From positions 620,001-684,000 of the forward strand of contig NC_010681.1 of NCBI RefSeq assembly GCF_000020125.1: 64,000 nucleotides of DNA, given 5' to 3'. The notes under the pieces are model-generated. The model was not told where the DNA came from, ran no database searches, and saw nothing but the letters and a program-made list of their open reading frames with translations. The translations under genes were made by a program, and so were the position numbers. Positions 1 through 64,000 of the stretch are shown piece by piece (position 1 is the stretch's first letter; every line of letters starts with the position of its first letter). The DNA comes from Paraburkholderia phytofirmans PsJN (lineage in GTDB: Bacteria; Pseudomonadota; Gammaproteobacteria; Burkholderiales; Burkholderiaceae).

Positions 1-1022
1 ATCAACATGATCTGCAACGTCATGCGGCTCGAGGTCGAATCCCACACGGTGAGGCTGCTGCGGCCATCGAGCGAGGAGGGCATGATGAACGGAAACATCG
101 AGAAGCCCGCCGTCAGGATCACGCCGATGATCATCAGCGAGGTCGACAGAAAGGCGCTTTTCTCGAAGCGCGAGCGTGCAAGCAACGTGGCCAGCACGCC
201 GCCCACGAGACCCACTACCGGCGCGCTCACCATCCACGGATAGTTCGCGTAGTTGGTCAGCCACAGCCCCGGTGCGCCGATCACGTTCTTCATCAACGGA
301 TTGGCGACCATGTCGAGCGGCGGTGCGTCGATCACCTGGTAGCCGCCGATCATCGTGGCGATCAGCGCGCCGGCGATCAGGAACAGCACCACGGTCGCGA
401 ATGACGCAATTCGAAGCGCCAGCGAAGCGCGTTCGGCGACAATGTCGTCCGCTTTCATCTTGACGAAGGCGGCGCCGTGCGCGGCCAGCATCGAGACGCT
501 GACGAGGCCGCACAACACCGCGAACGGGTTGAGCAACTCGAAGAAGCCGCCGTGATACGTGACGCGCAGGTCGGTATCGAACGAGAACGGCACGCCTTGC
601 AACAGGTTGCCGAACGCGACGCCGAACACCAGTGCCGGCACGAAACCGCCGACGAACAGCGCCCAGTCCCATGCCGTACGCCAGCGCGGGTCTTCGCGTT
701 TGCTGCGATAGTCGAAGCCGACCGGCCGGAAGAACAGTGCGAACAGCACCAGCAGCATGGCGAAATAGAAGCCGGAGAACGACGCCGCGTACACCAGCGG
801 CCACGCCGCGAACATTGCGCCGCCCGCCGTGATGAGCCAGACCTGATTGCCTTCCCACGTCGCGCCTACCGTGTTCACGACAATGCGCCGCTCGGCGTCG
901 GTCTTGCCGATGAACGGCAGCAGAATCGCCGCGCCCATGTCGAAGCCGTCGGTGAGCGCGAAGCCGATCAGCAGCACGCCGATCAGCACCCACCAGATCA
1001 GTTTGAGGGTTGCGTAATCCAT
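1..1022 (-). CDS. cydB: Cytochrome bd ubiquinol oxidase subunit II (partial, 3' end outside window)
   Basis: Subunit II of the cytochrome bd quinol oxidase, an inner-membrane enzyme that reduces O2 at high affinity. About 340 residues are visible and the frame runs open to the window edge, so roughly 40 C-terminal residues of the usual ~380 are missing. The N-terminus begins [10 protein letters not shown] and contains the conserved [10 protein letters not shown] and [18 protein letters not shown] segments plus many hydrophobic helices. It starts 35 bases after the cydA stop codon and is clearly in the same operon. A CydX-like small subunit, if present, would lie beyond the edge. Confidence 0.95.
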
Positions 1023-1057
1023 GATGATCTTTTCCCTTGAAACTTAGTGGCGGCGAA

Positions 1058-2650
1058 TCAGGCGGCCGTGTTGGTCGGCAGCGGCTGACTCAGCGGCTGT
1101 TGTTCGTGGTGGTAGCGGCCCGTGTGCAGCGACGAAGGTCCGAGCCGCGCGTACTTGAACATCAGCGTGATTTCGATGACGAACAGCACCGTGTAGAACA
1201 CCACGAAGCCCGCGATACTCAGATACAGGTCGTTCGGCGTCAGGCTCGAAGCCGACAGGTGGGTCGGCAAAATGCCCGCGATGGTCCATGGCTGACGGCC
1301 CACTTCAGCGACGATCCAGCCGAACTCCGCGGCGAGCCAGGGCAGCGGAATGGCCCACACGGCCCAGCGCAGGAACCAGCGGCGCTTCTCCAGCAACAGC
1401 GAGCGTTGCGCGCAGAACCAGAACGCCAGCACGAAGGTGGCGAGAAACAGAATGCCGAGGCCCACCATCAGCCGGAACGAGAAGAACACGGGTGCCACCG
1501 GCGGGATCGTTTTCTTCGCGGCCTGGGCGATCTGATCCGGCGTGGCGTCGGTGACGTTCGCGGTGAACTGCTTGAGCATCAGGCCGTAGCCGAGATCCTG
1601 CTTGTGCGCGTCGAAGGCGGCTTTGGCTTCGTCGGTGATGTCGCCTTGCTTCAGTTTCTGCAGGGCGGCGTAGGCCAGCATGCCGTTCTTGATGCGCACC
1701 TCGTTGTGCGCCATCAAATCCTTCAGACCGACCACGGGTTCATCGAGCGAACGGGTGGCGATAAGGCCGAGCGCGTACGGAATCCTGATAGCGTAATCGG
1801 TGCGCTCTTCCTTCTGATTCGGAATCCCGATGATCGTGAACGGAGCCGGCGCGGGCGCGGTTTCCCATTCGGATTCGATCGCCGCGAGTTTGACCTGCTG
1901 GACTTCGCCGGTGCGGTAGCCGGATTCGTCGCCGAGTACGATCACGCACAATGTGGATGCCAAACCAAAACCTGCGGCAATCGCGAACGAGCGCAACGCA
2001 AATTCAGTGTCGCGGCGCTTCAGCAAATACCACGACGACACGCCGAGCACGAACATCGACGCCGTCACATACCCGGCCGACACGGTATGCACGAACTTGA
2101 CCTGCGCAACCGGATTGAACAGCACGGAGAAGATGCTGTCGAGCTCCATGCGCATGGTCTGGTAGTTGAAGGTCGCGCCGACCGGATTGTTCATCCAGCC
2201 ATTGGCCACCAGAATCCATAGCGCCGACAGGTTCGAGCCGAGCGCGACGAGAAACGTGACGAACACGTGCTGGACCTTCGAGAGCCGCTTCCAGCCGAAG
2301 AAGAACAAGCCGACGAAGGTCGACTCGAGAAAGAACGCCATCAGGCCTTCCACGGCGAGCGGCACGCCGAAAATATCGCCGACATAGTGCGAGTAGTACG
2401 ACCAGTTGGTGCCGAACTGGAATTCCAGCGTGAGGCCGGTGGTTACGCCCATCGCAAAGTTGATGCCGAACAGCTTGCCCCAGAACTGGGTCATGTCCTT
2501 GTAGATCTGCTTGCCGGTCATCACATAGACCGACTCCATGATGACGAGCAACCAGGACAGGCCGAGCGTGAGCGGGACGAACAGAAAGTGGTAAAGCGCG
2601 GTGATGGCGAACTGGAGGCGCGACAGTTCTACGACTTCGCTAACGGGCAT
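1058..2650 (-). CDS. cydA: Cytochrome bd ubiquinol oxidase subunit I
   Basis: Heme-bearing subunit I of the bd quinol oxidase, 530 residues, close to the 522 of E. coli. The b595 ligand His lies in LSRLQFAITALYHFLF (His21). The b558 ligands are the His of FVHTVSAGY and the Met of FRLMVGLG. The quinol-binding loop carries the Lys and Glu of VKLAAIESEWET. A full-length segment between this loop and the Met ligand marks the long-Q-loop type, and GWIVAEVGRQPW is intact. I chose the ATG at 2650, preceded by AAGGTG at about eight bases, over an in-frame GTG three codons upstream. The start overlaps the end of cydP by 11 bases, implying translational coupling. Confidence 0.96.
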   Translation of the reverse strand: MPVSEVVELSRLQFAITALYHFLFVPLTLGLSWLLVIMESVYVMTGKQIYKDMTQFWGKLFGINFAMGVTTGLTLEFQFGTNWSYYSHYVGDIFGVPLAVEGLMAFFLESTFVGLFFFGWKRLSKVQHVFVTFLVALGSNLSALWILVANGWMNNPVGATFNYQTMRMELDSIFSVLFNPVAQVKFVHTVSAGYVTASMFVLGVSSWYLLKRRDTEFALRSFAIAAGFGLASTLCVIVLGDESGYRTGEVQQVKLAAIESEWETAPAPAPFTIIGIPNQKEERTDYAIRIPYALGLIATRSLDEPVVGLKDLMAHNEVRIKNGMLAYAALQKLKQGDITDEAKAAFDAHKQDLGYGLMLKQFTANVTDATPDQIAQAAKKTIPPVAPVFFSFRLMVGLGILFLATFVLAFWFCAQRSLLLEKRRWFLRWAVWAIPLPWLAAEFGWIVAEVGRQPWTIAGILPTHLSASSLTPNDLYLSIAGFVVFYTVLFVIEITLMFKYARLGPSSLHTGRYHHEQQPLSQPLPTNTAA

Positions 2651-2900
2651 GTTGATCACCTTGGGACGGATGCGAGGCAGGCACGGACAACAGCGCCTGC
2701 GCGACTTGCTCAGGCGGGAGCGACATATGCTCCGCCTGCGGATGATTGAAGAATGTGTATTTGAGCGCCATCAGCAGTACGAATTTGATGGCGAGGACGA
2801 TGGCGATATCCCGCGCCAGCGTCGGACCGCGCACCCAGCCATGGAACCGTTGACGCAGGCTCCGGCGGCGAGTGGTCTTGCGATTGAGGACTAGGGTCAT
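2640..2900 (-). CDS. cydP: Small membrane protein of the cyd operon (CydP-like)
   Basis: An 86-residue protein with a basic N-terminus (RKTTRRRSLRQR) and one hydrophobic helix around residues 32-50 (DIAIVLAIKFVLLMALKY). It sits directly upstream of cydA, overlapping its start. Size, single helix and position match the putative small oxidase subunit called CydP in beta- and gammaproteobacteria. The function in assembly or stability is inferred from context. No other family suggests itself. Confidence 0.75.
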   Translation of the reverse strand: MTLVLNRKTTRRRSLRQRFHGWVRGPTLARDIAIVLAIKFVLLMALKYTFFNHPQAEHMSLPPEQVAQALLSVPASHPSQGDQHAR

Positions 2901-3051
2901 GATCGGTAGAAGGCAACTTCACACCGGTGAATCCGGTTGGCGCCAGGCCGCCTGAGCGGTCTGACGAGTGCACCCCGATTCTAGGACTGGATCCTCGCGC
3001 GCAACCGCTCGGCGCTGCGGCATTGGGTCGCGAGACTTGCCCCGTTCAAGC

Positions 3052-3081
3052 AGTATTGCTATCTGGTTTGTGATACGTCAA
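3052..3081 (-). promoter_or_regulatory. Candidate sigma-70 promoter of the cydPAB operon
   Basis: On the minus strand TTGACG (3081-3076) and AATACT (3057-3052) are separated by 18 bases, about 145 bases upstream of cydP. The match is moderate (5/6 and 4/6). The -35 element also begins a poor FNR-like half-site, which I do not call. Confidence 0.35.
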
Positions 3082-3154
3082 GAAACGCGTTTGCCGCGCT
3101 CATGTTCGTGCGTCGAGGCGCTTGTGCGTGAAAACGCCGCGGCGTGGGCGAAAA

Positions 3155-3187
3155 AAAACCCGCCGTCTTGCGAGGGCGGGTTTTGGC
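3155..3187 (-). terminator. Rho-independent terminator of rpoH
   Basis: Read on the minus strand, a CCCGCC/GGCGGG stem with a loop of about ten bases is followed by a run of eight T. It lies about 50 bases after the rpoH stop codon. The A-rich left flank and TTTT on the other side make it potentially bidirectional. Confidence 0.85.
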
Positions 3188-3238
3188 GGCTTTGCTGCCG
3201 CGCGCCGGGCGAACCGGCATGCCGACAATCTTCAAGTT

Positions 3239-4174
3239 TTACGCGTATTCGGTCAGCGCACCGCGCATCTTCTTCATTGCGCTCGCCTCGATCTGCCGAA
3301 TACGTTCGGCGGACACGCCGAACTCGTCGGCCAGTTCGTGCAGCGTGGAGCCGCCCGAACCGTCGTCTTCCACCTTCAGCCAGCGTGCCTCGATGATGCG
3401 GCGGCTGCGGGCGTCAAGTGCGTCCAGCGCGCTCGCGATACCGTCGCTGTGCAGCTTGTCGCGCTGACGCGAAGCCAGCACGGCAGTCGGTTCGCTATGC
3501 GAGTCGGCCAGATAGGCGATCGGCGCGTACGCTTCTTCACCGTCTTCGACCTGACCTTCCAGCGCGATGTCGCCGCCGGAGAGGCGCGTTTCCATTTCGG
3601 AGACTTCTTCGCGCTTCACGTTCAATTCTTTGGCCAGATCGTCGATCTGGTCCGGCGTGAACGCGCCCAGCCCTTGCTTATGGCTGCGCAGATTGAAGAA
3701 CAGCTTGCGCTGCGCCTTGGTGGTGGCGACCTTCACCATCCGCCAGTTGCGCAGAATGTATTCGTGGATCTCAGCCTTGATCCAGTGCATGGCGTACGAC
3801 ACGAGGCGCACGTTCTGCTCCGGATCGAAGCGCTTCACGGCCTTCATCAGGCCGATGTTGCCTTCCTGGATCAGGTCGGCGTGCGGCAGTCCATAACCCA
3901 GATAGTTGCGCGCGATCGACACGACCAGCCGCAAGTGCGACAGCACGAGACGGCGCGCGGACTCGAGGTTGTCCTGCTCGCGAAATTCGGTGGCGAACTG
4001 GCGTTCTTCCGCCGGCGTCAGCATCGGAATCCGATTAACGGCCTGGATGTAGGCGTCGATATTGCCCAGTTGACCGGGCAGCAGCGAGGAATGCGAGAGC
4101 GCCAGTGCACCTGCCGAAGCGGCCTTAGCCGACGACGGGCTCAAAGTACTCGGAAGGGTCATTGCATGGCTCAC
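3239..4174 (-). CDS. rpoH: RNA polymerase heat-shock sigma factor, sigma-32
   Basis: Sigma factor directing RNA polymerase to heat-shock promoters; 311 residues. Region 2 spans roughly residues 75-145 (LVLSHLRLVV through MHWIKAEIHEYI). The RpoH box QRKLFFNLR at residues 155-163, diagnostic of sigma-32, is intact. The C-terminal helix-turn-helix of region 4 (TLHELADEFGVSAERIRQIE) is present. I chose the GTG at 4174 because AAAGGAG lies eight bases upstream and 311 residues is the usual size; an ATG nine codons upstream is also open. The promoter region carries a CIRCE operator and a sigma-E-like promoter, described separately. Confidence 0.97.
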   Translation of the reverse strand: MSHAMTLPSTLSPSSAKAASAGALALSHSSLLPGQLGNIDAYIQAVNRIPMLTPAEERQFATEFREQDNLESARRLVLSHLRLVVSIARNYLGYGLPHADLIQEGNIGLMKAVKRFDPEQNVRLVSYAMHWIKAEIHEYILRNWRMVKVATTKAQRKLFFNLRSHKQGLGAFTPDQIDDLAKELNVKREEVSEMETRLSGGDIALEGQVEDGEEAYAPIAYLADSHSEPTAVLASRQRDKLHSDGIASALDALDARSRRIIEARWLKVEDDGSGGSTLHELADEFGVSAERIRQIEASAMKKMRGALTEYA

Positions 4175-4236
4175 GTAGGAAACTCCTTTGGAATCAGACA
4201 AAAGCGTATTCAGGTAACGACTCCAGCGTTGGATGT

Positions 4237-4263
4237 TAGCACTCTGATTTGCCGAGTGCTAAT
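4237..4263 (-). promoter_or_regulatory. CIRCE element (HrcA operator) in the rpoH leader
   Basis: TTAGCACTC at 4237-4245, nine spacer bases, then GAGTGCTAA at 4255-4263: both arms match the CIRCE consensus exactly. CIRCE is the operator of the heat-shock repressor HrcA, best known upstream of groESL and dnaK. Here it lies 62 bases upstream of the rpoH GTG, so HrcA repression of the sigma-32 gene itself is inferred. No hrcA gene is in the window. Confidence 0.93.
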
Positions 4264-4266
4264 ACT

Positions 4267-4294
4267 TAGAGGGTGTAGGGGCATCCTAGTTCCG
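4267..4294 (-). promoter_or_regulatory. Candidate sigma-E (RpoE)-type promoter of rpoH
   Basis: On the minus strand GGAACTA (4294-4288), exactly 16 spacer bases, then TCTAA (4271-4267). This fits the extracytoplasmic sigma-E pattern (GGAACTT, 15-16 bases, TCTGA/TCAAA), which also drives rpoH P3 of E. coli. The predicted start, near 4260, falls inside the CIRCE element, the expected position for a repressor site. Confidence 0.55.
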
Positions 4295-4537
4295 CAAATT
4301 CCTATTGAAATTCACGTTTCAATAGCCATTAGACACATCCCTCGGTATTTTCAAGGGGCGCGTATCATTTACCTAACAAATCACCTTCATTGTCATAAAT
4401 GCCCGACTTTTGCTAATTTTGAAGTGACTAATTGCGGAAAGTCAGCTTTCTTCATACGATCCACCAAATTGAGATTGACCTTAGAATACGCAAAACAGTT
4501 AGAGATTGTTCAACGTTCGACTGAACTCGGGTGTTAG
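4295..4537. other. AT-rich divergent intergenic region, rpoH / pagL
   Basis: About 240 bases, noticeably AT-richer than the flanking genes, form the remainder of the divergent promoter region. Toward pagL there is a TTGACC at 4475-4480 with only a poor -10 (GTTAGA) 17 bases on. No RNA gene or repeat is evident. Confidence 0.5.
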
Positions 4538-5101
4538 ATGAACAACAAAAAGAATACTCTGCGTGGTCTGGCGCTAAAAATCACGGCTGGCGCCTTGCTG
4601 GTGGGCACTTCGGGATGGGCTTCGGCGGACCAGTTCGGCGTGCAGGTGGCCGGCGGTCTCGGCGATCGCCACGTCAAGAAGCTGGATCTTGCTTTCGTCT
4701 GGGATCCGGATCTGACCTGGTGGCAAATCGGCGACTGGCACTTCTCGCTGATCGGCGAAGCGCACGTGGCCTGGTGGCACACCAATGAAGGCAATGTGCA
4801 CGACAACATCGGCGAAGTCGGCGTGACGCCGATCATCCGCTTCATCAAGGGATCGGGCTCGATCCGCCCGTATGCCGAGCTTGGCGCGGGCATCCGGTTG
4901 CTGTCGAGTCCCCGGATTTCTTCGACCTTCACACTGGGCAGTGCGTTCCAGTTCGCCGACATGGCCGGCGTTGGCATGCAGTTCGGGAGCCACCAGCAGT
5001 ACCAGGCGGGCTACCGCTTCCAGCATGTTTCCAATGGCGGTATCAAAGAGCCGAATCCTGGTATAAATTTCCACCAGCTATATCTGCAATACAACTTCTG
5101 A
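4538..5101 (+). CDS. pagL: Lipid A 3-O-deacylase, outer membrane
   Basis: PagL-family outer-membrane beta-barrel that removes the 3-linked acyl chain from lipid A, altering endotoxicity and polymyxin sensitivity. 187 residues, with a Sec signal peptide ending at about residue 30 (GTSGWASA). Amphipathic strands follow and the C-terminus ends in aromatic Phe (YLQYNF), as in barrel proteins. The catalytic His-x-Ser-Asn motif is at His163-Ser165 (RFQHVSNGG). It is divergent from rpoH and could share the stress-responsive intergenic region. No lipid A partner genes are adjacent. Confidence 0.9.
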   Translation: MNNKKNTLRGLALKITAGALLVGTSGWASADQFGVQVAGGLGDRHVKKLDLAFVWDPDLTWWQIGDWHFSLIGEAHVAWWHTNEGNVHDNIGEVGVTPIIRFIKGSGSIRPYAELGAGIRLLSSPRISSTFTLGSAFQFADMAGVGMQFGSHQQYQAGYRFQHVSNGGIKEPNPGINFHQLYLQYNF

Positions 5102-5143
5102 CAACCGTGGCCACGTCGGCTCACCGGTGCGAGGGGCTGAGCG

Positions 5144-5527
5144 ATGGCGGCAAAGATAATCGAAGCGGTTCGCGAGCTCGAGCGAGAGCGCTTTCGTGCG
5201 ATGGTCGACGGCGACGGGCCATCGCTCGATGCCCTGATCGCGGACAACGTGAGCTACGTTCATACGAACGGCAAACGGGAGACGAAACGGCAGTTCATCG
5301 ATGGGATCACCGCGGGCCGCCGCCGCTATCGGCAGATCGAGATCCAGTCGCAGGAGGTGCTGCCAGTCGGGCGCGAGACCTGCGTGGTGAGCGGGCGCGC
5401 GCTGATCGAAATGGAGGCGAACAACGGGGCGCTGCTGTTTCCGATCGCCTACACGGCGATTCATACGCTGGAAGACGGCCGTTGGCGCCTGATTGCCTGG
5501 CAGGCCACGCGTTGCGCAATCGAGTGA
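5144..5527 (+). CDS. NTF2-like / SnoaL-like domain protein (DUF4440 type)
   Basis: A 127-residue single-domain protein with the alpha+beta cone fold signature of the NTF2-like superfamily. An N-terminal helix (VRELERERFRAMVDGD) precedes LDALIADNVSYVHTNG and the beta-sheet half ends LEDGRWRLIAWQAT. GAGGGG stands eight bases before the ATG. It follows pagL by 42 bases and may be cotranscribed. The superfamily spans enzymes and ligand-binding proteins, so no substrate can be assigned. Confidence 0.75.
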   Translation: MAAKIIEAVRELERERFRAMVDGDGPSLDALIADNVSYVHTNGKRETKRQFIDGITAGRRRYRQIEIQSQEVLPVGRETCVVSGRALIEMEANNGALLFPIAYTAIHTLEDGRWRLIAWQATRCAIE

Positions 5528-5653
5528 GCCTTTTGAGCTCACGCTGTCCGGACCGGCTGCGCCTTGTGAGCGGGCCGTTCGGGTTGACGCAAGCGCACGG
5601 GTAGCGTGCTCGTGCGTCGTGTTTGCGTTGGTTTTGTCAGCTCGGCATGATTC

Positions 5654-6763
5654 TCAGGCAGCCACGCTCTCCTGATCCACACCGCTCCATTCGTGACGAT
5701 CCGCCGCGCCAGTTTCGGCCGCTATGGGCTCTTGCGCCGCGACGCCTTGTCGCTCCGCGTTCTTCGCCCGCATCATCGCCTCGCCCGCATACGGATGCCG
5801 CGGATGCACCGGCAGCTGATTGCAGCGCTCTACCACGCGCCGGACCGCCTCCATATTCGAGAAATCGAGCCCAGTATCGACGCCTTGCGCAGCCAGATTC
5901 ATTGCCAGCGCGACGAGATCGACGTTGCCGGTGCGCTCGCCGTTGCCGAACAGGCAGCCTTCGACGCGGTCCGCGCCAGCCAGCAGCGCCAGTTCCGCGG
6001 CGGCCACAGCGGTGCCGCGATCGTTGTGCGGATGCACCGACAGCACAATGCTGTCGCGATAGCCGAGATTGCGGTGCATCCATTCGATCTGATCGGCGAA
6101 CACATTCGGTGTCGCCGCTTCCACGCTCGCGGGCAGGTTGACGATCATTTTGTGATCGCGCGTCGGCCGCCACGTCTGCGCGACCGCGTCGCACACCTCG
6201 CGTGCAAACGGCAATTCGGTGGCATTGAACGTTTCCGGCGAGTACTGGAAAGTCCAGTGCGTGCCGGGGCGCGCCTGCGCATGCTCCTTGATGATTTGCG
6301 TGCCGTGCACGGCCAGCGCCTTGATCTCGGCCTTCGTCTGGTTGAACACGATCCGCCGGAACGACGGGCAGATCGCGTTGTACAAGTGCACGATGGCGCG
6401 CGGCGCGCCTTCCAGCGCCTCGAACGTGCGCGCAATCAGTTCCGCGCGCGACGGCATGAACACCTCGATGGTCACGTCGTCTGGAATGCGTTTCTCCTCG
6501 ATCAGCTTGCGGACGAAATCGAAATCCATTTGCGATGCCGACGGATAGCCGACCTCGATCTCCTTGAAACCGATCGCCACCAGCATCTCGAAGAACTCGA
6601 GCTTTTGCGCGGCGTTCATTGGCTCGATCAGCGCCTGATTGCCGTCGCGCAGATCGGTGCTCATCCAGACCGGCGTCTGGTCGATCGTGCGGCTCGGCCA
6701 TTTGCGGCCGGTCAGACGGACGGCGGGGAAGGGGCGGTATTTCTCAGCGGGGTTTTGCAACAT
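5654..6763 (-). CDS. leuA: 2-isopropylmalate synthase, C-terminally truncated
   Basis: The catalytic TIM barrel of the long (Corynebacterium-type) 2-isopropylmalate synthase, which condenses 3-methyl-2-oxobutanoate with acetyl-CoA in leucine synthesis. STDLRDGNQ at 35-43, SVHPHNDRG at 242-250 and GNGERTGN at 273-280 supply the metal and substrate residues. Similarity holds to about residue 327 (HPRHPYAGE). Then, instead of the expected continuation and the ~200-residue C-terminal regulatory domain, an Ala-rich 41-residue tail runs to a stop. The length is 369 against about 560-570. No remnant of the missing domain follows. It may be a pseudogene or a feedback-deregulated variant. Confidence 0.8.
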
Positions 6764-6938
6764 GGTGAGCCTCGTTCGTTGTGTCGTTTGCGAAAGGGTG
6801 TGGCCGGGAGCGGTTGGCGGACTGCCACGGATGCACGGTCCGCCAGCCGGTGGCTAGCGGCAACAACGAACGGGCGCGAACGAACGGCGTCATGGTGACG
6901 GCGAAAACGGACGTGGTTAAAGCCCATGCGACGTGCAT
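6744..6938 (-). CDS. Possible upstream (leader) ORF overlapping the leuA start
   Basis: A 64-codon frame beginning [12 protein letters not shown] with a good ribosome site (GAGG, six bases before the ATG). It ends 20 bases inside leuA, in another frame. The peptide contains three Trp and a SLLPL stretch; it resembles no family I know. Position and overlap suggest a leader peptide or translational-coupling ORF, but it may be fortuitous. Confidence 0.3.
6815..6843 (-). other. Hairpin in the leuA leader
   Basis: GGCGGAC (6815-6821) and GTCCGCC (6837-6843) form a perfect seven-base-pair stem with a 15-base loop inside the leader ORF. No T-run follows, so it is not a simple terminator. Confidence 0.35.
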
Positions 6939-7271
6939 TTGATCCTCGCGCTTCGTCCGCGCGGTAAACGGACGAATGCAAACGACTACAGGTTGTGAAG
7001 AACTACGCTTTGGGGGTGCGACAGGAACGGAAACAGCGGAACTGCCGGAGAGACCGCGCTTTTGAGCAACCTGAGCTGCCAAACGCGCGGCGCTACGCCT
7101 GACTTACGCTAGACGTAGCGATAGGGGCCGCGCTAGGCGGCCGGAGGTAATTCGGAGGGTGTTCGGAAGGGAACGCATGGGTCTAATGTATGACGCCGCG
7201 TTGCGGCGTGTCAACCCGCGCGGGTCGCGGCGGGCGACGGCAAACGCGCCGCAGCGCCTGCGCCGTGGCCG
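6939..7271. other. Intergenic region, ybiB end to leuA leader
   Basis: About 330 bases without a convincing gene. It contains a short inverted repeat CGCTA-gacg-TAGCG at 7107-7120. Near 7192-7209 there is a compact hairpin (ACGCCGC-gtt-GCGGCGT) that could help end ybiB transcription but lacks a T-run. Confidence 0.4.
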
Positions 7272-8243
7272 TTACACGGGCATTCTTGCGACGTCCACGA
7301 TCAGTTCGACCTGCCGTTCGATCGCGCTCGGCACGGGCGCTTCGCCGCGCAATACGGCGCTGATCCAGCCGGCCGTCGTCGGCGCATCTTTGGCTTCGGG
7401 CAAGTCCACTTCCGGCGCATCGGGCGACGAGCGCTCATGCGGTACGCGCGTCTCGCAGACACCGTCGTGCAACCAGTCGACCTGCACCTGGCGGCGTGTA
7501 TCGGCCACCGCTTCACCTTCGGTGCCGCGTGCAAGCAATGCGCCGCCGGCGGCCGCGTCCGGATGCGTGTTGAACAATTGCGTCAGGCTGTCGCGATACG
7601 GCGGGTGCGTATAGTTGACGAGGCGCAAACCCGCGGGCGCGAACGGCTGCAGAATTTTCACCAGCGTGTGCGTCGAGTTGCGCACGCCCATGCGCCGGCG
7701 CAGCGCAAGCAGGCGTGCGAGCTTCGGCGCGAGCACGTCGATTGGCGCGAACGCAAGGCGGTGCTCGGCGAGACCGTCTTCGATATCGGCGTGCGATCGC
7801 GCGTGCGGAATCTGCAGATGCGTGAAGATTTCCGCGCTTGTCACGCGGCCTGGATCTTCGGTGACGCCGTGCACCAGCACCGGCACGCCTTCGCGCGCCA
7901 GCAGCAGGGCGAGCAGCGGCACCAGGTTTGGCTGTTTGCGAGCGCCGTTGTAGCTCGGTATGGACACCGGCCGGAACGTGCCGTGCGGCAAATGAACCGG
8001 CTCGAAGGACGCATGCGCGCCGGCCAGCATCGCCGCGAGCTCGTCGGCGGTTTCGCCCTTCACGCGGTACGCGAGCAGCACCGCGCCGAGTTCGAGTTCG
8101 GCCACGCGGCCGTCGAGCATGGCGGTGTAGAGCGTGCGCGTATCGTCGGCGGTCAGCGCGCGGGCGCCGTTCGGGCCGCGGCCGATTTCCTTGATGAAGC
8201 GGGCGCAGGGGAAGGGGTTGGCGGTGTCGGCGGAGTCGGTCAT
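7272..8243 (-). CDS. ybiB: YbiB family DNA-binding protein (TrpD2-like fold)
   Basis: 323 residues with the fold of anthranilate phosphoribosyltransferase (TrpD). The family member YbiB binds DNA without sequence preference and is linked to the SOS response in E. coli. Landmarks are [16 protein letters not shown] near the N-terminus, [17 protein letters not shown], and [18 protein letters not shown]. The canonical phosphoribosyltransferase glycine motif is not retained. I chose the ATG at 8243, since the sequence upstream is Arg-rich and unlike the family. No strong ribosome site is visible. Confidence 0.85.
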
Positions 8244-8471
8244 CGGGCGCAGTGGGACGTGTCGGCGTGCCGCTTCAAAGCGGTTGGCCAAGCTATTCAA
8301 GGGACGCTGTTGAGTGTGAGTATCGCATCTATGGCGATCCCGCGAGACCCCGCGCCCGCGGCGGCGGCCTTGCCGGTCCATGCCGAACTGATGCGCGTGG
8401 CCCTTTGTCGCGCGTTACACTCGACGTTTTATCGCCGCGCTGGCGGCACACATCAAATAACGGAGAACGGG

Positions 8472-9170
8472 ATGAGTTACGTATTTGCACCCGCACCGGT
8501 GGTCGCGGTGCCGGTTGTGGGGTCCAGCGAGCAGTTCGCGGTGCGTCGCATCTACTGTGTTGGCCGTAACTACGAGGCGCACGCGCGCGAGATGGGCCAC
8601 GATCCCGACCGCGAACCGCCGTTCTTCTTCGCCAAGCCGGCCGATGCCGTGCTGTGCGTCGCGCCCGGCGCCACTGGCGAGTTTCCGTATCCGTCGCTGT
8701 CGAAAAACGTCCACTTCGAGATGGAAATGGTGGCGGCGATCGGCAAGGGCGGCAAGAATATTCCGGTCGAGAGCGCGCTCGACCACGTGTACGGTTACGC
8801 GCTCGGTCTCGACATGACGCGCCGCGATCTGCAGGCCGAAGCGAAAAAGCTGGGCCGTCCCTGGGATACCGCGAAGGGCTTCGACCACTCGGCGCCGCTC
8901 GGCCCGATTCATCCGGCGGCGACGGTCGGCCATGTCGACAAGGGCGCGATCTGGCTGTCGGTGAACGGCGAGGAAAAGCAAAGCTCGGACGTGTCGCAAC
9001 TGATCTGGTCGGTGGCCGAGACGATCGCTTATCTGTCGACGCTGTTCGAACTGCAACCCGGCGACCTGATCTTCACCGGCACGCCGGAAGGCGTCGGCGC
9101 AGTGGTGTCGGGCGATCTGATGAAGGGTGGCGTGGATGGGCTCGGCGAGCTCTGCGTGCGCGTCGTCTGA
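8472..9170 (+). CDS. nagK: Fumarylpyruvate/fumarylacetoacetate hydrolase family protein
   Basis: 232-residue FAH-family hydrolase that cleaves a C-C bond in fumaryl-pyruvate-type diketo acids. The metal ligands are Glu83 and Glu85 of HFEMEM and Asp114 of [10 protein letters not shown]; Lys135 lies in the conserved AKGFD. The C-terminal FTGTPEGVG is intact. The ATG at 8472 follows GGAGAACGG. The next gene, 25 bases on, is a maleylpyruvate/maleylacetoacetate isomerase, so the pair fits the last two steps of gentisate degradation. The ring-cleaving dioxygenase is not nearby, so the exact substrate is inferred. Confidence 0.85.
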
Positions 9171-9195
9171 CGGCCGGTTGGGGGAGACAGAGAAC

Positions 9196-9840
9196 ATGAA
9201 GCTCTACAGCTATTTTCGTAGCTCGGCGTCTTATCGCGTGCGCATTGCGCTGAACGTGAAAAATCTGCCGTACGACTACGTGCCGGTGCATCTTGTGCGC
9301 GACGGCGGCGAGCAGTTGAAGCCCGAATACCGCAAGGTGAACGCCGACGGGATCGTGCCGACCTTCGTCGACGGCAATGACGTGATGCCGCAGTCGCTCG
9401 CGATCATCGAGTATCTGGAAGAGGTGCATCCCGAGCCGGCGCTTTTGCCGAAGGCGCCGGCCGATCGCGCGTATGTGCGGGCGCTGGCGTTGCAGGTGGC
9501 GTGCGAGATTCATCCGCTGAACAACCTGCGCGTGCTGAAGTATCTGAAGCACACACTGGGCGTCGACGATTATGCCAAGGACGCCTGGTACCGCCACTGG
9601 GTGGAAGCCGGATTCGCGACGTTCGAAACGCATCTGGCGGGCGATCCACGCACCGGCAAGCTGTGTTTCGGCGATACGCCGACCATTGCAGACACCTGTC
9701 TGATTCCGCAGGTGTTCAACGCGCAGCGCTTCAAGGTCGATACGACTAAGTTTCCGACCATTCAGCGCATCTACGACCATGCGATGCAACTCGACGCGTT
9801 TGCGCGCGCGGCGCCGGGCGCGCAGCCGGACGCTGAGTAA
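9196..9840 (+). CDS. maiA: Maleylacetoacetate/maleylpyruvate isomerase (zeta-class GST)
   Basis: 214-residue glutathione-dependent cis-trans isomerase of the zeta GST class. The N-terminal thioredoxin-like half carries the SSASYRVRIAL motif (residues 9-19), whose first Ser activates glutathione, and the cis-Pro loop NADGIVPTFVDG. The helical C-terminal half ends with QRIYDHAMQLDAF. It would convert maleylpyruvate or maleylacetoacetate to the fumaryl form, the substrate of the hydrolase encoded just upstream. GGGGAG precedes the ATG and a strong terminator follows. Confidence 0.88.
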   Translation: MKLYSYFRSSASYRVRIALNVKNLPYDYVPVHLVRDGGEQLKPEYRKVNADGIVPTFVDGNDVMPQSLAIIEYLEEVHPEPALLPKAPADRAYVRALALQVACEIHPLNNLRVLKYLKHTLGVDDYAKDAWYRHWVEAGFATFETHLAGDPRTGKLCFGDTPTIADTCLIPQVFNAQRFKVDTTKFPTIQRIYDHAMQLDAFARAAPGAQPDAE

Positions 9841-9868
9841 TTCGTGATCGTCGGGTAGCCGGGATGAC

Positions 9869-9897
9869 AAAAGGGCACTCCAAGGAGTGCCCTTTTT
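9869..9897 (+). terminator. Rho-independent terminator between maiA and ftsY
   Basis: A perfect nine-base-pair stem (GGGCACTCC / GGAGTGCCC) with a two-base loop as written, flanked by AAAA on the left and TTTTT on the right. It serves both convergent genes, maiA (plus) and ftsY (minus). Confidence 0.9.
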
Positions 9898-9938
9898 GCT
9901 GCCTAAGCCCGCGGCTTAAGCCGCGAACGCCGTGGCGC

Positions 9939-11099
9939 TCAGCCGCCCAGCAACGCGTCGGAGAACTCTTCCGCGCTGAACGGCTGCAAATCTTCGACTT
10001 TCTCGCCGACGCCGATGAAATACACCGGAATCGGACGCTGCCGCGCGATCGCGGCGAGAATGCCGCCCTTCGCCGTGCCGTCCAGTTTGGTGACGATCAG
10101 GCCGGTGAGGCCGAGCGCGTCGTCGAACGCCTTGACCTGCGCGAGCGCGTTCTGGCCGGTGTTGGCGTCGATCACCAGCAGCACCTCATGCGGCGCGCCG
10201 TCTTGCGCCTTGCCGATCACGCGCTTCACCTTGCGTAGTTCTTCCATGAGATGCAACTGGGTCGGCAGGCGGCCGGCCGTGTCCGCCATCATCACGTCGA
10301 TCTTGCGCGCACGCGCGGCGCCGACGGCGTCGAAGATTACCGCTGCCGGGTCGCCGCTTTCCTGCGAGACCACGGTCACGTTGTTGCGCTGACCCCAGAT
10401 GGCCAGTTGCTCGCGCGCCGCGGCGCGAAACGTGTCGCCCGCGGCCAGCAGCACGGATTGATCGAAACTCTGCAGATGCTTGGCGAGCTTGCCGATGCTG
10501 GTGGTTTTGCCCGCGCCGTTGACGCCGGCAATCATCATCACGAGCGGCTGCGCGCGGCCGAGCATGAGCGATTTTTCCAGCGGCTTGAGCAGGTCGACCA
10601 GCAACGTGCGCAGCGCGGTTTTGACCTGCTGCGGATCGACGAGGCGTTCGGCGCGCACTTTTTCGCGCAGCGCTTCGAGCAGGAATTCAGTGGCGTCGAC
10701 GCCCGCGTCCGACATCAGCAGCGCGGTTTCGAGCTCTTCGTACAAGTCTTCGTCAATCTTCGTGCCGACGAAAATGCCGGTCAGGTTCGAACTCGTCTTC
10801 GACAAGCCGGTCTTCAGACGGGTCAGCCACGAACGTTTTGCGCCCGCGTCCGGCAACGGCGGCGGGACGACTTCGACGGTTTCCTCAAGCGCAAATGCTT
10901 CAGGCTCGGGTTCGGGATCGATTGCCGACGGAGCGGCCACGGGCGGCGTGTCGACGCGAACCGGAGCCGCGGCCGGCACGACGGGCGCAGGCGCCTGCAC
11001 GGCGGCTGTGGGCGTCGAACCTTCCGGCGTGGTTTGCGACTCTTCTGGCGCGTTATCGGACTCTTTCGAACCCTTGAATCGTTTGAAAAAGCTGAACAT
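9939..11099 (-). CDS. ftsY: Signal recognition particle receptor FtsY
   Basis: SRP-receptor GTPase that docks ribosome-SRP complexes at the inner membrane for cotranslational insertion. 386 residues. The first ~95 are the acidic, Pro/Ala-rich A domain, starting MFSFFKRFKG. The N domain begins near SWLTRLKTGLSKT. The G domain carries [21 protein letters not shown] and TKLDGTAKGG. I chose the ATG at 11099 because MFSFFKRF is the family N-terminus; longer readings run into the rsmD promoter region. ftsX/ftsE are not adjacent. Confidence 0.96.
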   Translation of the reverse strand: MFSFFKRFKGSKESDNAPEESQTTPEGSTPTAAVQAPAPVVPAAAPVRVDTPPVAAPSAIDPEPEPEAFALEETVEVVPPPLPDAGAKRSWLTRLKTGLSKTSSNLTGIFVGTKIDEDLYEELETALLMSDAGVDATEFLLEALREKVRAERLVDPQQVKTALRTLLVDLLKPLEKSLMLGRAQPLVMMIAGVNGAGKTTSIGKLAKHLQSFDQSVLLAAGDTFRAAAREQLAIWGQRNNVTVVSQESGDPAAVIFDAVGAARARKIDVMMADTAGRLPTQLHLMEELRKVKRVIGKAQDGAPHEVLLVIDANTGQNALAQVKAFDDALGLTGLIVTKLDGTAKGGILAAIARQRPIPVYFIGVGEKVEDLQPFSAEEFSDALLGG

Positions 11100-11339
11100 G
11101 ATCTGGCGTGGTGAGAGCGCGCGCCGATGCGCGCAGCCGGCACAAGACCGGTGGGAGCGGCAGGCAGCGTTGCGATGCGGGATGCAAGGCGCTGGAAGCC
11201 GCACATTTTATCAGGCGCGCCGCCGGCCGTCGTATCGGCCGAACGGCCAGGCTGGACGCGGGGCGTCGCTGTGGTAACGTTGGCGCTCCGGCCCGCAATT
11301 TCGTCGTCGCGGGCGCTTCAATAACGTAATCGAAACTGC

Positions 11340-11954
11340 ATGCCCCGTTCCGCACCTTCACGCGCCCATGGCGCTTCGTCCAAAGGCGGCAAGCCGCACG
11401 CCATCCGTATCATCGGCGGCGACTGGAAGCGCACGCCTTTGCCCGTGCTCGATCTCGACGGCTTGCGCCCCACGCCCGATCGCGTGCGCGAGACGCTGTT
11501 CAACTGGCTCGGCCAGGACCTGGATGGCCAGCGCTGCCTCGATCTGTTCGCCGGCAGCGGCGCGCTGGGCTTCGAGGCGGCGTCGCGCGGCGCGGCACGG
11601 GTGTTGATGGTGGAGCGCAATGCGCGCGCCGCCGGCCAGTTGCGCGCGAACCAGGAACGCTTGTCGGCGCGCACGATCGAAATCGCTGAAGCAGACGGTT
11701 TGCGTCTTGCCGCGAGTCTCGCGCCCGGTTCGTTCGACGTCGTATTTCTCGATCCGCCGTTCGGCGACGATCTGCTCGGCAAAGCGCTGACGCTGGCGGC
11801 ACCGCTCGTCGCCGCTGACGGATTTCTGTATGTAGAAGCGGGCGATGCGCTCGAGCTTGCTGGAAACGAGGCGCTCGCCGGTTGGGAAATCGTGCGGCAA
11901 GGTAAAGCGGGCGCTGTCCACTTTCATTTGCTGCAGCGCGAAAATAAGGAATAA
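11340..11954 (+). CDS. rsmD: 16S rRNA (guanine-966-N2)-methyltransferase
   Basis: 204-residue SAM-dependent methyltransferase that modifies G966 of 16S rRNA in the assembled small subunit. The SAM site CLDLFAGSGALGFEAASRGA is at residues 66-85 and the catalytic DPPF motif of N-methylases at 138-141. The N-terminal RIIGGDWKRTPLP and RPTPDRVRETLFNWL are family hallmarks. It is divergent from ftsY and is followed after 112 bases by coaD, a common bacterial pairing. Confidence 0.95.
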   Translation: MPRSAPSRAHGASSKGGKPHAIRIIGGDWKRTPLPVLDLDGLRPTPDRVRETLFNWLGQDLDGQRCLDLFAGSGALGFEAASRGAARVLMVERNARAAGQLRANQERLSARTIEIAEADGLRLAASLAPGSFDVVFLDPPFGDDLLGKALTLAAPLVAADGFLYVEAGDALELAGNEALAGWEIVRQGKAGAVHFHLLQRENKE

Positions 11955-12066
11955 TGCGCGTTCCAAAACAAGCGCCGGGCGGTTTGCCGTCACGTGTGCG
12001 GTCGGTGCCAAATGCGTCGCGTGGACGCTTTGACGTGCCCCTTTGTCTGAAGAGAGGAGAAGTCTC

Positions 12067-12582
12067 ATGGTAGTCGCCGTGTACCCGGGCACGTTCGACC
12101 CGCTGACGCGCGGTCACGAAGACCTCGTTCGGCGCGCGTCGAGCATTTTCGACACGCTGGTGGTCGGCGTTGCCGATAGCCGCAACAAGAAGCCTTTTTT
12201 CACGCTCGAAGAGCGTCTCGACATCGCTCACGAAGTGCTCGGGCACTACCCGAACGTTCAGGTGATGAGCTTCAAGGGGCTATTGAAGGATTTCGTGCGC
12301 ACCAATAACGCGCGCGTGATCGTGCGCGGCCTGCGAGCCGTGTCGGACTTCGAATATGAGTTCCAGATGGCCGGCATGAATCGCTATTTGCTGCCTGACG
12401 TCGAAACCATGTTCATGACGCCGTCCGATCAGTACCAGTTCATCTCGGGCACGATCGTGCGTGAAATTGCGCAACTCGGCGGCGATGTCAGCAAGTTCGT
12501 GTTCCCGTCGGTCGAGAAATGGTTGACGGAAAAGGTCGCCGCGATGGATCCGGCGAGCGGCGCGTCGGCGGGACAACCGTAA
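12067..12582 (+). CDS. coaD: Phosphopantetheine adenylyltransferase
   Basis: 171-residue nucleotidyltransferase catalysing the fourth step of coenzyme A synthesis: 4'-phosphopantetheine plus ATP gives dephospho-CoA. It has the N-terminal [12 protein letters not shown] with the TxGH motif at residues 14-17 and the C-terminal [10 protein letters not shown]. The ATG at 12067 follows GAGGAG; an in-frame ATG eight codons upstream is less likely. Length is typical for the family (about 160-170). Confidence 0.96.
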
Positions 12583-12633
12583 CCGGCGTAAACTGTCGGT
12601 TCGACGGATAAAAGCCGGCTGCGGCCGGCGTGA

Positions 12634-12903
<270 letters not shown>

Positions 12904-12915
12904 GGTACGAAGTCT

Positions 12916-12953
12916 AAAAAAACGGCGAGGCTTTTATGCCTCGCCGTTTTTTT
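12916..12953 (+). terminator. Rho-independent terminator between ferredoxin gene and hisC
   Basis: AACGGCGAGGC / GCCTCGCCGTT stem with a short loop, seven A on the left and seven T on the right. It is bidirectional and ends both the ferredoxin gene and hisC. Confidence 0.92.
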
Positions 12954-12980
12954 GGGGGGCAGTGACGCTTTTACGCGGTC

Positions 12981-14060
12981 CTATCCCACGTACGCGCTGA
13001 AGATCTCGCGCAACGCGTCCAGCAGAACGTCGCATTCGGCGTCGGTGCCGACCGAGATTCGCAGATGCTGGTCGATGCGCGGCGCCTTGAAATGGCGCAC
13101 GAAAATCTCCTTTTCCCTCAGTCGCAGTACGAGCGTTGCGGCGTCGTAGCCCTCATGGCGAGCGAACAGCAGATTCGCCGCCGACGGCACCACCTCGAAG
13201 CCCAACGCCGTCAGCCCCGCGGCCAATCGCTCGCGGCTTGCCATGACTTTGGCGCAGGTGTCGCGAAACCACGCGTCGTCTTCGTACGCCGCCGCGGCGG
13301 CGACTTGCGCGAGACGGTCCAGCGGATACGAGTTGAAGCTGTCCTTCACGCGGTTCAGCGCGCCGATCAACTCCCGGTTGCCGAACGCAAAGCCGACGCG
13401 CATTCCTGCCAGCGAACGCGACTTCGACACGGTCTGAACGACCAGCAGATTCGGATAGCGGTCGATCAGACAGATGGCCGATTCGGCGCCGAAATCCACG
13501 TAGGCTTCGTCGATCACCACGACGGAATCGGGATTGCTCGCCACCAGACGCTCGATATCGGCGAGCGGCAGCGGACGGCCGGTCGGCGCATTCGGATTCG
13601 GGAACAGGATGCCGCCATTCGGCGACTTATAGTCGTCGACGTTGATCGCAAAGCTGTCGTCGAGCGGAACGGTCCGGTAGTCGACCTCGAAAAGTCGCGC
13701 GTACGTCGGATAGAAGCTGTACGTGATGTCCGGAAACAGCAGAGGTTTGTCGTGCTTGAGCAAGGCCTGAAACGTGAGTGCCAGCACTTCGTCCGAGCCG
13801 TTGCCGGCAAACACCTGTTCCGCGCGAATGCCGTGGTACGCGGCAACCGTTTCGCGGAGCTTTTGCGCCGTCGGATCGGGGTAGCGCCGCAGCGAATCGG
13901 CCGCGTCGCCGAGTTCCTGCCGGATCGCCTCGAGCACTCGCGGCGACGGCGGATACGGATTCTCGTTGGTATTCAGCTTGACCGGATGCGCGACCACGGG
14001 CTGCTCGCCCGGCACATACGGCGTTAGACGGTGAACGATATCACTCCAATAGCGGCTCAA
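12981..14060 (-). CDS. hisC: Histidinol-phosphate aminotransferase
   Basis: 359-residue PLP-dependent class I/II aminotransferase of histidine synthesis, interconverting imidazole acetol phosphate and histidinol phosphate. It has the N-terminal [18 protein letters not shown] at 87-92, FPNPNAPTG at 153-161, and the Schiff-base lysine Lys213 in [10 protein letters not shown]. It is not among other his genes, so it may be a second copy with relaxed specificity, e.g. toward aromatic amino acids. The residues seen do not separate these. Confidence 0.88.
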
Positions 14061-14128
14061 GCGATTCTCCTCCCAACAAGATTGTTGCTGCCGATGGCGT
14101 TACGGCAACCCGGTTCCAGCTGGACAGT

Positions 14129-14731
14129 CTACGGATTGCGATGCAGTTGCATCATCGCGCGTTCCAGCTCGCCCTTGATGATTTGCGGCATGACGGCGAG
14201 CCCGCGCTCGATCGAAGCATCGATCACGTCCTGTTCTTCCCGGCGCGGCGGCTTCAGCACGTAGTTGGCGACGTCGGGCTTGGCGCCGGCGCGCGCGCTC
14301 TCTGGAATCAGGTCCCGCGGATGGCCGATGCCGATCCGCAGCCGCCAGTACTGCTGCGACGACAGATGCGCGGTGATGTCCTTCAACCCATTGTGTCCGC
14401 CGCTGCCACCGCCGAGCTTGAGTTTGATGCTGCCGGGCGGCAGGTCGAGCTCGTCGTGCGCGACCAGAATTTCGTCGGGGAGAATCTTGAAGAACTGCGC
14501 AACTGCCACGACCGATTGGCCCGAACGGTTCATATACGTCTGCGGTTCCAGCAGATGCACTTCTTCGCCGTGCAGCCGCGCTTTGGCATAGAAGCCATGG
14601 AAACGCCGCTCGTCGCGCAACGTCGTGCCTGCTTCGCGCGCCAGTTGATCGACCAGCCAGAAGCCGGCGTTGTGGCGCGTCGCGGTGTATTCGGCGCCCG
14701 GATTGCCGAGGCCGACGATCAGCTTGATCAT
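14129..14731 (-). CDS. pth: Peptidyl-tRNA hydrolase
   Basis: 200-residue hydrolase that releases peptides from prematurely dissociated peptidyl-tRNA. It has the N-terminal [19 protein letters not shown] with catalytic His20 and Asn10, and [12 protein letters not shown] and [11 protein letters not shown] with the catalytic-site Asp. I used [10 protein letters not shown] (14731) as the start; an upstream ATG at 14788 would run through the rplY terminator. It lies downstream of rplY, the common order in proteobacteria. Confidence 0.96.
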
Positions 14732-14786
14732 GTTTGCGTAGGTCCGTCTGGCCTGGAAGCTGAACGCAGCCGGGCCGAAAAAAACC

Positions 14787-14820
14787 AAAAAAAAACCCGC
14801 CGGGGCGAACCTCGGCGGGT
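14787..14820 (-). terminator. Rho-independent terminator of rplY
   Basis: On the minus strand ACCCGCCGAGG pairs with CCGGCGGGT, followed by nine T. It separates rplY from pth, so pth probably has its own promoter or depends on read-through. Confidence 0.85.
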
Positions 14821-14881
14821 CACATCGACCGTTTCATTGAAACGGATCGAGAGGATTTCTTGCTCTTTGCCTGAGGCGCCC

Positions 14882-15502
14882 TTAAGCAGCCGGCGTTTCG
14901 CCTTCGCCTGCAGCAGCAGCGTCGCCTTCAGCGATTGCGCCAGCCGGGATCGTTGCAGCAGCGACCACCGGGTTTTCTGCTTCGACGTGAGCAACCAGCG
15001 ACACACCTGCCGGCAGCTTGATGTCTTTAGCATGGACCGAGTGACCTGCTTCGATCGTCGCCAGATCGACTTCGAGGAATTCCGGCAGTGCCGACGGCAG
15101 GCACTCGATTTCGATTTCGTTGATGACGTGCGAGATCACCGCGCTCGACAGCTTCACTGCCGGGTTCGATTCCTGGTTCATGAAGTGCAGCGGCACCTTG
15201 GTGTGCAGCTTCTTCTTCGCGTCGACACGTTGGAAGTCCACGTGCAGCACGAGCTGACGGAACGGGTGGTATTGCACGTCGCGCAGCAGAACCTGTTGCG
15301 ACTTGCCTGCCACTTCCAGATCGAGAATCGACGAGTGGAAAACTTCTTTCTTCAGCGCGTGCCACAGCGCGTTGTGGTCCAGTTCGACCAATTGCGTTTC
15401 AGCACCAGCGCCATATACGATGCCCGGGGTCTTGCCCGAGTTACGCAGGCGGCGGCTCGCACCCGTACCTTGCAAAGAACGCTCGAAAGCGACTACTTTC
15501 AT
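14882..15502 (-). CDS. rplY: 50S ribosomal protein bL25, long CTC-type
   Basis: 206-residue 5S-rRNA-binding ribosomal protein. The N-terminal L25 domain (about residues 1-95; [19 protein letters not shown]) is followed by the TL5/CTC beta domain (about 96-190; [31 protein letters not shown]). A short Ala/Glu/Gly tail ends the protein. The start at 15502 follows GGAGATTCAAA; an ATG six codons upstream has no ribosome site. It lies downstream of prs, the usual proteobacterial order. Confidence 0.96.
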
Positions 15503-15538
15503 TTTGAATCTCCAATGCACTGCCCGCGACCAGGCAGT

Positions 15539-15575
15539 AAAAACGGGGCCTCCAAGCCAGATGGCTGAGGCCCCA
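15539..15575 (-). terminator. Hairpin with T-run between prs and rplY
   Basis: On the minus strand GGGGCCTC, a 14-base loop and GAGGCCCC form a stem, then a G and TTTTT. It is likely a partial terminator for prs. Since rplY begins only 37 bases further on, it could also take part in rplY leader control. Confidence 0.7.
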
Positions 15576-15665
15576 GAGCTGCGGCACGAACCTTCGTTCG
15601 TTCATGCCGATTGTGCAAAAGCGCAGTGTGCCGCGTAAAGCGGCGCGCTGCGCCTTCGCAAATAC

Positions 15666-16622
15666 TTAACTTTCAGCGAACAGCGACATCACCGAATCGC
15701 CGCGGCGAATCCGCGAGAACGTTTCGGCAAGCAGGCCGGCGCTGGTCAGCGAACGGATCTTCGCGCACGAGCGGGCTTCGTCACCGAGCGGGATCGTATC
15801 CGTGACAACGAGTGCGTCGAGTGCGGAAGCGGCGATACGCTCGCCTGCGCCACCCGACAGAACCGGGTGCGTGGCGTACGCAAACACCTGCTTCGCGCCA
15901 CGTTCCTTCAAAACTTGTGCTGCCTTGCAGAGCGTGCCGGCGGTGTCGACCATGTCGTCCATGATCACGCAGGTACGGCCTTCGACTTCACCGATGATGT
16001 TCATCACTTCGGCAACGTTCGCCTTCGGGCGGCGTTTGTCGATGATCGCGAGATCGCAATTCAGTTGCTTGGCCAAAGCCCGGGCACGCACCACGCCGCC
16101 GACGTCCGGCGAAACGACCAGCAGGTTCTCGTAGTTCTGCTTGCGCAGATCGCCGAGCAGCACGGGCGTAGCGTAGATGTTGTCGACCGGAATGTCGAAG
16201 AAGCCTTGAATCTGGTCGGCGTGCAGATCCATCGTAATGATCCGCTCGACGCCGGCGATTTCCAGCATGTTCGCCACGATCTTCGCCGAGATGGCGACGC
16301 GCGCGGAACGCGGGCGACGATCTTGACGGGCATAACCGAAGTAGGGGATGGCTGCGGTGATCCGGCCGGCGGATGCGCGCTTGAGCGCATCGACCATGAT
16401 CATCAGTTCCATCAGATTGTCGTTCGCCGGTGCGCATGTGGACTGCAGGACGAAGACATCCTTGCCACGCACGTTTTCCTGAATCTCGACTTGGATTTCA
16501 CCGTCCGAGAAACGGCTAACCATTGCTTTGCCGAGGGGAATACCGAGGATTTTGACGACTTCCTGTGCAAGCGCGGGATTTGCGTTGCCAGTAAAAACCA
16601 TCAGGCCGTCATGGCTGCTCAT
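15666..16622 (-). CDS. prs: Ribose-phosphate pyrophosphokinase
   Basis: 318-residue PRPP synthetase, converting ribose 5-phosphate and ATP to PRPP for nucleotide, His and Trp synthesis. The ATP-side [10 protein letters not shown] is at 99-108, the metal-binding [18 protein letters not shown] at 131-148, and the PRPP-binding [11 protein letters not shown] at 221-231. Length matches the family (about 315). The tRNA-Gln gene lies 45 bases upstream on the same strand, so both may share the ispE transcript. Confidence 0.97.
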
Positions 16623-16667
16623 CGTGCACCTACTTCAGGCTGGGGGCGAGGGAAATGCGAGAATTTT

Positions 16668-16744
16668 TGGCAGGGGAGGAAGGAGTCGAACCTTCGAATG
16701 CCGGAATCAAAATCCGGTGCCTTAACCAACTTGGCGACTCCCCT
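16668..16744 (-). tRNA. tRNA-Gln (anticodon TTG)
   Basis: A 77-base cloverleaf with encoded CCA. The acceptor stem is AGGGGAG / CTCCCCT. The anticodon arm CCGGA-TTTTGAT-TCCGG gives anticodon TTG. The T arm AAGG-TTCGACT-CCTT is intact. It is located between ispE and prs, as commonly seen in Burkholderiales. Confidence 0.96.
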
Positions 16745-16793
16745 ACACTAACTTTGAGCTTCACCGAACGAGGAGCGTTCGACGATGCAAAAC

Positions 16794-17675
16794 TTATGAC
16801 GCGAAAGTAAAGAGTGGATGCTGATCGAGACTTGCAGTCACTGCGCTGTTCCATTCGGCTGGCAGTTTGGCTTGCGCCGCTTCTGCTTCAGCTTTACTGC
16901 GGAACGCGGCAAAAACACTTGCACCTGATCCAGACATCCGCGCTGGCGCGACGTTTTCAAACCATCGCAACACTTGCGCTACTTCCGCGTATTTTCCTAC
17001 GACAACCTGCTGCATGTCATTGCGGCCGAAACTTTCTGGCCATTCAGTGTTGCAGCTAAGTTCTGCAGGAAAGTCCGTAATTGTGAGGGGTTTTGAATCT
17101 CTTGTCAACGCTTTTTCAGAAAAAATCGCTGCAGTCGGAACATGAACCCTCGGCGTCACTACTAAGAAATGGCGCGGCGGCAATTGTACAACGTCTAAAG
17201 CTTCTCCGACACCCTGGGCGAACGCATTTTTTCCGAAAACAAAAAACGGCACATCGGCGCCAAGTTTCAATGCCAGCGCCTGCAATTCGAGGCGCGGCAG
17301 ATTGAGCTTCCACAAACGATTCAGGGCGAGCAGCGTCGTCGCAGCATCAGAGCTGCCGCCGCCAAGGCCGGCGCCCATCGGCAGCCGCTTGTCGATTTCG
17401 ATATCGACGCCTTCAGGCGAGCCCGTATGCGCTTTGAGCAGTGTCGCGGCGCGCACGGTCAGGTCGTGTTCCGGCGGCACGTCGGCGATTTCGGTGCTGC
17501 GCGTGATGAGTCCGTCGTCACGTCGCGTGAAGTGCAGCGTGTCGCCCCAGTCGAGCAACTGGAAGACCGTTTGCAGCGTGTGATAGCCATCAGGCCGGCG
17601 GCCGGTGATGTGCAGGAAGAGGTTGAGTTTCGCTGGAGCGAGGCAATCGCGCAGCGAATCGGTCGTTTCAATCAT
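16794..17675 (-). CDS. ispE: 4-diphosphocytidyl-2-C-methyl-D-erythritol kinase
   Basis: 293-residue GHMP kinase of the MEP isoprenoid pathway, phosphorylating the 2-hydroxyl of CDP-methylerythritol. [21 protein letters not shown] near the N-terminus includes Lys16. The ATP-binding [15 protein letters not shown] is at about 98-112, and the C-terminal [14 protein letters not shown] closes the site. I chose [11 protein letters not shown] as the start by family length; an ATG five codons upstream is also possible and neither has a clear ribosome site. It follows lolB by 78 bases, a conserved order. Confidence 0.94.
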
Positions 17676-17753
17676 GAGTCGAGGCTGCATGCGCCAGATG
17701 GCGCCGAAGAAGCGGCAAGGTCGCGCGCGAAAAAGTGAGTGAGGTGGCGCGGG

Positions 17754-18386
17754 TTACTGATCCAGCACGAGCTTGATGTCGAGCGGCGGTTCCGAACGAC
17801 TCAGGTTGACTCGCTTCACGCCGATTGCCGGCGCGTCGGCATAAGCCAGATAGTCGATTGTCCAGCCGTCCTGTGTGATTTGTTTCAGCCGCGACGGTTG
17901 CTCGGGATCCTTCTCGGTCCTGGCGCGCGAAGTGGGCGCCGGCGACGGTTGAAGCCAATAGCGCAGCCCTTCGACCGGCAACGCGAAGCCGAGCGCATTC
18001 TGCATCAGCGTGGAGACGTTATCCGCGGTGAGCGGCTGGCGGTTCGGCAGCTCCAGCGTTGCCGAAGCCGGCGACGACGTCACCACCGCCAGCGTCTGGC
18101 CGAGCGGGTTGCGCAACTGCAGGGTCACGGTGTCGCCGGTTTCCTGCCAGGTGAAGTTGCCGTAAGCGTTGCGCTGCTGGCCGTTCTGATCGTTGTACTG
18201 AACCGCGAAACGGCCCTGGTAAGCACGGCTAGTCTGCGCGGTGACGGAGGTCGCGGCATTCGACGTGGACGGCCCTTGCGGTTTGACCGACGCACAACCG
18301 GCCAAGGCGACCACCGCTGCCGCAGTGAAAGCGAGCGCCGCGCCGCGCGGTGCCCGGGGAAAATAAATCAGACGGGAAAGACGCAT
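17754..18386 (-). CDS. lolB: Outer membrane lipoprotein receptor LolB
   Basis: 210-residue lipoprotein that accepts lipoproteins from LolA and inserts them in the outer membrane. The lipobox VVALAGC places the lipidated Cys at residue 31. The body has YQGRFAVQYN, GNFTWQETGDTVTLQLRNPLGQT and IDYLAY motifs of the family. The start codon overlaps the stop of the upstream TPR gene by one base (TGATG), so translation is probably coupled. Confidence 0.92.
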   Translation of the reverse strand: MRLSRLIYFPRAPRGAALAFTAAAVVALAGCASVKPQGPSTSNAATSVTAQTSRAYQGRFAVQYNDQNGQQRNAYGNFTWQETGDTVTLQLRNPLGQTLAVVTSSPASATLELPNRQPLTADNVSTLMQNALGFALPVEGLRYWLQPSPAPTSRARTEKDPEQPSRLKQITQDGWTIDYLAYADAPAIGVKRVNLSRSEPPLDIKLVLDQ

Positions 18387-20227
18387 CAAAGATCGTTCAC
18401 CTGAAGACGTTGGAGCGTTTTGACAAGCGTGTCGTTGTCCGGTTCGAGCTTGCGCGCATCGCGGAAAGCGGCGCGTGCCTGATCCTGATTGCCCGTTTTC
18501 CACAATACTTCGCCTAGATGTGCGCCGATTTCAGCGTTCGGCTGCATGTCGTACGCCTTGCGCAGCAGCCTGATGGCGTCCGAGGTATCGCCCATCCGGT
18601 ATTTGACCCAGCCGACGCTGTCCATGATGAACGCGTCGTTCGGCGCCAACGAGGATGCCTTTTCGACCAGCTTGTCCGCTTCGGCGAGGCGCTGATTGCG
18701 ATCGGCCAGCGAGTAGCCGAGTGCGTTGTACGCTTGCGGGTTGTCGGGCTGCGTCTGGATCAGCTTGCGCAACTGCGCTTCCATGACGTCGTAATGGCCG
18801 GTTTTTTCAGCGGACATTGCGTAGTCATAGGTCAGATCGGGGTCGTCGGGAAACTGCGCCGTGGCTTGCTGCAGACGTGTTTCCGCCTCCGGGTAGCGCT
18901 TCGCGTCGAACAGGATCGCCGCGTCAGTGCGCATGAGCAGCGCCTGGTCGCGCGGGTCCGGCGCCGGCAGGTTAGCCAGCAGCTTACGTGCGTCGTCGAC
19001 CTTGCCCTGCTTGGCGAGCAGTTGCGCGCGCGTGATCTGCGCCGGCACATACTGCTGGCTCGACGGCGAGATCTTGTTCAGCCAGTCGCTCGCGGCCGCT
19101 TCGTTCTTCTGTTCGAGAGACAGTTGTGCAAGGTAGATATACGCCTGGCCCGGATCCGCGCCCGGCGTTTTTTCGGCTTGCTGCGCGTACTGGGTCAGGT
19201 AGGCTTGCGCTTCGTTGAAATTCTTTTGCTGGATCTTGATCAGCGCGAGCGCCATGAGCGGCGTCAACTCGTTCGCGTTGTTCTTGTGCATGATCTCGAA
19301 CTGCTTCTGCGCGTCGTCCAGACGGTCGCTCGCGAGATACATCTGCGCGAGCGCGAGACGCGCGTCATGCGATTTCGGATTCTGCTGCACATACTTTTCG
19401 AGCGAAGCGATGCCTTCCTTGCGCTCTTCCGGGCCCATTTGCGACAGCGTCAGCGCTGCCGGCAAATAGTCGGGCTTGAGCGCGAGCGCCTGTTCGAGCG
19501 ATTTGCGCGCGCCCGGCGCGTCGTCCGATACGAGCTGCTGGCGTGCAATGGCCAGTTGCGCTTCGGGCCGGTTCATGTCGTTCTTGAGCAGATCCTGCAG
19601 CACGTGCAGGCCGCCGATCCGGTTCGGGCCGCGCGAGAGCAGCAACTGCAGCGCCAGAATTGCGCTGCCGCGATTGTCGGCGGGCACACGCGCGAGTTCG
19701 CGCGCGAGGATCGGAGAAGCGTCGTCTGGTTTGCCGGACAACACCAGCAGCGATGCGTCGAGTTGCGCGGCGCGTTCCGAGTTCGGCGCATACTGCTGCC
19801 ACAATTGCGCGGCGGCCAAAGCGTCCGAGGGGCTCTGCGCGGCCAGCGCGATCTCGGTGGCGCGCTGCGCCATGCGCGGATCGTGCGTGTCGCGCGCGAG
19901 CGCGAGGTAGGTCTGATAGGCGGGCGCCGGCTGGTCGCGCTGCAGCGCGACTTCGGCGGCGAGCACCTGGAATACGATCTGGCTCGTCAGCGGCACGCCG
20001 GGCAGGGACTTCTGGTCTTCCGCCGAGGCCGGGCCGAGCGGGTCCGGCAAGGTGACCGAGGTGTCGTCCGAGTCCGGCGAGGGGTCCTGCGCGTGGGCGG
20101 GCACGGCAGCCAGCGCCCACACCGCGAGCGCCGCCGCACCGAGCATCCGGCGAGCGGACACGGCGTGCGGTACGCGGAATGCGCTAGCCGGGCGCTTGAA
20201 AAACAGCTTCACGAAGGACAAGTTCAT
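18386..20227 (-). CDS. Tetratricopeptide repeat protein, exported
   Basis: 613 residues. A signal peptide ends at about residue 46 (AVPAHA), then an acidic stretch and, from about residue 80 to the end, many tetratricopeptide-type helix pairs (e.g. [27 protein letters not shown] and the repeat ending [21 protein letters not shown]). It is likely a periplasmic or outer-membrane-associated scaffold. It is translationally coupled to lolB, which suggests but does not prove an envelope-biogenesis role. It is divergent from mutM with 87 bases between. Confidence 0.85.
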
Positions 20228-20314
20228 GGAAATCCGTTCAATGTTTCGGACGATTGTAACGCGCTCGCTACAATACGCGCACAACCACTCACGCAAGTTG
20301 CAGACCAGTTAGAC

Positions 20315-21145
20315 ATGCCAGAGTTGCCAGAAGTTGAGGTTACCCGACGGGGAATCGAACCGTATGTGTCCGGGCGCAAGGTTGAGCGCGTGGATGTGCG
20401 TACGCCCGCATTGCGCTGGCCGATTCCGGCCGACCTTGCGAAAACCTTGCGCGGCCACGTGGTGCGCAAGGTCGAGCGGCGCGGCAAGTATCTGCTGTTC
20501 GAAATCGACGCGGGCTGGTTCATCGTGCATCTTGGCATGACTGGGACGCTGCGGGTGCTGCGCCACGTGCCGCATCCGCCGGCCGCGGCGAAACACGATC
20601 ACATCGACTGGATCTTCGACGAGTTCATTTTGCGCTATCGCGACCCGCGGCGCTTCGGCGCGGTGCTGTGGCATCCGCGCGAAGCCGGCGACGTGCTCGA
20701 GCATCCGCTGCTCGCGAGTCTCGGCGTCGAACCGTTTTCGCCCGCGTTTTCCGGCGCGCTAATGCACCGGCTCACGCGCGGGCGCAAAGTCTCGGTGAAG
20801 CAGGCGCTGCTGGCGGGTGAAATCGTGGTGGGCGTGGGCAATATCTACGCATCGGAGAGCCTGTTTCGCGCCGGCATCCGGCCGACCACCGCGGCGGGGC
20901 GCGTCTCGCTCGTGCGTTACGAGCTGTTGGCGGACGCCGTGCGCGTGACGCTCGCCGCCGCGATCGAGAAGGGAGGCAGCACGTTGCGCGACTTCGTCGG
21001 CAGCAACGGCGAAAGCGGTTACTTCCAGCTCGACTATTTCGTCTATGATCGCGCGGGACTGCCATGCCGCGTGTGTGGAACGCCGATCAAACAGATCGTG
21101 CAAGGGCAGCGTTCAACGTATTTCTGTCCCACCTGCCAGCGCTAA
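20315..21145 (+). CDS. mutM: Formamidopyrimidine-DNA glycosylase
   Basis: 276-residue bifunctional glycosylase/AP lyase removing 8-oxoguanine and formamidopyrimidines. Catalytic Pro2 and Glu3 are in [13 protein letters not shown]. The helix-two-turn-helix region lies around [10 protein letters not shown]. The C-terminal zinc finger CRVC-x16-CPTC is complete. The ATG at 20315 is fixed by the need for Pro at position 2. mutY follows after seven bases. Confidence 0.97.
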
Positions 21146-21152
21146 ATCGTCG

Positions 21153-22280
21153 ATGCCTTCTCGCTTAACTCCGCGTTCCACTTCGCCCGCCGCGCCGCAA
21201 GCGCCTGCTTTTCCAGTCATGTCCGATTTTTCCACGCGACTGATCGCGTGGCAGCGTCAACATGGCCGGCATGATTTGCCGTGGCAAAACACACGCGATC
21301 CGTATCGCATCTGGCTGTCGGAAATCATGCTGCAGCAGACGCAGGTGTCGACGGTGATTCCGTACTACGCGAAATTTCTCGCGCGTTTTCCGACCGTTGC
21401 CGCGCTCGCCGCCGCGCCGTCCGACGACGTGATGGCGTTGTGGGCCGGCCTTGGCTATTACACGCGAGCTCGCAATCTGCATCGCTGTGCGCAAGTCGTG
21501 ATCGAGCAGCATGGTGGCGCGTTTCCGGCATCGGTTGAGGAACTGGCGGAATTGCCGGGCATCGGCCGCTCGACGGCGGCGGCGATCGCGTCCTTCGCGT
21601 TCGGCGCGCGCGCGACGATTCTCGACGGCAACGTGAAGCGCGTGCTGGCGCGCGTGTTCGGCGTCGAAGGTTTCCCCGGCGAAAAGAAAGTCGAGAACGC
21701 GATGTGGACGCTGGCGGAATCGCTGCTTCCGTCGAACGCATCGGATGCCGATGTCAGCGCGTACACGCAAGGCCTGATGGATCTCGGCGCGACGCTGTGC
21801 GTGCGCGGCAAGCCGGACTGTCTGCGCTGCCCGTTCGCCGCCGACTGCGTCGCTAACGTGACCGGACGCCAGCGCGTACTGCCCACGGCGCGTCCGAAAA
21901 AGACCGTGCCGACGCGCCACACATGGATGCTGGTGCTGCGCGACGGCAACGCGGTGATGTTGGAGAAGCGTCCGCCGTCGGGCATTTGGGGCGGCTTGTG
22001 GAGCCTGCCCGAAGCCGCCGACGAAGCCGCGCTCGCCGAGCGTGCGCGCGCGTTCGGCGGCGACGGTGCGGTCTCGCCGCTCGCGCCGCTCACGCATGTA
22101 TTCACGCATTTCAAACTGGATATCGAGCCGCGGCTCGCGGAACTGGATCGCGGAGTCGGTGCTCTGGCCGCATTGGGCGACGCCGACACCGCGTGGGTCG
22201 CGCTCAGCGATCTCGATTCGTTCGGAGTGCCCGCGCCGGTGCGCAAACTGCTGGACGGGTTGCAGGGCTCGCTGATCTGA
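21153..22280 (+). CDS. mutY: A/G-specific adenine glycosylase
   Basis: About 375-residue glycosylase that removes adenine opposite 8-oxoguanine, completing the GO repair system with MutM. Catalytic Glu lies in LSEIMLQQTQV. The helix-hairpin-helix is LPGIGRSTAAAIASFAFG with the catalytic Asp in ILDGNVKR. The [4Fe-4S] ligands are CVRGKPDCLRCPFAADC. The C-terminal Nudix-like domain starts near HTWMLVLRDG. The start is uncertain: the first ATG after mutM (used here) or MSDFSTRL at 21219, neither with a strong ribosome site. Confidence 0.95.
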   Translation: MPSRLTPRSTSPAAPQAPAFPVMSDFSTRLIAWQRQHGRHDLPWQNTRDPYRIWLSEIMLQQTQVSTVIPYYAKFLARFPTVAALAAAPSDDVMALWAGLGYYTRARNLHRCAQVVIEQHGGAFPASVEELAELPGIGRSTAAAIASFAFGARATILDGNVKRVLARVFGVEGFPGEKKVENAMWTLAESLLPSNASDADVSAYTQGLMDLGATLCVRGKPDCLRCPFAADCVANVTGRQRVLPTARPKKTVPTRHTWMLVLRDGNAVMLEKRPPSGIWGGLWSLPEAADEAALAERARAFGGDGAVSPLAPLTHVFTHFKLDIEPRLAELDRGVGALAALGDADTAWVALSDLDSFGVPAPVRKLLDGLQGSLI

Positions 22281-22309
22281 TCAATCCGCTCACAGCGCGG
22301 CGTTCGCCT

Positions 22310-22945
22310 TCAGAGCAGTTGATGCTGCTGCATGTAGTGATGAACCACATCGATTCGCGCGCCGGCGTCCTGCAATTCCATCAGTTTCTGGCGAGCGCGC
22401 AGCGCGATCGGCAGCACTTCGGCAAGACGATTCGACACCCATGACGGATCTTCGAGCCTGAACGGTTCCGCGAACGGCAGGCTGTCCGGATCGCGCTCGC
22501 GAATCGTCGCAATGATCCGCTCAAGCACCTCCGCGCAGGCGCCGAATTTGGCCAATTGCTCGTTGCCTTCGAGCGGCATGTCCTCGCCGAGCGGCTCCGC
22601 CATGCCGACCAGCAAACCGCTCGATTCGACGCGATGCGACAGCAGACGAAAACGCCGCGTGCCGCGCGCGCGAATCAGCAGCATGCCGAAGGCTTCGACA
22701 TCGCACTCGTCGATTTCAGCGAGACAGCCGATTGCTTCGGGCACCGAAGGCTCTTCCGCACGCGCTACTTCCGCGCCGCTTTTCAGCAGGCACACGCCGA
22801 ACGGCGTTTTTTCGCGCAGACAGTCGCGCGCCATGTCGAGATAGCGCGCTTCGAAAATCTTCAGCGGCAGCAGTCCGTCGGGAAACAGCACCGTATGCAG
22901 CGGAAACAGCGGCACATCGGCAAGCACAGTAGAAGTAGAAGACAT
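22310..22945 (-). CDS. LON substrate-binding-domain protein
   Basis: 211 residues resembling the N-terminal substrate-binding domain of Lon protease without ATPase or protease parts. LFPLHTVLFPDGLLPLKIFEARYLDM is followed by TPFGVCLLKSG and IGCLAEI. Such stand-alone proteins (YcaT/PA-type) are widespread and have no settled function. It is the last gene of the leftward block, 39 bases after rapZ, and convergent with mutY. Confidence 0.85.
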   Translation of the reverse strand: MSSTSTVLADVPLFPLHTVLFPDGLLPLKIFEARYLDMARDCLREKTPFGVCLLKSGAEVARAEEPSVPEAIGCLAEIDECDVEAFGMLLIRARGTRRFRLLSHRVESSGLLVGMAEPLGEDMPLEGNEQLAKFGACAEVLERIIATIRERDPDSLPFAEPFRLEDPSWVSNRLAEVLPIALRARQKLMELQDAGARIDVVHHYMQQHQLL

Positions 22946-22984
22946 GGCGCAACGCTTCGAGTTGAGGCCGCGCGATGCGGCCGG

Positions 22985-23878
22985 TTAAGCCACTAGCTTC
23001 GATGATTCGCCGGCTTCGACCGGCGCATCGCGGTGCCGCACAATGACATTCGCCGACGATGCGAGACGCGCGGCGAGCGTCTCGGCAATGAACACCGAGC
23101 GGTGCTGGCCACCCGTGCAACCGATCGCGACGGTTAGATAACTGCGATTGTCGTCGCGGAAATGCGGAAGCCATTTAACGAGAAATTTCTCGATGTCGTG
23201 GATCATTTCATGCACGACCGGCAGCGCATCGAGAAAATCGATCACCGGTTTGTCGAGGCCTGTGAGCGGCCTTAATTCATGATCGTAGTACGGGTTCGGC
23301 AGGGTGCGCACGTCGAACACGAAATCCGCGTCGAGCGGCACGCCGCGCTTGAAACCGAACGACTCGAACATCAGCACGAGTCCCGAATCCTTCTGCTCGA
23401 TGAAGCGTTTGACCCACGCGCGCAGCACGTTCGCGCGCAGATTACTGGTGTCGATCTGATGGCCGAATTCGGCCAGGCCCGCCACGAGTTCACGTTCGCG
23501 TTCGATCGCTTCGGCGAGCGAGGTGAGCAGGCCGACGTCGGCGTCGTGCGAAGTGGAACCGGACAGCGGATGGCGCCGGCGCGTTTCGGAGAAGCGTTGA
23601 ATCAGCGACTGCGTGCTTGCGTTGAGGAACAGCACACGTACGTCGTGGGCACGCGAGAGGTCACGGATCATGGCGGGCATTTCGTCGAGCGAAGCGCTCG
23701 AGCGCGCGTCGATCGCGACCGCGAGGCGGTCTTGCCCGTCCTCGGCGAGATAGGAAGCCAGTTGCGGCAGGAAGCGCGGCGGCAAGTTGTCGACGCAGTA
23801 ATAGCCTGCGTCTTCAAGCGCGTTCAGGGCAACTGATTTGCCGGAGCCGGATATACCGGTGATCAGGATTATGCGCAT
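22985..23878 (-). CDS. rapZ: RNase adapter protein RapZ
   Basis: 297-residue nucleotide-binding protein. In E. coli it delivers GlmZ sRNA to RNase E and senses glucosamine-6-phosphate. Walker A GISGSGKS is at 8-15. The C-terminal half has [22 protein letters not shown] and [15 protein letters not shown] typical of the family. It sits downstream of hprK and ptsN in the conserved rpoN cluster, linking it to PTS-Ntr signalling. Whether a GlmZ target exists in betaproteobacteria is unknown to me. Confidence 0.95.
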
Positions 23879-23975
23879 GGGGTCGTGAAAACCGTACAGT
23901 TCATCATAGCATCTGGTCCCCTCGCGCGTACCCGCGGCCTGCCGTGGGCTGCGGATACGGCATGGTCTTGCGGAC

Positions 23976-24944
23976 TCAGATCAGTTTGCCGGGAAACTGG
24001 CTGTCGGGGTCTTGCATAGCGAGGCGCTGACGATCCATGAAGTCGCGCAGCGTGTCGATGCCACGCAGTTGCAGGATCGTGTTGCGCACGGCGGCCTCGA
24101 CCAGCACGGCGAGATTTCGGCCGGCCGCCACCTGAATCGTGACCTTGCTGATCGGCAGGCCGAGCACGTCGACGGTCTGGCTTTCCAGCGGCAGGCGCTG
24201 GAATTCGCCATCGGGACGGCGGACCAGTTGCACGATCAACTTGAGCTTCATTTTGCGGCGCACTGCGGTTTCACCGAAAATCGTCTTGATGTCGAGCAGG
24301 CCGAGGCCGCGCACTTCCAGCAGATTTTGCAGCAGCGGCGGGCAGCGACCTTCGACGAAGTCGGGACCGAGGCGCACGAAATCGACCGCGTCGTCGGCAA
24401 CGAGGCCGTGGCCGCGGCTGATCAGTTCCAGCCCGAGTTCGCTCTTGCCGAGGCCCGAGTCGCCGGTGAGCAGCACGCCCATGCCGAGGATGTCGAGAAA
24501 CACGCCGTGCAGCGTGGCGCGCGGCGCGAGAATGCGCGACATGTAGAGGCGCAGGCTGTCGATCACCGCGGCGGCGGACATCGGCGTGGTGAATAGCGGC
24601 GTGGACGAACGCGTGCAGCGCAGGACCAGTTCCGGCGGCGCGGCGACGCCGCCCGCCACCACCAGAAACGGTGGTTCCAACGCGATCAGCTCGGCCATGT
24701 GGCGCGAGCGGTCTTCGTCGGTTTGGCGCTTGTAGTAATCAATTTCGGCGTCGCCGAGCACCTGGATCCGGTTCGGGTGGATCAGGTTCAAGTGGCCGAC
24801 GAGGTCGGCGCTCGACGTGGCATTGGCGACCGATTCCGAAGAAAAGCCGCGCTCCCAGCCTTCATGCCCCGTCAGCCAGCTGAGCTTCAGCATGGCGGCG
24901 TTATCGTCGAAAATGCTTTGGGCGTTGATGCTGGACGTATCCAT
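23976..24944 (-). CDS. hprK: HPr kinase/phosphorylase
   Basis: 322-residue kinase/phosphorylase acting on the regulatory Ser of HPr-like proteins. The catalytic His146 stands in the [11 protein letters not shown] segment. Walker [10 protein letters not shown] is at 161-169, and the signature [21 protein letters not shown] follows. HprK in Gram-negative bacteria is typically paired with ptsN, as here. Its HPr partner is outside this window. Confidence 0.95.
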
Positions 24945-25071
24945 GAGTCAGTGACTCCAGTGTGGTCCGCTTGCCGGACAAGGCAACGGCCGCGCTAGCG
25001 CGGGCCGCTTACCTTGTCAGACGGTATCCGCACGTGGGCGGATCACCGGCGTGCGGATAACCGCCGATGCA

Positions 25072-25527
25072 TCAAGGTTGCCACTGAGTGAGCAGGCGAT
25101 GCAATGATTCGCGGTCTTCTTCCGTATGCAGGCGCTCGCGGGCTTCGCGATCGGACAGCAACTGCGCGATTTCCGAAAGGATTTCGAGGTGCTGTTGAGT
25201 GGCCTGTTCGGGCACGAGCAGGAAGATGAGCAGCGAGACCGGCTGACCGTCGGGCGACTCGAAGGGGATGGGTTCGGCAAGACGGACGAACGCGGCGAGC
25301 GGCTGCTTCAAGCCTTTGATCCGGCCATGCGGAATCGCCACGCCTTCACCAAGGCCAGTCGATCCGAGGCGCTCGCGCGCGAACAGATTGTCAGTGACCG
25401 TGCTACGGGCGATGCCGTTCTGGTTCTCGAAGATCAGGCCCGCTTGCTCGAACACACGTTTCTTGCTGGTGACCGACAGTCCGACGACGACGTTCTCGAG
25501 GGGAAGAAATTTGGCTAAACGATTCAT
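25072..25527 (-). CDS. ptsN: Nitrogen-regulatory PTS enzyme IIA
   Basis: 151-residue EIIA-Ntr, phosphorylated on His67 (GVAIPHGRI), controlling potassium transport, stress and nitrogen-related functions rather than sugar uptake. I used MNRLAKFLPLEN as the start; 25 extra codons are open upstream but do not resemble the family. It is located between hpf and hprK, the classic order. Confidence 0.94.
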   Translation of the reverse strand: MNRLAKFLPLENVVVGLSVTSKKRVFEQAGLIFENQNGIARSTVTDNLFARERLGSTGLGEGVAIPHGRIKGLKQPLAAFVRLAEPIPFESPDGQPVSLLIFLLVPEQATQQHLEILSEIAQLLSDREARERLHTEEDRESLHRLLTQWQP

Positions 25528-25795
25528 GTTGACAGGCGAAAACGTGGCCTGGGTTCTCCTCGCTGGGGCATTTGAGTGGCGTTCCATTCGTTTGATGCTC
25601 ACGGCGACACGCGTTGGAGTCCGAAAGCGCAGGACTCCGGCACACGGATTTCCGCTTGAGCTTACCTGACCCCGATGGTAACCGGAACATTATAGAACAG
25701 GGTAGCCACGGATGGTGCGGCGCGCCATCAATGCGTATTGAGTTCTTTTGAAGCGTGGGTCGATGCTGCGGCGCCGCGCGAGAAGGGCGTTCGGA
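25528..25795. other. Intergenic region upstream of ptsN
   Basis: About 270 bases between the hpf terminator and ptsN. The GGAACATTATAGAACAGGGTAG stretch near 25682-25704 is the AT-richest part and could contain the ptsN promoter on the minus strand. I see no clear -35/-10 pair, RNA gene or repeat. Confidence 0.4.
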
Positions 25796-25825
25796 AACAA
25801 AAAACCGCCCGGTTCCGGGCGGTTT
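25796..25825 (-). terminator. Rho-independent terminator of hpf
   Basis: ACCGCCCGG / CCGGGCGGT stem with a two-base loop, followed on the minus strand by TTTTTTGTTT. It lies about 40 bases after the hpf stop and separates hpf from ptsN. Confidence 0.9.
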
Positions 25826-25864
25826 CGCTGGTTAAGGGAAATGAAGGATGCCTTCTGGTTTCCC

Positions 25865-26221
25865 TTATTGCGGCGGCACGTCTAGCTGCGGCGCCGGTTG
25901 ATACTTGATCGCCTCATGCGCATGGCCTTGCAGACGATCCTTATGGCGAATGACTTGCCGGTCAAGCTTGTCGATCATCAGATCGATCGCAGCGTACAGG
26001 TCGCTGTCACAGCTCTCGACAAAGATGTCCTTGCCCTTGAGATGCAGGTTGATTTCAACCTTTTGACGCTTGTCCTTTTCCTTGTGGTTGTCGACCGAGA
26101 GGACCACACTGCCGTCGATGACCTGATCGAAATGTCTTAGCACCCTATCCAGTTTGGTGATCACGTATTCGCGCAACGCAGGCGTTACTTCGAGGTGGTG
26201 TCCACTGATCTGCAGATTCAT
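25865..26221 (-). CDS. hpf: Ribosome hibernation promoting factor, short form
   Basis: 118-residue HPF/YfiA-type protein that binds the 30S decoding region and promotes 70S/100S ribosome hibernation. The core runs from [20 protein letters not shown] to [25 protein letters not shown]. No long C-terminal dimerisation domain follows. GGAGAAGCACT precedes the ATG; twelve more codons are open upstream. It is located between rpoN and ptsN. Confidence 0.95.
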
Positions 26222-26391
26222 AGTGCTTCTCCAAGCTAATGGCCGCTTGGTCCGCACGATGACGTAGGTCCGGTCGATCTGTCGGCTTGCCTGAGTCGTC
26301 CCCCGGTGACTGACTTCTGGCAGGTCGCATCGGCCGGCCTGTCCGCCAACTGCGGAGCGGCCGGTAAATGCCCGCCACGGAAGGCGACGGG

Positions 26392-27903
26392 CTACAGAGA
26401 CTTGCGCAGGTTGACTGCCGGAATCTTGAGCGCTTCACGGTATTTCGCAACGGTACGCCGTGCGACCACGAAGCCCTGTTCTGCCAGCAGTTCGGCTATG
26501 CGACTGTCCGAAAGAGGAGATTTCGGGTTTTCCGCTCCTATCAGTTGCTTGATAAGCGCGCGAATCGCCGTTGAAGACGCCGCGCCGCCCGTGTCAGTCG
26601 AAACGTGTGATCCGAAGAAGTACTTAAATTCAAGCGTCCCGAATGGGGTCAGCATGTATTTACCGGTTGTCACACGCGAGACAGTTGACTCGTGTAGGCC
26701 CAGCGTATCAGCAATTTCCCGCAAAACCAAGGGGCGCATGGCAATTTCGCCGTGGACAAAAAAGCTCTTCTGACGTTCCACAATTGCCTGCGCCACGCGC
26801 AGAATCGTCTCGAAACGCTGCTGGATATTTTTGATCAGCCAGCGCGCTTCCTGCAGTTGCTGGCGCAACGAACCGCTGCCCGGATCGCCCCGGTTATTGC
26901 GCAGAATGTTCGCGTAGAGATGGTTAATACGCAGCTTCGGCACCACTTCCGGATTCAGCTCGGCCTGCCAGCCCTGTGCTGTTTTGCGCACCATGATGTC
27001 CGGTACGACATAGTCCGCTTCGGCCTTGCCATAGGCGGCGCCGGGGAACGGTTCGAGCGAGCGGATCAGTATGTGCGCGTCGCGCAGATCGTCGTCGTTG
27101 GCCTTCAGATGCTTGCGCAGACGCGTGAAATCGCGTGCCGCGAGCAGTTCCAGATGATGGGCGACGATGTCTAGCGCGAGCGTGCGTGTAGGCGAGGCAT
27201 CGAGTCGCAGCAATTGCAGCTTGAGACATTCCGACGCGGAGCGCGCACCCACTCCGGCCGGATCGAAGCTATGCAGCAGCGCGAGCGCGGCGTTCATTTC
27301 GTCGAGGTCGACTTCGAGCTCTTCGGGCAGATCGGCCAGCACTTCTTCGAGCGTGGCGGCCAGGTAGCCGTCGTCGTCGAGCGATTCGATCAGGAAGGTG
27401 ATCAGCGCACGGTCGCGCTGGCCCGCCTGGGTGACGCGCAATTGCGCCATCAGGTGATCGCGCAGCGAGGTGCTCGATTCATGGATTTGCAGCGGCGGCA
27501 GGTCGTCGTCGTCCGAGGCGTTGCCGGAGCGGCCGTAGTCGTCGAGATTCCATTGCGACGCGTCGCCATTGCCGTCGCCCGCGAGGCCGTTGTATTCGTC
27601 CACGCCCTGCGGCTCGCCGTTCTCGGCGCGCTCGCTGCTGGACGAGGACGACGTATTGCCGCCCATCTGGTCGGGCGGCGCGGAAGAGTTGGGCGCCTGC
27701 GCGATCAGCGAACCGTCGGCCGCGACGCGCAACGGGCTCGCGATCCAGTCGTCCTCGTTCTCGAGGAGCGGATTCTGCGAGATCGCCATTGCGACTTCTT
27801 GCTGCAATTCGAGCGTAGACAGCTGTAGCAGCCGGATGGACTGCTGCAGTTGCGGCGTCAGCGCAAGATGCTGCGATAGGCGGAGTTGGAGGCTGGCTTT
27901 CAT
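26392..27903 (-). CDS. rpoN: RNA polymerase sigma-54 factor
   Basis: 503-residue sigma-54, needing AAA+ activators to open -24/-12 promoters. The Gln/Leu-rich activator region I covers residues 1-50 ([23 protein letters not shown]). An unusually Ser/Asp/Gly-rich linker runs from about 60 to 150. The core-binding region and the cross-link and helix-turn-helix segment ([17 protein letters not shown]) follow. The RpoN box [10 protein letters not shown] is at about 481-490. It starts 187 bases after lptB. Confidence 0.97.
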
Positions 27904-28090
27904 GGCAAGTTGAGATTCATTGTAGAGAGTTTGCCACGACCGCGATACCTTGCGACATTCGCAATTACGCGTGCGCCTGTTTTAGGCGGCGACGGGCGCA
28001 AAACGGCCCGGGTCAAAAATGCGGATGTGCGGTTGCCGCATGGAGGGGTCCGCGGGTGCGCGTTGGCACCGCCGGTAATCCCTCATGCGC

Positions 28091-28876
28091 TTACATGCGG
28101 AAGTGCTCGCCCAGATAGACGCGCCGCACGCTTTCGTTTTCGATGATGTCGCTCGGCGCGCCGGCGGCCAGCACGCTGCCGTCGCTGATGATGTACGCGT
28201 GATCGCAGATGCCGAGCGTTTCACGCACGTTGTGGTCGGTGATCAGCACGCCGATATTGCGCTGCTTCAGAAATTTGACGATCTTCTGAATTTCCAGCAC
28301 GGCGATCGGGTCGACGCCCGCGAACGGTTCGTCGAGCAGAATAAAGCTCGGATTGGTAGCCAGCGCCCGCGCAATTTCAACCCGGCGACGCTCGCCGCCC
28401 GACAGCGACAGCGCCGGATTCTCGCGCAAGTGCGCAATCTGCAACTCGTCGAGCAAGGCTTCCGTGCGGTTGGTGATGGCGTCTTTGCTGAGCCGCTTGC
28501 CGTTCTCTTCGTGCTGCAATTCCAGCACCGCGCGAATGTTTTCTTCGACGCTCAACTTGCGGAACACCGAAGCTTCCTGCGGCAGATACGACAGCCCCAG
28601 CGAAGCGCGCTTATGAATCGGCAGCAGGCTGATCGACTTGCCGTCCAGATCGATCTCGCCTGCGTCGAGCGGCACGAGGCCGACGATCATATAGAACGAA
28701 GTGGTCTTACCCGCGCCGTTGGGGCCGAGCAGGCCGACCACTTCGCCGCTTTTCACGTCGAGCGACACGTCTTTGACGACCGTGCGCGAGCCGTAACGCT
28801 TCTTCAGGTTGCGCACCACCAGCGAACTGCTGGTGCCGGCCGGCTTGCGATTGGGGAGGGACGCTGACGTGCTCAC
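28091..28876 (-). CDS. lptB: LPS export ABC transporter ATP-binding protein
   Basis: 261-residue ATPase powering extraction of lipopolysaccharide from the inner membrane with LptFG. Walker [10 protein letters not shown] is at 51-59, the signature LSGGERRR and Walker B FILLDEP follow, and TDHNVRE carries the switch His. Its start overlaps the lptA stop by four bases (ATGA). An N-terminal Ser/Pro-rich extension of about 18 residues precedes the ABC fold. Confidence 0.96.
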
Positions 28877-29544
28877 TGGTTCGGGGCTCCCTGGATCGTC
28901 GTGGAAGGCGCGAGCGTGGCCGACGCGCCGTTCAGCGGCGCGGCGCCGCCGTTACGCGGCGAGAGCATGGCGCGCACGCGGCCGGTCGGGTTGCCCGGGC
29001 CGGCGACGTCCTTGCCCGCCTTCGCGGTATAGAAATCGTTCTGGCCGTCATACGTAATGACGCTGCCGTGCACCTGGTCCACGACCGTGGAAAGGCCTTG
29101 CAGGCGTTTTACCGTAGCGTTGGTGGTGAGCGTGGTCAGATCCTGCTTGCCGTCGTAGTCGATCCGGACGGCCGTGCCTTCGATATATTCGTCGAGGCCT
29201 TCGCGCTTCTGGCGGAAATACGACAGATTGCCGCCGCTCGAGGTGCCGGTGGCGTATTGATAGCCCTGCGGGTCTTGCGTCACTTCCACACGGTCGGCCT
29301 TGATCACGATCGTGCCTTTGGTGGCGACCACATGGCCGGTGAAGATGTTGACCTGCTTCAGGTCGTCGTAAGTCATGTTGTCCGCTTCGATGTTCAGAGG
29401 CTTGTCCTTGTCGGCACGGTCGGCATGCGCGAGCGGCGCGAAGCCGGCGAGCGGCAACGCGACGACGAGCGCAGCGAGTCCGGCGCGCCACGCGGACAGG
29501 GTGCGCGAGCGGCCGGTATCAAAACGGGGGAACGATTCGTTCAT
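28873..29544 (-). CDS. lptA: LPS transport periplasmic protein LptA
   Basis: 223-residue OstA-fold protein forming the periplasmic bridge for LPS. A signal peptide ends near residue 41 (FAPLAHA). The beta-jellyroll repeats include [28 protein letters not shown]. The C-terminal ~40 residues are Gly/Pro/Ala-rich and probably disordered. It is 20 bases after lptC and overlaps lptB by four bases. Confidence 0.94.
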
Positions 29545-29564
29545 GCAGTCACGCCTGGAATGGA

Positions 29565-30173
29565 TTACCCGGGTTGCTTGGGCGAGCTGCCGCCTGCTTC
29601 GGACGGGGCGATGTTGCCTTTCACGTTGCCGAACAGCTGCATCACCCGGGTGACGTTGTTGTAGTTCATGCCGCTGGCAGTCATCACCGACATGCCGCGC
29701 TGAAGTTTAACCGGCTTTTCAGTCTCGATCACATCGTCGTTGACCAGCACCCTAAAATGCTGCGAATCCGCTTGCATCTGCGGATCCCCGTAGCCGGGCG
29801 CCCGCACGATGCGCGCGTTGTCGTACAGATCGACGATCGATGCGTCGCCGTTCACCTTGCCGGTGTCGCCGGTTGCGGTGACGATCGGCTTGCCCGGCTG
29901 GAACGCGCGCATGGCCGGTTTGACCAGGTCGCTCAGCTCGTCGTCTTCGTAATGGATCAGCGACTGGGCGGTCAGCCGGTATTGCGTGGAGCCCGACTGA
30001 TCGAGTTCGGAAACCGAGAAGTTGTCGGCGAAGTAGTCCGGCGTGTGCTCTTTGGGGCGCACCACGCCTTCGTTCTGCCGGGGCAGCGTGGCTTGCAGCA
30101 GCCACCACGTGATACCGGCGAGCGCAGCCATGGCGACCAGCGGAATCAGCGACGTCAGGCGAAACTGGTTCAT
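29565..30173 (-). CDS. lptC: LPS export protein LptC
   Basis: 202-residue bitopic protein that passes LPS from LptB2FG to LptA. One N-terminal membrane helix lies at about residues 8-27 (LIPLVAMAALAGITWWLLQA), followed by a periplasmic OstA-like domain (YFADNFSVSELDQSGSTQYRL). It overlaps kdsC by four bases (ATGA). Context within kdsD-kdsC-lptC-lptA-lptB supports the call. Confidence 0.93.
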   Translation of the reverse strand: MNQFRLTSLIPLVAMAALAGITWWLLQATLPRQNEGVVRPKEHTPDYFADNFSVSELDQSGSTQYRLTAQSLIHYEDDELSDLVKPAMRAFQPGKPIVTATGDTGKVNGDASIVDLYDNARIVRAPGYGDPQMQADSQHFRVLVNDDVIETEKPVKLQRGMSVMTASGMNYNNVTRVMQLFGNVKGNIAPSEAGGSSPKQPG

Positions 30174-30730
30174 CCGACGAGGCCCCGCTGTTCGCCGCTA
30201 CAGGCGGCCGCGAGCAGCGCTTCGTATTTGTGCTGCGCGCGCAGCAGCGTATCGACGACTTCACGCGCCGCGCCGTGACCGCCGCGTGCCTCGCTGACCC
30301 AGTGGGCGCGCGCGATCACTTCAGGATGCGAGTTGGCCGGCGCGGCCGCGAAGCCGACCTTCAGCATCACGGCGAGATCGACCCAGTCGTCGCCCATGTA
30401 GCCGCATTCTTCGGCCGTCAGGCCGGTTTGCTGCAACAGGTCCGCGAACGCTTTAGGTTTGTCCTGCACGCCTTGATAAACGTGCGTGACGTTCATTTCC
30501 TTCGCCCGTACCGCGACGATGCCTGACTTGCGCCCAGTGATGATCGCCGTCTCGATGCCGGCTTCGCGCAGCAGCTTCATGCCGTGGCCGTCCATCGAGT
30601 TGAAGCCCTTCATCGTGTCGCCTTCCGCCGTGAACAGCAGACCGCCGTCGGTCAGTACGCCGTCGACGTCGAAAATCATCAGCTTGACGCGGCTTGCGCG
30701 TTCGGTCGCGGTGGGCGGAGCAATGGCCAT
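30170..30730 (-). CDS. kdsC: 3-deoxy-D-manno-octulosonate 8-phosphate phosphatase
   Basis: 186-residue HAD-family phosphatase releasing Kdo from Kdo-8-phosphate. The HAD motif I DVDGVLTDG has the nucleophile Asp21 and Asp23. Motif II is ITGRKSG and the motif IV region is YMGDDWVDLAVM. The short C1 type without a large cap acts as a tetramer. Its start overlaps the kdsD stop by one base. Confidence 0.95.
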   Translation of the reverse strand: MAIAPPTATERASRVKLMIFDVDGVLTDGGLLFTAEGDTMKGFNSMDGHGMKLLREAGIETAIITGRKSGIVAVRAKEMNVTHVYQGVQDKPKAFADLLQQTGLTAEECGYMGDDWVDLAVMLKVGFAAAPANSHPEVIARAHWVSEARGGHGAAREVVDTLLRAQHKYEALLAAACSGEQRGLVG

Positions 30731-31713
30731 CAGATCACCTTCTTCGAGAACAGGTCGTGCATGTTGAGTGCGCCGATCAGCTTGCCTGCTTCGTCGACGA
30801 CCAGCATCTGATTGATCCGGTGGCGCTCCATCAGTTCCACGGCTTCGACCGCAAGTTGATCCGGACCGATGGTGCGCGGGCCGGCGGTCATGACCGAGGC
30901 GATCGACAGCTCGCGGAAATCGCCGTCGCGTTCGAGCACGCGGCGCAAGTCGCCGTCGGTGAAGATGCCGGCGACGCGGTCCTCGTGATCGACGATCGCG
31001 GTCATGCCCATGCGCTTGGCGGTCAATTGAAACAGCGCGTCGCGCACGGTGGCGTCGGGCGTGACCTTCGGCACCTGGTCGCCGGTGCGCATCACGTCGC
31101 GCACATAAGTGAGCAGGCGCCGGCCGAGCGCGCCGCCCGGATGCGAGCGCGCGAAGTCGTCGCGGCCGAAGCCGCGCGCGTCGAGCACCGCGACCGCGAG
31201 CGCGTCGCCGAGCGCGAGCGCGGCGGTGGTGCTGGCGGTAGGCGCAAGATTCATCGGGCAGGCTTCTTTCGACACACCGGAATTCAGGTGCACGTCGGCC
31301 AGTTGTGCGAGACTCGATGACGGACGGCCCGTCATGGCAATCAGCTTCGCGCCGAGCCGCTTGATGAGCGGCAGGATCGCCACGAGTTCTTCGGTTTCAC
31401 CGGAATTGGACAGCGCGAGGAACACGTCGTCGGCGGTGACCATGCCGAGGTCGCCGTGGCTGGCTTCAGCGGGATGCACGAAGAACGCCGGCGTGCCGGT
31501 GCTGGCGAGCGTGGCCGCGAGCTTGCGGGCCACGTGGCCGGATTTGCCGATGCCGGAAACGACAACGCGCCCGCGGCAACCCAGGATGAAGTCGACCGCC
31601 CCGACGAAACCGTCGTCGAGTTGATCGCGAAGCGCGCGCACGGCGTCCGCTTCGATGTCGAGCACGTCGCGAGCGAGCGCGAGTGCCCGGTCGCCATTGA
31701 TTTTCGCTATCAT
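30730..31713 (-). CDS. kdsD: Arabinose-5-phosphate isomerase
   Basis: 327-residue isomerase converting ribulose 5-phosphate to arabinose 5-phosphate, the first step to Kdo. The SIS domain spans about residues 40-180 (VVVSGIGKSGHVARK, LALSNSGETEE). Two CBS domains follow from about 215 to the end (DATVRDALFQLTAKRMGMTAIVD and AVELMERHRINQMLVVDE). It is the first gene of the leftward LPS/sigma-54 block. Confidence 0.95.
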   Translation of the reverse strand: MIAKINGDRALALARDVLDIEADAVRALRDQLDDGFVGAVDFILGCRGRVVVSGIGKSGHVARKLAATLASTGTPAFFVHPAEASHGDLGMVTADDVFLALSNSGETEELVAILPLIKRLGAKLIAMTGRPSSSLAQLADVHLNSGVSKEACPMNLAPTASTTAALALGDALAVAVLDARGFGRDDFARSHPGGALGRRLLTYVRDVMRTGDQVPKVTPDATVRDALFQLTAKRMGMTAIVDHEDRVAGIFTDGDLRRVLERDGDFRELSIASVMTAGPRTIGPDQLAVEAVELMERHRINQMLVVDEAGKLIGALNMHDLFSKKVI

Positions 31714-31874
31714 TCGCGAAGTATAGCAAAGGCGCCTGTTCGCCGCGCCGGGCCTGCTGTGCCGAGCCGCTGTCCTTATCGCTGCCTTTAACGGCCCCTC
31801 AACCTTGTCGCACGGCGCTTTGCGTGCGCGGTTCCGCTGACGAACGAGGACGCTTTACCGATGCGTTTTTGCCG

Positions 31875-33878
31875 ATGATTTCCCCCCTCGAAATGACGCT
31901 GTTCCTGCTGCTGGCATCGGTGGCGGGCGTGGTGGTGTTTCGCTTTCTGAATCTTCCGCCGATGCTCGGCTATCTGACGGTGGGCATCGTCGTCGGTCCG
32001 CATGCGTTCGGTCTGATTCCCGACTCGGCGGGCGCGCAGAACCTCGCTGAGTTCGGCGTGGTGTTCCTGATGTTTTCCATCGGACTGGAGTTCTCGCTCG
32101 CCAAGCTGCGCTCCATGCGCCGGCTCGTGTTCGGCCTCGGCCTGCTGCAGGTGATCGGCACGATCGCCGTGGCAGTCTCGCTCGGCTTTGTGCTGGAGCG
32201 CTGGGTGCACATCAGGTGGCAAGCGAGCGTGGCGCTGGGCGGCGCGCTCGCCATGTCGTCGACGGCGATCGTCAGCAAGATGCTGGCGGAGCGATTGGAG
32301 ATCGAGACCGAGCATGGCCGCAATATCTTCGGCGTGCTGCTGTTTCAGGATCTGGCGGTGGTGCCGCTCCTCATCATCATCGCGGCGCTGGGCGGCAACT
32401 CAGAAGATCTCGTCAGCTCGCTCGGCGTGGCGGCCATCAAGATCGTCGTGGCGTTGTCGCTGCTATTGATCGTCGGCCAGCGTTTCATGACGCGCTGGTT
32501 CAACGTGGTGGCGCGGCGCCGTTCGCAGGAACTGTTCATTCTCAATCTGTTGCTGGTGACGCTGGGTTGCGCGTTCATCACGGACAAGTTCGGTTTGTCG
32601 CTCGCGCTCGGCGCGTTCATCGCCGGCATGCTGATCGCCGAGACGCCGTACCGGCATCAGGTGGAAGAGGACATCAAGCCGTTTCGCGACGTGCTGCTCG
32701 GGCTCTTCTTCATCACCACCGGCATGCTGCTCAATCCGCGCGTGATCTGGGAGCATCCGCTGATCGTGCTCGGCTTTCTGGTCGGCCCGATTCTGCTGAA
32801 GGCGATCATGGTCACCGGCCTCTCGCGCCTGTTCGGCGCGTCGCCGGGCGTCGCGATGCGCACCGGTATCGGCCTCGCGCAAGCGGGCGAGTTCGGCTTC
32901 GTGCTGCTGAATCTGATTCTCGACAAACATCTCGTCGACGCCACTATGCTGCAGGCGATCCTCGCGGCTATGCTGCTGTCGATGCTGGCCGCGCCGTTCA
33001 TGATCCAGAACGCGGACCGGATCGTGCTGCGGCTGTCGTCGACTGAATGGATGATGCAATCGTTGCAAATGACGCGCATCGCCACGCAGAGCCTCAAACA
33101 GAGCGGCCACGTAATCATTTGCGGCTACGGCCGGGCCGGGCAGAATCTGGCGCGCATGCTGGAACATGAAGGTTTGTCCTACGTCGCGCTCGACCTGGAT
33201 CCCGATCGTGTCGCGGCGGCTGCGGCTGCGGGTGAATCGGTCGTGTTCGGCGATGCCGGGCGGCGCGAATCGCTGCTTGCAGCCGGTATCCATCGTGCGG
33301 CGACGATTGCGATCACTTATGCGAATACGCCGTCGGCATTGCGCGTGCTGCACAACATCCACGAACTGGAGCCGACGCTGCCGGTGATCGTTCGTACCGT
33401 GGATGACGCCGATCTGGAAAAGCTGCTGGCCGCGGGCGCGACCGAGGTGATTCCGGAAATCGTCGAAGGCAGTCTGATGCTCGCCTCGCACACACTGGTG
33501 GTGATGGGCGTGCCGATGCGGCGCGTGGTGCGTCGCGTGGAAGAGATGCGCGATGAACGCTACGCGCTGCTGCGCGGCTATTTCCACGGCGCCGACGACG
33601 TGGACGACGACGACGGCCACGAACAGGTACGGCTACAATCTGTGCCGGTCGACGAAAACGCGGACGCGGTGGGCCGAACGCTCGCGGATCTCGGGCTGTT
33701 CGAGATCGGCGTGGAAGTGACGGCGATTCGCCGGCACGGCATTCGCGGCGTCGAGCCGGACCCGTCCACCAAGCTGCGCGCGAGCGACATCGTGGTGCTG
33801 CGCGGTCTGCCCGAACAGTTGGCGGAGGCCGAGGAGCGGCTCTCGAAGCACCGGCGCGCGGGCGCCGCCGCGGCCTGA
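31875..33878 (+). CDS. Kef-type cation:proton antiporter (CPA2) with TrkA domains
   Basis: 667 residues. The N-terminal half (to about residue 390) has a dozen hydrophobic helices with CPA2 features such as LGYLTVGIVVGP, LMFSIGLEFSLAKL and LALGAFIAGMLIAETPYRHQ. A TrkA-N Rossmann domain begins at about 412 (VIICGYGRAGQNLARMLE) and a TrkA-C domain occupies the last ~90 residues. This is the KefB/YbaL layout for potassium or sodium efflux. Whether glutathione gates it is not evident. Divergent from kdsD. Confidence 0.88.
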   Translation: MISPLEMTLFLLLASVAGVVVFRFLNLPPMLGYLTVGIVVGPHAFGLIPDSAGAQNLAEFGVVFLMFSIGLEFSLAKLRSMRRLVFGLGLLQVIGTIAVAVSLGFVLERWVHIRWQASVALGGALAMSSTAIVSKMLAERLEIETEHGRNIFGVLLFQDLAVVPLLIIIAALGGNSEDLVSSLGVAAIKIVVALSLLLIVGQRFMTRWFNVVARRRSQELFILNLLLVTLGCAFITDKFGLSLALGAFIAGMLIAETPYRHQVEEDIKPFRDVLLGLFFITTGMLLNPRVIWEHPLIVLGFLVGPILLKAIMVTGLSRLFGASPGVAMRTGIGLAQAGEFGFVLLNLILDKHLVDATMLQAILAAMLLSMLAAPFMIQNADRIVLRLSSTEWMMQSLQMTRIATQSLKQSGHVIICGYGRAGQNLARMLEHEGLSYVALDLDPDRVAAAAAAGESVVFGDAGRRESLLAAGIHRAATIAITYANTPSALRVLHNIHELEPTLPVIVRTVDDADLEKLLAAGATEVIPEIVEGSLMLASHTLVVMGVPMRRVVRRVEEMRDERYALLRGYFHGADDVDDDDGHEQVRLQSVPVDENADAVGRTLADLGLFEIGVEVTAIRRHGIRGVEPDPSTKLRASDIVVLRGLPEQLAEAEERLSKHRRAGAAAA

Positions 33879-33969
33879 AATTTGCGCTCCATGCCTCACC
33901 AGGTGAGCCTGCCGGGCCACCGCCCGTTTAGTTTTTCATCGGACCTGTCGAGGTCCATCCGGAGACATC

Positions 33970-34536
33970 ATGTCCAACGCGCTCGCGAGCGCGCCGCTCG
34001 ATGCGGCCGATTACATAAAAAGCCACATTCGCACGGTGCCCGACTGGCCGCAGCCGGGCGTGCAGTTTCGCGATATCACGCCGCTTCTGCAGGAGCCGAA
34101 GTCGCTGCGCGTGCTGATCGATCTGTTCGTGCAGCGTTATATCGACGCGAAACTCGACTACATCGCCGGGCTGGATGCGCGCGGTTTCATCATCGGGCCG
34201 ATTCTCGCGTATGAACTGAACCTCGGCTTCATTCCGATCCGCAAAGCGGGCAAGCTGCCCTACAAGCGCGTTGCGCAATCGTATGAGCTCGAATACGGCA
34301 CCGCGACTGTCGAGATTCATGAGGACGCCTGCAAGCCCGGCGACCGCATCGTGATCATCGACGATCTGATCGCTACCGGCGGCACGATGATGGCCGGCAA
34401 GATTCTGCTCGAGCGCCTCGGCGCAGTCGTGGTGGAAGGCGCCGCGATCATCGACCTGCCGGAACTCGGGGGCTCGAAGCTGCTGCGCGAGGGCGGCCTC
34501 GCGCTCTATACGGTCACTGGCTTCGACGGTCACTGA
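33970..34536 (+). CDS. apt: Adenine phosphoribosyltransferase
   Basis: 188-residue purine salvage enzyme making AMP from adenine and [24 protein letters not shown] near the N-terminus and [11 protein letters not shown] are family signatures. The PRPP-binding [12 protein letters not shown] is at 128-139. GGAGACATC precedes the ATG. Located 91 bases after the Kef antiporter gene. Confidence 0.95.
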
Positions 34537-34594
34537 TCACTCACAGCCAATACGCCGCCGCAAACTTCTTTCTGTTCACAAGAAGGTAAGAACG

Positions 34595-35209
34595 ATGCCT
34601 AACTTCCTGCTGTTTCTCGCCACGTCGATCGCCATCACCATGGCGCCGGGCCCGGACAATCTGCAAGTGCTCGCGCGCGGTATCTCGCAGGGTCGCGCGG
34701 CGGGACTGGTCGCGGCGCTCGGCTTTGCGGCCGGCATCACGTTTCACACGACGCTCGCCGCGCTCGGGGTGGCCGCGTTGCTGCGCTCGTCGCCGGTCGC
34801 CTTCGAAGTCATCAAACTGGCCGGCGCCGCGTATCTGATCTGGATCGGCATCAAGGCGCTGCGCAGCCAGGGTCTCGCAACCGCGCACGAACGCGCGCCG
34901 CAGCCGTTGATGGCGGTGTTTCGCCAGAGCGTGCTCGGCAATCTGCTGAATCCGAAGGTGACCTTGTTCTTCGTGGTGTTCTTGCCGCAGTTCGTGCAGC
35001 CGCACGGCACGCAGAGCGTCACGTTGCAGATGCTCGAACTCGGCGTGCTGTTCATGCTGCAAACGGTGGCGGTGTTTTCACTCTTCGGCGTGTGCGCGGG
35101 AATGATCGGCGGGTGGCTGAAACGCCGTCCGCGTGTCGGTGTGTGGCTGGATCGCCTGGCCGGCGCCACGTTCATCGCAATCGGGATTCGCGTCGCGTTG
35201 CGCGATTGA
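34595..35209 (+). CDS. LysE/RhtB family exporter
   Basis: 204-residue inner-membrane protein with about six helices. The start region MPNFLLFLATSIAITMAPGPDNLQVLARGISQGRAAG contains the APGP signature of the RhtB branch, and the middle has NPKVTLFFVVFLPQFV. These proteins export amino acids or related metabolites; the substrate cannot be read from sequence. Located 58 bases after apt, preceded by AAGAAGG. Confidence 0.88.
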   Translation: MPNFLLFLATSIAITMAPGPDNLQVLARGISQGRAAGLVAALGFAAGITFHTTLAALGVAALLRSSPVAFEVIKLAGAAYLIWIGIKALRSQGLATAHERAPQPLMAVFRQSVLGNLLNPKVTLFFVVFLPQFVQPHGTQSVTLQMLELGVLFMLQTVAVFSLFGVCAGMIGGWLKRRPRVGVWLDRLAGATFIAIGIRVALRD

Positions 35210-35252
35210 TTGGATTCGCCGACTTCCGCCGACAGTCAGTCTGGAGCTTCAA

Positions 35253-36116
35253 ATGACTTTGCCTTGCATCACCGCCGCGCGCCGCTTCGACGCGCAGGCG
35301 CATGTGCCGTTCTGGATCGACGCCGAACAGGTCGGCTGGATCCGCACGGGCGATGTGCCCTTGCTCGCGCGCTGGCCCGATGTGTTCGACATCGACAACG
35401 CCCGCGTGACGCTGGCGCCTGCATTCAATACCGTGGATTTGCGCAGCGCCGCGCTCGGTTCCGTGATCGGCGCGCTTGCCGCCGAAGACCGCATTCCCGG
35501 CTGGCGCAACGAGACCTACGCGATCCGCAATGCGTTCGATGCGCCGCCGCTCGCGTATATCGAACGCGCGGCGTCGCGCTTCTTCGGCACGATGACCTAT
35601 GCGGTGCATCTGAACGGCGTCGTAGAATACGCGGATCGCGGGGCGCCCCGTGGCGCGCCGCAATTGTGGATCGCGCGCCGCAGCGACACCAAGGCGACCG
35701 ACCCGGGCATGCTCGACAATGTCGTGGCGGGCGGGATCGGCTGGGGCTTCGGCATCGAGGAAACGATCGTCAAGGAATGCTGGGAAGAAGCCGGCATTCC
35801 CGAGGAGATCGCCGCGCGCGCCGTGGCGGGCCGCATCGCGCATGTGCTGCAATCGTTGCCGGAAGGCACGCAGGCCGAACAGATTTTCATCTACGACCTC
35901 GCGCTGCCGGCTGATTTCGCGCCGCGCAATCAGGACGGCGAAGTGGGTGAACACCGGCTCGCGCGCATCGACGAAGCGGCGCGCTGGATCGAGGAGGGCG
36001 CCATGACCGTCGATGCGAGCCTGGCCACGCTGGATTGCCTGCTGCGCCGCCGCTGGATCGATGAAGACGCGTGCGCCGGCATCGAGGCGTTGTTCGTTCC
36101 GCCGCTGGTCGCCTGA
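35253..36116 (+). CDS. Nudix hydrolase with DUF4743 N-terminal domain
   Basis: 287 residues. An N-terminal DUF4743-like domain (about 1-115) precedes a Nudix domain, as in the Nudix part of yeast Tnr3, a family that acts on oxidised thiamine diphosphates. The Nudix box region is residues 160-182 and ends KECWEEAGI. The metal-binding Glu pair is present, but the first Glu of the box is replaced by Phe and the Arg by Lys. The ATG at 35253 follows GGAGCTTC. Substrate is inferred only from architecture. Confidence 0.8.
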   Translation: MTLPCITAARRFDAQAHVPFWIDAEQVGWIRTGDVPLLARWPDVFDIDNARVTLAPAFNTVDLRSAALGSVIGALAAEDRIPGWRNETYAIRNAFDAPPLAYIERAASRFFGTMTYAVHLNGVVEYADRGAPRGAPQLWIARRSDTKATDPGMLDNVVAGGIGWGFGIEETIVKECWEEAGIPEEIAARAVAGRIAHVLQSLPEGTQAEQIFIYDLALPADFAPRNQDGEVGEHRLARIDEAARWIEEGAMTVDASLATLDCLLRRRWIDEDACAGIEALFVPPLVA

Positions 36117-36216
36117 GCGCGGCATCGGTGCACGCGCAACGACCATGCCGAAACATGCTGCATCGAGCCGGACACACCGAACAAACCACGCATTGAAGAA
36201 GGGAGTCACCCAGGTC

Positions 36217-37086
36217 ATGTCGACCGATCACAGCTTTATCCTCAAACTGTCGTGTGCCGACCGGCCCGGCATCGTCCACGCCGTGTCGGGCTTTTTGTTC
36301 GAGCGCGGCAGCAATATTCTCGACTCCGCACAGTTCGGCGACAGCCGCACCGGCGAGTTCTTCATGCGCGTGCATTTTCAGCAGGTGGGCGGCGATCCGG
36401 GTCTGGAGGCGCTGCGCACGTCGTTCGCGACGCTCGCCGAGCAGTTCGGTATGCGCTGGGAGATGCATGACGCGTCGGTGAAGCCGCGCGTGGTGATCAT
36501 GGTGTCGAAGATCGGCCATTGCTTGAACGATCTGCTGTTCCGCTACCGCACCGGGCAGTTGGGTATCGAGATTCCGGCGATCATCTCGAACCACAAGGAG
36601 TTCTATCAGCTCGCCGCCAGCTACGACATTCCGTTCCATCACTTCCCGCTGCTGGGCGCCACGCCCGACGCGAAGGCCGCGCAGGAAGCGCGCGTGCTCG
36701 AAGTGATCGACGAGCATCAAGCCGACCTGGTGGTGCTCGCGCGCTACATGCAGATTCTGTCGCCGAAGCTGTGCGAAGCGCTGGCGGGCCGTGCGATAAA
36801 CATTCATCACTCGTTCCTGCCGAGCTTCAAGGGTGCGAAGCCGTATTACCAGGCGTTCGACCGCGGCGTGAAACTGATCGGCGCGACCGCCCATTACGTG
36901 ACGACGGATCTCGACGAAGGTCCGATCATCGAACAGGAAGTGGAGCGGGTTGACCACAGCATGACGCCGGAGCAGCTGACGGCGATCGGCCGCGACGTCG
37001 AGTGCGTGACGCTGGCGCGTGCAGTGAAGTGGCACGTGGAGCATCGCGTCGTGTTGAACGGCAGCAAGACGGTGGTGTTTCGTTAA
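36217..37086 (+). CDS. purU: Formyltetrahydrofolate deformylase
   Basis: 289-residue enzyme hydrolysing 10-formyl-THF to THF and formate, balancing one-carbon pools and supplying formate to PurT. An N-terminal ACT domain (about 5-85; LSCADRPGIVHAVSGFLFE) is followed by a formyltransferase fold with catalytic Asn195, His197 (NIHHSFLPSF) and Asp233 (DLDEGPIIEQ). A terminator lies 30 bases downstream. Confidence 0.96.
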   Translation: MSTDHSFILKLSCADRPGIVHAVSGFLFERGSNILDSAQFGDSRTGEFFMRVHFQQVGGDPGLEALRTSFATLAEQFGMRWEMHDASVKPRVVIMVSKIGHCLNDLLFRYRTGQLGIEIPAIISNHKEFYQLAASYDIPFHHFPLLGATPDAKAAQEARVLEVIDEHQADLVVLARYMQILSPKLCEALAGRAINIHHSFLPSFKGAKPYYQAFDRGVKLIGATAHYVTTDLDEGPIIEQEVERVDHSMTPEQLTAIGRDVECVTLARAVKWHVEHRVVLNGSKTVVFR

Positions 37087-37116
37087 GAGCCGTTGCTAGC
37101 AGGCATGCGCGGTAGA

Positions 37117-37151
37117 AGGCGGCGGCCGGATGACTCCGGCGCCGCCTTTTT
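37117..37151 (+). terminator. Rho-independent terminator of purU
   Basis: GGCGGCGGCCGG / CCGGCGCCGCC stem with a single bulge and six-base loop, then TTTTT. Confidence 0.85.
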
Positions 37152-37163
37152 GTTTGCCCGCTA

Positions 37164-38390
37164 TCAGGAGCGCGCTGCGGACCGGCCCGCGTCACGCGCG
37201 AGATTGGCGTTTTGTGCCGAACGGCGGCGAGCGTTCAGCTTCTTCAGCCAGATCAGCAGTCCCGTCGCGCTCAGCGCGGCGACCGCGATGCCGACCGCGC
37301 TAATCAGAATCCGTCCGCCGAGACCCAGAATGCGTCCCGAATGCAAAGGGAATTGCACCTGCACGAAGATATCGCCCGCCGTGCCCTTGCCGGGAATCTG
37401 CGCGCCGAGCAGCTTGCCGGTGGCCGCGTCCCAATACATCCACGGATTGCCGAGGCCCAGATCGCCGTGATCGTTGCCGGTCGCATAGAAACCGACGCCG
37501 TACGCATGCATGAATTCCGCGTAGTAGATGCCGCCCGGCGCGACGCTGAGTTTCTGCGCGCGGCCGGCCTGTTCGGCCAGCTGCACGATGCGTTCGCGGC
37601 TCAACACGGTGTCACCCGGTTGCGGGGCGCGCAAGATTTCTGGGTTGTTAATCGGATCCGGCGTGAGCTTCGAGAACAGCGACACGATTGGGCGCACCAC
37701 GGGCGCCGAGAGGTTCATCGAGACTGATGTCAGCGCAACGATCATCAGCAGGCCCCAGATCCATACGCCGCCTGAGCGGTGCAAATCGAAAGTGAACGTA
37801 TAGCCGCCGCGCCCAAGGCGGAACGCGAACGACTTGCGCCACGCCTTGACGCTCGGAAACGACAGCAACAGCGCGATCACGCTGTCGAACAGCCAGATGA
37901 TGCCGACGATCCCCATCACCCACGTGCCGATGTCGACGCCGCCCGTAAATGGCAGTTGCAGCGTGTAGTGCAGCTTGTAGATGAACGGGATCAGGTTGAG
38001 CCGCGCGAGCGAGACGACGCCCCATTCGCGGCGTCCCTGGATTTCGCCAGTGGCGGGGTCGACGGCAATCTGATTGAAGTCGAGCGGGTAGGGCTTCTGC
38101 GTGGCCGGGTCGGTTCGCGGCAGCACCATCATTTGCAACGTATGGCCGGGCTCGGCGGCCAGCGGCAGATACGTCACCTGAAGACGCGGATCGGCGGCTT
38201 CCACCCGGCGCGCGAGTTCAAGGCCCGACAGCGCCGGACCGGCGGTGCGGGCTTTGAAGAAAGATGGGTTCAACGCCGCATCCAGCTCATGGTCCCACGC
38301 GATGATCGCGCCAGTCAGGCCGGCGACGAACAGAAACAGCGCTGTGGCGACACCGAACCAGCGGTGCAGTCGGACGAGCTGGCGCCTCAT
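37164..38390 (-). CDS. PepSY-associated TM-helix protein (PiuB-like)
   Basis: 408 residues with about four membrane helices: 15-35, 150-175, 210-230 and near 370-390. Intervening periplasmic PepSY-type segments include FNQIAVDPATGEIQGRREWG and MYWDAATGKLLGAQIP. His-containing helices (LVRLHRWFGVATALFLF, FDLHRSGGVWIWG) are typical of the family. Relatives are often iron-regulated and sit beside siderophore receptors; no such receptor is adjacent. An electron-transfer role in ferric-siderophore reduction is possible but unproven. Confidence 0.82.
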   Translation of the reverse strand: MRRQLVRLHRWFGVATALFLFVAGLTGAIIAWDHELDAALNPSFFKARTAGPALSGLELARRVEAADPRLQVTYLPLAAEPGHTLQMMVLPRTDPATQKPYPLDFNQIAVDPATGEIQGRREWGVVSLARLNLIPFIYKLHYTLQLPFTGGVDIGTWVMGIVGIIWLFDSVIALLLSFPSVKAWRKSFAFRLGRGGYTFTFDLHRSGGVWIWGLLMIVALTSVSMNLSAPVVRPIVSLFSKLTPDPINNPEILRAPQPGDTVLSRERIVQLAEQAGRAQKLSVAPGGIYYAEFMHAYGVGFYATGNDHGDLGLGNPWMYWDAATGKLLGAQIPGKGTAGDIFVQVQFPLHSGRILGLGGRILISAVGIAVAALSATGLLIWLKKLNARRRSAQNANLARDAGRSAARS

Positions 38391-38519
38391 GGGCGAGCCG
38401 TCGCGACGGAGCGGGACTTCGAAAGGGGTGTCACGACACGATTTTGCGAATGGGAATTGTTCGCATCTTACGGGAGTGTTGCCTTCGGCTGCAAGTTCTC
38501 CGTAAACATGCCGCCCGTG

Positions 38520-38546
38520 AAAAACGGCGCCGAAGCGCCGTTGTTT
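38520..38546 (-). terminator. Rho-independent terminator with TTCG tetraloop
   Basis: On the minus strand ACGGCGC-TTCG-GCGCCGT is followed by a T-run. It lies about 30 bases after the AI-2E permease stop codon. Confidence 0.88.
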
Positions 38547-38574
38547 CTGTTCTGATGACCCGCTTGCCGCCGCC

Positions 38575-39660
38575 TCAAACCAATCGCAAGTAAATCAGTT
38601 CCCGCTTGATATACGCATAGAAAATCGGCGCCGCAATCACGCCGGGAAGACCGAATGCGGCTTCCATGATGAGCATGGCGATCAGCAATTCCCAAGCGCG
38701 CGCCTCGATCTGCCCGCCCACGATGCGCGCGTTCAGGAAGTACTCGAGCTTGTGAATCAGGATCAGGAACACGAGCGACATGACCGCCGCCGGAAAGCTC
38801 ACCGAGAGCGCCACCGCGACGATGATCGTGTTCGAGATCAGATTGCCGATCACCGGCAGCAAGCCGACGATGAAGGTGACCAGCACCAGCGTCTTCGACA
38901 ATGGCAGTGTGTCGTGGAAGATCGGCAGAATCACCAGCAGGAAGATGCCGGTGAAGACCGCGTTGATCGCCGAAATCTTCACCTGAGCGAACACGATGCG
39001 GCGGAACGCATCGGCGAAACGTGTCACGCGTGTGACGAACGCCGTGGATAGCGGCAGCCGCTGCATATGTTTCTGCGCGCCGACCGCGATGATCGCGCCG
39101 ATGATCATGCCGATCAAGATATGCGTGAACGCGCGCGCCGCCGTCTTGCCGCTTTGCTGCAGCATGTTGGCGTGCGTCTGCATCAGCTCCGCCGCTTTGG
39201 TCTTCATCTGTTCGGTATCGACCGGCAGATAGTTGGCGACGAACTGCGGAATCCGGCCGCGCGCCTGGTCGATCAGCTGCATGGCCTGGTCGAGCAGCTT
39301 CTGCACGCTCGGCACGTCGTTCTCGAAATGCTCGATGATACCGAGCGTGAGCCCAGTCAGCGCGCCCACGATCACCGTGGCCAGGATCACCACGGCGAGC
39401 CAGCGGGCCCGCTTGCTCGACATGTGACGCTCGATGCGCGGCGCGATCGTGTGCACCAGTTGGAACACCAGCAGCCCGGCGAGCAACGCGCCGAGCAGCC
39501 GAAGTTCGATCACTGCCCACATGCCGAACAGCGTCACGATATAACTGCCGATTTCGACCGCCGACAGCTTCGGCAGGCTCATGTCGCTCGTTAGCCTGAC
39601 CGGGCGTGGGCGTAGGTCCTGCACTTGCCCGTCGTCGCGCGCCTGATTCCGCTTGGCCAT
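38575..39660 (-). CDS. AI-2E family (PerM-like) permease
   Basis: 361-residue polytopic protein of the AI-2E transporter family (DUF20/PerM). Hydrophobic helices start at about 35-60 (IGSYIVTLFGMWAVIELRLLGALLAG). The conserved C-terminal half has LLPVIGNLISN, HKLEYFLNARIVGGQIEARAWE and GLPGVIAAPIFYAY. Members export AI-2-like molecules or exchange Na+/H+; the substrate is unknown. It starts 37 bases after uvrA, so it is probably in the same transcript. Confidence 0.85.
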   Translation of the reverse strand: MAKRNQARDDGQVQDLRPRPVRLTSDMSLPKLSAVEIGSYIVTLFGMWAVIELRLLGALLAGLLVFQLVHTIAPRIERHMSSKRARWLAVVILATVIVGALTGLTLGIIEHFENDVPSVQKLLDQAMQLIDQARGRIPQFVANYLPVDTEQMKTKAAELMQTHANMLQQSGKTAARAFTHILIGMIIGAIIAVGAQKHMQRLPLSTAFVTRVTRFADAFRRIVFAQVKISAINAVFTGIFLLVILPIFHDTLPLSKTLVLVTFIVGLLPVIGNLISNTIIVAVALSVSFPAAVMSLVFLILIHKLEYFLNARIVGGQIEARAWELLIAMLIMEAAFGLPGVIAAPIFYAYIKRELIYLRLV

Positions 39661-39697
39661 GGCTTATTCCGTCTCCAACCGAGTTGTGCCGCGTTAC

Positions 39698-42571
<2,874 letters not shown>

Positions 42572-42927
42572 GGATTTATTCCATGAACTGGCGGAAAGAG
42601 GAAGAGGCTAAACCTGCTACTATAACGACTTTTCAAGACCGCCGTTACGGCTTCCTGACAGCCTGAAGAGGCGTTGAGGCGTGCTGTAAGGCAAGCGGTC
42701 CAGCGCCGCGGGAAGAGGTCTAACTGGGGCCGTTTTCCGCAAGTACAAGGCAACTGCAAGACAACCGCGAGGCACCGCGAGGCGCCAGCGGGAATGCAGA
42801 AAGGCCGTCGGCTCGAGCGCCGCGCCGCTGCCCGCCCGCCGTCTTGCGGCAAGCCGCGCGGTCGTGGCCTCTCAGCCGCTGTGCCCGTCCGCGGTGTGCC
42901 GCCCAGCTCAATCAACGAACGCTCCCG
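42572..42927. other. Divergent intergenic region, uvrA / MFS
   Basis: 356 bases. It holds a short palindrome GCCGT-t-ACGGC near 42641-42651 and an AT-rich TATAACGACTTTTCAAG stretch near 42620-42637, probably part of the uvrA promoter. I looked for a CTGT-N8-ACAG LexA-type box and found none. Confidence 0.4.
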
Positions 42928-44115
42928 ATGTCCAATCCGTCCGCCATTTCCTCACGCATGAGCGCGCCTGAACTGCGCGCGACCGTGTCGCTTGCCGCCA
43001 TCTTCGCGCTGCGCATGCTCGGTCTCTTCATGATCATGCCGGTGTTCTCGATCTACGCGAAGACCATCCCCGGCGGCGACAACGTGCTGCTGGTGGGGAT
43101 CGCGCTCGGCGCGTACGGCGTGACGCAGTCCATGCTGTACATCTTCTACGGCTGGGTCTCCGACAAGGTTGGCCGCAAACCGGTCATTGCGACCGGTTTG
43201 CTGATTTTCGCGCTCGGCAGCTTCGTCGCGGCGGGCGCGCACGACATGACGTGGATTATCGTCGGGCGGGTGATTCAGGGCATGGGCGCGGTGTCGTCGG
43301 CGGTGATCGCGTTTATCGCCGACCTGACCTCCGAGGAACATCGCACCAAGGCCATGGCGATGGTGGGCGGCAGCATTGGCGTGTCGTTCGCGGTGGCGAT
43401 CGTCGGCGCGCCGATCGTGTTCCAGTGGGTCGGCATGAGCGGGCTGTTCACGCTCGTCGGCATCTTCTCGATTCTGGCGATCGGCGTGGTGCTGTGGATC
43501 GTGCCCGATGCGCCGAAGCCGGTGCACGTGCGCGCGCCGTTCGCCGAAGTGCTGCACAACGTCGAGCTGCTGCGTTTGAACTTCGGCGTGCTAGTGCTGC
43601 ACGCCACGCAAACTGCATTATTCCTCGTCGTGCCGCGCATTCTCGAAGCGGGCGGCTTGCCCGTTGCGTCTCACTGGAAAGTGTATTTGCCGGTCATGGG
43701 CCTTTCGTTCGTGATGATGGTGCCCGCGATCATTGCCGCCGAGAAGCGCGGAAAAATGAAAATCGTGCTGCTTTCTGCGATTGCTCTTATCCTGATCGGA
43801 CAGTTGTTATTGGGCGTCGCTCCGCATACGATTCTGAGTGTGGCGGCGATCCTTTTTGTGTACTTTTTGGGCTTCAATATTCTCGAGGCTTCGCAGCCTT
43901 CGCTGGTGTCGAAACTGGCGCCGGGAACCCGCAAGGGCGCGGCGGCCGGTGTGTACAACACCACGCAATCGATCGGTCTTGCGCTGGGTGGCGTGGTCGG
44001 CGGTTGGCTGCTGAAAGTGGATGGGCAGAGCGCAGTCTTCTTCACCTGTTCGGGGCTCGTCTTGTGCTGGCTTATAATCGCCGCAAAGATGAAACAGCCG
44101 CCGCGCAAAGCGTAA
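42928..44115 (+). CDS. MFS transporter, YajR-like
   Basis: 395 residues with 12 predicted helices. The start follows MSNPSAISSRMSAPELRATVSLA. The MFS motif A is GWVSDKVGRKPVI between helices 2 and 3. The N-terminal ALRMLGLFMIMPVFSIYA is characteristic of the YajR group, but the C-terminal ferredoxin-like YAM domain of YajR (454 residues) is absent. It is located between uvrA and ssb on the ssb strand; the substrate is unknown. Confidence 0.85.
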   Translation: MSNPSAISSRMSAPELRATVSLAAIFALRMLGLFMIMPVFSIYAKTIPGGDNVLLVGIALGAYGVTQSMLYIFYGWVSDKVGRKPVIATGLLIFALGSFVAAGAHDMTWIIVGRVIQGMGAVSSAVIAFIADLTSEEHRTKAMAMVGGSIGVSFAVAIVGAPIVFQWVGMSGLFTLVGIFSILAIGVVLWIVPDAPKPVHVRAPFAEVLHNVELLRLNFGVLVLHATQTALFLVVPRILEAGGLPVASHWKVYLPVMGLSFVMMVPAIIAAEKRGKMKIVLLSAIALILIGQLLLGVAPHTILSVAAILFVYFLGFNILEASQPSLVSKLAPGTRKGAAAGVYNTTQSIGLALGGVVGGWLLKVDGQSAVFFTCSGLVLCWLIIAAKMKQPPRKA

Positions 44116-44250
44116 ACCGGCGCATCCCGAACTTACCCAGAACTCACCCGGCGGCGGGCAGAGGCGCAGTTCCGGTCTCGGGCCTGCCGGCCCTGAAACG
44201 CGAACCGTGTATTGCCGCGCCGCCCGTAACGGAATCAACAGGAGAAACTC

Positions 44251-44790
44251 ATGGCATCCGTGAACAAGGTCATTCTCGTCGGCAATCTCGGAGCCGATCC
44301 GGAAGTCCGTTATCTTCCGAGCGGCGACGCAGTGGCGAACATCCGCCTTGCAACGACGGATCGGTACAAGGACAAGGCGTCCGGCGAAATGAAGGAAGCG
44401 ACCGAATGGCACCGCGTGTCGTTCTTCGGCCGCCTCGCGGAAATCGTCTCCGAATATCTGAAGAAGGGCTCGTCGGTGTACCTGGAAGGGCGCATCCGTA
44501 CCCGTAAGTGGCAGGCGCAAGACGGCACCGACCGTTACTCGACGGAAATCGTCGCGGAACAGATGCAAATGCTCGGTGGCCGCGGCGGTTCGATGGGCGG
44601 CGGTGGCGACGAAGGCGGTTATAGCCGTGGTGAGCCGTCGGAGCGCAGCGGCGGCGGCGGCGGTGGCGGCCGCGCGGTGTCGGGCGGCGGTGCGCGTGGC
44701 GGCAGCGGTGGTGGCGGTGGCGGCGCGAGCCGTCCGAGCGCGCCGGCTGGCGGCGGGTTTGATGAGATGGACGACGATATTCCGTTCTGA
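44251..44790 (+). CDS. ssb: Single-stranded DNA-binding protein
   Basis: 179-residue SSB. The OB fold covers residues 1-112 ([42 protein letters not shown]). A Gly/Ser/Arg-rich linker of about 55 residues follows, encoded by near-repetitive GGC triplets. The acidic partner-binding tip is DDDIPF. GGAGAAACTC precedes the ATG. Confidence 0.97.
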
Positions 44791-44818
44791 TTCATCCGCA
44801 CTCGCACCGAACTGATGC

Positions 44819-44851
44819 AAAAAACCCCGCTTAACCAGCGGGGTTTTTTTA
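44819..44851 (+). terminator. Rho-independent terminator of ssb
   Basis: ACCCCGC-ttaacca-GCGGGGT stem-loop followed by six more T, 28 bases after the ssb stop. Confidence 0.92.
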
Positions 44852-44950
44852 TTTGCGCCACGCTCAGTCAACACAGACGTAAACCCGTCGCTTCCGCCCC
44901 TGACCACCCGTCAGGGATAAACCTGGTCACAAGCACCGGCATGCCTTAGC

Positions 44951-44964
44951 GGCGTATTTACGCC
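44951..44964. promoter_or_regulatory. Inverted repeat upstream of the dicarboxylate operon promoter
   Basis: GGCGTA-tt-TACGCC, a perfect 14-base inverted repeat 29 bases before the -35 element. It could bind an activator; no direct evidence. Confidence 0.35.
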
Positions 44965-44993
44965 GGTTGTGCGCCGTTTGCTCGGATACTGCC

Positions 44994-45022
44994 TTGACAT
45001 TCAACCCTCCAAAGACAATACT
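44994..45022 (+). promoter_or_regulatory. Candidate sigma-70 promoter of the maoC-citE operon
   Basis: TTGACA (44994-44999), 17 spacer bases, AATACT (45017-45022). The -35 is perfect and the -10 matches four of six. The predicted start near 45029 touches the downstream palindrome. Confidence 0.6.
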
Positions 45023-45030
45023 CGAATCAC

Positions 45031-45048
45031 ACTTTGTACGGACAAAGT
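45031..45048 (+). promoter_or_regulatory. GntR/HutC-type operator palindrome
   Basis: ACTTTGT-acgg-ACAAAGT, a perfect inverted repeat with seven-base arms, eight bases after the -10 element and 39 before the maoC ATG. Its core TTGTACGGACAA resembles the TTGTATAGACAA-like sites of HutC-family (UTRA) repressors. A UTRA-domain GntR gene lies in the same operon, so autoregulation is the natural inference. Confidence 0.6.
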
Positions 45049-45086
45049 AACAAAGACAAGCAAACTGGTCGAAACAGGAGACAGGC

Positions 45087-45587
45087 ATGGAGTCCGACGT
45101 CGCAGTCAAAAATCGCATTCGCGCCAGCTACGGCCGCTACCTCGAAGATTTTCAGGTGGGCGATATCTACGAGCACCGGCCCGGGCGCACGATTACCGAA
45201 GCCGACAACATCCACTTCTCGCTGCTGACGATGAATTTCCATCCAATGCATTGCGATGCCGCCTACGCTGCCAAAAGCGAGTTCGGCCGCCTGCTCGTCA
45301 ATAGCGGTCTGACGGTTGCCGTGGTGCTGGGTCTGTCGGTGAACGACGTCAGCGGCAAGGCGATCGCCAACCTGGGCTGGAAAGAGATTCGTCTGACCGG
45401 CCCGGTATTTTGCGGCGACACGATCTACGCGGAATCCGAAGTGCTCGAAAAGCGCGAATCGAAGTCGCGTCCGGGGCAGGGGATCGTCACCGTGCAAACA
45501 CGCGCTTTCAAGCAGGACGGCACGCCGATCATGGACTTCGTACGTAGCGCGCTGGTGCCGGCACGCGGGCACGGCGTCGGCGATTGA
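45087..45587 (+). CDS. MaoC-family enoyl-CoA hydratase (mesaconyl/itaconyl-CoA hydratase-like)
   Basis: 166-residue single hot-dog domain of the MaoC family. DFQVGDIYEHRPGRTITEAD, then the active-site loop TMNFHPMH at 48-55, FGRLLVNSGLT and KSRPGQGIVTVQTRA. The usual catalytic Asp-x5-His appears as Asn50...His55. The extended similarity to mesaconyl-CoA-type hydratases, together with the CaiB and CitE genes in the operon, suggests a branched C4/C5 dicarboxyl-CoA substrate. First gene of the operon, with AGGAGACAGGC before the ATG. Confidence 0.82.
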   Translation: MESDVAVKNRIRASYGRYLEDFQVGDIYEHRPGRTITEADNIHFSLLTMNFHPMHCDAAYAAKSEFGRLLVNSGLTVAVVLGLSVNDVSGKAIANLGWKEIRLTGPVFCGDTIYAESEVLEKRESKSRPGQGIVTVQTRAFKQDGTPIMDFVRSALVPARGHGVGD

Positions 45588-45789
45588 GCGACGCGTTGCC
45601 CGGCGAGAACCGCCGCATGTTCGGGGCGAACGCCCGTACAGCCTGAGCACGACAAGCAACACAAACAGCGCCCAGCTGCCACCAAGAGCAGCCTGCGCGC
45701 AGATTCCGGCGGCGTCCCAATCAGGCGTCGCGATGCGGCGAGCGCATAGGCAAATGTTGCGCAGCCGCATGCACACCAAGGAGACAAAG

Positions 45790-47175
45790 GTGGCTATCGG
45801 TATCGTCAACTCGGGCGCGCGACTCGATCGCCTGCCCATCGCGTCATTTCACTGGAAAATTCTCGGACTCATCAGCGCGGGCGCCTTTCTCGACGCCTTC
45901 GACATCTATCTCGCGGCCGGCGCGCTCGGCGCGATGGTGAAAGCGGGCTTCTCGGATCTGAAACTGAACGCGCTTTTCATCTCGGTGACCTTTCTCGGCA
46001 TGCTGATCGGCGCGGGCTTTGCCGGTTATCTCGGCGACCGCTTCGGCCGCCGTTCGTCGTATCAGACGAACCTGCTGATCTTTGGCGTTGCGTCGATTGC
46101 CGCGTGTTTCGTGCCGAACATGATGTGGCTGATCGTATTGCGGCTGATCATGGGCGTCGGCCTCGGCGCCGAACTGGTGGTCGCTGCCGGCACCTTGTGC
46201 GAATTCATCCCGCCCGCCTCTCGCGGACGCTGGACCGCGTTGCTCGCGCTCATCATCAATTCGGGCTTGCTGGTGTCGACGGCGGTGGGCTACGTCGTGA
46301 TTCCGCTTCTGGGCTGGCGCTATATGTTCGCGATCGCCGGCGTCGGCGCGATCATCGTGTGGGTGCTGCGGCACCGTATGCCGGAGTCGCCGCGCTGGCT
46401 CGAATCGGTCGGACGAAGCGAAGAAGCCGAGGCCACCGTCTCCGCCATCGAAAGCGAGGTGCAGCGTCAGAAAGGCCCGTTGCCGCCAGTCGAGCGCACC
46501 GAAAGTCTCGAAGTACCGAAAGCGCCGTTCTCCGCGTTGTTCTCGCACGCCATGCTCGGCCGCACGCTGGTCGCGATTCTCACCGCGGTCGCCGTGAATA
46601 TTTCGGTGTACGGCTTTGTCGCCTGGCTGCCGACCTTCTTCGTCAAGGAAGGCCTGACCATCGTGCAATCGCTCGGCTTCACGACGCTGATGGCGTTCGG
46701 CGCGCCGGGCGGCGCACTGGTCGGCTTCTTCTGCGCGGACCGCATCGGCCGGGCACGTGGTCTTGTGATCTTCGCGATCGCCACGATCGTGGTCGGCTTC
46801 ATCTATCCGAACATGCATGCGGGCTGGGCAATCAGCAGCGTCGGCTTCGTGTTGATCACCTGCATCTACACCGTCACGACGTTGGGCTTGTTCGCCTACA
46901 TCCCCGAACTCTTTCCGACTGAGCTGCGCTTGCGCGGCACCGGCACGGCCGGCGTATGTGGCCGCGCTGCCTCCATGAGCACGCCGTATCTGGCGGTGCT
47001 GCTCTACAGCTCGTTCGGCGTGTCCGGCGTGCTGGCCATGGTGAGCAGCGTCCTCGCGTTGCTGGTGTTCGGGATTCTGCTGCTGCGTGTGGAAACCAAC
47101 CAGCATGCGCTTGAACGGATCTCGCCGAGCCTCGACACCGACTCTGATTCGCTACCCGCTACCCAGCAAGGTTAA
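45790..47175 (+). CDS. MFS transporter (AAHS/metabolite:H+ symporter-like)
   Basis: 461 residues, 12 helices. LGLISAGAFLDAFDIYLAAGALGAM begins helix 1 with an acidic DxxD-like pattern of organic-acid symporters. Motif A is GYLGDRFGRRSSY, and PESPRWL marks the central loop. IPELFPTELRLRGTGTAG follows in the C-terminal half. I chose GTG at 45790 because AAGGAG lies six bases before it; earlier ATGs lack one. It is probably the uptake system for the acid degraded by this operon. Confidence 0.85.
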   Translation: MAIGIVNSGARLDRLPIASFHWKILGLISAGAFLDAFDIYLAAGALGAMVKAGFSDLKLNALFISVTFLGMLIGAGFAGYLGDRFGRRSSYQTNLLIFGVASIAACFVPNMMWLIVLRLIMGVGLGAELVVAAGTLCEFIPPASRGRWTALLALIINSGLLVSTAVGYVVIPLLGWRYMFAIAGVGAIIVWVLRHRMPESPRWLESVGRSEEAEATVSAIESEVQRQKGPLPPVERTESLEVPKAPFSALFSHAMLGRTLVAILTAVAVNISVYGFVAWLPTFFVKEGLTIVQSLGFTTLMAFGAPGGALVGFFCADRIGRARGLVIFAIATIVVGFIYPNMHAGWAISSVGFVLITCIYTVTTLGLFAYIPELFPTELRLRGTGTAGVCGRAASMSTPYLAVLLYSSFGVSGVLAMVSSVLALLVFGILLLRVETNQHALERISPSLDTDSDSLPATQQG

Positions 47176-47180
47176 AGCCC

Positions 47181-48593
47181 ATGACTTCACTCGATACCTC
47201 CGGCACCCTGTCCGACCAGTACGCACGCTTCGGCCTGGGCCTGCAATTGAGCGACGTACCGCGCGCGGTGCAGACGCGCGCGAAGCATCTGATTCTCGAC
47301 GCTGTCGGCATTGCATTCGCGTCGCGTGGTTACCCCTATGCGGATGTCTCGCTCGCTGCCTTCGCCGAGCTTGGCAGCGGCGCTTCACCGGTAATCGGCT
47401 ACGGCCGGCGGCTCGCCTTGCGCGATTCGGCGACGATGAACGGCGTGCTGATTCACGGTCTCGACTTCGACGACACGCATTCACGTGGCGTCATTCACTC
47501 GACCACCAGCGCATTGCCTTGCGTGCTCGCGCTCGCCGACCGCGACGGTCTGAGCGGCGCGGACTTGCTGGCCGCGTACATCGTTGCCATGGAAGTGTCG
47601 ACGCGCGTCGCATCGGCGGCGAAGGGCGGGTTTCACGACGCCGGATTTCATCCGACGGGTCTAGTCGGCGCGTTCGGCTGCGCGGTCGCGGCATCGCGTC
47701 TGCTGCAACTCGACGAGGCACGCGTGGCGCACGCACAAGGCATCGTTCTGTCGATGGCGGCCGGCAGCCTCGAATTCCTCGAAGACGGCGCGTGGACCAA
47801 GCGCGCTCATCCGGGTTTCGCGGCTGCCTCGGCGATCACCGCCGCGACGCTCGCGAAGCACGGTTTCACCGGCCCGCGTTTGGCCTACGAAGGACGCTTC
47901 GGTCTCTACGCCAGCCACCTCGGCAAGCCGCTCGACACAGCAGGCCGTGAACTCGCCACCGAAGGCCTCGGCAGCACGTGGCAAATCGACGAAGTCGCGA
48001 TCAAACCGCTACCGGCATGCCACTTCACGCATGCAGTCGCCGACGCGGCGATCGCACTCAATCGCGAACATCGCTTCTCGGCGAATTCGTTCGACTCGAT
48101 CAAACGCGTGGTCGCCAAAGTACCGCGCGGCACGGTCGAAATCGTGTGCGAACCGGTCGACGCAAAGCGCAAACCGGTCACGGCCTACGACGCGCAATTC
48201 AGCGTGCCGTACATCGTCGCGACGGCATTGCTCAAAGGCCGCTTCACGCTCGACGAACTCGAACCCGCCGCGCTCGCCGATCCCGCAGTGCTGGCGCTCG
48301 CCGCAAAAGTCGATTACGAAATCGACCCTGACACGACCTTCCCGCGTCACTACACCGGCGAAGTCGTGGTGGAACGCAGCGACGGTTCGCGCGTCGCGCA
48401 TCGCGAGGCGATCAATCGCGGCTGCGCGGACCGGCCCGTGAGCAACGACGACATCGTCGCCAAGTTCTACGCGAACGCGCAGCGCAGCGTCTCGCGCAGC
48501 GCCGCCGAACAGATCGCCCAAGCCGTATTGCAACTCGACGAGCAGCCGGCCCGCTCGCTCGCCGACACGCTTGCCGGACACACCGCATCCTAA
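47181..48593 (+). CDS. MmgE/PrpD family protein
   Basis: 470 residues of the MmgE/PrpD fold, the family of 2-methylcitrate dehydratase and cis-aconitate decarboxylase. The helical N-terminal domain includes ARFGLGLQLSDVPRAVQTRAKHLILDAVGIAFAS, HGLDFDDTHSRGVIHST and ATGFHPTGLVGAFG-like GFHDAGFHPTGLVGAFG. The C-terminal lid begins near KPLPACHFTHAVADAA. It starts five bases after the MFS stop. In the Pseudomonas itaconate cluster a PrpD-like gene is also present with no proven step. Confidence 0.85.
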   Translation: MTSLDTSGTLSDQYARFGLGLQLSDVPRAVQTRAKHLILDAVGIAFASRGYPYADVSLAAFAELGSGASPVIGYGRRLALRDSATMNGVLIHGLDFDDTHSRGVIHSTTSALPCVLALADRDGLSGADLLAAYIVAMEVSTRVASAAKGGFHDAGFHPTGLVGAFGCAVAASRLLQLDEARVAHAQGIVLSMAAGSLEFLEDGAWTKRAHPGFAAASAITAATLAKHGFTGPRLAYEGRFGLYASHLGKPLDTAGRELATEGLGSTWQIDEVAIKPLPACHFTHAVADAAIALNREHRFSANSFDSIKRVVAKVPRGTVEIVCEPVDAKRKPVTAYDAQFSVPYIVATALLKGRFTLDELEPAALADPAVLALAAKVDYEIDPDTTFPRHYTGEVVVERSDGSRVAHREAINRGCADRPVSNDDIVAKFYANAQRSVSRSAAEQIAQAVLQLDEQPARSLADTLAGHTAS

Positions 48594-48603
48594 GGACGTC
48601 ATC

Positions 48604-49767
48604 ATGACTGCAACAGAACTCGACACGCTGGAAAACGATCAACTGATTCTCGATATGCTGGACCGCTTTCTCGAAACCGAGGTGCGTCCCTACGTTCACA
48701 AGTTCGATCACGACGATATCTACCCGGCGGAGATCGTCGAGAAGATGAAGGAGATGGGGCTGTTCGGCTGCATCATCGATCCCGAGTATGGCGGGCTGGG
48801 TCTGTCGACGCGGACCTACGCGCAGATCATCGCGCGTATCTCGCGGGTGTGGATGTCGGTGAGCGGCATCATCAACTCGCATCTGATTCTCGCAATGCTG
48901 GTGCAACGCAACGGCACGCCCGAACAGAAGAGTAAATATCTGCCGAAGTTCGCCACCGGCGAATGGCGCGGCGGCATCGGCCTCACCGAGCCGGATTGCG
49001 GCACCGATCTGCAGGCGATCCGCACGACGGCCAAACGTGTCGGCGACGAATACATCGTAAACGGCAACAAGACGTGGATCACCAACAGCAAGCACGGCAA
49101 CACGCTGGCGCTGCTGGTGAAGACGGATACGACGGCGCAGCCGCGTCATCTTGGGATGAGTTTGTTGCTGGTGCAGAAAGGGCCCGGCTTCGAGGTCAGC
49201 CGGCAACTCGAAAAGCTCGGCTATAAAGGCATCGATACGTGCGAGTTGTCGTTCCACGATTATCACGTGTCCACCGATGCCTTGATTGGCGGCGTGGAAG
49301 GAAGGGGCCTGCAACAGATACTCGGCGGCCTCGAACTCGGCCGTATCAATGTCGCGGCGCGCGGCGTCGGTGTCGCGCAAGCCGCGCTCGATGAATCGGT
49401 GAGCTATTCGCAGCAGCGCAAAACCTTCGGCAAGCCGATCTGCGAACACCAGGCAATTCAGTTGAAGCTCGGCGAAATGGCGACGCGTGTCGAAGCAGGA
49501 CGTCTGCTCGTGGACGCCGCCGCGAAGAAGTACGACCGCGGCGAGCGCTGCGACATGGAAGCGGGCATGGCGAAATACTTCGCCACCGAGGCCGCGCTGG
49601 AAAACAGCGTCGAGGCCATGCGCATTCACGGCGCGTATGGTTATTCGAAGGAGTACAACGTCGAGCGCCTGTATCGCGACGCGCCGCTTCTTACGATCGG
49701 TGAAGGCACCAACGAGATGCAACGCATCATCATCGCCAAGCAGTTGATCGAACGGAGCCCGATATGA
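48604..49767 (+). CDS. Acyl-CoA dehydrogenase
   Basis: 387-residue FAD-dependent acyl-CoA dehydrogenase. The N-terminal helical part is LETEVRPYVHKFDHDDIYPAEIVEKMKEMGLFG. The FAD-binding GIGLTEPDCGTD and TWITNSKHGN follow. The C-terminal catalytic-base region is LLTIGEGTNEMQR with Glu in the usual position. AAGGACGTC precedes the ATG. Substrate is unknown; a methylsuccinyl-CoA-like or other branched acyl-CoA would fit the operon. The gene overlaps the CoA-transferase start by four bases. Confidence 0.9.
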   Translation: MTATELDTLENDQLILDMLDRFLETEVRPYVHKFDHDDIYPAEIVEKMKEMGLFGCIIDPEYGGLGLSTRTYAQIIARISRVWMSVSGIINSHLILAMLVQRNGTPEQKSKYLPKFATGEWRGGIGLTEPDCGTDLQAIRTTAKRVGDEYIVNGNKTWITNSKHGNTLALLVKTDTTAQPRHLGMSLLLVQKGPGFEVSRQLEKLGYKGIDTCELSFHDYHVSTDALIGGVEGRGLQQILGGLELGRINVAARGVGVAQAALDESVSYSQQRKTFGKPICEHQAIQLKLGEMATRVEAGRLLVDAAAKKYDRGERCDMEAGMAKYFATEAALENSVEAMRIHGAYGYSKEYNVERLYRDAPLLTIGEGTNEMQRIIIAKQLIERSPI

Positions 49768-50954
49768 GTCTGCCTCTTTCAGGTGTGCGCGTGCTCGCCA
49801 TCGAACAATACGGCGCCGGTCCTTTCGCCACTCAACATCTCGCGGACCTCGGCGCGGAGATCATCAAGATCGAGCATCCGAGCAATGGCGGCGACGTCGG
49901 CCGCGCGGTCGGCCCGTACTTCTTCGGCGAAGGCGATAGCCACTTCTTCGAAGCGTTCAATCGCAACAAATGCAGTCTCACACTCGACCTGAAGAAGCCC
50001 GAAGCGCGCGCAGTGCTGCTGGACCTCGTCGCGAAGAGCGACGCCGTGTTCAACAATCTGCGCGGCGATCTGCCGGCGAAACTCGGGCTCACTTACGCGC
50101 ACCTTTGCGAGGCGAATCCGAAGATCGTGTGCGGGCATCTGTCCGCTTATGGACGAACGGGCAGCCGCGCGGCATGGCCGGGCTACGACTATCTGATGCA
50201 AGCCGAGGCCGGCTATCTGTCGGTCACCGGCGAGCCTGACAGTCCGCCGGCGCGCTTCGGCCTGTCGATCATCGACCTGATGACCGGCACGACCGCGGCG
50301 ATGGCGCTGCTCGCCGGCCTCGTCGACGCGAAGACGTCGGGCAAAGGGCGTGACATCGACGTGAGTCTCTTCGACGTCGCGTTGCATAACCTCGCCTATG
50401 TCGCGACGTGGTATCTGAACGGCGGAGTGGTGACGGGGCGCGAGAACCGCTCGTCGCATCCGTCTCTCACGCCGAGCCAGTTGTACAAGACGCAGGACGG
50501 CTGGATCTTCCTGATGTGCAACAAGGAGAAGTTCTGGGGCGTGCTCGCCGAAGTGATCGACAAACCGTCGTGGGTGACCGATCCGCGCTTTTGCAACTTC
50601 CAGGCGCGTCTCGCGAATCGCGAGCTGGTGCAGACCGAGCTCGACGCAGCGCTCTCGACCGCCACCACGGCGCAATGGCTCGAACGCTTCGGCGGACGCG
50701 TGCCCGCTGCGCCGGTGTTCGACGTCAAGGAGGCGCTCGAGAATCCCTTCGTCGCCGAACGTGAATGCGTGGTGGACGCGGAGCATCCGCGCTTCGGCAA
50801 GGTGCGCGGCGTGGCCGCGCCGGTGCGGATCGACGAGCCGCTGCCGACGCGCGCCGCGCCGGATCTCGGGCAGGACACGCAGCGTCTGCTCGACGAACTG
50901 GGCTACGGCGCGGAAAGGATCGCTTTGCTGAGGGAGGCGGGTGTGGTGCAATAA
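49764..50954 (+). CDS. CaiB/BaiF family CoA-transferase (class III)
   Basis: 396-residue class III CoA-transferase. LPLSGVRVLAIEQYGAGPFATQHLADLGAEIIKIE is the N-terminal Rossmann part. The catalytic Asp171 lies in GLSIIDLMTGTTAAM, matching Asp169 of formyl-CoA transferase. The C-terminal GRVPAAPVFDVKEALENP closes the interlocked fold. It would activate the free acid using a CoA donor such as succinyl-CoA, corresponding to itaconate CoA-transferase (Ict) in Pseudomonas clusters. Translationally coupled to the dehydrogenase. Confidence 0.9.
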   Translation: MSLPLSGVRVLAIEQYGAGPFATQHLADLGAEIIKIEHPSNGGDVGRAVGPYFFGEGDSHFFEAFNRNKCSLTLDLKKPEARAVLLDLVAKSDAVFNNLRGDLPAKLGLTYAHLCEANPKIVCGHLSAYGRTGSRAAWPGYDYLMQAEAGYLSVTGEPDSPPARFGLSIIDLMTGTTAAMALLAGLVDAKTSGKGRDIDVSLFDVALHNLAYVATWYLNGGVVTGRENRSSHPSLTPSQLYKTQDGWIFLMCNKEKFWGVLAEVIDKPSWVTDPRFCNFQARLANRELVQTELDAALSTATTAQWLERFGGRVPAAPVFDVKEALENPFVAERECVVDAEHPRFGKVRGVAAPVRIDEPLPTRAAPDLGQDTQRLLDELGYGAERIALLREAGVVQ

Positions 50955-50999
50955 GGCCGGGCGGGCAACCGTCCGCTCTTTCACTTTTTGCACATCCAG

Positions 51000-51752
51000 A
51001 TGGCCACGACAGTCCTTGGGCAGCAGCCGCGCTACATGCAACTGGCACAGACGCTTCTGAACGAGATTCAGGGCGGGCAGTTTCCCATCGGCACGCTGCT
51101 GCCGACCGAGTTCGAGCTGTGCGAGCAGTTCGGCGCCAGTCGCTTCACGGTGCGGCAGGCGATCAAGCAGCTCGAGCAGCGCGGTCTGGTGGACCGGCGG
51201 CCCGGCATCGGCACCCGCGTGAAAGCCACGCAAAGCGAGACCGCGTACCGTCAGGTGATGGAGCGCCTGAGCGATCTGCACCGTTATACGACCGATACGG
51301 AGTTGGAGATCGCGTCGACGCAGACTGTCGAGATCGACGATCCGGACCTGATCGAGCGGCTCGGCGCAAAGCCGGGCGAAACCTGGCTGCTGGCCGAGGG
51401 CATTCGCCTGTCGCCGGAGAGTGTCGAACCGATTTGCCACACCGAGGTGTATATCCACCCCGCGTTTCGCTCGTTGACGGGCCTGAGCGGCCGGACGCAC
51501 GTGCCGATCTACACGATGATCGAAAAGCAGTTCGGCGAGCAGATCGCCGAGGTGCAGCAGGAAATCCGCGCGGTCGCGCTGCCGGCGAAGCTGGCGCAAC
51601 GTTTGAACGCGAAGCCGCGTTCGCCCGCGCTGTGGTTGTGCCGCCGCTATCTGAACCGGCGCGCGCAAGTGGTCGAGTTGACGATCAGCGTGCACCCGGC
51701 GGATCGCTACAGTTATTCCGAAACATTTCAACGCGACTGGCACGCGAATTAG
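51000..51752 (+). CDS. GntR-family regulator with UTRA domain (HutC subfamily)
   Basis: 250 residues. The N-terminal winged helix (about 10-75) has PIGTLLPTEFELCEQFGASRFTVRQAIKQLEQRGLVDRRPGIGTRV. The UTRA effector-binding domain follows from about 95 (AEGIRLSPESVEPICHTEVYIHP; SPALWLCRRYLNRRAQVVELTIS). It is the sixth gene of the operon and probably represses it from the palindrome at 45031-45048. The effector is likely the substrate acid or its CoA ester. Confidence 0.9.
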   Translation: MATTVLGQQPRYMQLAQTLLNEIQGGQFPIGTLLPTEFELCEQFGASRFTVRQAIKQLEQRGLVDRRPGIGTRVKATQSETAYRQVMERLSDLHRYTTDTELEIASTQTVEIDDPDLIERLGAKPGETWLLAEGIRLSPESVEPICHTEVYIHPAFRSLTGLSGRTHVPIYTMIEKQFGEQIAEVQQEIRAVALPAKLAQRLNAKPRSPALWLCRRYLNRRAQVVELTISVHPADRYSYSETFQRDWHAN

Positions 51753-51786
51753 CAATCTTGCGCCGCGTGCCGTTCAGGAGAACAAC

Positions 51787-52599
51787 ATGGACGCACGCAG
51801 CTATCTTTTCGTGCCGGGCGATCGCCCCGAGCGCTTCACCAAGGCGCTCGACACAAACGCGGACGCAGTGGTGATCGATCTCGAAGACGCGGTCGCGCCC
51901 GCGGCGAAACAAGCTGCGCGCGAGGGCCTGCAACGCTGGCTATCGGCGGCGGACGTTAGGCGGCTGATCGTCCGCGTGAATGCGGTGGGCACGCCGTGGC
52001 ATCTCGATGACGTGGACATGGTGAGCGCGTCCGGCCTTTCCACGATGATGCTGCCGAAGTCGGACAGCGCATGGCAACTCGCCGAGGTCGCCGCGCGGCT
52101 GCCATCGCAGATGCGAATCGTGGCGCTGATCGAAACCGTGGCGGGCGTAGTGGCGATGCGGGAGATTGCCGGTGCGCCGTCGGTCATGCGGCTCGCTTTC
52201 GGCACGGTGGATTTTTGCGGCGACGCCGGGATCGAAGGGCTCGGCGTCGAACTGGATTATGTGCGCTCGCAGATGGTGATCGAATCGCGCTATGCGGGTC
52301 TGCCCGCGCCGATCGACGGTGTGACACTGGAACTCGACGATCTCGCGCGTCTGACGGAGCATGTCGCCACCGCAAGGCGCTTCGGCTTCGGCGGCAAGCT
52401 GTGCATTCACCCACGACAGGTGGACCCGGTCAACGGCGGCTTTGCACCTAGCGAGAACGAGCGACGCTGGGCGTCGCGCGTTCTGGCGGCTTGCCGCGAG
52501 CACCCGGAAGGCGCGTTCGCGGTGGACGGCAAACTGGTCGACCGGCCGGTGATCGAACGGGCGCGGCGGATTGCGGAGTTCGATGCGCTCCTGCCCTGA
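51787..52599 (+). CDS. HpcH/HpaI aldolase - citrate lyase beta (CitE-like) protein
   Basis: 270-residue TIM-barrel lyase. RSYLFVPGDRPERFTKALDTNADAVVIDLEDAVAP is the family N-terminus. Metal ligands are expected at Glu116 (ALIETVAG) and within GTVDFCGDAG at 139-147. KLCIHPRQVDPVN follows. Single-domain CitE-like proteins cleave malyl-CoA or citramalyl-CoA. By operon logic this one is a citramalyl-CoA lyase candidate, giving acetyl-CoA and pyruvate. AGGAGAACAAC precedes the ATG. Confidence 0.9.
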   Translation: MDARSYLFVPGDRPERFTKALDTNADAVVIDLEDAVAPAAKQAAREGLQRWLSAADVRRLIVRVNAVGTPWHLDDVDMVSASGLSTMMLPKSDSAWQLAEVAARLPSQMRIVALIETVAGVVAMREIAGAPSVMRLAFGTVDFCGDAGIEGLGVELDYVRSQMVIESRYAGLPAPIDGVTLELDDLARLTEHVATARRFGFGGKLCIHPRQVDPVNGGFAPSENERRWASRVLAACREHPEGAFAVDGKLVDRPVIERARRIAEFDALLP

Positions 52600-52613
52600 C
52601 GTACGCGCGGCCG

Positions 52614-53414
52614 TCACCGCCTCAAATGATCCAGCGCATCTCTCATCGGTGAACTGGAGATAACGATCGGCCCTGTAAACGGCGTATCCAGATCCACAAT
52701 CACATAGATGGCCGAAGCAATCGACACCGCGCCCAGCGAAATCGTGACCAGCGCCAGCGCATTGCGCGGCGCGATCAAGCCGAAACTCAGAAAGATCACG
52801 CCCAGCCAGAACGTCAATGTCGTGAGGAACGGTCGGGAAATGGAGCTGTGCGCTTCCTCGATGAGCTTCCATCGGGCATCCACGACGCGGCGGTATTGCT
52901 TCAGTGCATCGTCGAGCGCGCGCTGTTGTAGCGCGTCGCGCGTCCGCAACGTTCGCAACTCCTGGCCCACGGCAGTCAGCGTGTCGCCGAGCCGCACGCT
53001 CTCCAGTTTCTGCGAGTTGTCCGGCGATCCTATGTCTTTCGGATAGTCGCCAGTAGGCGGTGTTTCGGCAGGCCACGTCGATGCGATCGCCGCCGCGGTG
53101 TACTGGCGCAACAACTGCCGGGCCGGCCCGGTATCCGTGCCGTATTCGCGCAGGGTGGTGTCGAACTCGATCAGATCGGCGGCGTAGGTGCGCAAATCAT
53201 TCGACGAGGTGTCGAAGCTGGATTTCGCGGACGCGGTCATCAAGCCCAGCACCAGCGCGGCGAACGTCACCAGCATGCCGATCACCAGCTGGATCAGCTG
53301 CACTGTCTCGTGCGCCTTGTGCTCCTCGGGCAGAAGGGGGCGCACCCACACACCGATTCCGGTCACGGCGAGCAGCAGAACGAAAACCACCAGCGCCGAG
53401 TCTATTTCCGACAT
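52614..53414 (-). CDS. DUF4239 (bestrophin-like) membrane protein
   Basis: 266 residues with two N-terminal helices (ALVVFVLLLAVTGIGVWV and LVIGMLVTFAALVLGLMT), a ~120-residue soluble helical middle, and two C-terminal helices (FLTTLTFWLGVIFLSFGL and ALVTISLGAVSIASAIYVIVD). This is the DUF4239 layout, distantly related to bestrophin channels; function unknown. I chose the ATG at 53414, preceded by GGAG at seven bases. Convergent with the citE-like gene. Confidence 0.78.
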   Translation of the reverse strand: MSEIDSALVVFVLLLAVTGIGVWVRPLLPEEHKAHETVQLIQLVIGMLVTFAALVLGLMTASAKSSFDTSSNDLRTYAADLIEFDTTLREYGTDTGPARQLLRQYTAAAIASTWPAETPPTGDYPKDIGSPDNSQKLESVRLGDTLTAVGQELRTLRTRDALQQRALDDALKQYRRVVDARWKLIEEAHSSISRPFLTTLTFWLGVIFLSFGLIAPRNALALVTISLGAVSIASAIYVIVDLDTPFTGPIVISSSPMRDALDHLRR

Positions 53415-53713
53415 CGCCATGCTCCGTAGACACATTCCCGCCACTTTCCATCAAGCGCCGCTCGCCGAGAACCCGGGTAGTCCCGCAACGTCCAGCGCGA
53501 ATCGTCCTTCATATGCGCCTGTATGTTGATGTATCGCAAGCCCATACGCCATCCACCATAAAGTTTTTTGTGATTGAGCCGTAGTCCTTATATGTGGCGT
53601 TCGCTTAAATTTAGACAAGAGTTGCGGACCTGGCCTACTCGGCTTGGGCGCAGCACGCGTGGCCGAGGCATCTACTGAACATTCGGTCAGGCAGCCCAAC
53701 GGAGACAAGCCCG

Positions 53714-55363
53714 ATGTTGAAAAATCTGTCGATTCGCACCTGCCTCACCCTGATGATCGTGTTCTTCGGCGTCGTGCTGCTGTTCGGCGCCGCCGCCGGC
53801 TTGCTGTCGCTGCGCTCGAGCAATGCCTCGCTGCGGCAGATGTACACCGTCGATACGCCGGCCGTCGCCGACCTGGAAGGCAGCGCCGGGCAGTTGCTGC
53901 GCCTGCGTCTCGCACTGGCGACGTACGCATCGCTCGTCGACCTGAACGATCAGGACGGCGCGAATGCCGTGCTCAAGCGTTTTGATCAGTACCAGAAAGC
54001 TTCCAACGACCGTCTTGCCCACTATGTGAGCCGTGCGAGCACGGACGCCGATGAACAGCGCCTGATCAAGGATATGCAGGACAAGCGTGACACCTTCCTG
54101 CGCGAAGGCGTCGAGCCGGCTCTCGCCGCGCTCAAGGCGGGCGACAAGACGGCGTTCCAGCAAGTGCAGGCACACAAGCTGCCGTCGCTCTACAGCGCGT
54201 ACGAAAAGGCGATGCTCACGCTCGAACAGTTGCAACTCGATCACGGCGCGCAGCGCTACCAGGACGCGCAGGATCTGTTCTATGCGATCTGTATCGCGGT
54301 GGCGATCGGCATGGTCGCGTCGCTGCTGGGTTCGTGGATCGGCCGCGCGGTGCTGGTGCGTGCCATTGTCCGCCCGGTCGATGCCACCATCGCGCAGTTT
54401 CAGCGCATCGCCAACGGCGACCTGACCGGCCAGATCGTCGTGTCCAGTAACAACGAAATGGGCCGTCTCGCGGCCGCGCTGCGCAAGATGCAGGAATCGC
54501 TGATCGCGACGGTGAACTCGGTGCGTCAAGGCACGGAATCTATCGACACCGGAGTGAGCGAGATTGCCGCGGGCAACACCGATCTGTCGCAACGTACCGA
54601 GGAACAGGCCGCGTCGCTCGAAGAAACGGCGGCGAGCATCGAACAGCTCACCTCGACGGTCAAGCAGACGGCGGACAACGCGAAGCAGGCGAGTTCGCTT
54701 GCGCAGGGCGCATCCACGCTGGCCGCGCAAGGCGGTGATCTGACGGAGCAGGTGGTGGGCACGATGCATGGCATCGTCGACGATTCGCGGCGGATTGCCG
54801 ACATTGTCGGTGTGATCGAAGGGATCGCGTTTCAGACCAATATTCTGGCGCTGAACGCGGCCGTTGAGGCTGCGCGCGCCGGCGAGCAGGGACGCGGCTT
54901 CGCGGTGGTGGCGAGCGAGGTGCGCTCGCTCGCGCAGCGTAGCGCGGCGGCAGCGAAGGAAATCAAAGGCTTGATCGACGAATCGACGGCTCGCGTGCAG
55001 GCCGGCTCGCAACTCGTTCAGCGCTCCGGCTCGACGATGACCGAGATCGTCAACGCGATTGCGCGCGTGAGTTCGATTATGGGCGAGATCGCCGCGGCCG
55101 CGCTCGAGCAGAGTACCGGCATCGATCAGGTCAATCTCGCGGTCGCGCAGATGGACGAGGTGACGCAGCAGAATGCCGCGCTGGTGGAACAGGCTGCGGC
55201 TGCCGCGAGTTCGCTGGAAGAGCAGGCGCGGCGATTGACGTCGGCTGTATCGGTGTTTCGGACCGGGGGCGGTGCGGCGTCTGGGGCTTCGTTTGCCGGG
55301 CGGCGCGACGGTTCGGCTGCTACGCCGAAGACGGCCGCTGCAGGCGAGTTCGCGACGGTTTAG
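53714..55363 (+). CDS. Methyl-accepting chemotaxis protein
   Basis: 549-residue chemoreceptor. Helix TM1 lies at about 12-32, a ~150-residue periplasmic four-helix sensor follows, and TM2 is near 193-215 ([21 protein letters not shown]). HAMP begins near [20 protein letters not shown]. The cytoplasmic methylation/signalling bundle has the hairpin tip [48 protein letters not shown]. The Ala/Gly-rich tail ends GEFATV with no CheR-binding pentapeptide. Ligand unknown. Confidence 0.93.
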
Positions 55364-55380
55364 TATCAGCGGTTGTTTTG

Positions 55381-55405
55381 CGCGACGGCGTGCTGAGCCG
55401 TCGCG
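55381..55405. terminator. Strong hairpin between convergent MCP and cytochrome genes
   Basis: CGCGACGGC-gtgctga-GCCGTCGCG, a perfect nine-base-pair stem in the 71-base gap between two convergent genes. No long T-run on either strand, so termination would be non-canonical. Confidence 0.5.
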
Positions 55406-55434
55406 AGAAACCATGTCGCACAGACAAGCGGCTG

Positions 55435-56244
55435 CTACTGCATAGCCGCATAGTATTTCGCGACGCTATCAATTTCGGCAGGCGTCATTTGCCGTGCCAC
55501 ATTGCGCATCTGCTCATTGATGTCGTTATGCCGCGCGCCGGAAGCAAACGCGCGCATCTGCGCGGCGAGATAGATCGACGATTGTCCGCCCAGCCACGGC
55601 GCCGCGCCCTTGCGGTCGAGCTGTCCGTGACATGCGGCGCAAGGCGCGATATTGCGCTGCGGATCGCCCTGCATGGCAAGCTTCACCGCGTTCGCATCCG
55701 GTTCGACGCCAGTCGGCAGCGTTTGCGCCGCAGGCGCTCTCGGCAGCGACGCGTAGTAAGCCGCCAGATCGTGCAGATCCTGATCGCTGCGTGCGGCGAT
55801 GATCGGCTGCATGATCGCGTTCTGGCGCACGCCGTTCTGGTAGTCGCGCAACTCTTTGTAGACCACGTCGGCATATTGACCGGCCAATGCCGGCGCGGTC
55901 ACCTGCGATGTGCCGAGTACACCATGGCACATCGAGCAATTTTGTGTCGCGATCGTCGCGCCGCGACCGATCGAATTCGCGTCAGCCCGCGCGCGCCGCA
56001 ACGGTGGCAAGACCACGACGTCGCTCGGCGCCGGGCCGGCGAGATTGGCGCCGCCATACCAGCTCGACGGCGCCCCCGCCGCGCTGCAGATGGTCGCCCA
56101 GAGGCTGCGGTCGCCGAACGCGTTACTCGCCGAAGGCAGCCAGATAAAGCCGATTAGTATCCCGACGACGGCAATCGCAATCGTGCCGCCCACGCTCACT
56201 GTGAACCATGGGTTGCGCAAGCTGAAGACGCGTTCCTGATTCAT
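55435..56244 (-). CDS. Diheme cytochrome c, membrane-anchored (c4-like)
   Basis: 269 residues with one N-terminal membrane helix (about 16-34; VSVGGTIAIAVVGILIGFIWL). Two cytochrome c domains follow, with heme sites CSMCH and CAACH. Met axial ligands are likely in the LPRAP-proximal and MTPAEIDSV-proximal segments. Its start overlaps the oxidase subunit I stop by four bases. The tight coupling makes it a likely electron-entry subunit of the oxidase encoded upstream. Confidence 0.88.
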   Translation of the reverse strand: MNQERVFSLRNPWFTVSVGGTIAIAVVGILIGFIWLPSASNAFGDRSLWATICSAAGAPSSWYGGANLAGPAPSDVVVLPPLRRARADANSIGRGATIATQNCSMCHGVLGTSQVTAPALAGQYADVVYKELRDYQNGVRQNAIMQPIIAARSDQDLHDLAAYYASLPRAPAAQTLPTGVEPDANAVKLAMQGDPQRNIAPCAACHGQLDRKGAAPWLGGQSSIYLAAQMRAFASGARHNDINEQMRNVARQMTPAEIDSVAKYYAAMQ

Positions 56245-57866
56245 CGCTGCGCTCCGACGACGACTGCCGGCACGGAGGTCTGCGGCAATCTGAGCAACTG
56301 CACGATCGGCACACTGTAGTTGACGACCGTGAGTCCGATCATGAGCGCCACCCACAAGCCGAAGCTATTGAGCGCCGCCGGCACACGGTCCACCGGTTGC
56401 GCCGCGCTCGCAAAGCGGAAGCTTTGCTGCTGAACGAGCGGCCCGAACTGCGACTTCACGAGAATGTAGATAAACAGCACGCCGGACGCCACGAGGATCA
56501 ATCCGCCCACCGCCGACATGCCGACCCAGAGCGCCTGAGACTGCAAGCCGAGCGCGTTGTAATCGTAATAGGCCATGCGGCGCGGCGCACCGAGCAGGCC
56601 GACGTAGTGCCACGGCAGCGTCACCACCATCATGCCGATGAACCACAGCCACAGTTGCGTGCGCACCAGTTTCACCGACGCGATCGCGCGGCCGGTCAGT
56701 TGCGGCCACAGTTCATAGGCAATCGCGAAGTACATGATGACGATCGCACCGCCGAAGATCAGATGGAAGTGTCCGGTCACCCACTGCGTGTTGTGCACGG
56801 TCGAGTTCAACTGGTAGCTCATGTTGATCAGCCCGCCCGCGCCGCCGAGACCCAGCATCACGAACGAAAACGCGATCACGAGCATCATCGGGTTTTGCCA
56901 GGGCAGGGCGGTCAGCCAGCCGAACGCGCCCTTGCCGCCGCGCAGTCTGCCGGCGATTTCGACCGACGCGCAGATCGTGAACACCGTCAGCAGCGTCGGC
57001 ACCGACACCATGCCGGTGAACACGGCGTGCAGGAACTTGAAGCCGGAGCCCACCTGCGGATCGGCGAACAGATGGTGGATGCCGATCGGCATCGCGAAGA
57101 CGAGGAACAGGATGAACGACACACGCGCCATCGAATCGCTGTACAGCCGTCCGCCGATCGCGCGCGGCACCAGCGTGTAGTAGGCGATATAAGCGGGAAT
57201 CAGCCAGAAGTAGACGATCGCGTGCAGCGTCCACGAGAACAGGATGCGTGAGAGGCCGGCGTCGATCGTGTTCGTGAGGCCGAATGCGACCGGCAGGATC
57301 TGGAACAGGATCTCCAGCGCCGCGCCCACGGCGGTCCACGCCCACAGATACGCGCCGGCCACGTTGGCGAACATCGCGAGCGGCACGGGTTTGCCGGGGT
57401 TGGCGCGCTTCCAGACGCGCAGGTTCACATGCATCAGCGCGACCCAGATCCACGAACCGACCACCACCAGTACCACGCCGAGGTAATAGAACGGGCTGCC
57501 GATCATCGGCGGATAGAAGGTGTAGAGCACCGAGGCCTGGCCAAGCGCCACCGGCACCATCGCCATCACCGCGCCGACGGCCAGCATGATGAACGCGGCC
57601 CACGCCCATTTGAGACCGACGAGGCGTTGCGCGAGAGCCAGCTCGACGATCGCGTAGCCGAAGCCCATCGACACCAGTGTCGGCATCACGTAGGCCATCA
57701 CCGAACCGTGCGCGGTCACCGAGCGATAGTAAAGCTCGGGGTCGCCGACCCACGGCAGGAACGGGCTGCGCACCAGCATTTGCCAGGCGCCGAGCAGCAG
57801 CGCGATCAGAAACGCAATGAAGGCGAGCCAGAAATGCGCGAGAACGAGTCGCTTAGCGTGAAACAC
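56241..57866 (-). CDS. Heme-copper oxidase subunit I, B-type (ba3-like)
   Basis: 541-residue catalytic subunit of a cytochrome c:O2 oxidase, about 13 helices. Low-spin heme ligand in TAHGSVMAY. CuB ligands are the His of TLHAIVYFWLIPAY (with the Tyr four residues on, cross-link position) and the His pair of GIHHLFADP. High- and low-spin heme ligands are in TGHFHLIFGG. The His-x3-Tyr-FWL pattern, instead of GHPEVY, marks the B family of Thermus ba3. Start GTG at 57866 is preceded by GGAGG. It overlaps subunit II by 14 bases. Confidence 0.92.
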   Translation of the reverse strand: MFHAKRLVLAHFWLAFIAFLIALLLGAWQMLVRSPFLPWVGDPELYYRSVTAHGSVMAYVMPTLVSMGFGYAIVELALAQRLVGLKWAWAAFIMLAVGAVMAMVPVALGQASVLYTFYPPMIGSPFYYLGVVLVVVGSWIWVALMHVNLRVWKRANPGKPVPLAMFANVAGAYLWAWTAVGAALEILFQILPVAFGLTNTIDAGLSRILFSWTLHAIVYFWLIPAYIAYYTLVPRAIGGRLYSDSMARVSFILFLVFAMPIGIHHLFADPQVGSGFKFLHAVFTGMVSVPTLLTVFTICASVEIAGRLRGGKGAFGWLTALPWQNPMMLVIAFSFVMLGLGGAGGLINMSYQLNSTVHNTQWVTGHFHLIFGGAIVIMYFAIAYELWPQLTGRAIASVKLVRTQLWLWFIGMMVVTLPWHYVGLLGAPRRMAYYDYNALGLQSQALWVGMSAVGGLILVASGVLFIYILVKSQFGPLVQQQSFRFASAAQPVDRVPAALNSFGLWVALMIGLTVVNYSVPIVQLLRLPQTSVPAVVVGAQR

Positions 57867-58425
57867 AGCTCAGCCTCCGGGATTGTCGGGCCTGCTCGAA
57901 GAAGGCGGCTTTGTCGATGACTTTCACGTGTGCCCACATGGTTTGGTGGCCGAACCCGCAGAACTCGTGGCACGGCATGGTGTGATCGGCGGGCACGTCG
58001 AAACGCGTGTTGAGCGTGGCGACATAGCCGGGCACGACCATCGTGTTGATGTTCGTGTCGGTGACGAGCAGGCCGTGCACGACGTCGGCGCTGGTGGTGC
58101 GGATCGTGATCGGCGTGTCGGCGGGCACCAGCAGGCATTGCGGCGTGAACGAATACTGCTGCGCGATGAAGCGCACGACCACCGAGCCGTCCGGCTCGAC
58201 CGCGCTGCCGAGATTGTCTTCGACGAATTCGCCGGACAGTTGCAGGCGCGACGGATCGATCGTTTCGACGCGCGAAGGCGGCATCATTGCCCAATGCAGC
58301 CCGGAGAACACGATGACGGCCAGCATCAGCACGATCAATGCGACGGCGAAGATGGCCCAGCGCCGTTCGGCGCGCAGGGCGACCGCGTGGCCGCCGCCCG
58401 GTTGATGATTGGAATCGGTCGACAT
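57853..58425 (-). CDS. Cytochrome c oxidase subunit II (CuA), B-type
   Basis: 190 residues. One N-terminal helix (about 23-45; WAIFAVALIVLMLAVIVFSGLHW) and a cupredoxin domain. The binuclear CuA site is complete: His in SADVVHGLLV, then Cys-His-Glu-Phe-Cys-x3-His-x2-Met (CHEFCGFGHQTM). Single-helix subunit II is typical of ba3-type enzymes. Begins two bases after the 57-residue ORF upstream. Confidence 0.92.
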   Translation of the reverse strand: MSTDSNHQPGGGHAVALRAERRWAIFAVALIVLMLAVIVFSGLHWAMMPPSRVETIDPSRLQLSGEFVEDNLGSAVEPDGSVVVRFIAQQYSFTPQCLLVPADTPITIRTTSADVVHGLLVTDTNINTMVVPGYVATLNTRFDVPADHTMPCHEFCGFGHQTMWAHVKVIDKAAFFEQARQSRRLSCVSR

Positions 58426-58427
58426 GA

Positions 58428-58601
58428 TCAGTGAACGACCCCGCGCGGCAGAAACACGACGAAGTAGAAGCCGAACCAGATCGCCATCACGATCAGCGTG
58501 GCGACACCGGCCATGGCGATCGCGCCATGCGGGCCGGCCGCGACGACGCGTTCCACTTCGTCATCGGTCGGCGGCGCGCTGTGGGTATCGTTCGCTTCCA
58601 T
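58428..58601 (-). CDS. 57-residue one-helix oxidase subunit (subunit IIa-like)
   Basis: Small protein starting MEANDTHSAPPTDDEVER, with one hydrophobic helix at about residues 26-51 (AIAMAGVATLIVMAIWFGFYFVVFL) and ending PRGVVH. GGAGAAACTTTAG precedes its ATG, and it ends two bases before the CuA subunit start. Size and position match the short helix subunit (IIa) that complements single-helix subunit II in ba3 oxidases; sequence homology is not demonstrable by eye. Confidence 0.75.
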   Translation of the reverse strand: MEANDTHSAPPTDDEVERVVAAGPHGAIAMAGVATLIVMAIWFGFYFVVFLPRGVVH

Positions 58602-58625
58602 CTAAAGTTTCTCCAGTGCAACGCT

Positions 58626-60011
58626 TCAATGCAGCGGCGCGTTGCGCAACTCGTTGACCTCGCGCGACGTCACGGGCTGGCCGTGATTGCCCCACGCAGT
58701 GCGGATATAGGTGACCACGGCGGCGGCGTCGGTGTCGTTCAGTTCCTGACCGAACGGCGGCATGCCGTACGGTTCCGGATTACGCCGCGTGCCCGGCGGG
58801 AATCCGCCGTTCAGCACAATGCGGATCGGATTGACCGCGGAGTCCATTTCGATCGACTGGTTGCCCGCGAGCGGCGGGTAATGCTGCAACTTGCCTTCGC
58901 CCTTCGCGCCGTGGCAGAGCGCGCATTTGTCGGCGTAGATTTTTTCGCCGAGCGCGAACACGTTGGTATTAGTGGGCGCCGACGGCCCGGACTTGCGGCC
59001 GCTCTTGTCCGGCAAGGTCTTCAGATAAACGGCCATCGCCTTGACGTCTTCTTCTGTCATGTACTGAAGGCTGTGGTACGTGACTTCGGCCATTGGGCCG
59101 TACACGGCGCCGCGATCGGAAATGCCCGCTTGCAGCAGATCGACGATGTCCTTGATGCTCCAGTCGCCGAGGCCGCCGTCCTTGTCCGAGGTCAGCGACG
59201 GCGCGTACCAGTTCTGCACCGGAATCAGACCGCCCGCGAACTGCTCGCTTTGCGACGATCCGCCGAGCATATTGATCTTGGTGTGGCACATGGTGCAGTG
59301 CCCGAGTCCTTCGACCAGATACGCGCCGCGGTTCCATTCGACCGATTTCGTCGGGTCGGGCTGGAACTCGCCCTCGCGGAAATACAGCGTGCGCCAGCCG
59401 TACAGCAGCTTGCGCTGGTTGAACGGGAAGCGCAGCGTGTGCTTGCGATTCGGCTCGCGGACCGGCGCGACCGTCTTCAGATACGCGAAGATCGCGTCCG
59501 AGTCTTCGCGCGTGACCTTGGTGTATTGCGCGATCGGCATGGCCGGGTAGATCAACGTGCCCTCCGGCGTGCGGCCGGTGCGCATCATTTTGAAGAAGGC
59601 GTCCTGACTCCAGGTGCCGATGCCGTACTGCGCGTCCGGCGTGATGTTCGGCGAGTACAGCGTGCCGAACGGCGTTTCCATTGCGAGGCCGCCGGCGAAC
59701 AGTTTGCCGCGCGGCGCCGTGTGGCAGGCGACGCAGTCGCCGGCGCGCGCCAGATACTCGCCGCGTTTGACGATATCGGGCCGCGTGTCGGCGCCCGGCG
59801 TGGATGCTGTATTGGTCTCGGCGGCGCGTGCTTCGGCGATCAGCACAGGCATCGGCCATGCACGCAGAAGCGCGGCGCTGCCGGCCACGAGCAGGCCGCC
59901 AACCAGCAGACCCGATACGAGCGACGCCGGTCCGCAACGGCGCTTCATCAAGGTGACCAAAGCGGCACGCAACGTGCGACGAGCGCCCGGAGAGCGAAAG
60001 ATCGGCTTCAT
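58626..60011 (-). CDS. Triheme cytochrome c, membrane-anchored
   Basis: 461 residues. A basic N-terminus and hydrophobic segment (about 31-55; LVSGLLVGGLLVAGSAALLRAW) serve as anchor or signal. Three cytochrome c domains carry CVACH, CTMCH and CALCH. Architecture is that of the cytochrome subunit of membrane alcohol/gluconate dehydrogenases (AdhB type), but no dehydrogenase gene is present. Here it lies in an oxidase operon, and its start overlaps the upstream cytochrome gene by four bases. Probable role: feeding electrons to CuA. Confidence 0.88.
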   Translation of the reverse strand: MKPIFRSPGARRTLRAALVTLMKRRCGPASLVSGLLVGGLLVAGSAALLRAWPMPVLIAEARAAETNTASTPGADTRPDIVKRGEYLARAGDCVACHTAPRGKLFAGGLAMETPFGTLYSPNITPDAQYGIGTWSQDAFFKMMRTGRTPEGTLIYPAMPIAQYTKVTREDSDAIFAYLKTVAPVREPNRKHTLRFPFNQRKLLYGWRTLYFREGEFQPDPTKSVEWNRGAYLVEGLGHCTMCHTKINMLGGSSQSEQFAGGLIPVQNWYAPSLTSDKDGGLGDWSIKDIVDLLQAGISDRGAVYGPMAEVTYHSLQYMTEEDVKAMAVYLKTLPDKSGRKSGPSAPTNTNVFALGEKIYADKCALCHGAKGEGKLQHYPPLAGNQSIEMDSAVNPIRIVLNGGFPPGTRRNPEPYGMPPFGQELNDTDAAAVVTYIRTAWGNHGQPVTSREVNELRNAPLH

Positions 60012-60721
60012 TGCGGTTGGCTCCCGCAGGCGAGAGGCAGCCGTTCCGCGGATGGCGGCGCGGGCCGCGGATCGGCAGGACGCGGCTGGCGCGCAAGCCA
60101 GCTCGATACCGCGGTGATGTCTTTGTCGGTCAGCTTGACGGCGATCGAATGCATGCAGTCCGGCGCGAGCGCGTGCCGCGTGCCCGAGCGCCAGGTGCCC
60201 ATCTGTCCGGCGATATAACTCGCGTGCAGACCGAGCAGGCCGGGTATGCCGGGTTGCGTGCCGGTCATGCGCGCGCCATGGCACGCAATGCATGCGGGTA
60301 TCTTGCGAGCCGGATCGCCCTGCGTGACGAGGCGCTGTCCGGCGGCGAGCACGGCAGGCGCGACGTTGCTTTGATCGGCGTTGGGGTAGGGCGGCTGCAG
60401 ATCGGCGAAATACTGGCTGATCTTGCGCAGATAGTCGTCGGGCAGGAAGGCGAGCAGATAGCCCATGGGCGGATAGGTGCGGCCGCCGTCACGGAACGCG
60501 GTCAACTGATTGAACAGATAGTCGGCCGGTTTGCCGGCAATGCGCGGAAAGTAATCATTGTTCAGGCCTTGGCCCTGCACGCCATGACACGAGGTGCAGG
60601 CGCGCACGCGTTCGTCCATAGCCGAGGGCATGGCGCCGGACGCGTCGGCGGCGAGCGCCACGCCGCTCCATATCAGATAGAGCGCAAACAGAACCGACGA
60701 TCCGATAGTTCGACGATGCAC
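60008..60721 (-). CDS. Diheme cytochrome c, periplasmic (c4 family)
   Basis: 237 residues with a signal peptide ending near residue 25 (GVALAAD). Two class I cytochrome domains have heme sites CTSCH and CIACH and the c4-like GLNNDYFPRIAGKPADYLFNQL and GLLGLHASYIAGQM. First gene of the leftward oxidase operon, coupled by four bases to the triheme cytochrome. A soluble or loosely bound electron shuttle is the likely role. Confidence 0.88.
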   Translation of the reverse strand: MHRRTIGSSVLFALYLIWSGVALAADASGAMPSAMDERVRACTSCHGVQGQGLNNDYFPRIAGKPADYLFNQLTAFRDGGRTYPPMGYLLAFLPDDYLRKISQYFADLQPPYPNADQSNVAPAVLAAGQRLVTQGDPARKIPACIACHGARMTGTQPGIPGLLGLHASYIAGQMGTWRSGTRHALAPDCMHSIAVKLTDKDITAVSSWLARQPRPADPRPAPPSAERLPLACGSQPQ

Positions 60722-61209
60722 GCCAGGCCTCGATTGGGGAACGTTCTATGTTCTCGATTATCTTTCACGCATTCGCGTGTGGATTCGCTTGTGAAACCGA
60801 CGGATGACGTATGTCAACTTTTGTCGATATTTTTCTTGTATAGCGACTGCAAGAACAGCAAATCGAAACGGACTTGTTGTGGACGGCGAGTGGTGATTCG
60901 CTACGGCGATGCGATTGCTTTATATAAACAACGATCTGCCTGAATGCGCCGGTGGGTGGCGGCTTTCGGGCTGCGGAAATTAACGCCTGAAACGTTCAGC
61001 AGCGTGTATGAGGTTGCAGGAATTCAGTCGACGCGTCAATAGCAATCCAAAGCTCATTCGACGGGACACCTGATCATCATAGGCGTCGCTCGAGGGGCTT
61101 TCAACATTTGCAATGTGAATCGTCGCCGCCAGACGTCATCGCGCGAATGTGATTGTTTGATGATGAGCCGCGGGCTTCGGCGAAACGGCGTGAGCCCGTC
61201 ATCGAGGCG
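60722..61209. other. Intergenic region, oxidase operon / LysR gene
   Basis: 488 bases, AT-rich in the part near the cytochromes. On the minus strand TTGACA occurs at 60817-60812, but the -10 17 bases on (TCACAA) is poor. A TTTATATAAA palindrome lies at 60919-60928. I saw no convincing FNR-type TTGAT-N4-ATCAA site, RNA gene or ORF. Confidence 0.4.
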
Positions 61210-62097
61210 TCAACTGAAAAGTGCCATCAAGGCGGTGCGAGCATTGCTGACGAGTTCGGTTTCGCCGATTCGCCCAGGCAGCAGATGAAACTCGACGGCG
61301 GGCAAAGCGGGCAAGCCCACGCTCGCCGGACAGGCCACGACGCCGCCGCCAATCGACGATTCGTTCAGACAGGATATGCCGAGCCCGGCCTTCAGCGCGA
61401 GTTGCAAACCGGCCACGCCTGATGCGGAGTGCGACACCACGTACGGCACCTTGTGCTCGTCCAGCAGCTTCACGACAAAGCGCTGCAACTGGCAGCTCGA
61501 CGGCAGCAACACGAGCGAATAGGGCGTGGCCGGTCGCGGGCCCGAATCGGCCGCGCTGACCCACAACAGTTTCTCGCGCCGCACAACCGTGCTTTGCGCG
61601 CCGGTGCGGCGGCTCGCGGCGCGCGCGTTGTCGGTGACGAGCCGCAGCGAGAGCCCGATGTCGAACGACGCATCGTCGCCCGCGTTGCTGTCGATTACCG
61701 CGCTCGGCAGCACCGTGACGTGCAGCTTCAGGCGCGGGTGCTGCTCCGCGAACGTTTTGAGAATGCGCGCGATGTCGTGCGGACGGTAGTAGTCCGTGAT
61801 GGCGATGCGCAATTCGCCGTCGAGCGAACGGCCTTGCAGGTCTTCGAACGCGGCCTCGCTCATTGCGATGATGCGCCGCGCGTGGTCGAGCAGCCGGCTG
61901 CCGGCCGGCGTGGCGCTCACGCCCTGCTTGCTGCGCACGAACAGCGGCTGGCCGGCACGCTCCTCGAGTTTTTTCAACTGTTCGCTGACCGAGGACTGCG
62001 ACAGGAACACCCGCTCCGCGCCCGCCGAAACGCTGCCCGATTCGGCGACGGCGACAAAGGTCCGCAACTGCGTCAGGTCAAATCCACGCTGGGTCAT
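61210..62097 (-). CDS. LysR-family transcriptional regulator
   Basis: 295 residues. The N-terminal winged helix-turn-helix (residues 1-60) has FDLTQLRTFVAVAESGSVSAGAERVFLSQSSVSEQLKKLEERAG. The periplasmic-binding-like effector domain runs from about 92. It is divergent from an MFS gene with a 95-base gap holding two direct repeats, the usual arrangement for a LysR regulator and its target. The effector is unknown. Confidence 0.92.
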   Translation of the reverse strand: MTQRGFDLTQLRTFVAVAESGSVSAGAERVFLSQSSVSEQLKKLEERAGQPLFVRSKQGVSATPAGSRLLDHARRIIAMSEAAFEDLQGRSLDGELRIAITDYYRPHDIARILKTFAEQHPRLKLHVTVLPSAVIDSNAGDDASFDIGLSLRLVTDNARAASRRTGAQSTVVRREKLLWVSAADSGPRPATPYSLVLLPSSCQLQRFVVKLLDEHKVPYVVSHSASGVAGLQLALKAGLGISCLNESSIGGGVVACPASVGLPALPAVEFHLLPGRIGETELVSNARTALMALFS

Positions 62098-62108
62098 GAT
62101 TCGGCATA

Positions 62109-62150
62109 TCCGATGGAAGTCATCTGAAATTCCGGCTTTTCCGATGGAAG
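62109..62150. repeat. Direct repeats in the LysR/MFS divergent promoter
   Basis: TCCGATGGAAG occurs at 62109-62119 and 62140-62150, 31 bases apart (about three helical turns), between the two divergent start codons. Candidate binding sites of the LysR-family protein. Confidence 0.5.
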
Positions 62151-62192
62151 CCTCAGCCGTAGGATACCCCCAGATTCTTTGCGGAGGGTGTC

Positions 62193-63512
62193 ATGGGAAG
62201 CGAAACAATTGTGGGCCTGGGTTCGTCCGGCGGGCGAACGGCGAGTCATCGATGGAAAGTGCTGGGCGTCGGATTCGCCGCAAACGCGAGTTTTTCGGCC
62301 GCGTTCTCGGGAATTCCGACGACGGCGGTTTTCTTGCGCTCGGGATATCACCTGGGCAATGACGGGCTGGGCCTCGTGCTCGGCATGCTCGGCCTCGGCA
62401 TCGCGGTCAGCGAATTGCCGTGGGGCTTGCTGACCGACCGGTGGGGCGACCGGCGCGTTCTGCTGCTCGGACTGCTTTCGACCGCGGCCGCGCTAGCCGG
62501 CCTGGCGCTGTTCGTCGTGCCGTCCGCTGCGCATGTGCCGAGCGTGACGATGCTCGCGCTCGGCCTGTTGCTGGTCGGACTGCTCGGCGGCAGCGTCAAC
62601 GGTTCGAGCGGCCGCGCGGTGATGGCATGGTTTCGCGAGGGTGAGCGCGGCCTCGCTATGAGTATCCGCCAGACGGCGGTGCCCGCGGGCGGCGGCTTGG
62701 GCGCATTGCTGCTGCCGGTGCTCGCGTCGCGCTTCGGGTTCGCGAGCGCCTATAGCGTGCTGGCGCTTGCCTGTGCGATCACGGCGGCGTTCGCGTGGCG
62801 CTGGTTGCACGAACCTTCTCATGCCGATGCGGACGGCGCGCGGGAAGTTCGCGACACGGCAGCGGCGAGCGGCATGCCGGCCAGGGTCTCGCCGTTGCGC
62901 GACATCGGCATCTGGCGCGTGGCGCTCGGCGCCGGCGCGCTGTGCGTGCCGCAACTCGCTGTGGTGACGTTCGGCACGGTGTTTCTCCACGATTTCAGCC
63001 GCGCCGGCGTGCTGGCGATCAGCGTAACGATGGCCGCGGTGCAAACGGGCGCTGCGATCGCGCGGGTCTGGAGCGGCGGTTGGACCGACCGGCGCGGCAA
63101 CCGGCGCGCCTATATGCGCGCCTGTAGTCTGCTGACCGCCGTGCTGTTCGCCTCGCTCGCGCTGCTGACGGGCGTAGCCGGCATGCATCACATGGCGATG
63201 ACGGCGGTATTCGCGGCGATGGTCGTGCTGGGCGGTGTGAGCGCGTCGGCATGGCACGGCGTGGCCTTCACGGAACTCGCCACGCTGGCAGGGACAAGCC
63301 GTGCGGGCACCGCGCTCGCGATCGGCAACACCTGTGTGTTTCTCACGCTGTTCCTGACGCCGCTGGCGATTCCGCCGCTGTTGTCGATCGGTTCGTGGCC
63401 GATGGTATGGGCTGTGACCAGCGTCTGCGCATTGGTGGCGTTGCCGGTGTTCCCGCGCGCGGCGCGCGAAGCCAAAGTGAGTACGGCGCGCGCTTGCGAC
63501 GCAACTCGATGA
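62193..63512 (+). CDS. MFS transporter
   Basis: 439 residues, 12 helices. FAANASFSAAFSGIPTTAVFLRSGYHLGNDGLGLVLG forms the first helices. The motif-A loop is GLLTDRWGDRRVL and its C-terminal counterpart GGWTDRRGNRRAY. An unstructured loop of about 30 residues separates the halves. GGAGGGTGTC precedes the ATG. The adjacent divergent LysR gene is the probable regulator; substrate unknown. Confidence 0.88.
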   Translation: MGSETIVGLGSSGGRTASHRWKVLGVGFAANASFSAAFSGIPTTAVFLRSGYHLGNDGLGLVLGMLGLGIAVSELPWGLLTDRWGDRRVLLLGLLSTAAALAGLALFVVPSAAHVPSVTMLALGLLLVGLLGGSVNGSSGRAVMAWFREGERGLAMSIRQTAVPAGGGLGALLLPVLASRFGFASAYSVLALACAITAAFAWRWLHEPSHADADGAREVRDTAAASGMPARVSPLRDIGIWRVALGAGALCVPQLAVVTFGTVFLHDFSRAGVLAISVTMAAVQTGAAIARVWSGGWTDRRGNRRAYMRACSLLTAVLFASLALLTGVAGMHHMAMTAVFAAMVVLGGVSASAWHGVAFTELATLAGTSRAGTALAIGNTCVFLTLFLTPLAIPPLLSIGSWPMVWAVTSVCALVALPVFPRAAREAKVSTARACDATR

Positions 63513-63881
63513 ACCGCAGCGCCTGTCGTCGGCAATACCGAGGGCGGGCGCGGCAGTCTCTCAAGTCGTTGGGCGAGACGGCGCGGCGGATTTCCGCGGC
63601 GAATGATCGAGTCGCCAGGTTTTCACGGAAATCTTGCCAGTTAAAAAATAGAAATATTCATTGTGGATATTTAGGTTTCGCTTTTTTCGGATAGATCCGC
63701 AATGGACTATTAGTTTCTCCGCAGGATTCAGAGCGCTCCGATTTTCTTAGGGTTATAGCGGTGATTTTATGGCCGCCTTGGCGCGCTATGCGTTCCGAGG
63801 GGCCGTTAAAGCAGGCGCAGAGTCATTAAGATTTTTCTGCGTATGCGCAGTCACTCCTACAACAAACGAGAGAAAATCCTG
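63513..63881. other. AT-rich intergenic region upstream of the response regulator
   Basis: About 370 bases. From 63640 to 63780 the sequence is far richer in A/T than any gene in the window (TTAAAAAATAGAAATATTC and following). GAGCGCTC palindrome at 63731-63738. No ORF or RNA gene recognised; it probably holds the regulator promoter. Confidence 0.45.
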
Positions 63882-64000
63882 GTGAGTATTCGAATTATCC
63901 TAGCGGACGATCATCCATTCGTAATCCTTGGCGTCCGCGCCGCGCTGGAAATGCAGGCCGGCATCACCGTCGTCGATCAGGCGACGGATCCCGTTTCGCT
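63882..64000 (+). CDS. LuxR/NarL-type response regulator (partial, 5' end only)
   Basis: Forty codons are visible before the window ends: VSIRIILADDHPFVILGVRAALE then QAGITVVDQATDP. ADDHPFVILGVR is the receiver-domain start of NarL/FixJ-type regulators, with the acidic Asp pair that binds Mg2+. The GTG start at 63882 has GAGAG ten bases upstream; an in-frame ATG at 63843 would add 13 residues. The output domain is outside the window, so the LuxR-type call rests on the N-terminus. Confidence 0.85.
   Translation, partial: MSIRIILADDHPFVILGVRAALEMQAGITVVDQATDPVS

Follow-up and report, generated by a model that had tools for sequence, protein, structure and literature searches.

A conserved seven-gene operon in Paraburkholderia phytofirmans PsJN, likely directed at a branched dicarboxylate

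Gene content, control region and distribution

We analysed a stretch of 64,000 nucleotides of the P. phytofirmans PsJN genome (referred to as the window). Its positions 45087-52599 hold seven plus-strand genes (sequence and ORF list), in the order MaoC hydratase, MFS permease, MmgE/PrpD protein, acyl-CoA dehydrogenase, class III CoA-transferase, GntR/UTRA regulator and CitE lyase (Table 1). All genes named in the initial annotation lie where it had placed them, and every product scores above its curated Pfam cut-off. The enzyme classes it assigned and the parallel it drew to PA0878-0883 of Pseudomonas aeruginosa were likewise correct by Pfam and cluster comparison, as the five enzyme classes of the P. 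aeruginosa-type cluster are all found together in the window operon (ORF list and Pfam). By-eye inspection of the window ORFs revealed no class I fumarase beside the operon, and no experimental work on this operon type was found in the literature searched, which covers few subscription journals.

Table 1. Features of the operon and of the region preceding it (positions in the window).
Feature	Position	Strand	Basis
Likely terminator separating ssb from the operon (G+C-rich hairpin, then T run, 3' of ssb)	44825..44843	+	Read in the sequence; not in the terminator-scan list
Sigma-70-like promoter, TTGACA - 17 nt - AATACT	44994..45022	+	Promoter scan, 10/12 matches
Palindromic operator ACTTTGTACGGACAAAGT, proposed GntR/UTRA repressor site	45031..45048	.	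Genome uniqueness and conservation
MaoC-type single hot-dog hydratase, 166 aa, nearest NCBIfam model RipB/Ich	45087..45587	+	ORF, Pfam MaoC 81 bits, NCBIfam
MFS permease, 480 aa as called; later start possible, e.g. 45769	45733..47175	+	ORF, Pfam MFS 137 bits
MmgE/PrpD family protein, 470 aa, proposed epimerase/isomerase of a free dicarboxylate	47181..48593	+	ORF, Pfam MmgE_PrpD_N/C 207/137 bits, alignments, profile
Acyl-CoA dehydrogenase, 387 aa; ORF opens at TTG 48571	48604..49767	+	ORF, Pfam domains 173/105/82 bits
Class III (CaiB/BaiF) CoA-transferase, 396 aa	49764..50954	+	ORF, Pfam CoA_transf_3 382 bits (only Pfam family matched)
GntR/UTRA (HutC-like) transcription regulator, 254 aa	50988..51752	+	ORF, Pfam GntR 66 bits and UTRA 61 bits, NCBIfam
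CitE-like lyase, 270 aa, proposed citramalyl-CoA lyase	51787..52599	+	ORF, Pfam HpcH_HpaI 127 bits, NCBIfam, structure match, trees

The promoter scan of the region gave two promoter-like sites compared with 1.9 in shuffles, so the main argument for the listed promoter is that it immediately precedes the palindrome. A search of all 8.2 Mb of the genome with up to two mismatches gave this one palindrome and, for the reversed control, 0 sites; the palindrome is found upstream of maoC, again with at most two mismatches, in 34 of 34 operon loci (L023, L031-L046 and L191-L207). The regulator carries both GntR and UTRA domains and the conserved palindrome lies downstream of the -10 element, features that fit a GntR/HutC-type repressor, and the palindrome is likely a repressor operator; with one site only, a simple sensor test is possible. 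An operator common to the operon and the known itaconate/methylsuccinate cluster was considered and rejected, since no such site was found at up to three mismatches in any of 11 known-cluster loci.

Among the best 80 of at least 563 confirmed MaoC-profile matches in GTDB contigs, 32 loci contain the complete set of MaoC, MmgE, dehydrogenase, CaiB, GntR and CitE genes. Twenty Burkholderiaceae stretches were fetched, and 16 of the 17 that bear the operon (L191-L207) have the full set, the remaining one (L207) reaching a contig end; the other three (L208-L210; MaoC 56-72%) lack the operon and are excluded from this count. The locus counts include several genomes that were fetched twice. Recurrence of the full set across loci indicates that the gene grouping is more than chance, and the operon forms a conserved type in its own right, with members in Burkholderiaceae, Bordetella, Pseudomonas, Azospirillum and roseobacters.

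Relationships of the encoded proteins

The known cluster of P. aeruginosa, C. necator and Pa. xenovorans comprises ich, mcd, mmgE (methylsuccinate isomerase), ict and ccl (PMC12290011, PMC9875883). The PrpD-like and acyl-CoA dehydrogenase genes do accompany the CoA-transferase, hydratase and lyase genes in P. aeruginosa, as the initial annotation had stated, and they serve methylsuccinate there (PMC12290011, PMC9875883). Its further view, that the window holds this same cluster with permease and regulator swapped, does not hold: an orthologous cluster (ich-mcd-ict-mmgE-ccl) is found elsewhere in the same genome (G000:C1, locus L026), with identities to a P. aeruginosa-like genome of 79% (Mcd), 72% (Ict) and 61% (MmgE). 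The window proteins share only 31-33% (MmgE, dehydrogenase and CoA-transferase) and 48% (lyase) identity with those of L026, and the window MaoC has no BLAST match to Ich, whether from L026 (E 1e-8) or from the P. aeruginosa-like locus L229 (E 1e-4). Judged by sequence, each window enzyme is either a paralogue of its known-cluster counterpart or not homologous to it.

For the MmgE/PrpD protein, we rebuilt the methylsuccinate-isomerase profile from 43 sequences (it is not the authors' own, for which a cut-off of 550 is published and validated members exceed 750). The window MmgE scores 186 bits and 59 of 59 relatives 154-204, as compared to 774, 775 and 939 bits for three known-type proteins, all of which are among the profile's seeds; other MmgE/PrpD controls reach 104-176. 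An unrelated MmgE paralogue from the same genome (176) scores about as high as the window protein, a result counted against a C5 acid. All seven active-site positions, including the His102/Tyr148 pair, are kept in 10/10 known-type proteins. Window-type proteins keep His102, His88, His152, Lys202 and Lys266, with Asp for Glu91 (59/59), and we counted the retained carboxylate-binding positions in favour of a C5 acid, but Tyr148, the proposed second base in methylsuccinate isomerase, is absent in 59/59, and there are invariant changes such as His281 for Arg and Cys323 for Gly (60/60 versus 10/10 known isomerases), which both speak against it. A C5 acid is again favoured by five less closely related clusters, whose MaoC, dehydrogenase and CaiB are of the window type and whose MmgE groups with methylsuccinate isomerase (82/73), and by the tyrosine being kept in 14 of 15 MmgE proteins of this distant kind; such Tyr-bearing relatives themselves reach only 88-280 bits with the profile. 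Assignment as 2-methylcitrate dehydratase PrpD was rejected, as the equivalog models match weakly (31 bits against a cut-off of 458 for TIGR02330, 48 against 950 for NF042438). Among solved structures, cis-aconitate decarboxylase comes closest to the window MmgE (144 bits). Because the window MmgE fails the methylsuccinate-isomerase signature, direct transfer of function from the P. aeruginosa cluster is not justified; the protein could be used to ask whether isomerisation on the MmgE/PrpD fold is possible in the absence of the proposed second base.

In the CoA-transferase, an Asp that we take to be the catalytic residue of class III enzymes is conserved in 73/73 relatives. RipA belongs to another CoA-transferase class, and the window enzyme, with CoA_transf_3 as its sole Pfam match, is not of that class. 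The initial annotation had proposed a phylogeny against Ict, Ich and Ccl; in the trees, the lyase groups with Ccl proteins and the CoA-transferase lies beside but outside the Ict clade. In the CaiB tree, which took in seven other CaiB-type proteins of the same genome (18 places listed), the window enzyme belongs to a separate clade beside Ict (87/88, midpoint root); this adjoining position counts for a C5 acid, and the long branches involved in the join count against it. At the Pseudosulfitobacter locus L025, which has a window-type cluster, the sole CaiB-type protein that we found next to it falls in a sister group of Ict (100/99), suggesting exchangeable substrates, but two 3-oxoacid CoA-transferase subunits are also encoded about 4 kb away.

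The dehydrogenase has FadE3 (4iv6) as its nearest solved structure (442 bits; next 277) and carries the catalytic Glu in 86/86 relatives. This Glu lies at a column where Mcd, 31-33% identical, has Pro, which argues against a C5 acid. An arginine presumably marking a glutaryl-CoA-dehydrogenase-like site was dropped as a candidate, being present in just 17/86 relatives. An Mcd-like dehydrogenase is also found in 15 of 22 operon genomes versus 90 of 227 others (Fisher p 0.012, a test that ignores kinship), which would be unexpected of two enzymes with one and the same task and was counted against a C5 acid.

The hydratase matches the RipB/Ich NCBIfam model best (212 bits, 4.7e-63; cut-off 340 not reached), and its top Pfam family is mesaconyl-CoA hydratase. 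It contains the motif Asn-x-His-Pro-x-His-x-Asp (Asn in 102/102 relatives), of which Asn, the second His and Asp are common to domain 2 of mesaconyl-CoA hydratase 8hgn; this Asn is Asp in R-hydratase-like 1q6w and PaaZ. The best NCBIfam match, the Pfam assignment and the shared motif are all in line with C5 chemistry. The lyase, in which the metal-site Asp, Arg and His are conserved among relatives, reaches 173 bits with the RipC/Ccl model (cut-off 375) and 144 bits with the citrate lyase beta model (below cut-off), and it matches solved structures from P. aeruginosa (8khl, 181 bits) and PDB 3qll (125 bits), which we take to be the Yersinia lyase. That the RipB and RipC scores fall short of their cut-offs was counted against a C5 acid; these models are narrow, since the known cluster's own Ccl (163 bits) falls below the RipC cut-off and its Ich matches no NCBIfam model. 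In the lyase tree, the window-type proteins join the Ccl proteins of Burkholderiales and Pseudomonas (76/95, not starred), apart from Mtb CitE and from an Azospirillum group. This grouping and the 48% identity to the known cluster's Ccl were counted for a C5 substrate; against it, AU tests did not fix the order among the lyases (p-AU 0.073 and 0.447). The first lyase tree was built without three own-genome aldolase-like proteins intended as outgroup, and the second without L049 and L056 (long branches) and L230 (thinning).

The permease shares 72% identity with its known-cluster counterpart in this genome. Four permeases of known-type clusters nest within the window-type permeases (93/93), again favouring a C5 acid, and monophyly of the window-type permeases was rejected (p-AU 0.031, MFS outgroup L022 dropped) for a group picked after the tree was seen. 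Against this argument, it concerns 4/11 known-type loci that form a single clade in one genus.

Proposed pathway and alternative readings

Branched dicarboxylates, itaconate and methylsuccinate among them, form a link between soil fungi, gut bacteria, macrophage defence and bio-plastics (PMC12290011, PMC9875883). PMC12290011 describes just two types of itaconate pathway. The compound of the window operon is likely a branched dicarboxylate, and the operon probably does, as far as homology can tell, the same kind of job as the known cluster, with an acid that is identical or closely related. On balance, we lean towards a separately assembled third pathway type for C5 dicarboxylates with a branched chain, in the first place methylsuccinate and possibly also itaconate or mesaconate. 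The sequence analysis establishes the gene content and its conservation, the unique operator, the relationships of the proteins and the active-site residues kept or lost; from these we infer every reaction, the substrate and the inducer as follows. The permease would import the acid, the MmgE/PrpD protein would interconvert stereoisomers of the free acid, and the CoA-transferase would place CoA on it, probably from succinyl-CoA. The saturated CoA ester would then be oxidised by the dehydrogenase, giving a mesaconyl-type CoA, which the RipB-like MaoC protein would hydrate to citramalyl-CoA for cleavage by the lyase to acetyl-CoA and pyruvate. The GntR/UTRA protein would repress the operon at 45031-45048 until one of the pathway's acids or CoA esters releases it.

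A weaker but serious contender is degradation of a different 2-substituted succinate, either another stereoisomer or an acid larger than methylsuccinate. The same chemistry on such a succinate, releasing a 2-oxo acid and an acyl-CoA, would explain why the operon is retained beside the known cluster, and it fits the MmgE pocket changes with the loss of Tyr148, the operon's own regulator and operator, and the frequent co-occurrence with an Mcd-like gene; according to PMC12290011, larger C3-modified substrates could fit the predicted isomerase pocket. It is opposed by the permease, which is so similar to and in the same clade as the known-cluster permease of this genome, by the grouping of the lyase with Ccl, and by a hydratase nearest to itaconyl/mesaconyl-CoA hydratase models. 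On a bolder reading that we judge about as probable, the operon may represent a third, convergently assembled pathway in which MmgE is a new isomerase without the catalytic tyrosine, acting on a 2-substituted succinate other than methylsuccinate, with both clusters kept and dividing a family of environmental acids.

Another CoA-dependent dicarboxylate route, e.g. one for acids resembling tricarboxylates or aconitate, in which the substrate of CitE would be a citryl-type CoA, is improbable: the citrate lyase beta match and the cis-aconitate decarboxylase structure point that way, as do LeuCD-like and PrpB-like genes carried by some distant relatives with the MaoC-dehydrogenase-CaiB core, but the RipC/Ccl model scores higher, the lyase groups with Ccl and the PrpD models match weakly. 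That the operon is simply the known itaconate/methylsuccinate cluster with permease and regulator changed is very improbable in spite of the shared enzyme classes, given the orthologous cluster L026, the low identities with a hydratase lacking BLAST similarity, and the failed profile and residue tests of MmgE. The operon type is carried by many bacteria and would be misread if the function of the P. aeruginosa cluster were copied over.

Comparison with known systems

Compared with the P. aeruginosa-type cluster, the five enzyme classes are alike, and a related permease is present in 4 of 11 Burkholderiaceae copies examined. The hydratase of that cluster has 282 aa, whereas the window hydratase is a single hot-dog protein of 166 aa without BLAST similarity to it; the window MmgE lacks Tyr148, the dehydrogenase has its Glu elsewhere, and the GntR regulator has its own operator. 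The Yersinia-type rip cluster, represented here by the NCBIfam models NF038241/NF038242 and PMC12290011, supplies in RipB and RipC the best NCBIfam matches of the window hydratase and lyase, both below cut-off, but the window has a class III CoA-transferase and, in addition, a dehydrogenase and MmgE. Mesaconyl-CoA hydratase 8hgn shares the Asn/His/Asp positions with the window hydratase, which is half its length, and FadE3 (PDB 4iv6) is the nearest solved relative of the window dehydrogenase. The Haloarcula-type succinyl-CoA:mesaconate CoA-transferase (NF041294) is matched by the window CaiB protein at 214 bits, far below the cut-off of 700.

Layout, upstream region and distribution of the operon

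The genome holding the window (G000:C3:620001-684000) is 8.2 Mb in three contigs, and the nearest relatives of the operon proteins are from Paraburkholderia. The gene naming of the initial annotation was borne out: the operon has seven + strand genes, in the order maoC, mfs, mmgE/prpD, acyl-CoA dehydrogenase, caiB, gntR/UTRA and citE. A 145-base gap follows maoC and the remaining genes are closely packed (5 bases between mfs and mmgE, 10 between mmgE and the dehydrogenase gene, a 4-base overlap of the latter with caiB, and gaps of 33 and 34 bases before and after gntR).

Coordinates of the operon and of the features discussed (window numbering unless a locus is named)
Sequence	Positions	Strand	Feature	Remark
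Window	44825-44843		terminator-like hairpin	upstream of operon, as is ssb; read by eye
Window	44994-45022		promoter-like site TTGACA-17-AATACT	downstream of hairpin
Window	45031-45048		palindrome ACTTTGTACGGACAAAGT	after promoter-like site
Window	45087-52599	+	seven-gene operon
Window	48604-49767	+	acyl-CoA dehydrogenase gene	fourth gene of operon
Window	52614-53444	-	small membrane-protein-like gene	3' of operon; by eye
Window	53714-55363		methyl-accepting chemotaxis-like gene	3' of operon; by eye
L021 (Cupriavidus)	7971-9380		mmgE	plasmid
L022 (Paraburkholderia)	7647-9353		mmgE	plasmid
L025 (Pseudosulfitobacter)	11287-17386		methyltransferase, cobalamin-dependent acyl-CoA mutase, MeaB	after window-type cluster

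Allowing 2 mismatches or fewer, the palindrome has no second site anywhere in the genome (reversed control: 0), and it lies upstream of maoC, at the same stringency, in 34 of 34 loci with this operon (L023, L031-L046, L191-L207). Because it is unique in the genome and conserved at maoC, it is the probable binding site of the GntR/UTRA protein, with the operon probably the only strong target of that protein in this genome. None of 11 loci of the known itaconate/methylsuccinate cluster (ich, mcd, ict, mmgE, ccl, as in P. aeruginosa PA0878-0883; hereafter known-type) has it at up to 3 mismatches. In Variovorax, Bordetella, Stutzerimonas, Azospirillum and a few more, a weaker form (3-4 mismatches) lies close to maoC; many distant loci lack even this.

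The operon is a conserved cluster type. A profile (A1) built from four MaoC proteins confirmed at least 563 relatives in GTDB genomes, and among the best 80 loci, which are not all independent (some named loci and genome stretches are the same genome, e.g. L040 and L197), 32 have the full MaoC-MmgE-dehydrogenase-CaiB-GntR-CitE set, including Paraburkholderia, Caballeronia, Bordetella, Stutzerimonas, Pseudomonas syringae, Novosphingobium, Azospirillum, Frigidibacter and Roseovarius. A related MFS permease is also present in 17 of these 32; of the 15 without it, several appear by eye to have transporter genes of the TRAP or TTT type close by, and TRAP transporters are annotated in the Azospirillum (L024) and Pseudosulfitobacter (L025) relatives. 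The MaoC-dehydrogenase-CaiB core occurs in 55 of the best 80 loci; 23 of the 55 have no CitE match. This is in some cases because the contig ends, and in some of these loci LeuC-like, LeuD-like or PrpB-like genes are found in place of citE. We found no paper on this cluster type in the literature searched.

Clusters close to the proteobacterial ones were seen on small contigs labelled Phormidium willei and Opitutus (L081 and L048), where transfer seems a less likely cause than contamination or a binning error. The membrane-protein-like and chemotaxis-like genes also lie 3' of the operon in L031, L032, L191 and L193, and Caballeronia L023 has a chemoreceptor near the operon too; the chemotaxis-like protein may sense the same acid.

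A known-type cluster in the same genome

A Pfam family search of the genome found a second CitE-MmgE-CaiB group on contig C1 (L026). In addition to these three, the same strand encodes a hydratase of 282 aa, an acyl-CoA dehydrogenase and an MFS permease, and by eye a LysR-type regulator gene adjoins the cluster. The cluster was anchored with the PDB 8khl lyase of P. aeruginosa, which we take to be PA0883 from its molecule name, and which has a 95% match in the P. aeruginosa-like genome G742. L026 shares 79% (dehydrogenase), 72% (CaiB), 61% (MmgE), 50% (Ich, the hydratase) and 41% (Ccl, the lyase) identity with the G742 cluster, and by these values it is the known cluster. The window proteins share 33%, 32%, 32% and 42% with G742 (dehydrogenase, CaiB, MmgE, lyase), and 72% (MFS), 48% (CitE), 33% (CaiB), 31% (MmgE) and 31% (dehydrogenase) with L026; the window hydratase has no BLAST match to the hydratase of either. 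The operon had been read as the known cluster with permease and regulator exchanged. The chemistry of that reading is plausible, but the identity is wrong, with the known type being elsewhere in the genome; judged by sequence comparison, the operon is a separate cluster type.

A MaoC with at least 75% identity was found in 22 of 249 Burkholderiaceae genomes. Of the 22, 15 have a dehydrogenase like Mcd, that of the known cluster (E <= 1e-150), vs. 90 of the 227 others (Fisher p 0.012, kinship ignored, the match being a single gene and not the full cluster). The other seven have no such match at this cut-off, and some are fragmented assemblies.

In P. putida, deletions reported in PMC9875883 showed that efficient growth on itaconate needs ich, ict and ccl, and that PA0879 and PA0881 widen the range to methylsuccinate. 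PMC12290011 identifies the MmgE of the known cluster as a methylsuccinate isomerase and the dehydrogenase of that cluster as a methylsuccinyl-C4-CoA dehydrogenase, and the isomerases assayed include Bxe_B2582 of Pa. xenovorans.

Active sites and phylogeny

The window MaoC keeps the motif Asn-x-His-Pro-x-His-x-Asp (Asn in 102/102 relatives), of which Asn, the second His and Asp are common to domain 2 of the mesaconyl-CoA hydratase 8hgn. Residue roles in the dehydrogenase, transferase and lyase are presumed, e.g. the dehydrogenase catalytic Glu and the lyase metal-site Asp. That Glu is found in 86/86 window-type relatives; known Mcd has Pro in this column (11/11, and 4/4 Pseudomonas rows), although with identity of only about 31% this column may be misaligned. 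By far the nearest solved structure to the window dehydrogenase is FadE3 (4iv6; 442 bits, the next 277); the chemistry of the operon may hint at the substrate of FadE3. In the lyase, the metal-site Asp, Arg and His are present in 52/52 and the C-terminal Asp pair in 49/52 and 46/52.

The Pa. xenovorans LB400 protein nearest to the window MmgE (P0003, 92%) is on a contig that we take to be chromosome 1. Since Bxe_B2582, judging by its locus tag, is on chromosome 2, P0003 is probably not the isomerase assayed in that study. Seven active-site positions (His88, Glu91, His102, Tyr148, His152, Lys202 and Lys266, P. aeruginosa numbering, from PMC12290011) are all kept in 10/10 known-type MmgE. All of 59 window-type MmgE (at least 45% identical to the window protein, itself excluded) retain five of the seven; Glu91 is replaced by Asp in every one, and none has Tyr148 (Gln 30, Lys 14, Asn 6, Ala 3, Asp 2, His 2, Arg 2), which is present in 14/15 more distant relatives (MmgE of clusters with a window-type MaoC-dehydrogenase-CaiB core) and in IDS epimerase; the His immediately ahead is common to window and known types. 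His281 for Arg, Cys323 for Gly and Lys329 for Val (window protein numbering) separate 60/60 window-type from 10/10 known-type sequences.

An isomerase profile made here from 43 known-type sequences gave 774, 775 and 939 bits for three known-type proteins, all among its seeds, 186 for the window MmgE, 154-204 for its 59 relatives, 88-280 for the 15 distant relatives, 176 and 133 for two other MmgE of the same genome, 123 for IDS epimerase and 104 for cis-aconitate decarboxylase. The published cut-off of 550 (PMC12290011) was set on the authors' own profile, unlike the one used here. Window-type MmgE form their own clade (100/99, branch supports), and five distant MmgE group with the known isomerases (82/73). 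On plasmids, L021 and L022 encode MmgE 42-44% identical to the window's, with no BLAST match to the window or known-cluster hydratase or dehydrogenase in these 17-kb stretches; they would represent another uncharacterised branch.

Window-type CaiB are a clade of their own (100/100) outside Ict, the CoA-transferase of the known cluster, and adjoin it (87/88; midpoint root, long branches). Window-type, Burkholderial and Pseudomonas lyases, Ccl included, group together (76/95) with the order inside the group not settled by the tree. In L025, the sole CaiB-type protein found by blastp in a 17-kb stretch belongs to a sister group of Ict, although genes for two subunits of a 3-oxoacid CoA-transferase are found some 4 kb away from the operon.

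Related clusters, substrate class and comparison with the known system

Five mostly alphaproteobacterial loci (L090, L094, L098, L108 and L061) have window-like MaoC and dehydrogenase, an MmgE that shares about 35% identity with that of the window, and window-like CaiB except in L094, where the contig ends first. LeuC-like genes occur in L061, L090, L098 and L108, LeuD-like genes in L090 and L108, while L090, L094 and L108 each carry genes resembling those for the PrpB lyase and a 2-hydroxyacid dehydrogenase; possibly these clusters encode a related pathway ending in a free-acid lyase. The window-type cluster of L025 sits on a plasmid typed conjugative.

For the window operon, we lean towards a C5 branched dicarboxylate as the substrate class. 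Another 2-substituted succinate is a less likely alternative, though a serious one.

An MFS permease is encoded in 4/11 known-type loci, and these four permeases nest within the window-type permeases (93/93); monophyly of the latter, a group picked after the tree was seen, was disfavoured (p-AU 0.031). The four form one clade from one genus and therefore reflect one event. The window operon has in common with the known itaconate/methylsuccinate cluster the permease lineage and probably the lyase lineage, but its hydratase, dehydrogenase, transferase and MmgE are its own.
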